Assembly: GCF_907164915.1 (NCBI RefSeq)
Contig: NC_061862.1
Span: forward strand, 63,614,228-63,678,227
Source: Impatiens glandulifera
Taxonomy: Eukaryota > Streptophyta > Magnoliopsida > Ericales > Balsaminaceae
DNA: 64,000 nt
Direction of reading: 5' to 3'
The notes under the pieces were generated by a model. The model was not told where the DNA came from and made no database searches. It was given only the letters and a program-made list of their open reading frames with translations. Below, in pieces: positions 1 to 64,000 of the stretch (position 1 is the stretch's first letter; every line of letters starts with the position of its first letter). Made by a program: the position numbers and the translations under genes.

Positions 1-1620
1 GAGTAAATCTTAATAAGTCAGACATCATTTTTTTCAGATAATATTTCGAATAGAAGAATGATGTTGTTGGAAAATGTATTGGAGTTCAGAATTGGTGATC
101 TTCCATCAACATATATTGTTATGTCATTGAGTTCTAAATTACGATCCAATGTCTTTTGGGACCCGATTATCAATAAAATGGAATGTAAATTGTTTAGATA
201 GAAAAATAAAATAATCTCGAAAGGGGGTCGGTTAATCACATTAAGAGTTGTCATTTATGCCCACATATATGATGTCTTTATTCATTCTTCCCAAAAGTGT
301 GACAATGAAAATGGAGAGAATAATGTGTAAATTTTTATGGGGATCTTCTAACTCATCATTTTTTCATTTAGTTAGTTGGGATAATGTTAAATATTTTAAA
401 GATCAAGGAGGTTTGAATATTCGAGATTTTATTTCCTTTAATAAGGCTCTTATATCAAAATGGTGCTATAAATTTGTAATGGAACTGAATACTCTTTGGG
501 CATCGATGATCAAATGTAAGTATGTTTACGATTGGTCTGATTGGTTCATAAAATATCTAATTATTCAACAAAGTGTAGCATTTGGAGGAGAATTTATTCT
601 TTGTGGACAGTTTTCGTGAGCAATCTAGATTCATTGTGGGGAATGGTTCTTCGGTCAATTTTTGGGACGACAATTAATGTAGTATTAAAAGTTTAACTAC
701 AACGTATCTAGAGCTTGCTTCCATTGCTATATGTAGAAATGACACAGTTAAGGACATGTTTGATTCTCAATATAGTGGTTTCGCTAGCTAAATTAGATAT
801 AGAAGGAGATTAAACATTATAGAGAGTTTGTCTCATAATAAAATTTATTTTTGGTAGGACGCAAACAAGTGTCCCATCTGAACAAGACGTTATGCGTTGT
901 CAAGACATTAATAGTTTTCATGTGGGAAATTGCTTCAAATTGTTCGCTAAGATGAGTTCATATAATTTTTGTTGGGAGAAACTTTGAGAGTCAAAGATTC
1001 CATCCAATACTCATTCTTTGGATGAAGCGTTATTCACGGTAGATTTCTTACGGATGATATGTGTATGATAAATGTTGTATTATGGTTAGTCGTTGTCGTA
1101 TGTGACACGAGGAGGTTGAATCGACAACTCACTTACTTTTACGTTGATGAGTGACTAGTATCTAGAGTCTTTTGTGGAGTATCGCCGAGATTCATTGGGT
1201 GATGTCCAAGTCTTTGGGTATTTGTTGATAAATTTGGATTGATGCGACTAATATGGTAGAACTACATAATTGGGTTACCATCCCAATTATTTTTCGGTGG
1301 ACTATCTGGTTAGAGAGAAATCGTCAAACTCTCACTGATCGTAGTCGTCTGATGTGTATCATTCATAATGTTATTATTATGATGTTTTCTGATATTTATT
1401 TCGGAAAGCCGGTAGAGTCTGTCGGGGAGTTAATCGTTCTTCTCGAAGATTTACGGGCTCGATAACCTATTTAATAACGTTTTTTTATTTTTTTATTTTT
1501 GTTTTTGTTTTTTTGTTTTTTGTTTTTATTTATTTTTTCTTTATGTCGTGATTTTGTTGTTGTATTTAACCAATTTTCATCATTTTTAAAATAAATGAAC
1601 CTTTTTCAACCAAAAAAAAA
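1..1620 (+). mobile_element. LINE (non-LTR retrotransposon), decayed 3' part
   Basis: Remnant of a plant LINE, cut by the window edge. The 248-619 frame reads like the segment after the reverse transcriptase core of plant LINEs: FLWG, a V.W..V motif, then GGL.IRD and FNKAL..KW. The next frame (from about 602) gives the usual 'R..VGNGSSVNFWDDN' stretch. Around 1020-1150 come traces of the zinc-finger-like RVT region, and 1253-1465 encodes the terminal W..IP...W.IWLERN block. These pieces lie in order but in different frames with stops, so the element is dead. A T-rich stretch follows, and the 3' end is marked by an A-rich tail at about 1611-1640. Confidence 0.75.
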
Positions 1621-1660
1621 TAATAAATAAAAAAGAAAAAATGTAAACTCTAAACCCATT

Positions 1661-1815
1661 ATGTTAAATTTAGTTTATATTATAATTTAATAAAAAAGAA
1701 AAGAAAAAGAAAAAAGAGTTAACATGTTAAGTTTAGTTTATATTATAATTTAAGAAAAAAGAAAAGAAAAAGAAAAAGAGTTAATATGTTAAGTTTAGTT
1801 TATATTATAATTTAA
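1661..1815. repeat. 62-63-bp tandem repeat, about 2.5 units
   Basis: Units begin at 1661, 1724 and 1786 with atgttaa(a/g)tttagtttat and continue into a purine-rich aaaagaaaaag tract. The third unit is partial. It lies between the LINE tail and the RST1 upstream region. Confidence 0.8.
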
Positions 1816-2833
1816 GAGGAGGGATAGATTAAGGAAGGAGAGCGTGAGAAACATGTGAGGAAAGGAAAAAAATAAAAAAATATTTTATTTTTAACTAATT
1901 AGATTGCACACGTCCTCTCAAATTCCTTCTTCTTTAAAATAAAATTTAGCAATTAAGTAAAATTTCATCATGTGCTTGTTAATTGGATTCTCAATATCAA
2001 ATTACACTTTAAATAAATTACTAGATTATTAACTTTCTTTATTCCTCGTTCAATCCCACTTTAAATTAAAAAAGAATTGTAATTTTTTCTCTAAATTTTA
2101 TATTAATTGCGTTTTTAAATATTAAATATTATTATTTTTTATAATAAAAAATAAGTCTTAAATACATTTTAACTTAATTTATAATTTTAACACTGTTATT
2201 TAATTGCTACATAAGTGCAATTTTTTTTAAAAATTATTATTTATTTTTATTTTTGGAAAATAGAAGATTCTAAAGATTTGATTTAATATCTGAAAACTTT
2301 TTAATGTTGGTTATTTAAGAATTTAAATCATATTTTATTTTAAAAAAAAATATTTAATAAAAAAAGTAAATTATTTAAAATTTTAAATAGTTTAATTATC
2401 ACAATGTTTTTTAAAATTTATAAAAATAAAAAAATAGTATTTTTAGTTGATTAATTTAGTGATTCGCAAACAAATATAATATGATGATTAAGTTTTTAAT
2501 AAAAAAATAAATTTAAACGTGCTCTAAGACAAATTATTATATTTTTAATTTACTGTTTCTTTTATTGGATTATTTTATTTAATATTATGTTAAATAATAT
2601 TTCTAAACAATAAATTTAATTATTTTTTTTAAAGAAAAAAAAAACTCCTATTAAAATCAACTAATTTATTAAAATAAATAAATAAAAATATTTTCAAAAT
2701 TAAAATACTTAAAAACAAATCCCAAACCTTAACAAAGAACGAGAAATTCGCCCAAACCTTAGCCGACAATGGGTCTATAAGTATTCGGAAGTTCAGAATT
2801 ATTTACAGATTTTCCCTCTTCTTTCCAAAAAAC
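1816..2833 (+). promoter_or_regulatory. AT-rich upstream region and 5' leader of RST1
   Basis: No gene is visible in this kilobase. It is extremely A+T-rich up to about 2720, then becomes more balanced just before the RST1 start, as expected for a 5' leader. The start codon at 2834 has a favourable context (aacATGG). No single TATA box could be chosen among many AT-rich candidates. Confidence 0.4.
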
Positions 2834-5800
2834 ATGGATTCCTACTCTTCTATGCTAGAGAGAACTCGAGTTCCTCAACCATCGCTTCAAAAATACGCTG
2901 TCATATCAATTTTCGACAAACTCAGATCAGCACCTCCATACCTGAATGCTGATTCCAACCCCGGAAGAGACGTAATCTCTCAGTGTCTCCAATCATCTTC
3001 TTCTGCCGTCCTTGATCAATCGGTTCGTGAGATCTGCCGCTTCGTGAAGGCCGGTAATTTGGATATCTCTCGCGGCTTGATGGAACTTCAATCAGCACTC
3101 GAAGGTTGCGATCCCCGTTTTGTAGATGTATTCGTTAAAAGTATTGGGTATCTCGTTAGGTTCGGATTTCAAAAGGACACTTCTTCTTTTCGGTTTTCTT
3201 CTCCAGAGTATCATCCGTTTGTAAAGGTGTGACATTTATGTGTTTACTATGAATGAATACACAAGTATATCGTTGTTAATTGTACCCTTCTCGTTTTACA
3301 CGTCACGTTATGCTAAGTATATGCAATGTTCTTGATGGTTTTTGCAGGTCTTTTCCTGTAGAACTGAAGTTCAATCAGAACTTATACGACAAGTTATTAT
3401 GTTCATTGTCCAGAATAAGCAGTTTGGCATGGCTGAAGTTTGCAGTTTCTTGAAACCCTTTCTGAACTTTGTTGTCATAAAAATGCCCTTCTCAATTTCG
3501 TTATGCACATTCTTAAGAGGACTGATTGCGTCCATGGCATCAGTATGTTGTTCATTTGATCAGGATGCAATTCCTGTTATTAAGTTATTGATGGGTTGCT
3601 TATCCTACATCCCCTGCAAGAGTGAAGAGGTATGCAATCCGTAAACTTTTGCAGTTTTCATGTAGAATGTTGGCTTTGAGGCGCTATGCTTCTGTATGAC
3701 CTTTTACTTTTGCAGGAATTCAGGAATATTGTTTGTTTGGTGGGTTATCTTTTTGACGCATATACTGTGGTTCTACGACATTTAGTTGGTATAGGATTGG
3801 TATGTTGAAAGTGATCCATCCATTGTGATACCTCATATTTTTCTTTCACTTGTGCTCTATGTTGTTGTTAGACTCTTATGTGTCATCCATGTATGCAGCC
3901 TGTTCATGAGGTTCAACTATGCGGTGTTGAACTACTGGAGGTTATTCTTTCGATATGCACCAAGTATGAGTACTCTTTTGTACATGAGTATAGTGTGGAA
4001 GTATCAAAACAATTAATATATATACAAAAGGAGCTTGGATTGAGTTGTTTACCTGAACTGTCATCGCTAATGTTGTCATTGTTTACGACTCTCATTCAAT
4101 CAGAGATTGAACACGAGCAATTGTCAATCTTGAAATTGCTCTTATTCTTCACCAACTGGAGAAATGAAAATGGTAAGATAATATATACAATCTTGATAAA
4201 TCTATTTCCTTGCACAGTCTATCCTTTATTGTTATACTTTCGTGTTTTATTTACGTATTGTATATGTCCTCTAAGTTATGTGACATTGGCCGTGTTCCCA
4301 CATGTTTGTTACTGATTGTCTTATCATTTAATTTCCCTTAGGATGCAATACAATATTGGAAGTTATAATTTTTCGACCCTTAGTTTACTATTGTTTGGAA
4401 TATGTTGGGCCTTTTGGTTATCACAGTTATGATCGGATCATAATCTGGAAATTGATCCAAATAATAATTTTGATCCAGAAAATAATCTGGATCATGATCC
4501 ACATATACATGTCATTTAAAAAATAATAATTTGTTAATGTATTGTCTTAACTACTCTTCATTTACTATTTTTTTGAGAGAAAAACCTGTTAGGATAATAT
4601 TATTTATGTAGTGGAAACTACTCTTCATTTACTCTTCATAATTATTAAACTATTTGATTCCTTACTTAATTTTCAACATTAAATTTTAGCACTTAATTAT
4701 CATTTTCATTATTCAAAATTTAATTAGTTTTCAGTTTATCAAACGGACCTTAGTATTTAAGGTTAACGAGTACATAATATTAGATCTCTATCCTAATTTA
4801 GATATGCTTAGAAATCTCTAGATAGTCATGTAATCTGATTACTCATGGATGTTTTGAGCTGTGTCCTTTTGATGGTTGAGTTGTTTCCCTTTTCTCTCCT
4901 ATCACTGTATCCTTTTGACACCAACTTATGGTTGCATTTTTTCACTTGTCAGTTATTTTTGTGTTTTTTCATTCTGTTGCTTTTTGTTGATATCACTAAG
5001 TTACCGATATTGTGACGTGTAAGCAGGGAATGATGTGGGTGAAGCATGTGATTTCAGTGAAGAGCTTTTGTTTATTTTCCCTGTGATTAATCTTGTTTCG
5101 TCTCCTTCCAAGTCTGTCAAATCGGCAGCGATCAATTTGTTATCCATGACTGAAAAACATCTGATAAGATTATCGGTTATGCCACATAAGGAAACAAGGT
5201 TAAAAAAGATGCTTCCATCAACAAGCAGGCCCAAGGATATTGCTTTTAGGCTCTTGCAACATCTATGGTTTCAGGTTGGGATTTGGCAACTGACATCAGA
5301 CTTTTATGCTCTTAGAACTTGAAACTTTGTGAATTGTGATTGTAGAAACTAATGACTTGCATAATCTAAAATCTTAGTGCGTGTTATTTGCTACACTTTC
5401 TGTCCCTAGTGATATTTTTAAAAATAATTTCCTGTCACCTATCAGATGTGCACATTCTATAATTTCCTGACCTATCATTGTGTACTTTGTTTCTACCATA
5501 TTGGTTCTGACCATGCAGCACTCCTTAATTGCATTTCCTTCTCACATCTGCTGCTGCTGGAATTATTTTCTTCTTGCATGCCATTGAGGATTATATTGCT
5601 AATTTATAGTTGTGTTGTTAAGTTAACTCACTGACTTTGAAATATGTGACATGTTCTATGAATATTGAAATAAATTTATCACTTAAATGGATATTCATAT
5701 ATGAAATAGAAGATATTACATATATGCTTGGACATAAATTAAAAACATGTTCCTGTCAATTCCTCTTACAGATGAAAACGTCCTTGTATTGTTAAATATT

Positions 5801-8800
5801 ACCCTACAAATTGGCTTTTTATAATTAAGTATTCTGCAGGAGCAGCCATCAACATCTACTTCGTTTTTGCTAAGCTTTTGTTTTGATGATGGAAAAAACG
5901 TCAATAATTTTTCTGATGTACCAAAGACATGGACTTATCTGCTGAAAGAGTATTGTATGTCGTTAGTTGAAAAAAAGAAGTCATCTCTACCTATTTCTCC
6001 TCATCAAGAGAGTTTCTTAAATGGTAATGCTTTCATATTATTCTTATGTACTTTGGTCAGCCTCAAACTTGTTAGGATTGGTTTGAATGAGCTGTATTTA
6101 GATCCTGCCATTTAACTTTAGATTCTTGTTTGATCATGTAGAAATGCCTCTGTTACTTGGCACAATTGCTAGCATTTTGGTCATGCATCCTAGCTTGGTG
6201 TACTCGGCAGTGGATTTCTTATCTGTTTCAAGCATCATGGATCCCAAGCTTGGTGTTTCATTGCTGCTGACCATTTTATTTTACAATCATCTGCAATCTG
6301 GTGTCAAGGATATCAATTTAAATAGAATTTCAGTAAGTCATGGATCTAATGCCTCTTATTGCTAAAGCTTGGATTCTCTACCAATATCATTCAATCCTCT
6401 GTTGAACCAAAACAATTTTTTTTCCAATTGATCTGACTGCAGCCGAAACTTCTGGGATTGCTACCTTCACTTGCTTCTCATCCTACTATGGTGCCACTAG
6501 TTGTACAGGCAATAACGCCCATGCTCCAAGATGTTGGAAAACCGTAAGATCTCTATGGAAATCATGTGCTCCTATTTTAATCAGATAGCTGCTTAAAATT
6601 ATAATCCAAAAGGAACTGACACAACTACTTTGTCTGTTTGCTTGTTTTAATGTCAAATTATACCCAAACTTCTGTCATGCTTATGCTGTTTTGTTTTGTT
6701 TTGTTTAAGGTTAAAAATATAGTTTGTTCATCTTTGCTCAATGGAATTTAAATTTCAAAAGCCCCTTTATGGATGTAAAGGCCATCCATTGTTCATGGAA
6801 CAAGTTATTTACATGTGTTCTTGTTGACTGCCATATGTTGTGTGACAGTGTGAGAGTACTTTAGCATCAGTTTGATAAATAATTTCATCTTCTGTGTGCT
6901 TTGTACTGTGCAGAGTGCTGTATGCATCCGCTCTACGTCTGCTTTGTAAGACTTGGGAGACCAATGCCCGTGCTTTTGGAAGTTTACAGGTAAATCATAA
7001 TTTTGCTTCACCTCTTAATGCTTGTGCATGTCTTTTGTTTACACTTTTGATTTTACTGTTGGACCTGTAAGCAAAGTACTGAGGAAGAACTGCAAGTTAT
7101 ATTGCTTAAATACACCTTAGTTCGAGCAACATGTTGAACACTTTACTAAACATTTATCTCATTATTCATATTTATCTTATGTAACAAGCTATGCACATTA
7201 GATTATTAACATAAGAACCCTCTTTGGTATAGGATTTGTCAACCTTATCTCTAGTTTAAGTTTTCACCTCAATTTTTAAGAACATATATAAGATCTAACA
7301 AAAAGTTAGAGATTTATTGCTAAATGAGCTTCTTTTGTTCTATATTTTAAAAATAAAATAACATTTAAGCTTATTTACTTTTGTTTCTCTTATATCAGAA
7401 AGTCTTGCAACCAAAGCACTTTGATGAACCTATATCTAATCGAACAATTTACATTAGTATGGCTGCTTCGGTAAGAGATGTTTGCAGAAAAGATGCTGAT
7501 AGGGGTGTTGACCTTATATTATCTGTTTCAGTAAGCATCTTTTTCAGTGTTTTGCTTTTCTGCTCATCCCAAATAGCCCCTTCTGATATCATTGTTATGT
7601 TCTATACATGGTTAGGCATGCATTGAAAGCTCAGATACCACTATTCAAGCCCTTGGCTTCCAGAGTCTTTCTTATCTTTGTGAAGCAGATGTCATTGGTA
7701 GGTTCTGATGACACTAAATTACAAATATCTTTCTTGTTCAACATCTCACGTAACTCTAGACTACACTAAGTACATTTTATGTGATACACTGCACTAGCTA
7801 AAGCGATGATGAGTTATGTGATTATTACTTCTTAGGCTGAAATACATGTCTCTTGCTGTTTTATGTATAATTTCTTAATCTTGTTTCTATTCAGATTTCT
7901 ACTCTGCTTGGGATGTTATTGTTAAGCATGATGCTGACTACTTAAGTAACCCACTTATTGCTCACAGGTTTGTGGTATTTTTCGTCCATATGCTTTGATT
8001 TATTTATCCAAATTTGAAGAACATCTGAAAATTAACTAGGTTTTCACCCACTTTAGAAAATTTAGTTTTAGTACCTACTGTAATGCCGTAGATTCACCAC
8101 TCTATAGCCTTGCGCTAGTGAGAGCATAATCACTTTAGGCTAACCAAACTAGTCATTAGACCAAGACAAAAGAAATACGTCATATAGGTAATTATTTGTC
8201 ACCATCATACCAACTCACCTTTTTTTCCGAGAATACATACCAACTCACTTTAACATTATGGCTATGTGTGATTACTCAAAACTACTTAGAATGGGCTCTT
8301 AATAACTACTATTTTCAGCATATGTCTTCTCTTAAAGTGGGGAGCAATGGACGCCGAAGCATATCCTGAATCTGCAAGTCAGGTTTTGCAGATATTGTGG
8401 AAAATTGGTACCACAAGACAAGATGGGCCTCAATGGGCCAAAGCTCGAGCCTCTTCCTTTAATGCGTTAGCTTGCTACGAGGTCAGCATCTAGAAGCATG
8501 AATCTTATTGTTGATTAGATTTCCCTGATATACTCTTTTGTATTCTTGATTTTGCTTTTGTTCAGTTGTTTTCTTATATACAATATGATTTCTCCATTCT
8601 CTCTCTTTTGGGTATAGTGAATACTTCTCACTTGTATCATATGTTTATGTTTCAGGTCGAACCTATTAATAAAAGCATTCCAGATATCAGGAGAAGAAAT
8701 ATGGAGGTGTTCACAACTGAAACTGACCCTGAAGTATTAAGGGCCATGGAAGCATTTGAAGTCAAGTTTATATCATATGAGCATATGTTAGTAGACATGA

Positions 8801-11800
8801 TTGTAATTTCTAGTTTCTTTTATATGGTCTAATCTTTTGCTAACTGGGTAATTGTCACTATTCCTAAGGACGAGAAAAAGATTTGTAAGGGAGAAGAGAA
8901 GCCTCAAAAGCAAAATTGAAAAGTTGCTCAACGTTTCTTCTCAAGCCATCTTTGCTTCAGGTGCAAAATCATTGCTTCTTTATATGCCTAATAAACTCTT
9001 ATGATCAGTGTCCGGGATGAAATAATTTATGGATTAATTTATTTCCTGTTCACTGCTTTCATGACTATTGTGATTGGTTCCTGGTATTCCTCTATGGGTG
9101 AAACAGGATTGCCGGGATGAAATAATTTACGGATTAATTTATTTTCTGTTCACTGCTTTCATGACTTTTGTGATTGGTTCCTGGTATTCCTCTATGGGTG
9201 AGACAGGATTGCTCATAAGCATTCTTTGATGCTTGTCCTTGATGTTTTTTCTATTCCTGGACATCTGACTTCTTATCTAAGTGTTTGTGTAAAATTTTCC
9301 TGGATACATGAGTGTAAGATTGCATGGAAAATGGACCTTTTCTTAGTGGATATTTGTAGCTTCAACGATGATAGAGAATTGTATTGTGACATGATGAGAA
9401 GGGGAGAATCTCATGAGAGAATCTGCTCGAATAAAATGAGCTAACTAGGGATATTAGGAGTGTTGATGAAGCTGAGTTTATTTATCGTTTCAGTGAACTA
9501 GTGTTTGATTGTGGAATTATGCATCTTTCATTGCAGGAAATGTCACTGGAGCCAGAGAGCTTCCAGGCGCTGCTCTGTTTTGCCTGCCCTTGCCTCCTCC
9601 AATAGATGTCAAGTAAGATTTTATTTTTTTAATTTTTTTTTCTATGCTGAAATTTCTTATGGGGTTTTTCATACTTCTAAACTGCTTTAATCAGTGTTCG
9701 GGGACTACAAGATGTACACGCAAAATATGAGAATATGCTTGTGGAGATAGCTGCATCTTTGCAGCTCTCAAGGAATATCTTAATTGCACTTATTTCACTG
9801 CAATCTTGGAGAATATTCATACAACGATGGATGAGAGATCTCATTATGCACATAGATTCCAAGGGACCATCTAATGTGTTAGATAAAACCTCTAGAGCTG
9901 CGGAAACAATTTTGAAGGTTTGGTTGACATTCTGCTTGATATGATATAGCAGCTCTCGGTTCCATAATATGGAAATTAATAACTTTGTGATTTCTCTTTG
10001 GCTATTATTCAGAGTCTGAAGCGGATTGCAGAAGAATCTGTCCCTAGGTCTGCTGAAAATGTGGCATTAGCAATAGGTGCCTTTTGTGAGGTAAGGCCGA
10101 TGATTTACCAAATATTCTTGTTTAACTTACCTTGCCATACCAAGCAACTGAGTTATGCACACTTAATGACCGTCCAGAAAAAAAGAACAAGTAAATTTTT
10201 ATGAAACTCTGACAAAGTTCAGGAACCAATTTGAATTTTGAGCCTTGTACAAAATGAAATTAAACTCTTTTTATACTGCCATATCCCACAACTAATACTT
10301 GTTTTTTATGGTTATCTAAATCATTGGTTTGCTTATCTTGATTAAGTTTTGCATTCTTTGTCCTCTTACCAGGCCTTACCTCCATCTGCTCATCTCACTA
10401 AAGCCACTGCTTCAAGATTTCTGTTGGATTGGCTTTTCCAGCAAGAGCATGAACATCGTCAGTGGTCTGCTGCAATTTCACTTGGACTAATATCAAGTTG
10501 TCTGCATGTCACTGATATCAAACAGAAGCTCCAAAATGTTGATGCACTTATTGAGGTAAGAGTTCCTATCAGACTAAATTGAAGTACATGATTTGATACA
10601 ATGTGGAATTAATTTCCGGAAAGTACTTAAAGATTATCTTATGCTTATAATGACGTAATTAATTAGTTTTCATGTGTTAAAGTCGTCTTTTGGATCATCT
10701 TACTATATTATCGAGTTAAGTTCATAGCTTATTGAAATAAGGGTTTTTTAGCTTTATTGGAGCGGAATCTAAAAAATTAGGTGCTTTTAAATAAGTTTTA
10801 AGCAAGTAATAATTTGGATAATTGATAAGCTGTGTTATCAATCACCACCTGCTTATTTATATTCACTTCCTGACTAGGTTTCTTGGTAGATAGTGCAAAA
10901 ACCCTATTGATAATGACTTTGCATAGTTGTCTCACCTGCTGGTTCATGGTATTTGGTCACAGGTGGCATCTGAAAGTAGAAGTACGCTTGTTAGAGGGGC
11001 TTGTGGGGTGGGATTAGGTATTTTATGTCAAAACCTTCTTATGAACATTGATGCCTCTTCAGAAGCAAGTTTGCATGGAGAAAACTACAGGCTACAGGAA
11101 GTTGATTTGCTTGGAAGAAGTTTAAGGGCCTTATCTGGAATGCTCTGTCAGTACACTCATTCTGCACGCCATATTCTGGACAGTCTTGATGTTGATATCT
11201 TTCTGGGTACAGAGGCAGGTTCTTTCGTAGCTCCTGAGCAATTCGTTACAAATGAGAGCTCTAAAGAAGAAATATGGGGTGTAGCAGGATTAGTATTAGG
11301 GTTGGGAAGCTGTATAGGTTCTGTATACAGGGCTGGAGCTTTTGATGTTGTTGAAAAGATTAAAACCTTGATTCTATCTTGGATTCCTCTAATAAATCCC
11401 CCCTCTCAAGACTGCTCTACATTCGAGAATTGTGATTTTGCATTATCTGTGGGGTCTTGTCTAACCCTCCCAGTTGTCACATCATTTTGCTTGCGAGTGG
11501 AATTGATGGATGTTGGTGAAGTGGACCAACTCATTAACAATCTCAAAGAGTTCTTATCACAACTTCTTTCTACCAAGAATTCAAGCAGCCTCCATCAAAG
11601 TTTGTTGATGGCATCTTGTGCTGGATCTGGAAACCTAATTGCATTCATCTTGAGTGATGGGGTGCATACTCTTCAAGTGGGAGTAGTGAAAGAGTTCTTG
11701 GAGTTGTGGAGGAGATGTTACATTGATCCTCATTCTCCTTTAGTCTGTTTAGGTGGAATGCTTGGGATTGTAAATGCATTAGGAGCATATGCTGGCACAT

Positions 11801-14800
11801 CAAAGCATCATTTTCGTTTTAACTCTTTGCCTACATCTTTTGAACAAAAAGTAAGTATCTATTCGTTTTATTCTACACTAATAGTCTATATATATATACT
11901 ATACATTCTCTTACCATTTCCAAATCCTTCTTAGGGTTCTACTCATGTCATGGGTCCTTTACTTTCAAGTTTAGAACTAGAGCCCCAGTTAACATCACTG
12001 GTTCAGGAGATGTTCCTTTTAGCTCAGAATTCCAAAGATCAACAACTTCAACATTATGCATCTTGGACAATTTCACTTCTTAGGCATCAATTATGGTCCC
12101 AGGAATCACAAAACGTTGATGGTCGTTCCTCAAGTGATGCAGCTGGTCAGAGATCTGGTTCACAGAATATTGCTAGTGATACTGTTGTCATGGAACTCTC
12201 TTTGTGGGTGATGCATTTGAAGAATACTGTGGTAAGTAGCATAGCTTCAGTTCTATATTTCCCTTTTGAAGTATTTGTAATTTGTTAGGGTTTGGCATAG
12301 TAGAGGGTTGAGAGCTGGAATTAGGGTTTTGCATTTAAATCCGCCCTCATGGTCCCCTGATCCAAATCAAACTCGTTCGGGGGCATTTCCCCCGGGTTTT
12401 CGGTAGTTGATCGGGTGGGGATGATATTTGCATGCATCACCCCGGCACTAATAAAAACTCTTATATTCTTAATAATAGTACTAATATATTTTTAATAATA
12501 TTACTAATATATTCATTTATTTTAGAACCGTTTTTAAGTTTATTTTTATTTATTTCTTCATAATATTATGAAATTTTTAATATAAAAAAAATTAGTTAAA
12601 ATAACTTTTAGCATATAAAAGTATTATTTTTGTGTGAATATAGTATAAACATTACTAATAGTTCTTAATTACATAATATGCAAAGTAGTTCTTAAATAGA
12701 ATACACAACCCTCCATCCCCAATTCTCCCACTTACTATTTTGATTAGTAACAGTTAGTTTAGTTTATTGCAATTTGTCTACTTATGCATGTTCTAATTAC
12801 TGAACCTTTTTGGCACATAATTCAGGATGGATCTTTCCATGTGAATACTGTAGCCACAGTTTTACAGTGTCTTTCCAAGGCTCCTCGATTACCTGTTCTT
12901 GATTGGGGTGGAATAATCAGAAGATGCATGATACATGACAATAAAATTGAAGACATTGCTAGAGAAAGAAACCTTAGAGAAGTGTGCTTGGAATTTTCGT
13001 TCACTCAGGCGAGCCACTTTGATTCTCTCCTAAGCTTTATCGATGAGCTGTCTGAACTTTCCAGATTTGGTAGACTAGAGTTAAATCTTCAAGCATGTAT
13101 TCTCGAACATCTAGCAGACCTAGTAAAAGTTTTTTCAGGTTCAAGAGTTGACAAACTGTTCTCCGATGTGGCGATGTTTCTGTCTTCCTTGGTTTCGAAC
13201 AATGCATATAATAGAGAGCATAAAAGCTTTCTGAATGTCTCAACTTGGAAGGGTCTTTATTCTTGTCTTGATGACCCTTCTATTGATTGCCATCAAAACA
13301 TTGAGAGATGCATTGTATACCTTTTCCAATTGTTGCCTTCAGTGCACCATGCTGTAAATAATCCTGTCATGGAGCAGGGCCACTTGGCAGAGGAGTGGTC
13401 CGTCGCAATTAGATGTCTAACAAAAGCTCGACATGATTGGGTGTTAGATATTTTGAAGGTAAACATCCTCAATGACCAAGCGTTTTCATAAAACTGAAAA
13501 TTAATTGTTGAATACTGAATTATTTAAGAGGCGAGTTAAGTGTATGAAAATAAATGTTGAATAAACAAAATAAAATATATTTTAAGTAAGTTGATTTGAT
13601 AAAAATGTGGAACTAATGTTGGGAAAGTCATTAAAGACTATTTGACCCTTATAGTGACGTAATTTGATTATTTTAGACGCTCTTGATACATTTATGAGTT
13701 AACTTACTCATAACTTAGTGAATTAAGCCACACCATTTGGAAACACTTATCATTTTTTGTTTAGATTTTGGATTTTGGATTTTGGATTTAGATCCAAATA
13801 CAAAAACGTTTGGTTTTCAAATCTGGCCACATATGAAGAAATTATAAGTATTTTCAAATGGGGCCTATTTGCCCATCAGGCATGATTGACCACTTGCAAC
13901 TTGTGTCATTGCTTGGATGATGTTTATCTTTATATACCATACAGTTTAGTAAATTTGATCTATGTCTCCATGCAGGTTACAAAACATAATTTGGTGGAAG
14001 GAGATGATGATTCTGTTGAAACTTTGAAAAAGATTCAAGCTTTGGCCAGGTTGTTTCGAGTTGGTTTCTTAAAAGGAGTTGATATCGCTAATTTGAAAAC
14101 CTGCCTTTTGAGTAGCAGATCGCATGGTTAGTTCTTTTGATGCAATAATCTCTGAATAATTTGTTTGGGATATCTTGATAATCAACATAACCAAATTCTT
14201 AACTCTTCAACCTCTCCTCTTGCAGTTATCTGGGACGCCCAGGTGGAGTTTGTTGCTGCTCTTCAACATAGCGAAGGAAGCCTGAGAAGACAGTGGCTTC
14301 TCGATGTGGTTGAAATTTGCTGCGTAACCAAATTTCCTACTACGGTACTCGTTTTCTTGGGAAACCATCACTAATTTCTTGCTTATTTTCTTTGTTGCAA
14401 TACTGTTCATTCTTTAAGTTCTAGTGATTCTGATGCAGGACAGATTAAGATTTAAGGGTCAATTATGCAAATTATTTAAATACATGTTTTTTGCACATTT
14501 AAAATATAAAATACTAATTTTGTTTGTCATTTGACCCAAAGAAACCACTTTTTATGTGAAACAATATTTTTTTTACAGAACCTGGTTTATTTATTTTTTG
14601 AACAAACCCTTTAGGTCTTGTTTGATCTGGGGTTATTTGAATAACTAATTGATTATTTTAAATAACCTTCTTTAGGGTAAGAAGTGGCTTATTTAAGTAA
14701 AATGACCAAAATGTCATTATTTAATACTTTAAAATGTTATAGAAAAAAAAGGTAAATTAGTATTAAACAAGGTCTTAGTTACTGATGACATATAACTTGT

Positions 14801-15190
14801 GGCTTGCAGGCTCTACAGTTTCTGGGTTTACTCTGTGGTAGCTGGTGTAAATATATGCCCCTGTTGATTGTGGATCCACTGACTTTGTTGAGAGATCTAC
14901 CTGTAACGATATCGTCTCTTCTATCAGAAAGCAGCTGGTTGGCTGTGGCGGAAACAGTGGCATCTTGTTTGTGGGTTTCAACCGAACGAATAAATGATTG
15001 GGTGACGAAAATAAAAGTGGATGGTAATCATGTTTATGATGGTTCACAATCGCCCATTGACAGTAGTGAGAATGATATGTCTCTCTTCTTATTGCGAGTT
15101 CTGCATGACACGTGCTTCTGCTTGAAAGATCATTTGTCCTCTGACAAGCAGCTGAAACTTGCAAACATGCGCTTCCCTGAATCCTCCTAG
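2834..15190 (+). CDS. RST1: RST1 (RESURRECTION 1), ARM/HEAT-like cofactor of cytosolic exosome and Ski complex
   Basis: I resolved 25 exons with GT/AG junctions and continuous phase: 2834-3226, 3348-3629, 3716-3799, 3899-4172, 5027-5274, 5840-6023, 6142-6332, 6443-6543, 6914-6989, 7399-7530, 7616-7697, 7895-7967, 8319-8481, 8656-8786, 8869-8960, 9537-9612, 9695-9917, 10013-10090, 10373-10555, 10963-11850, 11935-12231, 12826-13458, 13976-14126, 14226-14344, 14810-15190. They total 5535 nt, or 1844 residues, almost the length I recall for Arabidopsis RST1. The N-terminus ([24 protein letters not shown]) is characteristic. The rest is leucine-rich helical-repeat sequence without catalytic motifs. 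RST1 is the plant counterpart of animal focadhesin. With RIPR it bridges the Ski complex and the cytosolic RNA exosome, and mutants show altered cuticular wax and embryo defects (established knowledge). The largest exon (10963-11850) covers residues 1023-1318. The frame is intact, so the gene looks functional. An AATAAA lies at 15266. Confidence 0.95.
4407..4751. mobile_element. MITE-like insertion in RST1 intron 4
   Basis: The ends form an imperfect terminal inverted repeat: GGGCCTTTTGGTTATCAC on the left and, on the opposite strand at the right end, aGGTCCGTTTGATAAAC. The interior is AT-rich and non-coding. It accounts for much of the 854-bp intron. The superfamily is uncertain (hAT-like by the look of the ends). 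Confidence 0.45.
9012..9211. repeat. 100-bp tandem direct duplication in RST1 intron 15
   Basis: Units 9012-9111 and 9112-9211 both begin ccgggatgaaataattta and differ at only a few positions, so the duplication is recent. It lies wholly within the intron between exons 15 and 16. Confidence 0.9.
10600..10745. mobile_element. MITE-like repeat, copy in RST1 intron 19
   Basis: Shares a diverged block with 13600-13745 in intron 22, including 'atgtggaa.taat', 'gaaagt.attaaaga' and 'tatagtgacgtaatt'-type segments in the same order and orientation. Non-coding; the termini were not resolved. Confidence 0.5.
12297..12780. mobile_element. Probable non-autonomous insertion in RST1 intron 21
   Basis: A GC-rich patch at about 12340-12450, with runs such as cgggggcatttcccccggg and gatcgggtgggga, sits inside an otherwise AT-rich intron and is followed by AT-rich filler. 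The composition jump suggests an inserted element rather than ancestral intron. Ends are not clear. Confidence 0.35.
13600..13745. mobile_element. MITE-like repeat, copy in RST1 intron 22
   Basis: Second copy of the repeat seen at 10600-10745, same orientation and diverged. It is followed by a short triplicated ttttggatttt tract near 13765. Confidence 0.5.
14612..14777. mobile_element. MITE in RST1 intron 24
   Basis: Ends AGGTCTTGTTTGATC and, on the other strand, AGACCTTGTTTAATA form a terminal inverted repeat of about 15 bp around an AT-rich non-coding core of about 165 bp. It sits just upstream of the last exon. Confidence 0.5.
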
Positions 15191-16642
15191 ATCATAGTGC
15201 CAACGGCCAGGTCAGTTACATATGTATGATATGTAAAGAAATTATAATTTTATCGCCAAAATAAAAATAAATGTTTGATTCTAGGGTAGATTATTCTTTT
15301 GAAAGAAAAAAAAATTGTGGTGTTGTATGTTGAGTTTGACACGCTAATGTTCTTACTTCTTCCATATGGAATGTAAATGATCTCCTTAGTGAGACCTGTT
15401 GTGCATTAATAACCAAAATCAAAGTTGATCTTTATCCCTTCTTGGTTTTCATGAGTAGACTGATTTTTCGGAGTTGACAATTCAATTGGATTATCTGAAC
15501 AAGTCTCTGTTTTTTAATAATAGATAAGGTTAAAGGGATCTTTACCTAATCCTCTATCTATGTGGCTTAATATTAACAAGTGATTTGCCTTGAAGACATA
15601 TATTAAAAACAAATGTGATGCATACAATGAACAAGTCAACTCTAGTTATATGAAACCCGAGCTTATAACTTAATAGGATAATTGAAGTGGCAAAATTTTT
15701 GCCTACAAGACTGTCTTTCAAGTTCGATTTGTATTAAGTTGGAATGTGTTTGCTTGGTAAAACGGTTTATTTTATATAGATTGTTAACACTCAAATCTCA
15801 TTTTTATGCATTTCCACTCTAATCAAGATGCTTTTTCATGATAATTTTTGGTATTTTATCTAGAAAATACAGAAGAGCTTTTATGTTCACCTTAAACTAA
15901 AGTCTGCAATAAGAAAAAGAACATTTTTGTGGGAATTGAATTCAAATTCTTTAGTCTCTTTTATGTACTATTCTTGTAATTTGAATCACTATTTCATTTG
16001 TAATGTTTGTTGAATAAACTTATACAATAAAACAAAAAATTTATCTAAGGGATCTATGATATCCTATTATCTATAAGGAGTAAAACATGAAAATCAATAA
16101 TACTAACTAAATTTAATTCTTTTTAAAAATTCTTGAAGAGGAACAGGTGACCGATGAGAATGTTTATTTCAATTTTGGCAAAAGAATGGATGAAGATGAG
16201 ATCAGTAAGAGAGAAGTTTGGAGGAAAAAAATAAACAAAGTTGACAGAGAAATGTACAAATTCCACTGTAGCCAAGTCATATATATTTTAATGTACAAAC
16301 TTGTTAATTTTAATGTACAAACTTTTTTAACAGTTTATTATATATATATTATATATGAGTATTGATAAGGGATGTAAAATTGTGATGGTCGATGATTAAA
16401 TATAATTTTAAATATTTATTTATCTCTCTTATCTATATAAATAATTTTTTTTTATTAATAATTTATTAATTTGTAAATATATGTTTATATATTTTATTAA
16501 ATAACTTATTTATTAATATAATTTTAAAGTAATAATAAGTTAAATAACAAAAATATATGAATATATGTTTTAAAATATATATTATATTTAATAAATATAT
16601 ATTTAAGAGAATAAAAAATTAAGCATAAAATTTTTTAATTCA

Positions 16643-16687
16643 TTATATATATATATATATATATATTATTATATATATATATATATT
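16643..16687. repeat. (TA)n microsatellite
   Basis: Nearly uninterrupted alternating T/A tract with one TATTAT break. Confidence 0.9.
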
Positions 16688-16763
16688 GCTTTTAATAATT
16701 TATTTATTTGTAAAATTAGTAATAATAAAAAAAATAAATAAATTAAATTAATAATATATATAT

Positions 16764-16945
16764 GAGAAATGATTAGGTGAGAGAATTCGGTGAGGGAATG
16801 ACTTGGCATAATCTTGTTTTCTGAAAAAATCAAATAATTTCTCACTTTTCTCTCTTTCCTCCCATTTTTACATTTTACAATTACAACTAATGAAGGTGAT
16901 CCCAAGTCATTCCCTCACCAAAATTTCCTCTCTCTATCACTCCTC
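16764..16945. mobile_element. MITE with about 43-bp terminal inverted repeats
   Basis: The left arm 16764-16806 (starts gagaaatgattaggtgagag, ends ggtgagggaatgacttgg) is matched in inverse orientation by 16902-16945. The inner 18 bp, ggtgagggaatgacttgg, match exactly. The core between the arms is non-coding. The inner motif recalls the gggaatgatg of the two MITEs at 24419-24793. Confidence 0.8.
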
Positions 16946-17263
16946 TATATATATATATATAACTTTACTAATTTCTTATATTTTATTTTTTGAAATGTAC
17001 TATAAACTTAATTAATTATCGTTGTTATATATTTTCTTTTATATTATTATATTATGTTAACTCTTATTTAAGTTTTTTATTTTTTATTTTTATCAATGTT
17101 GAATTTTAATTATTTATAATTTGAGTTATATTTATCTTGAATATCAATATTTTATTATTTAAGTTGAATAATTTGAATAATTAAGAATTTATCTCATATT
17201 GGTTAATTTCAAATAAAATTAATAATAACAAAAATAATTTAATAAAACATTTAAAATTATAAA

Positions 17264-17268
<5 letters not shown>

Positions 17269-17304
<36 letters not shown>
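17269..17304. repeat. (TA)n microsatellite
   Basis: Pure alternating TA tract of about 36 bp. Confidence 0.9.
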
Positions 17305-17307
<3 letters not shown>

Positions 17308-18751
17308 ATAGTAATTTTAAAATGTTATTTATAAAAAATTAATAATAAAAGATCAAAATAGATAAATTATGAAATTCATTTTTTAAATATTAAATAATTG
17401 AATAAAGAGAAAATATTAAATGTTTTAATGGTGACATGTATCATTCATAATTAAAGAAATAAAAAATTGTTTCGACAACACTATATTATCATTTTCTTGT
17501 GTTTTTTTTCAAAAAAAATTTAAAAAAAAATTAGTTTTAGAAATATAATAAAAATTATGTTCATTATTTTTATTTTTAAAAATTTTAATGTATTTATTTA
17601 ATTATTTTAAACCATAAATTATAATTTATGTTTATAATCATAATTAAATAATTTCAACCCTTCTTTATTCTTTGGTTAATTTGGGTAAAATAAATACAAT
17701 ATTTTAATCTTAAATTATTTTTGAATTTTATGTAATTTTTCTAATTAGAATTTAATTACCACAATAATTAATCATAATTTGATTCTTAATTCCTCTTTAG
17801 ATTATTTTAAATATAAAATTTTAAAATTATAAATTAGGTAGGTAAAATTTTCATGTTTACAGTTCGTTCTTGATATAATTGTTGGAATCTTGTTAATATT
17901 TTTTTATTATTTATCAATTAATTTTAAATATATAAATCAACAAACAAAAATAAAAATTAAATTAATTTACTTTACCACTAAACTAATAATGCAATTCAAT
18001 TAATTATACACATCTTTAGTATTATTTTATAATTTTGTTAAATTAATATTTATACCTTATATTAAACAAAAATTTAAAAATTTGAAGTCATTAACAAAAA
18101 TTTCATTTATCTATACAATTTACATATCCTATCACATATTAAAGTTAAGGTAGTCTCTTTATAAATATTTTGTTTATCAATTATTTTTTGGATAAATATA
18201 ATTTAATATTTTGTTAGTACAAAACAGGGGTAGCATTATAATTGTATAAAATAATATATGATGTGAATTATTTTCTAAGAACCGGGTCATGTGTAATTTT
18301 TATTTTGTTTTGAAATATCCTCTCTAACTTCAATCGCAAGATATTTTTAATAGGAATCAAACTTAAATAAACTTTTTCCCTCACTGAACTGCCAATATAA
18401 TCTATACAAAATAATATAGAATTTGATAAACATTTTCAATGAGAAACATATTTTCTGCAAAACATTTTCCATAAGAACAGATAGGAAGAAATTATTTTGT
18501 AATTTATTTAATTTTTCGTAGAATCAAAAACAAATAACCTACACATAACATAAATGAATAATGTACATATGTTATACATTTTCCACTTCTCCAGCTTACA
18601 TAAATTTCGATTCTAAACCTGTTAAACCTAAATTAGAATCCACCTAATGAATGTTGACTACCTGCTGGCTTCATTAAAACTCAGCACAGACTGGAAATGG
18701 AACAAGCATGCATATTAGATATTATATTAAGTAATTTGCTTTTAAATTCGT

Positions 18752-21700
18752 TTAAGGTAGTTGTTTTACCGTTTTAAGAAGACGGAATGCTGCAGGTCTA
18801 GTGAATTTTCTCGCGAAAAGGAAGCATGGAGAGGGCTTGCCCTTGCTAGTGCACCATTCTCTTCTATATTCTGTCTCATAATAGATGTTATCTATATCCT
18901 GCAAATTTAATGCAACTATTTATAAGGCAGTTCAACTGAGAGTCTTTAAACCAGGAGTATTACAGTGTGAGGTTATCACATGTATCCTGATCCGAAAAAT
19001 CTATAGAAAATAACTTTTATACCAAATAAAGTTAAAAATCGCACTATAATCTAGATCATGATTTACAAAACAATCTTGTACAATAAAAAAAACACCACTT
19101 TTAACTTTAGTTTTGGCAAATTCGAATATGCGAGAAGTTGTGACAAAATATCTGTTTCCTAATTGGCTTAGAAACTTACAATATTTCATACAAACTTACA
19201 AAGTTTCAAATAATTCACATTGATGAGTAAAATTAGAATCATATAAATTTTCAAATATATGATTCTGATTATATATTTGGAAATTATTTCAATTAAAATA
19301 CCAAATTACATACTTTTTTGTTTATAACATTCCAAATATTTACAAAGATATTTTAGTAATTTAACCCAAATAACCCACTTTCCTTTAGTAAGTTTTTTTT
19401 TTCCAAAATCTGATTATTTAAAAGAGGAAATAAACTATTTCAAACAAGCTCTTGATGGACTGGATCTAGGCTGGGTCTAAGTTTTGATGAGAAACAGAAA
19501 ATTAAATGTTTTTGGAAACACATATTTTTGTCTAGTATTTCATCTAAAAGTAGATTTAGATGAGATAACGCTGAAATGTAGCTTCATTAGACATATCTTT
19601 ACAAATCTATTCACGTTTTCTAATCCAAACCTAGACCGAGATCCAAAAAGTGTTTCCAAATGGGCTATATCCGCAAAACATTAACAGATGAATCAAATAG
19701 ATTCTTATGTTGAAGATGAACAAATCTTAAAGGGGGGATCAGGAAGAAAGAAAGGGAAGCATGATAAAATTACCTTTAAAGACTGAATAAGAGTAGGAGT
19801 AGCATCTGCTAACTTGTAAGTAACAGGATGCCATCCTCGTCGATCATGCTCTTTGGAAAATGAAAGATCCCATGATGTATGGGTAAGCATTCTTCTTGTG
19901 ATCTCATCGTCAAGACCTTCTCGCTAAATATTGAAACAAGGGATAACATAATCTATATTTTCAAGATTGAAAGCAAGTTAACTACCTACTGTTTCATATC
20001 TATGGTTTCAGAAATTTTTAAACAAAGATTGTTACTATGGTATGCGAATGATGATCCAACTTACAGAAAGCAATGTTTGAACATAATGTTCATCTGGTAT
20101 ACAGTTATGCTCCTTGGAATTATCTAAGGGCTGCAAGACAAGAAAGTAAAGACAAATTATTACATAAAATTTCTATAATAGAGAGATTTAAACAACAAGG
20201 ACTTACAACAGGATTATCTCGCCAAAACTCAGGCAATGACTTCCTCTGCATATTGTCGTAAGCAAATAATTAATTTACAATACAAAGAACCTTAACAAAA
20301 ACAGATTCTATAGCCATGAATAAACAACCTAGATAATCAAGATTTAATACCATGAAATTAGGTGAGACAAAGAATGGACTAAGCCTGACAAAGATAATCA
20401 AGATTTAATACCATTTTATTCATTACTCTAAATATTACATACTCTACTATTTATATATAAAGTTGTTATGAGAACTTTACCACAAGACAAAAGAGAAGAT
20501 ATATTTTGTATTGTGATATCTTTGCATTACTTTATAAGGCCTCTGCCGAGCATTCTAGAACACAAATTAACTTAAAAGAAAAGTAAAATATGCAATTAAT
20601 TAGCAGCTTCTTGTTGCAACCTCGAGTGGCTATTAACCACTTTCTTCTAGAAATCATGTCATCAACCCATAACATCCATATTCTTCTACAACTAGATATT
20701 GACCTCTAGTAGTGGTATTCTGATACGAAATAGAGATTAGTGTTTCAAATGCCCAGTCACTTTGTTGATAGCGTTTCTTTGTGTGATTGGCTCTTTAAAC
20801 CACAATCTTTGTCTCAAATCACATTCATCCTATATCATCTAAGGATACCTTAAACTATAAATCTAGCTTTCATGAAACCAGGGAATCATCTTAGGCTTTA
20901 GTATTGTTTTTCCTTCCAGATCTGCTTCCTAGGAGAGGATCTTTACATACTTAGTTCAATTAAAACCACTCTCAGTTACAACCTATAGTGTATTTGTCCT
21001 GTAGTCACAAAAACTGCATGACTAAACAAATTGATTAAGTAAACACGATATATAAGGTATCTAATTGAGGCCAGGAATTATCATGAAAGGCATTGCTTGG
21101 TGCGCGCCTGAATTATATCAAGTGACATGAAAAACAGATATTGTTATCTTTAGGCAGAAAATGTCTTTGTAGTTGGATATGATATTCTAACGAGGCAGTG
21201 ATCTTCAGTAACAAAATGTCAAGAATCGAGAAGCTGAACAAATTAACTGTAACTTCATAGATTTTTTGTTTGCTAAAATGTAATTTCATAGCTAATATAC
21301 TCAAAAGTGTCCTTTTAGTTTGCCTTACCTTACAGTGAAGTTGAAATATAGGAAAGACAACGTCATCCTTCACTACAATATCTGCATGCTTTCTGGTCAA
21401 TACAACCCACTGCAAGAAGATCATGTAAAACAATTAAAAGAATATATTGACAATAGACTGCAAGATATGATGTTTTTTTTCTCTTTCATGATGCTTGTTC
21501 TCACCTGAGATCCTTTCCTCCAATTCTGTATATGAACAATAGGATCCATCTTTGGGTTGTAGCGTCCCTCTTTTGTATCAGCAAAACTGAAAAACAATCA
21601 TGTGACTTTCCCGTTAACTAGGAATTAGTGAAAATAGATTCGTCCTTTCATAAAATAAGGTACATCAGCAATCTTACCTGTCCACAAAGCTAGTTGGCGT

Positions 21701-23927
21701 GGACATTATATAGTCATACGTGTAGCTGAAGTTGTACAGAGGTATGCAACTGAAATGAGATTAAGCAGCCAAATAAGACTTGATAACAATTGAATACATG
21801 TGGATTACTATGTGAAACGTATGTACAAAAAGGACAAACAGCTTTAATTATGTAAACGGAATCAACATTCACCTGTCTGAAACAAATATGAACCGTGTAT
21901 TTAGTGGATCTGCCAGTGCATGTTTAAGTAAAATACGTTCTGCCAAGATCATACTTGACTCTCCCCATTCTACCTGGCAAGGATGACTCAGTAAAAATGA
22001 TAAACCAATACAAATTGAAGGTTCATGAACTGCAATTGATGAATCTGATATTGAAGAGAACACAATTCAGAGCTTCCAGTACATAAATGTTAGTACACGA
22101 GCTTTACAAGAACCAACACTAATGACAACATATTTTCAGGCATGATTAGCTTCATCTTAGCTACATTTGAACAAGGAATTTTAAAGCTAATAAGATGCAG
22201 GTCCTCATACTAAACATAAAAGCAGTTGCTAAAATTTGAGTAATAGCTTGATGAAAATTACTTTTCCAGAGATGCTTACACCATAACGTTCAATTACTCC
22301 TGGAACACAATTATATTTGCGTCATTAGGAGATGATCAAATATAAGAAACACATTGATTGTCATTTCAAGGCAGGCATACTAACCCCTGGAACATATTCC
22401 ACTTAGCAGTTTGCAGACACATTGCGCAGGACCTAAAACACAACTAATTGAAATTGTAGATAATGCCCAATTATAGTTAATTATTACTTGTAATAATTAT
22501 CATGTGAGTAATTAATTAATTTAAGGAATAAATATTATGGTTTAATATTTATCCATAACCACTTATATTTATCCTAAAATCTAATTTCTAGTTTATAAGT
22601 AGATGTGTGTATGCTCAATAGATGTAACTTGTATCTGCGCAAACCCTAATGGGGAATAACTTACAAACATTTTCTCTTTCAAATATTATGCATGGTATTG
22701 GTATCATAGCCTACCACCTAGGATAAATATTATGCATGGTATAAAATAATGCTATTTATATTGTAGAGAGAAGGTGTATCTCTGCCTATTGTTGATATGT
22801 GTGGGAAAACCTAGTTATTTGGAGAAATAAGGAACAAGCTGTTGTTTCTAGAAGTAATGCTGAACCAAAGTTGAGATCATTAGCACTTGAAATATGTGAA
22901 GGATTATGACCAAAGAAACTATCAACAAAATTAGGAGTGGTTGGAGAAATCCCAATCAATTATGTGTTGATCACATTATATGGTGAAGAAGTTAATCATT
23001 TCGAAATAAGTATGGTGAAGAATCCAATTCACCATGAAAAGACTAAGCAGGTAGATATGGACATGCACATCATTTCAAAAGAAAATGAAGATGGTGAGAA
23101 TGTCTGATTTGTCTACCAACAATCAATATGCAGATATTCTCACCTAAAGCTTGCCAAGAGGCAAGTTTAAGGAGTTAAATAAAAAGTTGAAATCTTACAA
23201 TGTGTACAATCCAACTTGAGGAGAGTGTGAATATTGCCCTATTAGTTTCTCAATTAGTTGGTTATTATTGGTGATAATTATCATGTTAGTAATTAATTAA
23301 GTCAAGTGATGAATTATAGGTTAATATTTATCCCTTACTATATTCCTAGTTTATAGGAAGATGAGTGTATCTTCAAGTATGTAACTTGTATTATACAAAC
23401 CCTAATGGAGAAGAAGATTACCCACTAGTTACAACTACATGTTTTTTTCTTTTAACAGACACTTGAGTAAATAAATGGAAAGGAGAATCCAGCTTGAGTG
23501 TGAAGAAACCTGTATACTGTTGTTAACTTGGCGATCAATAAAATATGCAGATCTTGTTGTTGCATTGTTAAAAAGGAACCCAGGTCTCGAATGAACAAAT
23601 ATTGAAAATCTGTTTTCATCATCACCCTGCAAATACCATGAAAACACAATTACTACTATGAGTCTAATAATGAAATCAAATATTATTTATTACCTGAAAG
23701 AAAGCATCCCAAACGATATCTAATGGAAGCCGATTCCTAGATATGAAGAGAAAAGCTATTTTAGGTCTCAAAACAGCTGGTGGAGAAAATGAAGCAAATA
23801 TCCTGATCTGGCTATGGTGCTTCTCCAGTAAAACAAAACTTCCGAAGCAAAAACCTAGAAGTAGCAAGAGAAATAGTATTTTGGTCCATTTGTGAAGAAA
23901 TTTATGCGGATGAGCCCTTCGCTTCAT
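18752..23927 (-). CDS. BC10-like glycosyltransferase (DUF266, GT14-related), type II membrane protein
   Basis: Ten exons on the minus strand, phase-continuous with GT/AG introns: 23694-23927, 23510-23626, 21873-21973, 21678-21749, 21505-21586, 21329-21409, 20207-20245, 20065-20130, 19774-19923, 18752-18898. They total 1089 nt (362 residues plus TAA). A TAG immediately before the ATG, in frame, fixes the start. Residues about 16-33 form one leucine-rich membrane anchor after a basic N-terminus, as in Golgi type II enzymes. Family motifs in order: KIAFLFISRNRLPLDIVWD (about 55-73), FSIFVHSRPG, VEWGESSMILAERILL, FIFVSDSCIPLYNFSYTYDY, NWRKGSQWVVLTRKHA, HNCIPDEHYVQTLL, TSWDLS with RRGWHPVTYK, and a C-terminal PCFLFARKF block. 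The family includes rice BC10, linked to wall polymers and arabinogalactan proteins. Acceptor and donor specificity cannot be read from the sequence. The gene is convergent with RST1. Confidence 0.93.
19455..19665. mobile_element. Possible MITE in the last intron of the BC10-like gene
   Basis: ggatctaggctgggtctaag near 19460 has an imperfect inverted counterpart near 19625-19650 (aacctagaccgagatcc). The interior is non-coding. Ends are not well defined. Confidence 0.35.
22457..23420 (+). mobile_element. Internally deleted Ty1/Copia element in intron 2 of the BC10-like gene
   Basis: Two diverged direct repeats of about 200 bp (about 22457-22695 and 23229-23420) share 'ataattatcatgt.agtaattaatta', 'ttaatatttatcc' and 'caaaccctaatgg.gaa', and look like LTRs. 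After the first comes a primer-site-like ggtatcatagcc (about 22700; initiator-Met type is ggtatcagagc). Before the second comes a polypurine-like caacttgaggagagtgtg (about 23212). Between them, a worn Copia RNase H tail is readable (WR-KKQ..VSRS.AE about 22825; NPIHHEKTKQVD about 23015). The rest of gag-pol is gone. It lies opposite to the host gene. Confidence 0.7.
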
Positions 23928-24330
23928 CTAGCTTCAGTCAGTTAAAACTATTGAGCCATGTAGTCCAGTTAATGAAGATGGAAAACTGAAAGAAATTTAT
24001 GGGTTTGAGCTCTTTCCTGCTCACACACAAAGTGGTATTTTTCTTTCTTTCTCGTGCTCTTGCAATTCTACTTGATCTTGACTCTTGATCCCTCCTTCGA
24101 GATCTGAACCTGGACTTGGATTGGAGTATAATAATAATAATATGATAATGCCAACTACTAAGGAACCCAAGTGTGACACAGCAACTAACAAGTAGATGAT
24201 GGATGAGAGAGATGCTTCCTCGTTTGTCTGTATTCTTTCTTGTCAATGGCGCAACCAAAGCTACTTCATTTCTGGTGATAGACTTCCGTTTCTTCAATTT
24301 GCAATTATAATCACTCTTCTCGGCTTATTT
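23928..24330 (-). promoter_or_regulatory. Presumed 5' leader and proximal promoter of the BC10-like gene, with a long upstream ORF
   Basis: A 119-codon frame on the minus strand (24297 down to 23938) ends about 10 nt before the start codon of the glycosyltransferase. It contains an ATT/TAT simple repeat and an arginine-rich patch, resembles no family I know, and is best treated as leader sequence. If transcribed it would be an upstream ORF that could reduce translation of the main frame. Transcription start not determined. Confidence 0.3.
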
Positions 24331-24418
24331 TATTCTAATTATATTTTTTTATTTGACATGTAGTCGAACATAACATTTTAGCTATAATTTTTTATTTATT
24401 TATTATAATATGAATTTT

Positions 24419-24616
24419 TAATGATAATGAGCGGAGAAATATATTGACAGGAAAGTGTAGGAATGATGTGTAATTCTTATTGGATTAAAAATTAAATAAG
24501 AGAGAATTTTTAGATTTTCAATCCCTTAATAAAGGGATGACACATCATTCCCTACGATTTTCTTATCAATATATACGCTTTCTTGTCAATATATTTACCG
24601 CTCTTTATCATTACTC
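24419..24616. mobile_element. MITE, first of an adjacent pair
   Basis: Terminal inverted repeats of roughly 45 bp: left gcggagaaatatattgacag then gaaagtgtaggaatgatgtg; right arm is its inverse, ending near ttaccgctctttatcattac. Non-coding. The paralogous sequence at 57170-57190 lacks it, giving an empty site. Confidence 0.8.
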
Positions 24617-24625
24617 ATAATTTTT

Positions 24626-24793
24626 AATGATAGAGAGTGGGAAATATATTGACAGAAAAGTGTAGGGAATGATGAGTCAATTAAAAATCAAATAGGAGAG
24701 AAATTTTTTAGATTTTCAATCCAATCAAGGGATGATGACACATCATTCCCTACACTTTCCTGTCAATATATTTACAGCTCTCTATCGTTACTC
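24626..24793. mobile_element. MITE, second of an adjacent pair
   Basis: Same family as 24419-24616, same orientation. Inverted ends read gatagagagtgggaaatata on the left and its near-complement ending in tttacagctctctatcgtta on the right, with the shared gtagggaatgatg motif inside each arm. Confidence 0.8.
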
Positions 24794-24796
24794 TTT

Positions 24797-25530
24797 TAAT
24801 ATATTATATAATAAAATCTTTTTATATAATTATAGATTAAACGGTTAAATTGGGCTCTTTGGAAAATTTTCATTTTTAAATTTCACAATTTTAGGCTTTT
24901 TATAATTAAAGTTATACAAATGAGATTTTGTCTTATCTGTTTTAAATAATTAAATAATGTTCATTTATTAATTACATGTCATTTGTAAACTTATTATTAT
25001 TGCCATCCATTTCAAAAAATCAGTAGTAAAAACTTTCAATTCACTAAAAGTTAACATTAATTATTTATTAATTTATTTATAAATTTCTATTAGATAATAA
25101 ATTAATTTTGTTTGAAATCATTCTAACAAAAAAACCTTATTTTTATATAATTTTAATAATAAAAAGCCCCTAATTACGAGGTTTCAAATAAAAGATCCGA
25201 AATTTCAATCGACCTCCAATAAAGAATCTAAATTTGACATTTCATTCTATAATATTATCATTATTTTTTTTTAGAAAATATTATATAAACGCGGAAATTC
25301 CCTGTAATCGAATAGAACAAAAGTAGTGTAAAGAAATCTCCGAAATAAAACGAAACAGTGATAATAAATACGACCAGTTCCATTCTCATCCCTAAATCTA
25401 AACTCTATCAAAGTTTAAATTCATCTTCTTATCAAATCAGGGCTACAAAAACGTAGAGATCCAACCGATCAAAATCAACTTTTTGAACCAACTTAATCGT
25501 AGTAGCAATGTGATGATTTAGTTGAGTGTG
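24797..25530. repeat. Segment paralogous to 57180-57938 and 63590-64000
   Basis: Colinear similarity with the right-hand region, for example 'acggttaaattggg.ctc', 'atatt.tataaa.gcgg.aattcc', 'cgaatagaacaaaagta' and 'ttagttgagtgt'. No coding potential recognised. The similarity also covers 24330-24418, left of the MITE pair, and stops at 25530, corresponding to the tandem-duplication junction at about 57940. Confidence 0.75.
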
Positions 25531-25738
25531 AGTGAAATCATTAAATTGAATAAAATTTAAAATAAAAATACATAATTTAGTATAAAAAAAAATATAAATA
25601 TGAAATTGGAATTGATATTAGAATTTTAATTTCAATTCCACCTCAATATTGAATTACAATTCAATTCGAATGTTTGGAAAAATTATAAATTATAATTTAA
25701 TTTTAATTCTTATATTTAAAAAATATTATAATAAAATA

Positions 25739-25760
25739 AATATATATATATATATATATT
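25739..25760. repeat. (TA)n microsatellite
   Basis: Short pure TA tract. Confidence 0.85.
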
Positions 25761-25850
25761 ATTAAAATATTTGTTTGATACAACTTATTATTATAGTTCA
25801 AGTGTCAAAAATATTTGTCTAAAAATCAATTCATTAAGAAAAAAAATATT

Positions 25851-26075
25851 GGTTCGACATTTTAATTGACTAAATTTTAAAAAAAAATTATGGGTTCGAT
25901 ATTTAACTTCCTAAACTTAAAAAAACAAATATCGGTTCAACATATTAACTTTTTAAATTAAAAAATATATATATATTAGTTTGAAATATTAATTTACTAA
26001 TTTTAAAAAAATATTGATTTAACATTTTAACTTCCTAAATTTTATAAAAAAATTATAAGTTTAAAATGTTAATCG
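25851..26075. repeat. Tandem repeat, about 42-bp unit, six diverged copies
   Basis: Unit heads (ggttcgacat and variants) at 25851, 25893, 25934, 25978, 26016 and 26057. Each is followed by ttaactt.cta and an A-rich run. Copies are worn but the spacing (38-44 bp) is regular. Confidence 0.65.
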
Positions 26076-26109
26076 TGTTTTAAATGATAAAATAATAAGA
26101 TAATCCCAT

Positions 26110-26300
26110 TTTTTAGTCTAAAGGCAAAATAATGTGGATATCCTTAGTCTCTCTAAGATCTTAGGTTCGAGCCCGTGAGACAGTAAGTTATGTCTCTCTA
26201 GTTAAATTGGTTAAATATGTTTGTGGGCTATATACTTAACCCGAAGAGATTAATTGTACTCCAAAAGGAACTGAAACCCAACATTCTAAAAAAAACTAAT
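26110..26300 (+). mobile_element. tRNA-derived SINE
   Basis: An internal pol III promoter is recognisable: box A TAGTCTAAAGG at 26114-26124 and box B GGTTCGAGCCC at 26164-26174, with about 40 bp between them, followed by a body of about 110 bp and an A-rich end (ctaaaaaaaact) near 26290. It does not fold as a full tRNA gene, so a SINE fits best. Confidence 0.6.
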
Positions 26301-26439
26301 AATATATTTTTATAGAGAACATAGAAAAAATATATTTGGAATTACAATTCAGAAAACTAAAAAGAGTGAAATTGAACCTTATGAAAATACATTGATTTGA
26401 ATTCAATTGAAACTCTAATTCTAATTTCTTGGTTACCAA

Positions 26440-27560
26440 ACACATCCAATGGTGTGATGCCTAGAAATCCCTCTTTAGGATCATTCCTTTTAGCCTCGAT
26501 TTGCATGGAGAGAAATGATCTATTTATTTAACGTATTTAAAGATTTCTCGGCCTAAAGTCAACGGGCATGGATGCCCGATCAACACGAAGACCAATTTAT
26601 CGATCACGCGCGAAATCCTTGGTCGGGAGGGTGTCTGACTGATTTTCTCAGTAAAAAAACAACAGGTTGAATTCCTTGGTGGAACACGGGGCCTAATTGG
26701 TTTTCTTGGTCGAAAACCATGCTAGGTCAAAATTTCTAGGTCAGAAAGAGAGCGCTCGGTCGCCTTCTTCATATGAACATGGCATTTGTGTAGGTTTATG
26801 TGATTTCGTTATAGGCCTTCGTTTGTTTATATGAGGACACATGGAGCTTCATCTCTCCATTTAGATCATCTTGAGGTATCATGACAAATTTTGGGTAAAT
26901 ATTGAGTTTTGATTTTTAAGACCTTAATTCATGAATAGCTTACCAAAAGTCTTCTTACAATTATTGTAACTTAATGTGATCATAAAATCATAACTTACTA
27001 TTCATTTGGAATATTTTCAAAATTGAGTTTTATTCAAAGTTTTGGTTTTTAAGCAAACTCACACAGAATTATTTGGGATTGATTTGAAAATACTCAAAAT
27101 ACATTTAGAAATATGTTAGAAAGCTTTTGGGGGTCATTGGGGATTAAAATTTTCTAAAATCAAATTTTGGTATTCTTGATTTAGCTAGATTTGTTCCAAG
27201 TGTTTTGGTTGGAAGTTTTAAGATGAAATTCAAATCAATAAAATGAATAATTGAGCAGTCTTGAGGATCGGTCGAATTGAAATATAGGAATTTTAATTTG
27301 GAATCATAAATTGAATTACAACGTGTATTGAGGTCTATAGTGAGTTGAAGAACACTTTCGGGCTCTTTATGAAGCTTTGCGATGATCCAAAATCGAGCTT
27401 TAAAGTTTACAAAAGATTTCAAGAAAATTTGAAACTTGAAAAAAAGAATTATGGTGGATTTTGTGGAATCTTGATTGGAAGCTTGAGATTGATCACCCTT
27501 ACTTTGTCTTGGCGGGGAAGCTATTTATAGCTTCCATAAGTCGATTGAAGCAACAACTAG
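26440..27560 (-). mobile_element. Remnant of long-LTR element, reverse copy
   Basis: On the minus strand this resembles the 5' half of the element at 47734-52375: a TATA-like ctataaatag (complement of 27517-27526), then a long leader ending in segments rich in 'gaccaagga' and 'gaccgag' (26540-26760). No coding domain remains. It abuts a forward copy, giving a head-to-head arrangement. Confidence 0.4.
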
Positions 27561-29770
27561 ATCGAATTTGAGACAAAGGTCTAGACGTTAACGGAACGCC
27601 AGACGCGCACAAAACTTCGTCGTTTTGGCCTCCAATCATCTTCCTCATCGCGATGCCGTGATGATAAGATCAAAGACCCGTCTTTGATTTTGTAAATTTG
27701 AAACTCAGCCTATTGTCAACCATTCGGCCGATTTAAAGGCTGAAATGACCACCATACCACGATGATCATTTCCCCTACATCCATAGACACAATTAGTGCA
27801 TATATCAACAAGTTGGATCAAGAACAGTCAAAACGTCATTAATGGCTTTTGGCTGATTCGATCAATTTGAAGCTCACAACCGACTTAGGGCATCTATAAA
27901 TAGCCCCCTCAATAATTTTGAAGCCAAGGAATTAACTCCCCCATTCAAATTCAAAAAAATCTAAAATATGTCATTAAAGCTTGAAGCTTTCAGATTTTTC
28001 GAATTTTCTGTTTGAAGCCTTACAGTTTGGATTTGAGCACCCAAAAACTTACTTAATGATCAAAAAGTGTTCTCCAATCCTTGGTAAGATTTTAATCATC
28101 CTTTAATTCATATTTACTACTAGGATCATTTATGAACTTTCTAGAAATATTAGAGATAATCAATTAGCCTAAAATAGAAAAACCCAAATTTAAATTAAAA
28201 AAAGTATTTGCTTTTCTTGGGTTAATTCTTTTGAATCACAACCCAAAAAGAATTCCAATATAATTGTAATGATATTGGACAACTGTTTGGATCATGTTTG
28301 ATCCATCCCGGTCATGTTTAATCAAAATCAAAATTTTCAAATTAATTGAAAATTTTGAGTTCTTGATTTGGTCAAAATGAACCGTTAGTGTTCTTGTTTT
28401 GATATTGATCAAGTATATGAGATATAAGGAGGCTATTGGGTAGCTCATTTCCCCCCAAAACAACTTTAACATCAAAAACTCAAATTTTAATCACAAACTG
28501 TTTTGAATTATTTGATCATCATCTAGATTGATTCGTACCTTGAGATGATGATCAACATATTTCTGGGAGCTTTGCGAAGTTACCCAAACTCTTGGATCAA
28601 AGAATTCAAGCAAAAAAAAAAATTAAAAAAATGAACTTTGACATTCTTGAAGACCGATGCTTGTTAGCATAGGACCGAGAGATCCAACCTAGGATCCTCG
28701 GACCGGACCGAGACCTAAGACCGAGAAATTTGAAACTAGGACTAAGACCCAAAACTGAGAATTTCAATAGGACTGAGAGGTCCGACCGATGTTCTTGAGC
28801 TAGGACCGAGATGTCCGATTAAGGATTTTAATCTAGGACCAAGAGGTCCAACCCATGATCGATAGGTTCGACCTAGGACTGAGTATCCCCAAACCTAGGA
28901 CCGATACACTTAGCCCGGAGCTCACCTATGACCGATGAGTTTATACACCCAGACCGGTAATTTTAGCCAAGGACCGAGAGTCCTTAACACCTAGACCGAG
29001 GGAATTCGACACTCTGACCAAAGATCCCGAGCTTCGACCAAGTGGCTCCTCAACCTAGACCAAGGGTTTTTAGACCCCAACCCATAAAAATGGACCGGGG
29101 CTTAGGACTCAGGTCCTAAGGTCTATTTGGTTTCACTTTTCAAAACCCAAAATTATTTTTGTAATTTTGGAACCCCAAATCATTTTATAAAAATCTCAAA
29201 AATTTAGAAAATGATTTCAAAATATTTTTGGGATATTACCACAAAAATATTTTGACTAAGGCATGTTTGATATTTATTTCTAAACTCTAACACCCTTAAA
29301 AATGAATGATATTTTACAGGTATAATCATCCTTAGTAATCATCAACAACATGTACCAACATTTAAATATTGTTATTTCAATATTTTAAATAACACTAAAA
29401 CCTAGAAATATGACTAGGACCGAAAGAATAATTGGTTAAAACCCAAATGTTATACAACCGATTTTCAAAATCCAACTTTATAAGTAGATACCATTTTTAA
29501 AACTGGTACATAGGTGAAGCAAAAAAAGCCCTTTCCTGGGTATCACCAAACTAAAAACTAAAAGAATTTTGGCTAATACGGTTTGCACACAAGTGTGTCA
29601 ACTTTTATTGATTTTCAAAAATTATTTGGTCACATTGTTTCAAATAAATAATCTTTTAAATTAATTATGTTTAATTAATTTAAACTAATGTATTTCTAAA
29701 AATTAAAATTGCAATTTGTATACGCTAATCCCTAGATTATTTAACGTTTATTATTTGTGTTGTAAAAAAA
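27561..29770 (+). mobile_element. Remnant of long-LTR element, forward copy
   Basis: Colinear with 49600-52140. Shared features are 'gctaacggaac' followed by an acgacggcgtttt-type block near 27590-27640, TATA ctataaatag at about 27887, gatcatgtttgatc near 28290, a degenerate array of 'taggaccgaga' words (28660-29110), and the tail 'aaataaataatctt.taaattaattatgtttaatt' near 29645. No ORF. It probably represents LTR and leader of a Ty3/Gypsy-like or LARD-type element. Confidence 0.5.
28660..29110 (+). repeat. Degenerate short-word array (GGACCGAG-like)
   Basis: About 25 irregularly spaced variants of (ta)ggaccgag or gaccaag within 450 bp, with no fixed period. The same kind of array sits at 51170-51560 in the related element. 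Confidence 0.7.
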
Positions 29771-31130
29771 GTAAAACTCTATTAATATTAAGAGACAAAG
29801 TCTCCACACTATTTAATCTCTTTATATATATAAAATTATTTATTAAAAAATTTCAGGTGTAAAAATATTTTTAAAATTTAATATAAAATTATTTATTATA
29901 AAATAATTAATACAGATAAAATTATTGATTAATATATATAATTATTTACTAAAAAAATTCAAATGAAGAAAAAAAATATAAAATTAAAAAATTTAAATTA
30001 AGAATAAAAGTCAACTTTCTGGTATATCCAATAAATATGGAGGAAAGTAAGAAAATATATTACCTTAAATAAAAAAAATATAGAGAAAAAAATTAATATA
30101 AAAGAGAGATAAATAATTACATAAATTAATTTAATTTTATTTATATATATCACATATTAATTTTTAAATAGGGTGTTATATATATATATATATTTAATAT
30201 ATAATTATATAAATTATAAAATTATTAACACAAATAAAATTATTAATATATATAATTATTTATTAAAGATATAAAAAAATATAAGAATTTTAACCTTCAT
30301 ACTTAATATATATTCATTATTTTTTTTAAATATATAATTTAAAAAAGACCTTGGTATTACTTTAACTTATACTTGTTAACTTACTAGTTTAATTTATATT
30401 TAAATAAATACTTGATTTTTTAACATAAATATCCAAATGTAAACTGCAAACCGTGAAAATTGGACCATCTAAAATCAAAGATCCTAACTTAACGTTCATT
30501 TTAAATAACTAAATTATTAATCTGAGAAATAAAATTATTTAAAAATAAATTAAGAACAGAGAATTTATCAAAATAATAAATCTTTTCAACTAAAATTAAA
30601 AATAATATAACTAAATGCATTGATTTTAAGATTTACTTTCTATATATACCTTATTTCAAGACATGATATTAAAAAGGTAGAAAATTTATTAACATAATAG
30701 ATTTATTTAAAAATCTTTAAAAACATGCCTAAAAATGCACAAATGACATAATAACATTAACTTTGGTTGATTTACCTTTTATTCTTCAATTACATATTAT
30801 AATATATATATCGGTACAATGTATATAATTCTTTTATCAATGACGTATTGATACAAGAAATCATATCATTACCGTACCAAATTTTTTATTTTTTAAAAAT
30901 AAAATTTCTATAATTAAAATAATATCAAAATCTGTATCAAGAAGGAAATAAATTTATTAATTAAGGTTTGAGAAAAATAATATATATTTTTAGAGACTCA
31001 AATATGTCCAAAAATAAATAAATAAATTTATTAAGATTTGTTAATTAGTTGATTACCATTACATTTTACTAAAAATTAATATTGGATGCATTAATTTAAA
31101 TTATTAAAATTTTTACTAAAATAATAAATC
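29771..31130. other. AT-rich gene-free stretch left of the large Copia
   Basis: No coding or structured RNA signal. From about 30480 it resembles, with much divergence, the sequence right of the Copia at 52735 onward ('gagaaataaaattatttaaaa', 'gagaatttatcaaa.aataat'), so the Copia may have inserted within an older AT-rich repeat. Confidence 0.5.
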
Positions 31131-32674
31131 AGTTAGGATAAATGACAATGAAGTTAGGATAAATAATAATGAAGTTGAATATTGTTGTATTAATTATCAC
31201 TTTCAATTCGATTTTAATCCTATTAAAGATGATTATTTTCTATTCTTCACAAATCGTCTCACACGCTTGAACGAATTTAAGTGCGGAATGTGCTTACTAG
31301 ATTTGAAGCGGAAAATGCAAGACTGTAATATGCAGTAAGTAAATGACACAAGAGTTTTATGGATGTTCGAAGATAAAACTTCTACGTCACCCCTTCTTTT
31401 GTTTCTAGAAGGATTTTCACTAGAAGACTTTGATTCGTATAGCAACTACACAAACCTAGTTAAACCACATGACTTAACAGTTGTCTGTTTCTGAACTCTT
31501 AACCATCACTCACTGTTGAACATACAACGTTCTTTTCAACTTACAATATTGAAAATACACTCAGGTAGAACAGTAAATAATAGCTCACTTTAGCTAAGTG
31601 AATTATAGAATAATCTTAGTGACAGTATCGCAACGCTAAGCAATTTGGAAGTCATGCGAGAGCTCGTTCGTCGTTGTACTCTAATCACCTTTTATAATGA
31701 AGTCGTAGCAACGATCAAATTTGTCTCTTGGATACGTGTCAACTTTCTGATGGATGTATGACATGTGTACATATAGTACGCAAGAATATAATCGTTGGAA
31801 CGTGGCGTACCGGATTATACCACGAAATATTCGGTAGAACGTGGTGTACTAGAAGGTACAACGCGGGCTAGTGGAATGATTGCGAACGTCGCAGTAATGC
31901 AAGTTTGGCGTATTAAGCTGACTTGGCTGACGGCTGATAGTGAACGCTATTGTTCGCTATGCTGATGAGCTATGTAGATAAGCAAACGCTTCTTCAGATG
32001 ACTGCTAAAGCAATGCATCTGCTTGCGCTTCTTCAAGATGCTGCTGAAGCAATGCGTATGAACACGCTTCTTTAGGCTGATGCTGAAGCAAGGCGTCTGA
32101 ACGCGTTTCTTCAGACTGCTGCTAAAGTAAGGCGTCTGAATGCTCTGCTTTAGGTTGATGCTGAAGCAAGGCTTCTGAACGCTCTTCTTTAGGCTGATGC
32201 TGAAGCAAGACGTATGAACGCGCTTCTTCAGGCTGCTGCTAAAGTAAGGCGCCTGAATGCTCTTCTTCAGGCTGATGCTGAAGCAAGGCGTCTGAACGCT
32301 CTTCTTTAGGCTGATGCTGAAGCAAGACGTCTGAACGCGCTTCTTCAGGCTGTTGCTGAAACAAGACGTCTAAACGTGCTTCTTCAGGCTACTATTGACA
32401 ATGTGTCTGAACGCGCTTCTTCAGGCTACTGCTGAAGCAAGGCATCTGCTCGCGCTTCTTCAGACTGCTGCTGAAGCAAGGCGTCTACTGAGCTGTACCT
32501 GCGCATTAAACATTTGCACAACTTAGTTTTAATTCACGAACACATACTTAAAAAACTATGTCGTATTAATTAAACTTATTTTTATTCACCTAAGTTTATT
32601 TTAATTATTTAACAGATTTTTCTTATTTTAACTTAATTAATTTTCCCTTTTTCTTTATTTAACTTATTCTAACA
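31131..32674 (-). repeat. 3' LTR of the large Copia
   Basis: Matches 46571-47733 and 58134-59372. It is 1544 bp, about 310 bp longer than the other LTRs, explained by 13 rather than 5 units of a 39-bp minisatellite. A TATAAAAG promoter motif reads on the minus strand at 31689-31696. Its outer end shows a local 20-bp duplication (gttaggataaat twice). Confidence 0.85.
31988..32492. repeat. 39-bp minisatellite in LTR U3, 13 units
   Basis: The unit is cttcttcaggctgctgctga then agcaaggcgtctgaacgcg, 39 bp, hence an exact multiple of three and open in several frames. It lies upstream of the LTR TATA motif (on the minus strand), that is in U3. The same array has five units in the other two LTR copies. 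Confidence 0.9.
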
Positions 32675-32695
32675 ATTTCCCCTTTTTTGATGATG
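32675..32695 (-). promoter_or_regulatory. Polypurine tract of the large Copia
   Basis: On the minus strand a purine run (caaaaaaggggaaatt) directly precedes the TGTTAG start of the LTR, the position of the plus-strand primer. Confidence 0.65.
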
Positions 32696-32812
32696 CTAAA
32701 ACTAAGTTAAGAATAGAAAATTAAACGGTAAATTATATATTTATATAAATATGAAATACACATAATATATAGAGTTTGAGATCCTGCCTTTTAATCATTG
32801 AAGAGAAGTCTT

Positions 32813-35461
32813 TCACAGCCTCTTCCTCCTAGTTCGATTGCCCCGACTGCAACCTTCTCTCCCCTCTCGACTGCTACCTTCTCCCTTTTTAAAATTATCA
32901 TCAGCGGCTTTAGCATCATCAGCAACATCAACAACATTAGAGCGTTTTGCTACAACACCAGTATCTTTAACGCGCCTAGCTGCTGCACTAACATCTTTAA
33001 TACGCTCAACTTCTGCTGTTTTGAGATGGTTGAATATTTCAAGTAGCTGAAGGTCGAAAATATCCATTTTAGCAGCGACATCTGCGTGGTGGTCGATGAC
33101 AGTTTGTATCAGAATAGACCTTAGCCTGGTCATTGCATCCCTGATGATCGAAACTTCGATAGAAGTCCTCGAAATATCTTTAATGGCATTTTACTGCGCC
33201 GAGGCCACTTCTGATGTTGCCTTAGGGTTCGAAGCCGACTGCTCCCTTAGAGACTCTAACTCACCAAAGAATGAATTGATGCTCTGCTGCATAGGCATAA
33301 GAGCATCAATGATGAAATTGCGGAGGTCTATTGTTCCCCGAGAGGACTCCTTAGGGGAAGAGGGAGCCGAAGCTTCAAGATGAGATCCTTCTTGAAGAAT
33401 GCGGAGAGGGTTGACTCGAAAACTTACATCGATCTCAAACAGCTCTGGATTTCTTTCGGATGGTGAGGCTTGAGGCATATTGATCAATGCTCGAGACTCG
33501 TCTTCTGTTCCTTCAATTTCTTCGCACAGATCCTTGAGAAAATCAGACACCTCTTTAAAGTAAAGGGATTTAGCTGGGAAGGACTTATTGGATGATGAAG
33601 GGATTGAACATTTAGATTTCAAGTAGGAACGCCTCTCTTCAGACGTCTTCTGCTCCATGTTTGATGAGATCAACACATTGACCCGAGGAAGTTGCTTCTC
33701 AGACGAAGAAGAGGAGAGCAAATCAGCATAGTAGAGGATGCTTTCTTGAAAGTAGGGAAGGAGAGATTCCCAACAACGGTAAAGAGCTCTTTCTCCGAAG
33801 CATTTGACTTCTACTCAGGAACATATGAGACCTCCCTAGCAATAGACGAGACAACTTGAGACGGCTCCTTAGCAGTAGAAAAGAGCTGTTGTTGCTTATG
33901 TGAGTAGTTATTCTTCAACAGCAGGAGTAGATGACTGTCTAGTAGTAGGGAGAGGCTACTTCTTAACAGGAGGTGATTGTAACTTTTCAATAAACATCAA
34001 TTGCTCTTCAACATCTGAGCTGTTCAGCGTAACCAATGACACCTTCTTTCGAAGTTCATCAATCTTGGAAGATTATGTTCCGTGAATAAACGACAAGGCG
34101 GTTGAATTGTATGAATCCAAGATTGATGGCAGACGGCTATTTAATTGCCATCTGCCTAGGCCGTTCTCTCTAGAGGTTCATAGTTTGTCTTCCTTTAGCG
34201 AAGGATTGGGAGTAAAGCACACCCTTTGGCGATTACTGCAACGAGCTCTCTCCTCTTAAGAGCCTCATTAACGTACTTGGTGAAAATCCAAGCTAAGACA
34301 ATTTTCTCCAAACTTAACAGCTCCTTGCACTGCTTAGTCAGTTTTGCACCCTAGAGGACCTTATTAAACCTCTTATGGAGCCTTATACTGTTCCACTTAT
34401 CGAAGTGGTCAAGCCTTTCTGAAGCAGCATACTCAACCTCCTCCAAGATGAGTTCGACGGACTACTTCACATCAGAAAGAAGCTCGGGAACATGATCCAC
34501 ATGATCTTTACCCTTTCATGCAACTTCGGTAGGCTTGACAGCAGGGACATGTTCTTTGAATACTATATCCTTTGCAGCTTGAATCTGTCTAAAAATAGTT
34601 GTTGGGGAGGCGCCAAAAATAAGAACGACTGCCTTTGAGATTGAAGCTTCGGGTTGACTTAAAGAAGGATCAACACCTGTCTAAATAGCTGGGGTTTTAT
34701 TGACCTGACCAACATTCAAAACAGCAGTTCTTGCAGCCTTAGCATTTTCATAAGAAGGCACAGCAGCTTACTCTGTTGTAGGGGAAGAAGTTGTCTCCTT
34801 GGCAAGAGTATTCGTTGTCTGAACAGCTTCAGAAACAACACTTTAACCAACAGCCTCAACAACTGTTGGTACTTTAGGGAGACAATAGTGTTCCCCACCC
34901 GTCTTTCATCAACATTGGCACCAACTGACTTAGTAGTTGGTTCAGTAATCGGTTTCACATCGGGAACTTCACTGTGAACTATGGTCAAAGTAGATTTAGA
35001 GGTCCTTAGGAGAAACTTCTGCTGCAAGAATATCAGCAATCTGGCCATCAGGCTCAACAAATCCTGGTTCTTCAAGTTGCTTCTTAGTAGAAACCTAAAC
35101 AGGCACTACGTCTAGAGACAAAACATAGGCAATAACGGGAGGTACCTCTATAGAAGGAGTTTCCTCCAGTCTAGCATTTTTTCACATCGGAGGTAACCTC
35201 AACATTTTCTCCAAGAGAAGCACGCTTCTGACTGGTGGAACTCGCAGTCGATTCCTACACCCTCAACTTTCTCCTCTTTGCTGGGGTTTAGGCGACTAAA
35301 GGCAGTAGGCGCTTGGACAGAGTGGTCGACTAACCACTCGACTATTGGTCGGATGATTTGGACTTGGCCTCCTTAATCACTTTCATCCTTAGAATGTAGT
35401 TGCCAACAATGATGCACGTCATAACCCTGTCGACATGGATATTGGCACCCTTGATCAAGTT
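32813..35461 (-). pseudogene. Extra 3' ORF of the large Copia, C-terminal part
   Basis: Downstream of pol this element had a long additional frame of unknown role. SIRE-like Copias carry such an ORF, sometimes called envelope-like. Readable blocks: 35533-35342 (GANIHVDRVMTCI, VIKEAKSKSSDQ), 35075-34716, 33721-33191 (serine-rich start, then INMPQASPSERNP and MQQSINSFFGELESLREQ) and 33133-32813 (coiled-coil-like, then a basic GEGSSREGREG tail). The last two blocks are in the same frame. Stops and shifts separate the others. The N-terminal part lies beyond the nested Copia at 40207-40778. Confidence 0.6.
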
Positions 35462-35826
35462 TGTTAAGATTTGTATCTCCCAAATCCTACCAGCTTGAAA
35501 ATAATCTGTAAAAAACACAAGAAAGAAGAACACAAGAACACACAGATTTATAGTAGTTTACTCAAATTGAGCTACATCTACTTCAACCACCACCAGATTT
35601 CACTATGAAGAAGAAGGAATACAGAGTTTTTGCCTCACAATTTATCTCTTTAGAATTCTGTCTTAAACATGTAAACCCTTAATAATCACATATTTATAGG
35701 ATAAACATTCAGGTAATAAACCTAAATAACTTTGGTCAGGCCCAAGCCCAAAACCAAAAAAAAAACCCAATAAACTCTAATTAACAATGTAGAGTTTATT
35801 ATAAGTGTAGGCTCTATAACTCAATA
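35462..35826 (-). repeat. 3' LTR of the nested Copia
   Basis: 365 bp, TG...(C)A-type ends, near-identical to 39841-40206. Confidence 0.93.
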
Positions 35827-35888
35827 ATCTCCCACTTGGAGACTCACTTCATCATCTCTCGATCGGTAGTGGCTTTCCATTCGGTGTC

Positions 35889-38800
35889 TTAACGAAGAAG
35901 ACCAACTGAAGTTGCACACAACTTCAGTTTCTCATTTGTCACAGCTTTCGTCAACATATCAGCTGGATTCTCACTCCCGGGAATCTTCTCAAGAGCTAAT
36001 ACTCCATCTTCTAAAGCTGACCGGATGAAATGATAACGAACCTGTATATGCTTCGTCCTGCCATGATAAACAAGATTCTTTGCCAAATGAATGGCACTCT
36101 GACTGTCGCATCGCAACACACTTCCCTCGTAGTCTTGACCCAATTCTCGCAAAAAGGGTTGTAACCACATCATCTTCTTAGCAGCTTCTGTCACAGCAAC
36201 ATACTCTGCCTCACAACTAGAAAGAGCAACAATCTTCTGCAATTTTGAAACTCAACTGATTGCAGTACCTCCCAGAGTATAAATGTACCCTGTTGTGCTC
36301 TTCCTATTATCAACATCACCACCATTGTCAACATCAACATATCCTTCCAAACCCATATTAGACTTTCGAAAATACAAAGCAAAACTCGTACTTCCTCTTA
36401 AGTATTGTAGAATCCACTTTACTGCTTCCCAATGTTGTCTACCCGGGTTGCTCATGAATCTGCTAACAACTCCCACTGCATGTGCTATGTCTGGTCTTGT
36501 GCAAACCATCGCATACATAATACAACCAATGGCAGATGTATACAGAACAATGGCCATGTAATTTTTCTCCTCCTCTGTTGAAGGCGACTGATATTTAGAT
36601 AGTCTAAAGTGACTAGCTAAGGGGGTAGTAACTGGTTTTGCATCATACAAGTTGAACCTGCTAAGAACTTTATTCACATATTCTTCTTGTGAAAGCTTGA
36701 GAACTTCTTCATCCCTGAAAATTCTCATCCCATGGATTTGTTTAGCAGCACCCAAATCCTTCATTGCAAACTTTTCAGACAACTCTTTCTTGAGCTTGTT
36801 AATTTCATACAAGCTTGCTCCAGCAATCAACATATCATCGACGTAGAGGAGCAGAATAATGTACGATTTATCAAATCTCTTGATATAACAACAATGATCA
36901 GCTTCACACCTTAGAAAATTGTTACTTTTCATGAAGCTATCGAACTTCTTGTACCATTGTCTTGGAGCCTGTTTCAAACCATACAGACTCTTCTGAAGCT
37001 TACACACAAGCTCATCTTTTCCTTTGATTTCAAATCCTTCTGGTTGTCGCATATAAATCTCTTCATCTAAATCACCGTGAAGAAAAGCAGTTTTGACATC
37101 CATTTGTTGAAGATGAAGGTCTTCTTTCACAACCAAACTCAAAATAGTTCTGATTGTCATCAATTTAACTACTGGAGAAAAGATTTCATTGTAGTCAATA
37201 CCTTCTTTCTGTTGAAATCCTTTCACAACCAACCTTGCCTTGTACCTCATGGTTTTATCATGTTCTTCTTTAATCCTGAAGATCCATTTGTTGTGAAGTG
37301 CTTTCTTTCCCTTTGGTAGCTCAGTGAGCTCCCAAGTCTGATTCAACATCAAAGAATTCATCTCATCTTTCATAGCAGACTCCCACTTAATCAATTCATC
37401 AGATTGTATTGCTTCGTCATAACATTCAGGTTCACCTCTATCTGTCAACAAAATATAGTTTAGAGATGGAGACCACCTCTCAACTGGTTTTCGATTCCTT
37501 GATGATCTTCTTTACTGTATAACCGGTGTTTTCTGATTTACCTCTAGGGCCACATTCTCAACGATTTCATCTTCAAAAACACATTGTTCTTCTTCGACAA
37601 CCGGTATATATTCAGCTGAAAATTCTCTCAAATCGACTGTACCAGTCTCTTCCAACTTAGAATCACCATATGATGTCTTCCCAACACAATCTTTGTAGAG
37701 AACCTGTTCATTGAAGATAACATTTCTGCTACGAATGATCTTCCGATTTTGATTATCCTAGAAACGATAACCAAACTCGATATCACCATAACCAATGAAA
37801 AAACATTTATTAGACTTTTGATCAAGCTTGCTCCTATCACAGTCATTAATATGAACATATGATAAACAACCAAACACTTTCAAATAAGAAAGATTTACCT
37901 TTTTATTGCTCCAAGCTTCTTCAGGAATTCTGAATTCAAGAGGAACAGAGGGTCCCCTGTTTATCAAATAGACAGCAGTATTTATAGCTTCTGCCCAGAA
38001 GATTTTAGGAAGCCCTGCATGCAATCTCATGTTTCTAGCACGCTCGTTCAATGTTCGATTCATTCGTTTACCTACTCCATTCTCTTGAGGCGTTCGGGGA
38101 ACAATCTTCACCATACGGATCCCATTCACAGCACAATACTCTTTGAAATCTGAATTGATATATTTACCTCCATTGTCGGATCTCAAGCACTTAACTTTCT
38201 GATTTGTTTCATTTTCAACCAAAGCCTTCCACTTCTTGAAAATAACAAATACTTCAGACTTGTGCTTCATAAAGTAAACCCATACTTTTCTTGTTGAATA
38301 ATCTATAAAAGTCACATAGTAGTATGATCCGCCAATAGAAGAAACAGGTGCAGGTCCCCACACATCAATGTGTACCAACTCTAGTCTTTCTTTCTTGAAC
38401 TCCTTCCCAGTTTTTAAGAAACTCACTCGTTTCTGTTTTCCAAGAATGCAGGTTTCACATAACTGATGTTCAACAGACTTCAGTTCTGGAATCTGCCCAT
38501 TCTTCAAAAGAATTTTCATCCCTTTTTCGCTTATATGGCCCAACCTGCAATGCCACAGCTCACTGTTCTTCGACTCATCAACTACAGCAGCAACTAATTC
38601 TCTGTAAGTTGAAGTCGTGTATAACGTTCTAGTTTTGTGACCTCGAGCAACAACTATCGCTCCTTTAGTCACCTTCCACGCACCATTTCCACAACTGAAA
38701 TTGTGACCTTCTTCATCAAGTTGTGTAATAGAGATCAAATTGTGCATTAAACCTGGAATGTGTCTCACCTTATTAATCTTCCAAACAGAACCATTTGCCA

Positions 38801-39806
38801 TCTTCAATTTGACGTCCCCCATGCCAACAATATCTAGTGGCTCACCATCTGCGAGATAAACTTTCCCATAGTTTCCAGCCACATAATTCTCCATTAATTC
38901 TTTGTGGGCAGTGGTGTGGAAAGACGCTCCTGAGTCCAAAACCCATGAATCTATCGGGCTATCAACAGACAGAAGTAACGCATCAGTGACAGATTCTGTA
39001 ACAACGTTGGCTGCATCATTTTTATCATCACCATTTTTCTTCGGTGCTTTGCAGTTCCTCTTTAAATGACCCTGTTTACCACAATTCTAGCACTCAAATG
39101 TCCGCCCAGACTTGGACTGACTCCTCCTGCTCCTTGACATAGATCTGCTCTTACCTCAGTTAAAATTTCTATCATTACCTCAACCCCTGTTTTCCACATT
39201 CAGAGTAGAACCTTTGAATGTTTCACCAGAATCAATTTTACGAACCTCTTCAGCAAGTATACGATCTCTAACTTCAACAAATTTCAGTTTAGCATTTCCA
39301 ACTGAATTACTAATTGCTGCCCTCATAGGTTCCCAACTATTTGGTAGAGATGCTAACAAAATCAGGGCACTAACTTCATCCCCAAAATCAATCTCAACAG
39401 ATAGCAATTGATTCACAATAGTATTGAATTTATTCAAATGAGTAGTGACAGAAGTACCATCAACCATTCTTAAGTAAAAGAGTCTTTTCATTAAGTGTAC
39501 CTTATTGTTAGCAGATGATTTCTCATACATATCAGAAAGAGCTTTCATCAGACCCATGGTGGTCTTCTCCTTTGCTACATTGTGAGCAACTGTCTTGGCT
39601 AGCGTCAATCGAACAACTCCCAAAATCTGTCTATCAAGGAGTTTCCATTCAGCTTCATCCATCTTCTCTTGTTTCTCACTCAAAGGAACATGAAGCTTCT
39701 TTCCATAGAGATAATCTTCAATCTGCATTCTCCAGAAGGCATAATCTGTCCCATCAAATCTTCTAATCCCATGTCCTATACTGTTCTCACTTGCCATCAT
39801 TTCCAA
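35889..39806 (-). pseudogene. gag-pol of the nested Copia, disabled by in-frame stops
   Basis: All four long blocks share one reading frame of about 1306 codons. Gag is at 39806-39180 (RRFDGTDYAFWRMQIEDYL). A zinc knuckle lies near 39095. Protease (MDSGASFHT) and integrase are at 38939-37758. Reverse transcriptase is at 37451-36252 (QMDVKTAFLHGDL, LLLYVDDMLI). RNase H is at 36242-35889 (CEAEYVA, ADMLTKAV). I see six in-frame stops: 39180, 39156, 39087 (inside the zinc knuckle, where an aromatic residue is usual), 37758, 37512 and 36252. No frameshift is needed. The integrase third catalytic residue, Glu in the NGV.ER motif, is Lys (codon at 38067-38069). The frame type is Tnt1-like. The element cannot move on its own. 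Confidence 0.9.
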
Positions 39807-39840
39807 CTCTCAAATCTAGCCTAGCTGCTCTGATACCAGT

Positions 39841-40206
39841 TGTTAGGATTTGTATCTCCTAAATCCTACCAGCTTGAAAATAATCTGTAAAAAACACAAG
39901 AAAGAAGAACACAAGAACACACAGATTTATAGTGGTTCACTCAAATTGAGCTACATCCACTTCAGCCACCACCAGATTTCACTATGAAGAAGAAGAATGA
40001 ATACAGAGTTTTTGCCTCACACTTTATCTCTCTAGAATTCTGTCTTAACCATGTAAACCCTTAATAATCACATATTTATAGGGTAAACATTAAGGTAATA
40101 AACCTAAATAACTTTGGTTAGGCCCAAGCCCAAAACCAAAAAAACCCAATAAAACTCTAATTAACAATGTAGAGTTTATTATAACTGTAGGCTCCATAAC
40201 TCAACA
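39841..40206 (-). repeat. 5' LTR of the nested Copia
   Basis: 366 bp, starts TGTTAGG and ends CTCAACA on the + strand, followed by the target-site copy aaatt. Confidence 0.93.
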
Positions 40207-40778
40207 AAATTTACCTACAATTGGACCGAGAAGCCAACGTGCTACTTTTTTGGCATCGTCACCATCAGCATCAAGGTGGAGAAAAGAATGGACGACTAGT
40301 TGATATCCATCTCCTTAGTTATGACCACCATTATTTCGAACCTTTCCAGGATGTAGGCATCGAATGACCCTACCCTCGCCTAGAGAGATTTGGAGACGAT
40401 GTCATTTAAGAGGCAAAACTCTAATTTGAGAAATTTATTCTTCCCATGAGTATCAACGGGAACTGAGACGTTTGAAAAGACCGTATGTATTTCCATTATA
40501 TCTTCAGTAGGGATAAGATTGAAGGTGGAAAGACCTTTCGCCGGAAGCCCAAAAACCTGTGCAAGTAGATCTTCAGATATAGAAACTTTGATCCTTTCAT
40601 CGTTGTTTGAACGGTGTCTTCGACCAACCTATCCGTCATAAAGAACTCACGAGCCTCTAGTTCATGAACTGTGAATGGACCTCCAAGGAACTTCTTCAAG
40701 TCGGAGGCTTCAAGGGTTTTGAACATGGCCACCAGCCAACAACCCAGAAGTATAGACCGATTCAAAGTCCACCTGCAT
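40207..40778 (-). pseudogene. Extra 3' ORF of the large Copia, N-terminal part
   Basis: Starts at an ATG (40776-40778) with MQVDFESV, then shifts frame into VAMFKTLEASDLKKFLGG and FTVHELEAREFF, and shifts again near 40560 (a frame with SEDLLAQVFGLPAKGL). This N-terminal pattern ('FESV...MF.ALE..GL..FLG...E..EFF') is one I recall from Copia-linked ORFs in asterid genomes. Its function is unknown. It continues at 35461 on the other side of the nested Copia. Confidence 0.6.
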
Positions 40779-41500
40779 TGTACTTTAAGCGAAGAAAGTC
40801 ATCTTTAGGGTTTAGAGATTAAACGATAAAGAAGAGTATTTGATTCTAGAGAGAAGACAGAGAGTTTTATGGTTTTTAAAACGCAAGGGAATAGTGAGAC
40901 GTTTTAGGAGTGTAGAGCACCCTTTATAAAATCTAACCGACACATGTCTTACAAGACATCATTAAAGAGTATGCACATGGTAATAAATCGTTATGCATGT
41001 AAGTCACGTTTTAATCATGACAAACACGTGTCTTCATGTTATTCGTTTTTTAAGATATTTATAAAATATTTATCTTATCTTAGAAATATTTTCCCTCCAA
41101 TTATTTTGAAAAGTGACCGTTCACTGTCTAAAGAGGGAATAAAACGACAGCGTATTGAATAAGATTAAGACAACTGTCTCATTTGGCTTAAGACGAGGCG
41201 TCTAAAGAGTACTTAGACAATCGACTGACTGTGCAGTCCACAAGCCTTGTATTTAAGCTATGTAAGATGTCTGTTCTAAAGGCATCTGCTGACTTATATA
41301 AACAGATGTGTCAGAAGACGTCTTCCTAACAACTTAGTGTACTACTATGCTGAAATTACAAGCTTCTTAAGCACGACCCGTCTGATGTACAATGTCATCA
41401 GACGTCTGTTCTTTCAGCACAATTGAGACGTCTGTCTTAACACGTCTGGATTATCAGCTTATTCAACAAATCCCCTCTAAATTTGTGCATACAAATTAAT
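40779..41500. other. Untranslated spacer of the large Copia
   Basis: Lies between RNase H and the extra ORF on the minus strand. It has several 'agacgtct' and 'agacgtctg' words at 41290-41460 and no ORF of note. Confidence 0.5.
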
Positions 41501-44500
41501 CTAATTTAAATCTAAAAGACCCAAAATATTTTTAAAGTAAGAAAACGTAGTCTTAGGGAGTGGTTTCGTAAAGATGTCGACCACTTGATGATCCATTGGC
41601 ACATATTCTAGCCGAATATGCTTTTGAACCACATGATTCCGAATAAAGTGATGACAAATATCGATATGCTTCATTCTAGAGTGCAAAACTGGATTATAGG
41701 TGTTCGCGATAGCGCTGGTGTTGTCACAAAATAACAGAGACTCGTCTGTCTGGATGCCAAAATATCTCAACTGTTGTTGAACCCACAACAGTTGAGCACA
41801 ACAGTTGCCTACGAAAGATATTCTGCTTCTGCTGTAGACGTGGCAATAGATGTGTACTTCTTGCTTAACTAAGAGATCAACCGATCACTAATGAACTAAC
41901 ACGTTCCACTAGTGCTCTTCCGATTGATCTAGCAACCTGCATAGTCTGCATCAGAGTAACTAATTAGGTTGAAAATGGAATCCTTCGGATACCACATTCC
42001 AACAGATTTAGTTCCCTTTAAATATTTCAAAATACACTTAGTAGCTATGTAATGAGATTGTTTAGGATTAACCTGTAATCTTTCGTAGACGCCGACAACA
42101 AACAAGATATCTGGCCGACTAATTGTTAGATATAGAAAAGATCCTACAATTCCTCGGTAGGCTGTGATGTCGACATTTTGGCCACCTTCATCCTAGTCCA
42201 ACTTGCTAGATGAGTTCATGGGTGTAGATGCAGATGAACAGGTCTCCATGCCGAATTTCTTTAGCAATTCCCTAGTATACTTCGCTTGATTGATGAAGAT
42301 GTCATCTTCAAGTTGACAAACTTGAAGACCAAGGAAACGTCAGCTCATCTATCATACTCATCTCAAACTTATCCTACATAAGTTTAGAAAACTTTTCACA
42401 TAATTTGGGGTTAGTTGACCCAAATATGATATCATCCACATAGATTCGAACAACCAATATATGTGAATTTTTAACAAATCTAAAAAGTTTTTTATCTACT
42501 ATGCTGATAATAAAATCATGCTCAAATAAAAAATTAGTCAAAGTGTCATACCAAGCTCTAGGAGCTTACTTAAGGTCATATATAGATTTATCTAATTTAA
42601 ATACATGATTAGGCAAAGAATGTTCTTGAAAGTCATGAGGTTGTTCAACATAAACATCTTCATTAACTATACCATTTAGAAAAATACTTTTAACATCCAT
42701 TTGATATACTTTGAAATTTTTAAAAGCTGCATAAGCTAGGAAGATTCTGATAGCTTCATGTTTAGCTACATGGGCGAATGACTCCTCAAAGTTAATTCCT
42801 TCATCCTATCTATATCCTTGAGCTACCAATCTGACTTTATTTCTCACAACTAAGCCATCTTCACTTAGTTTGTTTCTAAAAACTCATCTAGTTCCAATAA
42901 CAAATTAATCATCTAGTCTTGGAGTTAGATGCCAAACTTTATTTCTTTCAAACTGATTTAGTTCTTCTTACATAACGTTGATCCAATCTAGATCAAGCAA
43001 CGCATCATCAATTTTCTTAGGTTCAATTTGAGAAATAAAAGTAGAGTTTGTAATTCATTAATTAGTTGATTTCTAGTTCTAAGAGGTGCATTAGGGTTAC
43101 CTATTATTAATTCAGGTGGGTGGTTTCTGTTCCATCTAAAGTTCGTCCCAGAGGGTCAGCCGTCTAGTCAACTGGTTCCGCAACATCCAAACTATCAACA
43201 ACCTACTGACTTATAGTCTGGCTGTTTGGTTGAGCATCAACCAGATCGGCTGCTGATCAGACGAGCTATTTTTGATGATCCGGACTTCATCGTCACTATC
43301 AGATTGAAGATTAACAACTTCCAACTTATTAGCAACTTTAATGATTTCATTAGAATTATTTTCAACAGATTCATTAAAAACGATATGGGTAGATTCTTCA
43401 TCAGTTAGAGTTTGTTTATTAAATACTCTATAGGCTTAACTAACTAAAGAATAGCCTAACATTATGTCAACATCTGTTTTAGCATCAAAAGTAGTCAAAT
43501 GATTTTTGCCATTGTTATGAATAAAACACTTACATCCAAATATTCTAAAATATGAAATTTTAGGAACTTTACCATAAAAGATTTCGTAAGGTGTTTTATT
43601 AAAACGTTTATTAACCATTGATCTATTTTGAGTATAGCATGTTGTGTTTATGGCTTCTGCCCATATTTTTTGAGAAACACCAGAATTAGTTAGCATTGAC
43701 CTAGCTGTTTCCTTCAGTGTTATGTTCCTCCTTTTAGCAATGCCATTTTCCCGTGGAGTTCTAGCACTAGACAACTAGTGTCTAATATCGAAATCATCAA
43801 GGAAAGAAGACATACTTCTGTTTATAAATTCAGTTCCTCTATCACTTCTAATCTTTATAATACTTAAAGATTTTTCATTTTTTAGTCTTCTAAGGATCTT
43901 AATCAATATTTTAACAGTTTGATCCTTAGATACTAAAAATATTAACCAAGTGAATTTAGAATAATCATCAATAATGACAAGGGTGTATCTCATTCCTCCT
44001 AAACTAGTTAGTAGAATTGGACTAAACAGATTTATAAGCAATAGTTCCAGACACCTGTCGGATTGGATATTCCCTTTGTTTTAAAAAGTTGATCTAACCT
44101 ATTTTCCCATTTGACAAGCAGGACATACGTACCTTATCTTTAGAAAACTTCAGTTTTAGTAGTCAAGTTACTAAATCTTTTGAACATATGTTGTTAATGA
44201 TTTTTAAAATTAAGATGATTTAGTCTTTTATGCCATAACCAAATATGATTATTCTTAGCTATGATGCAAACGGGATCAAACGTCTTATGTTTCCAGTTCA
44301 TCTTATATGAATTTCCTATTCTACTTCCTGTCAACAGAGTGTTCCCCTACTGATCTTTAACAAGACATGCATGTTTTTGAAAATCTACCGTGTAATCGTT
44401 ATCACACATTTCACTTATGCTAATCAAGTTATAACATAGATTTTCTACTAACAACACATTATTAATAGTAAGATTACTGTGCATAATCTTACCCTTACCC

Positions 44501-46518
44501 ACGATTTTACCTTTGCTGTTATCGCCAAATGTGATCTTAGGTCCTGTGCACTTTGTTATTTCAGTCAGTAGTCGACTATTGCTTGTCATGTGTTTGAAGC
44601 AACCGCTGTCCAGATACCAAACAAAGTCTTCTAGACAGCTGTCCTGAATTACCTACAAATATACATATTTACAGCTTTGGTACCCACATTCACTTGGATC
44701 CGTAGTTAATCAGTCCCTTAGGAATCCATATTTGGGTTATTTTTATGGATTTCCCATTTTGTGTGGTTAGTAATGCAAATGATTTAGATTTGACAGACGT
44801 CTTCCTACCTACTGTTGATCCCTTGAGTACTTTAGAAGATGAGTTTTGACAAAAACTTCTTGACTTTCTGTCAAGTTTTTATTTGCCAGACCTGCTGACT
44901 GCCTTTTTTTGGGCTTTAGCCAGCTTGACTTTTTGTCAATTGGCTTAACATACTTAAGTTCATCTTTTAAAGTTGAGTTATCACATCTGTGATTAGTTCC
45001 ACTGTTAGTTAAATGTCCCTTGACAAAACTTATGGGTTTAAGCTCGCATTTTACTAGGTTCAACTTTTTGTTGGACTCATCTGGGATACCATTATCAAAT
45101 CCTAGACTGGATTTGTATCCGACATGCCTTTGCTGACTGATCAGCTGTTTGACGGTGTCTCCAGATTTTGTCGAAGAACTAACCACGTAGTTTAACAGAA
45201 AGAGAGCTCGATTATTTTCAACAGAAAGAGTTTGAATTGTTTCCTTGAGCTTCTCATTCTCAAATGAGAGCTCGGTTATTTTCAAAATTTCTTGTTCAGT
45301 GTTTTGAGATGAGGAAGTGATGTCAGTTTTGTTTTTTTAAATTTATTTCATTAAAAGAGTCTAACAGCTTCTTGTACTCAATGACCATGTCATTGAGTGT
45401 AATAGTTAAGTTATCTCTTGTGAACTCGTCAGACGATAAGTCAAATACCTCAGTGTCATCATCCATGAAGCATCTAACGGCTTCATCTTCACTTTCTCTT
45501 GATGAGTTGTCATCTGAATCACTATCAGCCCACTTGCTCTTACTCTCCTCAGCCAGCAGAGCTTTTTGATCATTCTTATTCTTCTTATCATAAGGCTTCT
45601 TATCATCCCTCTTGGACTTTCTACAGTCCGCCTTGAAGTGACCTGATTTGTCATAGTTGAAGCACTTCAAGTTAGATTTGGAGTCATTTTTATAATAACT
45701 ATTATTAGAATTAGAGTTAGAATGAGTCTTCTTCATGAATTTTCCAAACTTCTTGACGAAGAGTGACATAACATCGCTATTGATCTACTCAGCAGACTTC
45801 GTAGCTATCGCGGCAGGTGGTCATTCAGCTGTCACCAACGCTTTTGTTGTGACGGATGTGGATGGCTCCTCTTCATTACTTGAGTTTATTTCAAACTCAT
45901 ATGCTTTCAGATCGACGAACATGTCATGCAGCTCAATCTTATTGAGATATTTGGATTCCCTCATCGCCATTGTTTTGATGTCTCATTCTCTGGGCAGAGC
46001 TCTCATGACTTTGATGACAACATCTCTGTTGTTATATATCTTTCCCAGAGTGGAGAGCTCAATGACAATGCTGCTGAATCTTTCATCAAATTCAGTCATT
46101 TTCTCTCCAGGACACATCTTGATGTTGTCAAACTTCGGTGTGGCAACCATCAACTTATTTTCTTTTGTTTGGTCGTTGCATTCACAAACTTGAGTCATCT
46201 TCTCCAAAATTTCTTTGGAAGTGGAACATGACTTGATCTTGCTGAACATGTTCTTATCAAGAGTTTTTTGAAAATGTCTGGCCACATTGTCGAGGTTGGC
46301 CTTCCTCTTGTCTTCAACAGTACACTCATATCTTGGTTTCTCCTTCATCTCAAGAGCACCATCAGTTGAAGTTGTGGCCGTGCTAACATAAGGTATATCT
46401 TCATTGGATCGTTAGTGATGACATACCACATATCATCTTCTCGAGCATCCAAATGAGTAATCTTCCATTCATCATAATCTTCCTTTAAGAACATTGAGAT
46501 TTTGTTTAGGATAGACAT
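41501..46518 (-). pseudogene. gag-pol of the large SIRE-like Copia
   Basis: Broken by stops and shifts but complete in order. The gag start is at 46518 (MSILNKISMF). A UBN2-type gag follows at 46348-45983 (DEFDERFS-like, KVMRALPRE). The zinc knuckle near 45640 has its second Cys replaced (CFNYDKSGHFKADC). Next are a coiled-coil region at 45285-44809, the pre-integrase region at 44589-44347, and integrase at 44041-43436 (IIDDYSKFTW, RSDRGTEF; the catalytic Glu is Lys at 43733-43735). Reverse transcriptase is at about 42900-42300 (RIYVDDIIFG), with stops at 42806, 42566 and 42374. RNase H is at 41788-41501 (FCDNTSAI, DIFTKPLP). Several stops sit where Gln is usual, consistent with C-to-T changes. 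Confidence 0.85.
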
Positions 46519-46556
46519 AATTCAGGTATCTGTTTTGCCTGAGAATAGAAAACTAA

Positions 46557-46570
46557 GCTCTGATATCACT
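46557..46570 (-). promoter_or_regulatory. Primer-binding site of the large Copia
   Basis: On the minus strand agtgatatcagagc follows the LTR end. It matches the initiator-Met site ggtatcagagc except for one base. The intact version (gtggtatcagag) is preserved in the duplicate at 58120-58133. Confidence 0.75.
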
Positions 46571-47733
46571 TGTTAGGATCGACGACAACAATAGAAGGGG
46601 GTTGAATATTGTTGCACTAATTATCACTTTCAATTCAATTTTAATCCTGTTAAAGATGAAAATTTGTTTCTATTCATCACAAATCGTCGCAAACTCTTGA
46701 ACAGATTTAAGTGCGGAATGTGCTTGCTAGATTTGAAGCGGCAAATGCAAGACTGTAATATGCAGTAAGTAATGACACAAGAGTTTTATTGATGTTTGGA
46801 GATAAAACTCCTACTTCACACATTCTTCTGTTTCCAGAAGAATTTTCACTAGAAGACTTTGATTGTATAGCGACAACACAAACCCAGTCAGACCACAGGA
46901 CTTAACAACTGCCTGTTTCTAAACTCCTAGCTATCACTCACTCTTGAACATACAACGTTTTGTTCAACTTATAATACTAAAAATACACTCAGGTATAACT
47001 GTAAACAATAGCTCAACTTAGCTTAGAGAATTACAAAATAATCTTAGAGAGAGTAGTCACAACGCTAAGAAATTCGGAAGTCGTGCGGGAGCTCGCTCGT
47101 CGTTGTACTCTGATCACCTTTTATAATGAAGTCATAGAAACGGTTGAATTTGTCTCTTGGATATGTGTCAACTTTCTGATGGATGTATTCCAGGTGTATG
47201 GGATAGTACATAAGAATATATTCGTTGGAACGTGGCGTACTGGATTGTACTTTAGAATTTTCGGTAGAACGTGGTGTACTGGAAGGTACAACGCATGCTA
47301 GTGGAATTATTGTGAACGTGGTAGTAATGCAATTTTGGCGTTTTAAGCTGACTTGGCAATTGGCTTATAGCGAACGCTGATGTTCACTATGATGATGAGC
47401 TATGCAGATAAGCAGACGCTTCTTCTAACGAATGCTGAAGCAATGCGTCTGCTGGCGCTTCTTCAGTTCGCTGCTGAAGCAAGGCGTCTGAACGCGCTTC
47501 TTCAGGCTGCTACTGAAGCAAGGCGTTTGCTCGCGCTTCTTCAGGCGCTGCTGAAGCAAGGCGTTTGAAGGCGCTTCTTTAGGCTGCTGCCGAAGCAAGG
47601 CGTCTACTGAGCTGTACGTATCTGCGCATTAAACATTTGCACAACATAGTTTGTTCATGAACACATCATTAAAACTATGTTGTATTAATTAAACTTATTT
47701 TTATTCAAATTAATTTTAATCGATTAACACATT
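46571..47733 (-). repeat. 5' LTR of the large Copia, inner part (split by insertion)
   Basis: Starts TGTTAGGATCG on the + strand. The minus-strand TATAAAAG motif is at 47118-47125. The LTR is cut at 47733 by the long-LTR element and resumes at 52381-52444. The two pieces together make about 1.23 kb. Confidence 0.88.
47417..47610. repeat. 39-bp minisatellite in LTR U3, 5 units
   Basis: Same unit as 31988-32492. One unit has a 1-bp deletion near 47548. Confidence 0.88.
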
Positions 47734-47943
47734 TGTAAGCATGAAAATTTGACTTACCCTATTTTCAAAATAATATGATTATGTTTAATAATATTAAAAC
47801 AATATTTTGGATTTTTATATTCAAAATAACTTAAAAAAGGAATTGAAACCTAATTAAGGATTAATTATTGTGATAATTAAACCTTAATTAAGGAAACTTT
47901 CCAAAATTTCAAAAATAATTTGAGGATAAAATATTTGTACATA

Positions 47944-49205
47944 TGTTAGGATCGGGATTGCCGATAGGGGACCGGGGTCCAGCTAAAGGTAATTGCTTAC
48001 AACAACAACACACACAACACACTGGAACTAATCTGGTTAAAGATTATAACCACTCTTAACACTACGTAGATTGTTACAGACTCTTGAATTGAGTTCAAGG
48101 GCGGAAATGTCTGTTTCAATCTGAAGCAACTCATACAATTCGGTTTGGAAGGTGTTAGGAGAAATCGGTTTGAATGAGGGGAGAAAGTCAGTTCGGTTTG
48201 AATTAAGGGGAAGCCTGTTCGGTTTAAGTGAATATTGTTTCTGTTTGGTTAGAGTAAGTAAGCCAGAATATAAAATGAAAGAATGCAAGACAAATTTTTA
48301 TGGTTGTTCGGAGTTGAATCTCATACGTCACCCCTTCTTCTCAAATAGTGAGAAGGATATTCACTAACTAGAATATTCAATCAATCACACTCCGATCGAG
48401 TCTTATTTACTGCTCGTCGGTTACACCACTCACACAATGATGTAATACTTTTACACAAGGTAAAATACACACAGAATTCTAAACAAACTCAAGAATCTCA
48501 ATTAGTATTCAAGGTCGCGCGTAAAGTTCGTCTTGTTATATGATCGCACTGTTCTCTCTTTTCTTCAGCACTATTAGGCTTCTATTTATAAGAGAAATAT
48601 GACAAAGATTATATTTCTCTCTCTGTTTGATTGGTCATCTAAAGCCATACCGGTCAGGATCAGGTGGCGTGCACGCCTTGCCATTTTTGACACCTGACAA
48701 ACATGCATTAGCCGGCCGCCTGTTTCAGAAGATTGTTTGTGATCTTGGATAATTAGTAATCATTCCTTTTGTTGCATGCTTCTGATTCGGATCCTTCCTC
48801 TGTGTATTAAAAAAGGAATACTCATTACATCATCTTCACAGATTTCATCATTTTGAATGATTTTTCCGTTGGCCTTAAGATCTTCGATATATTGAGCCAG
48901 CCGGAAATGATGCTTCTTATGGTTTTGTTTTCAGCCGATCCGGTGAGGGGAGACAAACCGGTTTACTTGAAGTCAATCTGGTTTACTTGATTATGTCCAG
49001 ATCATGTTAACAGAAAGTCTCAACCGGTTCGGTGCGGCCTGAGCTGTACCTGCATAAAAGAGTTTGAAGTTGATTAATTACTTTGGACGGTTTTAACTTA
49101 CTTTAATTTTTCTAACAATTTCTTCCTTTTTGATTATTTTGAATAAATATTCAAAACTTGTAAGTGTTGCCGGTTTGAAAATTGACTTACTTAATTTTTC
49201 TAACA
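47944..49205 (-). mobile_element. Short LTR element (near-solo LTR) nested in the long-LTR element
   Basis: TGTTAGGATCGGG...TTTTTCTAACA, flanked by the 5-bp duplication acata at 47939-47943 and 49206-49210. A minus-strand TATA motif (TATAAATAG) lies near 48592-48600. The terminal words match the SIRE-like Copia LTR, so it is a related family. A second internal LTR-like end (tttttctaaca at about 49112) followed by a polypurine-like tract shows that about 90 bp of internal sequence is retained. Confidence 0.75.
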
Positions 49206-50402
49206 ACATATTTTATCCAAATTAGACCAAGGAAGGGGTTAAAAATATTTAATTAGAATTTATTCATAATTTATGTTTAATTTATGACTTAAACCAATTA
49301 AAGAAAATACCCTAAAATTCCCAAAAATTCCCCAAAAAAATAAAACATGATCATAATTGTTATTATGAATCTAGAAATATTTTTTGTGAAATTTTTGGTG
49401 AAAAATGGATTTTAAAGGAATTAAATTCGATTTTTAATAACCTTTTAAATAAAATTTAAAATTGCATAATCATGTGTGATTGATTTTATGTTTAAACTTT
49501 GCAGCAGGATCTTGGACCATGATGAGCGCCCAGATCTCATCTGACAGCCCAGAGCGCGCTAGAAATCCAGCTATAGCAGAACCACGCGCACGCGCCCGTA
49601 CCGGATCAACTAATAGGACAAACTAACCCCGTTAGTAGACCAGGCTAACCGCTAACGGAACCAGACAGATCTCGGTGTTCCATTACTCAAAACGACGGCG
49701 TTTTGTTCATCTTCTTCGCTGGGATGTAGGGGTTGCCAGATTCGCGATCATCGTCAGCGTACAACCTTCCAAAAGCTCTAGATTCGGCCACAAGTGATCA
49801 AATCCGTTGATTTCTTTGCCTACAAGTTCCTATCGTCAGCGCCTACATTTCCCCCTTATCCTCCAGCCATATCCCGCTGTAGATATGGCTGCTAGTTGCC
49901 GGATAGGATTTTAGTGATAAGAACGTCGGCGATCAAAATCAATTCGAATTGGCTTTCTACAGCTGACCTATCCACCCTATAAATACTCCCCTATCATCCT
50001 AATACCAATCCATCAAACAATAACTGCAAATTACACATCAAATCGCCCCGATCGAAGACCTGCAATTTCCGACCAAGAACAGTTTTCCGCAAAACTTTCT
50101 CCGGTGAGCCAAGCTTCGATCCAGACTTCTGGATCACTTCCAACACTGCCCAGGAATGTTTTCCAGCTGGTGGTATGATTCCAGAGGCCTTGATTTTCGA
50201 TTTGTAATTAAAAATTTTGAATGTTTTCAAATTTTCTTGTATGGTCGGTTTGATCTTGTTATGAACGTTGATTATGTAATTTATTTGTTAAGAATAGTTC
50301 TATATATCATATATATGCTTTCTGTTGAAAGAAGATAGATCAAATCTCCATGAATCAAAAATTTCAGAAAATTAACTTGAAAACTGGATTTTTTGAAATC
50401 TT

Positions 50403-50890
50403 GTGTTCTTGGGTTAAACTCGAATTTTTTGGTTCAAGAAGTTGCTATACATGTTTGTATACATATTTGAATGATTTCCAAACAACTGTAATCTAGTTTG
50501 ATCAAACTGAAATTTGAGGAAAAAAAGCTTGAAATTTTGGATTTTAAAAATTCTTTGTTCTTGCTTTTAATCCAATCTTGTTGATTCAATTAGTTATATT
50601 ACATGTTTATAAACATCTTTGGATGGTTTCTAAGTAACTGTAATCATGTTTTGATCATGTTTGATCAAAATGAAATTTTGAAAAGAAAAAAAAAGGTTTA
50701 AAAAACTGGACTTTTGAAATTTCGTGTTCTTGCTTCTAAGTTGGATTTGTTGATTCAATTAGTAGCTATACATGTTTGTTAACATGTAGGGATGAATTCC
50801 AAGTGATGTTTGATCAAATTTGGTTTTTGAAAAAAAGTTAGATTTTGATTCAATCTTCAAAAACCATTTTAATGATGTAATTATGTTCTT
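50403..50890 (+). repeat. Tandem repeat, about 160-bp unit, three copies
   Basis: Units start with tgttcttg at 50403, 50556, 50725 and (partial) 50884. Each contains 'ttgattcaattagt', 'tatacatgtttgt.aacat' and 'tgtttgatcaaa'. Lies in the leader part of the long-LTR element. Confidence 0.75.
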
Positions 50891-51169
50891 GTTTTTGTAT
50901 GGATTAACTATATTCATCATTTCAAAGCTAATGGAACAAAAATCAGGCATTGAAATGGCCTAATTTAAAAGATCACAAAATTTGACATAGAAATGATGTT
51001 TTTTAAATTGATCCTCTTATGATCTTCAAAATCGTGATTTATGTTAGGGCTTTTGTTCTTCGTGATCATATTAACCTACTGCAACTTATGGATTATGATT
51101 TGGACATCCCAATCAAAAGTTATGGCCTTCTGAAATTTCAGACCAAAACAAGAACACCCGATCCTGGAA

Positions 51170-51560
51170 TTTTGCCTTAGGACCGAGAAAACTTGTCCAG
51201 GACCGTGTCGCCCGACCGAGGAACCGCCCAGGACCGTGAACTTAGGACCTAGAGAATTGACTTAAGACCGACAAAGCTAACCTAGACCAAACTAACCTAG
51301 GACAGACCTTTCCACTTGACCTAGGATTGACCTTGACACTTAACCTAGGACCAACAATTAAGCCTAGCCTCATCTTAACCTAGGACAAACCCTAAGCCCT
51401 AGTCTAGGATCAAACCCCCACTTAGCCTAAAACCGTTATAGCCTTAGGCCTAAGTCCGAACCCTCACTATAGATTGAACCTCTCAAACCCTACTAAGCCT
51501 AGATTGACAAGATCAGAGACGAATCTAGGATTTAATCCTTAGGCCAGTTTGGTTCCAATT
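51170..51560 (+). repeat. Degenerate short-word array (GGACCGAG/CCTAGGAC-like)
   Basis: Irregular repeats of 'aggaccg' and 'cctagga'. Counterpart of 28660-29110. Confidence 0.65.
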
Positions 51561-52380
51561 TTCAAAAAATCCAAAAATATTTTGGAACCAAACCCCCATT
51601 TTCTAAAAAATGGTATTCTCAAGGTTAGAAAGTAACTCTCAAGATTCTTTTGGATATTTCCAAAAGCAAATGTTTTTCTAAGGTCTTGTTTGATTATACT
51701 CTCTAATATATTTTTCTGATATTTTCAGGTTTTGTTAAATCTGAACCTCAACGCAACAGGTACACACCTCCTTTAAATAATTTTGTACAATTATTTAAAG
51801 TATATCCTCATTTAGGACCACTAGACTACTAATTAAAAATAAGGAATGTTATAATTAGATTTATAGAAGCCATACTTTGTTTATTTTAGAAGGATTTTGA
51901 ACACCGTCCTTAAACGGGCGTAGATAACGTAGCGCGAAACCCCTTTCCCGAGCGTAAACAGACAATGAACCATTTTTTTTTCAGAAACTCTAGTATAAAT
52001 ACGTTTGTACACGTATCATTTTATTGATTTTTATAAAATCTCTTGACGACTCTGATTTTCAAATAAATAATCTTTAAATTAATTATGTTTAATTGATTTA
52101 AATCGGGTCAGGTTAAATTGTTATTTAGCCTCCTAGATTATTAATGTTTGAACAAATGATTAATTATTTTTACATAATTAATTTCTTATTGCTCCAAGTA
52201 TTTTCAAAACCTTTTAAAAAATTAAATGTTTCATTTTAAAAGATGTCTGGCACGCAAACCAAGATTAAAATTATCGAACCTTAAGCTGCCTCACGGTAGT
52301 CTTTCCATATTGCTACGTGTCTCACAAGCATGTGATAAGCTATAGAACGGGACATAGACCGGGGGATCGATTACAACATT

Positions 52381-52444
52381 TTTCTTATTTTAACTTAATT
52401 AATTATTTAATCAATTTTCTTTTTTTATTTAACTTATTCTAACC
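52381..52444 (-). repeat. 5' LTR of the large Copia, outer part
   Basis: ttcttattttaacttaatta ... ttattctaacc matches the end of the LTRs at 32674 and 59372. Separated from the rest of the LTR by the long-LTR insertion. Confidence 0.85.
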
Positions 52445-53862
52445 AAATTTATTCATTAAAAATCAATAAGGAGAATAATTAAGGATATCAATTTTTTTAT
52501 TCAATTAAAATTTAAAAGCAATAGGTAAAATACATTGATTATATAATAAGATTTTAGTTACACTTTATTTCACAAACCATTTACTATTAAGAATAATTTT
52601 TTTGTTATTAAAATACATGTATTACATAATAATATTAACATTTACCTTTTATTTTACTATATATATATATTAATATATGTACATTAATAATATAAATTTT
52701 ATTAAAATATTAAATATATTCATTAAAATCATTAAATTAATCAGAGAAATAAAATTATTTAAAAGAGAATTAAGAAGAGAGAGTTTATCAAATCAATAAT
52801 TTATTAAATTAAAATTTGTAAAATAGAATTAAAATGCATGAATTGGAGAATAATTAGAGTTTATTTATTAAAATAAAATCTTCTATAAATATTTTTATTT
52901 AATTCAATCACATATTTCTTATCTAATGAAAAAGAATTAATTAATTTTTTATTTTAACACTATTAAAATATAATTATAATTCTCCTTTCTTATTTATAAA
53001 TCCATGTTAAAAAATAATTATAATTGTAATAATAATAATGACAAAATACAAATTTTAAAATAAGATTTATGTTCTACACTTTATTTCACAACTATATCTT
53101 ACTAAAGATAAGAACGAGTATTAAAATAATAAAAATTTAAAAATTAACCCTAAAATTTCATATATAGATTACATAACATTATTAAATCTATCTCACAACT
53201 ATATATTAAATATTAATAATAGAGTTTATTAAAATAATTTTTTTTTACTCATTCAAAATCATTAAATTAATAATCCCGAAATAAAATTTTTATTTATCAA
53301 AACAATAAATTTAACCAATTTAAGTTTTAAAAATATGCATAAAATGTATGAATTACATAATAAGATTTAAAACACCTATTTTCATACTATATATTATTAA
53401 GGATAGAAATTTTAGTAAAATATAATAAATTTATTTATTAAACATCTTTAAAAAAAAATCTATAGAAATATATGGATGACATAAATGGCATAACATAACT
53501 TTATAGATTTATCTTTTATTTCACGACTATATATTATGCCAGTAAAAATGCAAAGAATGACAGCAAAAGTATTGGATAAAGAAACAGACCCGAGGAAATG
53601 GAGGGCCAAATCATTTTAAGCAAAGAGAAAAGTCAATAGTACACAGAGTACCTCAACCTACATTACCTATAAGACTGGAATCTCCTAAAAAAAGAGGAGT
53701 ACGATACTATTGTGAGCTGGTCTGTTGAAACTTTGAGAGAGCTCTCTAAATGCCCCAAAACCAGAGTCTACTTCATCAAGAACAATTCTAATTAGAATGT
53801 AGACTAGGTCTACTTCATCAAGATTAAATGATAACAACTTAATTTGATTTCACAACTATATA
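52445..53862. other. AT-rich region upstream of the peptide gene, with a 0.5-kb segment missing from unit 2
   Basis: No gene recognised. About 53363-53861 has no counterpart in unit 2. It contains a worn copy of the 85-bp repeat (53430-53545) and a less AT-rich piece (53545-53830) with short frames in both directions and a direct repeat gtctacttcatcaaga. The origin of that piece is unknown. Confidence 0.5.
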
Positions 53863-53869
53863 TATGTTG

Positions 53870-54075
53870 TGTTCATCTCTATCTCTATATAAGATATTAT
53901 TTTTTTCTTATTACTTATATATTACTTAAAATGAAAAAAAATATATTATATTTTATTAACATTCTTCAAGTACTTATTTCTTTTTATTGAATATTATAGT
54001 TCTTATTTTGATTAATGTTATTAATATTTATTATAATATAATTTTATTTCATTGTTTATGATATTAAGATATAAA
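53870..54075 (+). pseudogene. Decayed promoter, exon 1 and intron of the Cys-rich peptide gene, unit 1
   Basis: Colinear with 54462-54693 of the intact gene: 'gtgttcatct' leader, TATATAAG at 53886, ATG at 53931 followed by a hydrophobic frame (MKKNILYF versus MGKNSLLL), then intron-like sequence with 'atttatttc.ttttta', 'ttaatgttattaatattta' and 'tttcattgttta.gatatt'. It stops where the acceptor and exon 2 should be. No cysteine exon follows, so it cannot make the peptide. Confidence 0.7.
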
Positions 54076-54109
54076 TTTTATTAAAATATAATAAATATAT
54101 TTATTAAAC

Positions 54110-54410
54110 ATCTTTAAAAAAATCGTATAGAAATACATGAATTTAATGACATAACTTTATAGATTTACTTTATATTTCACAACGATATTATACCATCTTT
54201 TAAAAAATCCTATAGAAATAAATGGATTTAATGACATAACTTTATAGATTTAGTTTTTATTTCACAACGATATTGTACCATCTTTAAAAAAAATTCTATA
54301 AATATACATGGATTTATTGACATAACTTTATAGATTTACTTTTTATTTCACAACGATATTATACCATCTTTAAAAATATCCCTAAAATGTATTGGATTAC
54401 ATGATAACAA
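54110..54410. repeat. 85-86-bp tandem repeat upstream of the peptide gene, unit 1
   Basis: Unit heads (atcttt) at 54110, 54195, 54280 and 54366. Each unit contains 'gacataactttatagattta' and 'tttcacaacgatatt.tacc'. The last unit is partial and runs into the gene promoter. Confidence 0.9.
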
Positions 54411-54477
54411 TATTGACTTAGATTCACAACCATCACTTTTACTTGATTTCACAGCTATATATTTGTGTTGGTCTCTC

Positions 54478-54485
54478 TATATAAG
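54478..54485 (+). promoter_or_regulatory. TATA box of the Cys-rich peptide gene, unit 1
   Basis: TATATAAG 50 bp upstream of the ATG, implying a leader of roughly 20 nt. Same spacing in unit 2. Confidence 0.6.
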
Positions 54486-54527
54486 ATACATATTTTCTTG
54501 CTTAGTGCTTATATATTACTTAAAGAT

Positions 54528-54887
54528 ATGGGGAAAAATTCTCTTCTATTAACTGTTTTCATAATTTTATTGGGTATTTATTTCTTTTTATTTAATAATA
54601 AAACTTAGATTGATTATTGTTCTTATTTTGGTTAATGTTATTAATATTTATAATTATTAAATAATTTTATTTCATTGTTTACGATATTTGTAGGTTTACT
54701 ATTCTCAGAGTCTACAGCACCATGTCGATCGGCCAATGATTGTCCACCATGCCTCCGCGCACCAAACTTTAGAATAGTTTGTTTTAGAGGTCAATGTGAT
54801 TGTCTTATAGATAGCATAAATGAAAGACTTTCCACTGTTAAGTCTACACAATATACATCAAGTGAGACAAATTACAATTCTAATTAG
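54528..54887 (+). CDS. Small secreted six-cysteine peptide (late-nodulin/NCR-like or defensin-like), copy 1
   Basis: Two exons, 54528-54573 and 54694-54887, joined by a 120-bp GT/AG intron in phase 1, giving 79 residues. Residues 1 to about 24 (MGKNSLLLTVFIILLG...) are a signal peptide, with likely cleavage near SESTA. The mature part has cysteines spaced C-x5-C-x2-C-x9-C-x4-C-x-C, with DCPPC and the end C-x4-CDC. A polar tail of about 26 residues rich in Ser, Thr and Asn follows. A signal-peptide exon plus a Cys exon, and the C-x5-C...C-x4-C-x-C skeleton, match plant late-nodulin/NCR and related defensin-like peptides (family knowledge). Those act as antimicrobial or signalling peptides, or on endosymbionts in some legumes. 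The role here is unknown. Only short ORFs would show without splicing. Confidence 0.75.
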
Positions 54888-54938
54888 ATTTTAAATTCAT
54901 AAGGTAAAAATAGGAGATGAACTTAGGTCTAATTAATG

Positions 54939-54944
54939 AATAAA
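54939..54944 (+). terminator. Poly(A) signal of copy 1
   Basis: AATAAA 52 nt after the stop, followed by the T/G-rich tgtattttgtttg. Conserved in copy 2. Confidence 0.55.
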
Positions 54945-55656
54945 ATGTATTTTGTTTGATGTTGTGGTGTTATTTTATTATCAAATATAATTTTAATTTA
55001 ACTCTTAATCAAACAAATTTATTTAACTAAAATCAGATTAAAAAACATAATTTTCTCTAATAATAAGCTTCCCAAAAATATAAATATTTTTAAATATATA
55101 ATAATTTTCTAAATCATAATATTTTTAATATACTGAATATAAACATATAAATAATTTTCATACAGTTTATTCTAAATTTGTATATATCAAATTTTAAAAT
55201 ATATATGATCAGCTAAATAAATTAACAATAATATAGTAAGAATAATTCATTAATAAATAGATAGGGAAAAGTTACACACATGCAATCTCACATAAATAAA
55301 CACAGTCTTTTATTATCATTAATATTTTTTTAAATATATAATTTTAACATATTTTATTTTAATTATAGATAATTTTTAAATTTGATGAAAATAAAAATTA
55401 GTTATATAGTTAATTTTTAACATAGTTTTGATCATATTTATTATTTCTAAATTATATATATATACACTTACCTATCTAAAATAATAAATCCATAAATATT
55501 TGTAAATATTTATACAAAATATATATACATGTATTTAACAAATATGTAAATCCATATATAATTTACACGTAATTATTTTAAATTACATTATATATTTAAA
55601 TTTTCAATTACAAAGTGATAATAATAATTAATAAGAGATTATATATGATTTATTTT

Positions 55657-55691
<35 letters not shown>

Positions 55692-57945
55692 ATTACATAT
55701 TAATTTTATTATTTAAACCGTTAAAAAATATTTTACAATAAATATGTCAATAATAAAAAAATGATGTATCTGTCCATTTTATGATAAATAATAAATAAGA
55801 GATATAATAAAGTTAACACACAACTTATATTAAATTATAAATTGTTTTTTTTATATGATAAAAATAATTGATATAAGATATAATACCACTTTTTTGGGAT
55901 AAAAAAGTAATTCTTATTAATTAAAAAAATAGTTTATAAATAAAAAATAATAAAAAAATTATGTTTAATTAAAATTAATGGTGTGAGTAAAGATAAATAT
56001 AAACTATATAATTAAATTTTTAACAAAATATTAAATTGATATAATTAACTAAATTAATAATAATCATATAAGACCAGTAAAACTCTGAAAGATTAACTAA
56101 TTAATAAAAATAAAAATATCTGAGAGAGTGATTGGAGGACATAGAGAACAATCTTAATTATTATAATAGATTTCATTTATACTATACTTTACTATGTTAA
56201 AGGGGAGACTTATAGCTTGTTTGATATGAGTTTTTTTTTTAGTTTTATGTGTTTTGAGTAAAAAAGTTTGACGAGTATTTTACCTTCTAAATAGATGAAA
56301 TTGAAAATTTGAAAAAAAATTATTAAATAAAAAATATTTTGATAGATAAAAGAAATTATAAAAAAAATGAAATAAAAAAAAAATATTAGATTTTAAGTAA
56401 AATTTTTCTCAAAATTAAACCAATATTAAACAAATTATAAGAGCTGTCTTTTTAATCACATTATTATAATTTTAAAATTAAATTATTTATTTTATTAATT
56501 AAAATACTAAAATATTTTTATTTTTTATCATTATGAAAATGAAAATTTTAATATAATAAAAATATTTTAATAATTTAATTAAGTAAAAACTCATATAAAT
56601 TTTCTTTATTAATTAAGTTTTCTAGAAAACAATCATAAAAAAAATCTTTAAATAACCAAGATGACAAATTCTAAAGCTTCTCATTAAAACCGTTAAAAGA
56701 TTGTACGTAACTTCATTATATTTTATTTTATTTTATTTTATTGAATTAAGAAGAACTATTCTCATGATTAAGAATATCAATGAGGTAGATTAATGAGTAG
56801 AGTGGCAATGCGTTACCATCCCAACCTAATTTTATTTCTGAGATTTTTTTTCTTCTATTCCTGTCATGTTTGGTTTCGAGAATCTTCACGGGCACATTAA
56901 TAAACACCTTTGTCATGTTTGGTTTCAGGAATTTTATTTTTGGTCCGAGAATCTTTATGAGCACATTTATAAACACTTCTATCATGTTTGGTTTTAGGAA
57001 TCCTCTTTTATTTGAATTATATTCTTTTTATTTGACATGTAGTTGAATATGAATGAGTAAGGATGATGATATTTATGTTCTATTTTTCAAATTAATAAAC
57101 ACCTCAATCAGAAGAAGAAAGTTTTACATAAATTATTATATTTATAAGAGTTTTAAATTATTTTTTTATAATAATATGAATTTTTAATATATTATATAAT
57201 AAAATATTTTTATATAATTATAAATTGAACGGTTAAATTGGGGCTCCTTATTAATTATGATTTTAAATTTCATTTTTAAACATCACAATTTCATTTTTAA
57301 ACATCACAATTTCAGGCTTATAGTTAAAGTTATACTTGAGGATATTTTGTCTTAATGATTTCAAACGCCTTTAAATTATTATTTTCATTTATAAACTTAT
57401 TATCACCATTAATTTCATAAAATTAGTAGTAAAAACCTTTAATTCACTAAAATTGACATTATTTATTTATAAGTTTCACTTAGATAATAAGTTGATTTCG
57501 TTTGAAATCGTTATAACATAACCTCGTTTTGTATAATTGTAATATTAAAAAGGCCCAAATTATGAGGATTCAAATAATATATCCATAACTTTTAATTGAC
57601 CTTCAATAAAGAGTCTAAATTTGACAATTCAATCTATAACATTATCACTAATATTTTTTTTAGAAAATATTATATAAATGCGGGAATTCCACAAAATCGA
57701 ATAGAACAAAAGTAATGTGTAAAGAAATCTCCAAAATAGAACGAATCAGAGATAGTAAATACATTTTTCGACCCGTTTCATTCTTTTCCCTAGGTCTAAA
57801 CTCTACTGAAGTTTAAATCATTTTCTTATCAAATCAGGGCGACAAAAACGTAAAGATCCAATCGATCAAAATTAAATTGAAAATCAAATTATTTGAACCA
57901 ACTAAAGAGTAGTAGCAATTTGATGAGTTAGTTGAGTGTTGACCT
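54945..57945. other. AT-rich spacer downstream of copy 1
   Basis: Gene-free. Contains a (TA)n tract (55661-55689) and, at 56790-57000, three close repeats of 'tcatgtttggttt' with 'gagaatctt' and 'gcacat', probably a worn MITE. From 57000 it is paralogous to 24330-25530. Almost all of it is duplicated at 61360-64000. Confidence 0.6.
55661..55689. repeat. (TA)n microsatellite, unit 1
   Basis: About 29 bp here against about 15 bp at the matching place in unit 2 (62081-62095). Confidence 0.85.
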
Positions 57946-57949
57946 TTGT

Positions 57950-59372
57950 GATCTTCATTGGATCGTCAGTGATGACATACCACATATCATCTTCTTGAGC
58001 AACCAAATGATCTTGTATTCTGATCTTCCAGTCATCATAATCTTCCTTTGAGAACATTGAGATTTTGTTTAGGATAGACATGATTCAAGTATCTGTTTTG
58101 CTTGAGAATAAAAAACCAAGCTCTGATACCACTTGTTAAGATCGATGACAATAATAGAAGGAGGTTGAATATTGTTGTACTAATTATCAGTTTCAATTCG
58201 ATTTTAATCCTGATAAAGATGAAAATCTATTTCTATTCTTCACAAATCGTCGCAAACTCTTGAACGGATTCAAGTGCAGAATGTGCTTGCTAAATTTGAA
58301 GCGGCAGATACAAGACTGTAATATGCAGTAAGTAAATGACAAAAGAGTTTTATGGATGTTCGGAGATAACACTCCTACGTCACCCCTTCTTCTATTTTCA
58401 GAAAGATTTTCACTAGAATACTTTGATCGTATAGCGATTGCACAAACCCAATCAGACCACAGGACTTAACAACTGCCTATTTCTAAACTCCTAGCTATCG
58501 CTCACTATTGAACAGACAGCGTTCTGTTCAACCTACAATACTAAAAATACACTCAGATAAAACTGTAAACAATAACTCATCTTAGCTTAGTGAATTACAT
58601 AATAATCTTAGAGAGAGTAGTCACAACGCTAAGCAATTCGGAAGTCGTGTGAGAGCTCGCTCACCGCTGTACTTTGATCACCTTTTATAATAAAGTCGTA
58701 GCAACGTTTGAATCTGTCTCTTGGATACGTGTCAACTTTTTGATGGATGTACGCTAGGAGTACATGATAGTACATAATAATATATTCGTTGGAATGTGGC
58801 GTACTGGATTGTACTACGGAATATTCGGAAGAACGTGGTGTATTGGAAGGTACAACACGACCTAGTGGAATTATTGTGAACGTGGTAGTAATGCAATTTT
58901 GACGTGTTAAGCTAACATGGCAGACGACTTATAGCGAACGCTGCTGTTTGCTATGCTGATGAGCTATGCAATTAAGCGGATGTTTCTTCAGAAGACTACT
59001 GAAGCAATGCGTCTGCTCGCGCTTTTTCAGGCTGCTGCTGAAGCAATACGTCTGAACACGCTTCATTAGGCTGCTGCCGAAACAAGGCGTCTGCTCGAGC
59101 TTCTTCAAGCTGCTGCCGAAGTAAAGCGTTTGCTCGCGTTTTTTCAGGCTGCTGCCGAAGCAAGGCGTCTGCTGAGTTGTACGTACCTGCGCATTAAACA
59201 TTTGCACAACTTAGGTTGTTAATGAACACATCATTAAAAATCATTAAAATTATGTCGTATTGATTAAACTTTTTTTTATTCACTTAAGTTCATTTTAATC
59301 CATTAACACATTTGTCTTGATTTAACTTAATTAATTATTTAATCAATTTTTTTTATTTAACTTATTCGAACC
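57950..59372 (-). mobile_element. Truncated SIRE-like Copia: gag head, primer site and intact 5' LTR
   Basis: 57950-58133 matches the gag start of the large Copia (MSILNKISMFSKEDYDDWKI on the minus strand, start about 58082) and holds a good primer site (58120-58133). 58134-59372 is a whole LTR of 1239 bp with minus-strand TATAAAAG at 58682-58689. The Copia stops abruptly at 57950, the duplication junction, so this is a duplicated piece and not an independent insertion. Confidence 0.85.
58984..59175. repeat. 39-bp minisatellite in LTR U3, 5 units
   Basis: Same unit and number as 47417-47610, diverged in sequence. Its multiple-of-three length gives a 92-codon frame on the minus strand (59207-58929) made of repeated 13-residue blocks, not a gene. 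Confidence 0.88.
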
Positions 59373-60314
59373 AAATTTATTCATTAAAAATTAATAAAGA
59401 GAAGAATTAAGGATAGAGAAAATCTATCAAGCTAACCAATTTTTTTATTCAATTAAAATTTAATATAAATATGTAAAATACATAGATTATATAATAAGAT
59501 TTTAGTTACACTTTATTTCACAAACCATTTACTATTAATATATTTTTTTTAATTATTAAAATACATGTATTACATAATAAAATTAACTTTATAGATTTAC
59601 CTTTTATTTTAATATATATATATATATATATATTAATATATGTACATTAATAATATAAATTTTATTAAAATATTAAATATATTCATTAAAATAATTAAAT
59701 TAATCAGAGAAATAAAATTATTTAAAAGAGATTTAAGAATAGAGAGTTTATCAAATCAATAATTTATTCAATTAAAATTGGTAAAATAGAATTAAATGCA
59801 TGAATTAGAGTTTATTTATTAAAATAAAATCTTCTATAAAATTTTTATTTAATTCAATCACATATTTCTTATCTAATGAAAAAGAATTAATTAATTTTTA
59901 TTTTAACAATATTAAAATATAATTATAATTATCCTTTCTTATTTATAAATCCATGTTAAAAAATAATTATAATTGTAATAATAATAATGACAAAATACAA
60001 ATTTTAAAATAAGATTTATGTTCTAAGCTTTATTTCACACCTATATCTTACCAAGGATAGGAATAAGTATTAAAATAATAAAAATTTAAAAATTAACCCT
60101 AAAATTTCATATATAAATTACATAACATTATTAAATTTATCTCACAACTATATATTAAATATTAATAATAGAGTTTATTAAAATAATATTTTTTACTCAT
60201 TCAAAATCATTAAATTAATAATCCCGAAATAATTTTTTTATTTATCAAAACAATAAATTTATCCAATTTAAGTTTTAAAAATATGCATAAAATGTATGAA
60301 TTACATAATATATA

Positions 60315-60520
60315 TTTTGTGTTCATCTTTATATAAGATATTATTTTTTTCTTATTACTTATATATTACTTAAAATGAAAAAAAATATATTATATTTTAT
60401 TAACATTCTTCAAGTATTTATTTCTTTTTATTGAATATTATAGTTCTTATTTTGATTAATGTTATTAATATTTATTATAATATAATTTTATTTCATTGTT
60501 TATGATATTAAGATATAAAT
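60315..60520 (+). pseudogene. Decayed promoter, exon 1 and intron of the Cys-rich peptide gene, unit 2
   Basis: Duplicate of 53870-54075: TATATAAG at 60330, ATG at 60375, intron-like sequence, no acceptor and no cysteine exon. Confidence 0.7.
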
Positions 60521-60553
60521 TTTATTAAAATATAATAAATATATTTATTAAAC

Positions 60554-60855
60554 ATCTTTAAAAAAATCGTATAGAAATACATGAATTTAATGACATAACT
60601 TTATAGATTTACTTTTTATTTCACAACGATATTATACCATCTTTTAAAAAAATCCTATATAAATAAATGGATTTAATGACATAACTTTATAGATTTACTT
60701 TTTATTACACAACGATATTATACCATCTTTAAAACAAATTCTATAGATATACATGGATTTATTGACATAACTTTATAGATTTACTTTTTATTTCACAACG
60801 ATATTATACCATCTTTAAAAATATCCCTAAAATGTATTGGATTACATGATAACAA
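60554..60855. repeat. 85-86-bp tandem repeat upstream of the peptide gene, unit 2
   Basis: Unit heads at 60554, 60639, 60725 and 60811. Same number of units as unit 1. Confidence 0.9.
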
Positions 60856-60922
60856 TATTGACTTAGATTCACAACCATCACTTTTACTTGATTTCACAGC
60901 TATATATTTGTGTTGGTCTCTC

Positions 60923-60930
60923 TATATAAG
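60923..60930 (+). promoter_or_regulatory. TATA box of the Cys-rich peptide gene, unit 2
   Basis: TATATAAG 50 bp before the ATG, as in copy 1. Confidence 0.6.
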
Positions 60931-60972
60931 ATACATATTTTCTTGCTTAGTGCTTATATATTACTTAAAGAT

Positions 60973-61301
60973 ATGGGGAAAAATTCTCTTCTATTAACTG
61001 TTTTCATAATTTTATTGGGTATTTTTTTTTATTTAATAATAAAACTTAGATTGATTAATATTTATAATTATTAAATAATTTTATTTCATTGTTTACGATA
61101 TTTGTAGGTTTACTATTCTCAGAGTCTACAGCAACATGTCGATCGGCCAATGATTGTCCACCATGCCTCCGCGCACCAAACTTTAGAATAGTTTGTTTTA
61201 GAGGTCAATGTGATTGTCTTATAGATAGCATAAATGAAAGACTTTCCACTGTTAAGTCTACACAATATACATCAAGTGAGACAAATTACAATTCTAATTA
61301 G
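60973..61301 (+). CDS. Small secreted six-cysteine peptide (late-nodulin/NCR-like or defensin-like), copy 2
   Basis: Exons 60973-61018 and 61108-61301, phase 1 junction, 79 residues. Identical to copy 1 except Pro to Thr just before the first cysteine (STATC versus STAPC). The intron is 89 bp, shorter than in copy 1. Signal peptide, six-cysteine spacing, TATA position, upstream repeat array and poly(A) signal are all kept, so both copies look able to work. With one replacement in the whole frame while the surrounding AT-rich DNA carries many small indels, the coding part may be under constraint, though the recent date of the duplication explains much of the identity. Confidence 0.75.
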
Positions 61302-61352
61302 ATTTTAAATCCCTAAAGTAAAAATAGGAGATGAACTTAGGTCTAATTAATG

Positions 61353-61358
61353 AATAAA
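61353..61358 (+). terminator. Poly(A) signal of copy 2
   Basis: AATAAA 51 nt after the stop, same context as copy 1. Confidence 0.55.
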
Positions 61359-64000
61359 ATGTATTTTGTTTGGTGTTGTGGTGTTATTTTATTATCAAAT
61401 ATAATTTTAATTAACTCTTAATCAAACAAATTTATTTAATTAAAATCAGATTAAAAAACATAATTTTCTCTTAATAATAAGCTTCCCAAAAATATAAATA
61501 TTTTAAAATATATAATAATATTCTAAATAATATATAATATTTTTAATATACTGAATATAAACATATAAATAATACAGTTTATTCTAAATTTGTATATATC
61601 AAATTTTAAAATATATATGATCAGCTAAATAAATTAACAATAATATAGTAAGAATAATTCATTAATAAATAGATAGGGAAAAGTTACACACATGCAATCT
61701 CACATAAACAAACACAATCTTTTATTATCATTAATATTTTTTTAAATATATAATTTTAACATATGTTATTTTAATTATAGATAATTTTCAAATTTGATGA
61801 AAATAAAAATTAGTTATATAGTTAATTTTTAACATAGTTTTGATCATATTTATTCTTTCTAAATTATATATATATACACTTACCTATCTAAAATAATAAA
61901 TCCATAAATATTTGTAAATATTTATACAAAATATATAAATATATATACAGTATTTAACAAATATGTAAATCTATATATAATTTACACGTAATTATTTTAA
62001 ATTACATATATATGTTTAAATTTTCAATTACAGAGTGATAATAATAATTAATAAGAGATTATATATGATTTATTTTAAATTATATATATATATATCAATT
62101 ACATATTAATTTTATTATTTAAACCGTTAAAAAATATTTTACAATAAATATGTCAATAATAAAAAAAAATGATGTATCGATCCATTTTATGATAAATAAT
62201 AAATAAGCGATATAATAAAGTTAACACACAACTTATATTAAATTATAAATTGTTTTTTTGATATGATAAAAATAATTGATATAAGATATAATACCATTTT
62301 TTTGGGATAAAAAAGTAATTCTTATTAATTAAAAAAATAGTTTATAAATAAAAAATAAAAAATAATTATGTTTAATAAAAATTAATGGTGTAAGTAAAGA
62401 TAAATATAAACTATATAATTAAATTTTTAACAAAATATTAAATTGATATAATTAACTAAACAAATAATAATTATATAAGACCAGTAAAACTCTGAAAGAT
62501 TAACTAATTAATAAAAATAAAAATATCTGAGAGAGTGATTGGAGGACATAGAGAACAATCTTAATTATTATAATAGATTTCATTTATACTATATACTTTA
62601 CTATGTTAAAGGGGAGACTTATAGCTTGTTTGATATGAGTTTTTTTGAGTTTAATGTGTTTTGAGTAAAAAAGTTTGACGAGTATTTTATCTTCTAAATA
62701 GATGAAATTGAAATATGAAAAAAAATTATTAAATAAAAAATATTTTGATAGATAAAAGAAATTATAAAAAAGATGAAATAAAAAAAGAAAATATTAGATT
62801 TTAAGTAAAATTTCCCTCAAAATTAAACCAATATTAAACAAATTATAAGAGCTGTCTTTTTAATCACATTATTATAATTTTAAAATTAAATTATTTATTT
62901 TATTAATTAAAATACTAAAATATTTTTATTTTTTATCATTATGAAAATAAAAATTTTAATATAATAAAAATATTTTAATAATTAAATTAAGTAAAAACTC
63001 ATATAAATTTTCTTTATTAATTAAGCTTTCTAGAAAACAATCATAAAAAAAATCTTTAAATAAACAAGATTACAAACTCTAAAAGTTCTCGTTAAAACCG
63101 TTAAAAGATTGGACGTAACTCCATTATATTTTATTTTATTTTATTGAATTAAAAAGAACTACTCTCATAATTAAGAATATCAATGAGGTAGATTAATGAG
63201 TAGAGTGGCATTGCGTTACAATCCCAACCTCATTTTATTTCTGAGATTTTTTTTTCTATTCCTGTCATGTTTGGTTTCGAGAATCTTCACGGGCACATTA
63301 ATAAACACCTTTGTCATGTTTGGTTTCATGAATCCTATTTTTGGTTCGAGAATCTTTACGAGCACATTTATAAACACTTCTGTCATGTTCGGTTTTAGGA
63401 ATCTCTTTTATTTGAATTATGTTCTTTTTATTTGACATGTAGTTGAATATAAATGAGTAAGGATGATGATATTTATGTTCTATTTTTCACATTAATAAAC
63501 ACCTCAATCAGAAAAAGAAAGTTTTACATAAATTATTATATTTATAAGAGTTTTAAATTATTTTTCTATAATAATATGAATTTTTAATATATTATATAAT
63601 AAAATATTTTTATATAATTATAAATTGAACGGTTAAATTGGGGCTCCTTATTAATTATGATTTCAAATTTCATTTTTAAACATCACAATTTCAGGCTTAT
63701 AGTTAAAGTTATACTTGATGATATTTTGTCTTAATGATTTCAAACGCCTTTAAATTATTATTTTCATTTATAAACTTATTATCACCATTAATTTCATAAA
63801 ATTAGTAGTAAAAACCTTCGATTCACTAAAATTGACATTATTTATTTATAAGTTTCACTTAGATAATATGTTGATTTCGTTTGAAATCGTTATAACATAA
63901 CCTCGTTTTTGTATAATTGTAATATTAAAAATACCTAAATTATGAGGATTCAAATAATATATCCATAACTTTTAATTGACCTTCAACAAAGAGTCTAAAT
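61359..64000. other. AT-rich spacer downstream of copy 2
   Basis: Duplicate of 54945-57600 with small indels. The frame 63196-63435 is the worn MITE-like 'catgtttggttt' repeat, not a gene. Nothing else is recognised up to the window end. Confidence 0.6.

What the first reader, a model, noticed from the sequence alone, without database searches (positions are those of the whole stretch)
54528..61301. Tandem pair of intact two-exon genes for a secreted six-cysteine, late-nodulin/NCR-like peptide
Seen: both copies have TATA box, signal-peptide exon, small phase-1 intron, cysteine exon and poly(A) signal. The cysteine spacing is C-x5-C-x2-C-x9-C-x4-C-x-C. The 79-residue products differ by a single Pro/Thr. 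Family knowledge: this exon layout and the C-x5-C ... C-x4-C-x-C frame are typical of late-nodulin/NCR and defensin-like peptides, and NCRs are best known from certain legumes. The extra CPPC pair and long polar Ser/Thr/Asn tail are unusual. Inference: if the host is not such a legume, this may be an undescribed lineage-specific peptide family. The split gene is easily missed by automatic annotation.
Basis: partly seen in the sequence, partly recalled or inferred. Interest (0 to 1): 0.78.

Follow-up and report, generated by a model that had tools for sequence, protein, structure and literature searches.

The report
Balsam nodulin-like secreted peptide genes
Himalayan balsam, a plant that is not a legume, carries a small tandem cluster of genes for secreted-type six-cysteine peptides that resemble legume nodule peptides and belong to a wider balsam gene family, several members of which carry two such modules in one peptide.

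Summary
Two intact two-exon genes (54528-54887, 60973-61301) encode 79-residue secreted-type peptides with C-x5-C-x2-C-x9-C-x4-C-x-C, differing only at residue 25. The host is Impatiens glandulifera (Ericales), not a legume. A third copy lies just outside the window; a diverged, intact fourth lies 66 Mb away with all six Cys and the phase-1 intron kept. Late nodulin (PF07127) is the top Pfam hit of all four copies but stays below its cut-off; 0 of 10 shuffled controls hit it. Six protein searches of the genome give 73 distinct places at E<=10, 51 of them at E<=1e-3. Of 12 further loci fetched, 9 carry two six-Cys domains in one exon. Best reading: single-domain members of a lineage-specific, defensin-like/NCR-like peptide family, fast-evolving, probably extracellular defence or recognition peptides. 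No expression data were available; function is inferred. A shuffled-query control of the genome search did not complete.

The parts
54528..54573 (+). copy 1 exon 1 (most of the signal peptide, residues 1-15 and first base of codon 16)
54574..54693 (+). copy 1 intron, phase 1, GTATTT..TTGTAG
54694..54887 (+). copy 1 exon 2: end of signal peptide, six-Cys core, polar tail, stop
54723..54803 (+). copy 1 six-Cys core CRSANDCPPCLRAPNFRIVCFRGQCDC
54478..54484 (+). copy 1 TATA-like TATATAA
54939..54944 (+). copy 1 AATAAA
60973..61018 (+). copy 2 exon 1
61019..61107 (+). copy 2 intron, phase 1
61108..61301 (+). copy 2 exon 2 with stop
61137..61217 (+). copy 2 six-Cys core
60923..60929 (+). copy 2 TATA-like TATATAA
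61353..61358 (+). copy 2 AATAAA
52366..57950 (.). tandem unit 1 (approximate limits)
59298..64000 (.). tandem unit 2 (approximate; runs past the window end)
57951..59315 (.). repeat bordering the units; further copies at 46397-47736 and past the window end

Best explanation
The two genes are real, recently duplicated members of a lineage-specific family of secreted six-cysteine, defensin-like (NCR-like) peptides of Impatiens glandulifera. Shown by sequence: exon 1 encodes most of a signal peptide, a small phase-1 intron follows, and exon 2 encodes a six-Cys core plus a polar tail; there is a third tandem copy, a distant intact paralogue, and more distant relatives in the genome, several with two six-Cys domains. 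Inferred: the peptide enters the secretory pathway, the signal is cut near S22 or A24, three disulfides form (by analogy with NCR13: C1-C4, C2-C5, C3-C6) around a beta-alpha-beta-beta-like core, and the peptide acts outside the cell, on microbes or on a receptor. Between copies 1 and 4 the six Cys are kept while the rest of the mature part changes as fast as or faster than nearby non-coding DNA, as is common for defence or recognition peptides. Defence is thought likelier (about 0.45) than reproductive or other recognition (about 0.25).
For: Intact gene structure in both window copies; third copy differing from copy 1 by one codon (S5C) and a fourth at C1:130.1 Mb with intact 73-aa ORF, six Cys, phase-1 intron, TATA and AATAAA kept. 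Neutral simulation keeps ORF and six Cys in 0.13% of 20000 runs with 60 substitutions, 0.06% with 70. Copies 1 against 4: signal dN 0.19, dS 0.76; mature dN 0.36, dS 0.32; mature exon 41/159 changed against 77/529 nearby non-coding bases, p=0.0017. PF07127 is the top Pfam hit of all four copies (E 0.0022-0.0088), absent in 10 of 10 shuffles. Profile of ten family sequences: best PDB sequence match chickpea NCR13, E 0.044, then potassium-channel toxins. Relatives with a similar signal peptide, 46-nt first exon and phase-1 intron: 7 of 12 regions fetched.
Confidence: 0.82

Rival explanations
1. These are legume late-nodulin/NCR genes acting on bacteroids in nodules.
For: Same gene layout and Cys frame; PF07127 top Pfam hit.
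Against: Host is Impatiens glandulifera; PF07127 below cut-off; CTCTTT, TTGTCTCTT and TGTCTC not found in 1 kb upstream of copies 1, 2 and 4, the first two sought on the coding strand only; AAAGAT is present at -6.
Confidence: 0.02
2. The ORFs are relics or never-expressed copies; the intact frames are due only to youth of the duplication.
For: The three tandem copies are young (about 2% apart) and CDS conservation among them is not significant; relic first-exon copies lie upstream of the genes.
Against: Copy 4, with 59 changed codon positions counted against copy 1, keeps frame, six Cys, splice sites, TATA and poly(A) signal; 0.13% under neutrality.
Confidence: 0.12
3. The peptides are reproductive or other self/partner recognition signals, as AtLURE1 is, rather than defence peptides.
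For: AtLURE1 peptides are a young species-specific tandem cluster of about 90-aa six-Cys DEFLs with C-x-C at the end (PMC3525529, passages); the window family is young, tandem and six-Cys, ends its core in C-x-C, and has near-neutral charge (mature net +1 and 0), unlike strongly cationic antimicrobial NCRs.
Against: No sequence match to LUREs was tested; no expression data.
Confidence: 0.25
4. The NCR resemblance is convergence: a general plant DEFL lineage reached the same six-Cys frame without special kinship to NCRs.
For: Some relatives match scorpion toxin and AtDEF-like profiles as well as or better than PF07127 (protein 8); 3 of 10 relatives have no PF07127 match.
Against: PF07127 is the best hit of the four copies and of 6 of 10 relatives; NCR13 is the best PDB sequence match of the profile.
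Confidence: 0.5

Closest known systems
Legume NCR peptides, six-Cys group B (Pfam PF07127); solved example NCR13 (7TH8, 8ULM)
   Same: Two exons, phase-1 intron shortly before the first Cys, secreted, C-x5-C ... C-x4-C-x-C; Cys1-Cys6 span 27 residues in NCR13 and in the window copies; clustered, fast-evolving genes
   Different: Host is an asterid; PF07127 below cut-off; three nodule-type promoter strings not found; a polar tail, or in relatives a second six-Cys domain, follows the first
Plant defensin-like (DEFL/CRP) genes such as Arabidopsis AtLURE1
   Same: Small secreted six-Cys peptides with terminal C-x-C in young species-specific tandem clusters
   Different: No direct sequence comparison made here; expression and function unknown here
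CS-alpha-beta potassium-channel toxins of scorpions
   Same: Nearly the same Cys frame; weak profile matches
   Different: C-x2-C (CPPC) where toxins usually have C-x3-C (recalled); matches not significant; unrelated organisms
Ib-AMPs of Impatiens balsamina (recalled)
   Same: Cys-rich peptides of the same genus
   Different: Recalled as about 20 residues with four Cys, several per precursor; not compared here

Membership tests
Late nodulin / NCR | Two exons, intron between nucleotides 1 and 2 of a codon shortly before the first Cys | tested here: met
   criterion read in passages of PMC12461094
Late nodulin / NCR | Four or six conserved Cys in the NCR frame | tested here: met
   NCR13 Cys positions
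Late nodulin / NCR | PF07127 score above the curated cut-off of 30.4 bits | tested here: not met
   18.7, 17.9, 17.6 and 16.8 bits for copies 1, 2, 3 and 4
[quoted passage not shown]
   Impatiens glandulifera
Late nodulin / NCR | Nodule-specific expression | not testable with these tools
   no expression data; promoter strings only
Plant defensin-like (DEFL/CRP) peptides | Small precursor with secretion signal | tested here: met
   hydrophobic run, Kyte-Doolittle mean 3.16; a simple calculation, not SignalP
Plant defensin-like (DEFL/CRP) peptides | CS-alpha-beta-type disulfide core | tested here: inconclusive
   AF2 core: strand bridge, short helix, two strands, pLDDT 86.8; PDB matches weak, termicin and NCR13 among them
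Plant defensin-like (DEFL/CRP) peptides | Match to a defensin-like profile | tested here: inconclusive
   none for the window peptides; relative L028 matches PF25052 at 18.3 bits, below its cut-off of 25
Classical plant defensin (PF00304, eight Cys) | Eight Cys and a PF00304 match | tested here: not met
   six Cys and no PF00304 match at E<=10

The most novel reading that the evidence does not exclude
A non-nodulating asterid has its own NCR-like gene superfamily, tens of genes spread over most of its large contigs, several encoding two NCR-type six-Cys domains in one peptide. The NCR gene type (signal exon, phase-1 intron, six-Cys exon, rapid local duplication) would then not be tied to nodulation: either it existed before rosids and asterids split, or it arose again.
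Probability: 0.5. Interest if true: 0.65.

Novelty: new member of a known kind. Interest (0 to 1): 0.52.

Why it matters
NCR peptides are treated as peptides of nodulating legumes (PMC12461094, passages), and whether they share an origin with other nodule defensins is an open question (PMC9387825, passages). A balsam family whose top Pfam hit is the late-nodulin domain and whose best PDB sequence match is an NCR, with the same gene structure, would be an informative outgroup case. It also points to a set of small split genes in a well-known invasive plant that a protein-database search did not return.

Tried and rejected
Legume host: rejected. One RST1 exon gave at most 51% identity among 57 protein hits; a concatenation of RST1 exons (1783 residues, of which 1-1640 were searched) gave I. 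glandulifera RST1 first at 92%, the next listed plants at 56-57%; tblastn of that record against the window gave 22 pieces, 9 at 100%, the others 69-99.5%, several of which run into introns.

Gene models: of the 12 regions, L071, L072 and L074 gave no six-Cys match under my pattern, L070 no convincing first exon, L077 a doubtful acceptor; L016, L052, L056 and L064 also have doubtful acceptors. The script prefers hydrophobic first exons, so its models lean towards signal peptides, and its pattern for second domains is loose. Of ten relatives scanned with Pfam, 7 match PF07127 (E<=1), all below the cut-off, 3 do not. The tree of first domains is unrooted with weak support around the window clade, so loss of a second domain is not shown. 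DNA comparison of tails and 3' regions with two-domain relatives was uninformative. The CPPC as a redox site was considered and set aside, since it is part of a conserved six-Cys frame; not tested.

Not answered (service busy): shuffled-query control of the genome search, a search with an L076-type query (110, 112, 130, 138), and searches with copy 4 as query (59, 61, 74, 82, 90, 98). The lower-scoring places in the family count therefore lack that control.

Full report
Observation. Spliced at GTATTT..TTGTAG in phase 1 they give 79-residue products that differ only at residue 25. The six-Cys spacing occurs nowhere else in the window and in none of 60 Markov-shuffled windows. TATATAA at -50 and AATAAA 51 nt after the stop are present in both. 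Residue 25 directly follows A24, a possible signal-peptidase site; Pro at +1 is generally held to disfavour cleavage (recalled), so copy 1 may be cut elsewhere, for instance after S22. This is inference.

Host. The + strand gene at 2.8-15.2 kb is RST1. A concatenation of its exons matches I. glandulifera RST1 far better than any other listed plant (92% against 57%); 9 of 22 tblastn pieces of that record are identical to the window; and the length of the window's contig, 162159313, equals that given for the contig holding this record. The window is G000:C1:63614228-63678227. I. glandulifera is Balsaminaceae, Ericales. This removes the legume reading.

Local array. The pair is part of tandem units of about 6.5 kb bordered by copies of a ~1.3-kb repeat (46397-47736, 57951-59315 and one past the window end). 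A third unit follows, with an intact gene at C1:63681804-63682163 whose product differs from copy 1 by S5C. Copies 1-3 show 2 variable sites of 240 in the CDS against 45 of 1531 in non-coding DNA, p=0.08, suggestive only; both CDS changes alter the protein.

Old paralogue. DNA and protein searches of the genome found one more close relative at 130.1 Mb of the same contig. It has an intact 73-aa ORF, a 91-bp phase-1 intron, all six Cys, and a conserved proximal promoter, TATA and poly(A) signal. The search flags one stop inside this match; by the coordinates this is the gene's own stop codon, which the match runs past. Its spacing is C-x5-C-x2-C-x7-C-x4-C-x-C. Keeping ORF and six Cys under neutral change has an estimated chance of 0.13% (60 substitutions) or 0.06% (70). 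The signal peptide is constrained (dN 0.19, dS 0.76) and the mature part is not (dN 0.36, dS 0.32). The mature exon has changed more than nearby non-coding DNA (41/159 against 77/529, p=0.0017; 0.008 with 100 bp more of upstream DNA). Gapped columns were left out, which may flatter the non-coding DNA, and synonymous sites are raised too, so positive selection is a possibility, not a result.

Genome-wide family. PF07127 against this genome gave 21 matches at E<=10, none over the cut-off, of which 14 show a six-Cys frame. Protein queries with the window exon 2 and with relatives gave 4, 4, 17, 11 and 18 matches, and a two-domain query gave 42, including copy 4 at E 0.067 but not copies 1-3. Merging these 96 rows gives 73 distinct places at E<=10, 51 at E<=1e-3, 44 of the 51 without an in-frame stop inside the match (rows are not in it; copy 4 is among those flagged with a stop although its frame is intact). 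A shuffled-query control could not be run. Of 12 regions then fetched, 9 hold two six-Cys domains in one exon, and 7 have a clear model with a 46-nt first exon and a phase-1 intron. Their signal peptides resemble those of the window genes (for example MGKNSPNMVFFMILLG|LLFSE and MGKNSLTMTFLMILLG|LLLSE against MGKNSLLLTVFIILLG|LLFSE). The window genes thus look like one-domain members whose tail stands where relatives have a second domain. Whether that domain was lost or never gained is open.

Mechanism. Shown: gene structure, family, conservation pattern. Inferred: secretion, three disulfides, extracellular action, more likely in defence, less likely in reproductive recognition. The AtLURE1 cluster of Arabidopsis is an analogue for a young tandem six-Cys DEFL cluster with a known role (PMC3525529, passages). 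The near-neutral charge of the mature peptides (+1 and 0) speaks against a strongly cationic membrane-acting peptide.

Literature. The NCR gene layout and the statement that NCRs are known only from the IRLC come from passages of PMC12461094; pea NCR structure and clustering from passages of PMC9515463; nodule promoter elements from abstract and passages of PMC3613412; the common-origin claim for nodule peptides from passages of PMC9387825. Ten searches of the paper library, of which I saw only the listed rows, listed no paper whose title or abstract start describes an NCR-like or six-Cys DEFL family in Impatiens or Balsaminaceae; the library lacks most subscription papers.

Noticed in passing
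window 53931-54065 and 60414-60509: Upstream of each copy lies a relic of the same gene: a first-exon-like ATG (read by eye at 53931) and intron sequence but no second exon; the third unit has a like match at C1:63681265-63681337.
   Followed up: partly
window 54102-54381 and 60546-60826: About 3.3 copies of an 85-bp AT-rich tandem repeat, about 150-430 bp upstream of each start codon.
   Followed up: no
window 2834-15187: RST1 (DUF3730) gene of I. glandulifera on the + strand.
   Followed up: yes
window 36252-39809 and 45983-46411: Copia-type LTR retrotransposon remains on the - strand (RVT_2, integrase, gag profiles).
   Followed up: partly
window 31987-32486, 47433-47605, 59001-59173: Arrays of a 39-bp unit in three places; the last two lie inside the repeat that borders the peptide units.
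   Followed up: no
G000 C7:37792110-37867226: Nine matches, one partial, to a related peptide type within 75 kb (loci L043-L051).
   Followed up: partly
L022 (match C3:870818-870958): Another two-domain six-Cys peptide type, with weak late-nodulin, scorpion short toxin and AtDEF-like profile matches below cut-off; a 75% identical copy lies at C3:863348-863602.
   Followed up: partly
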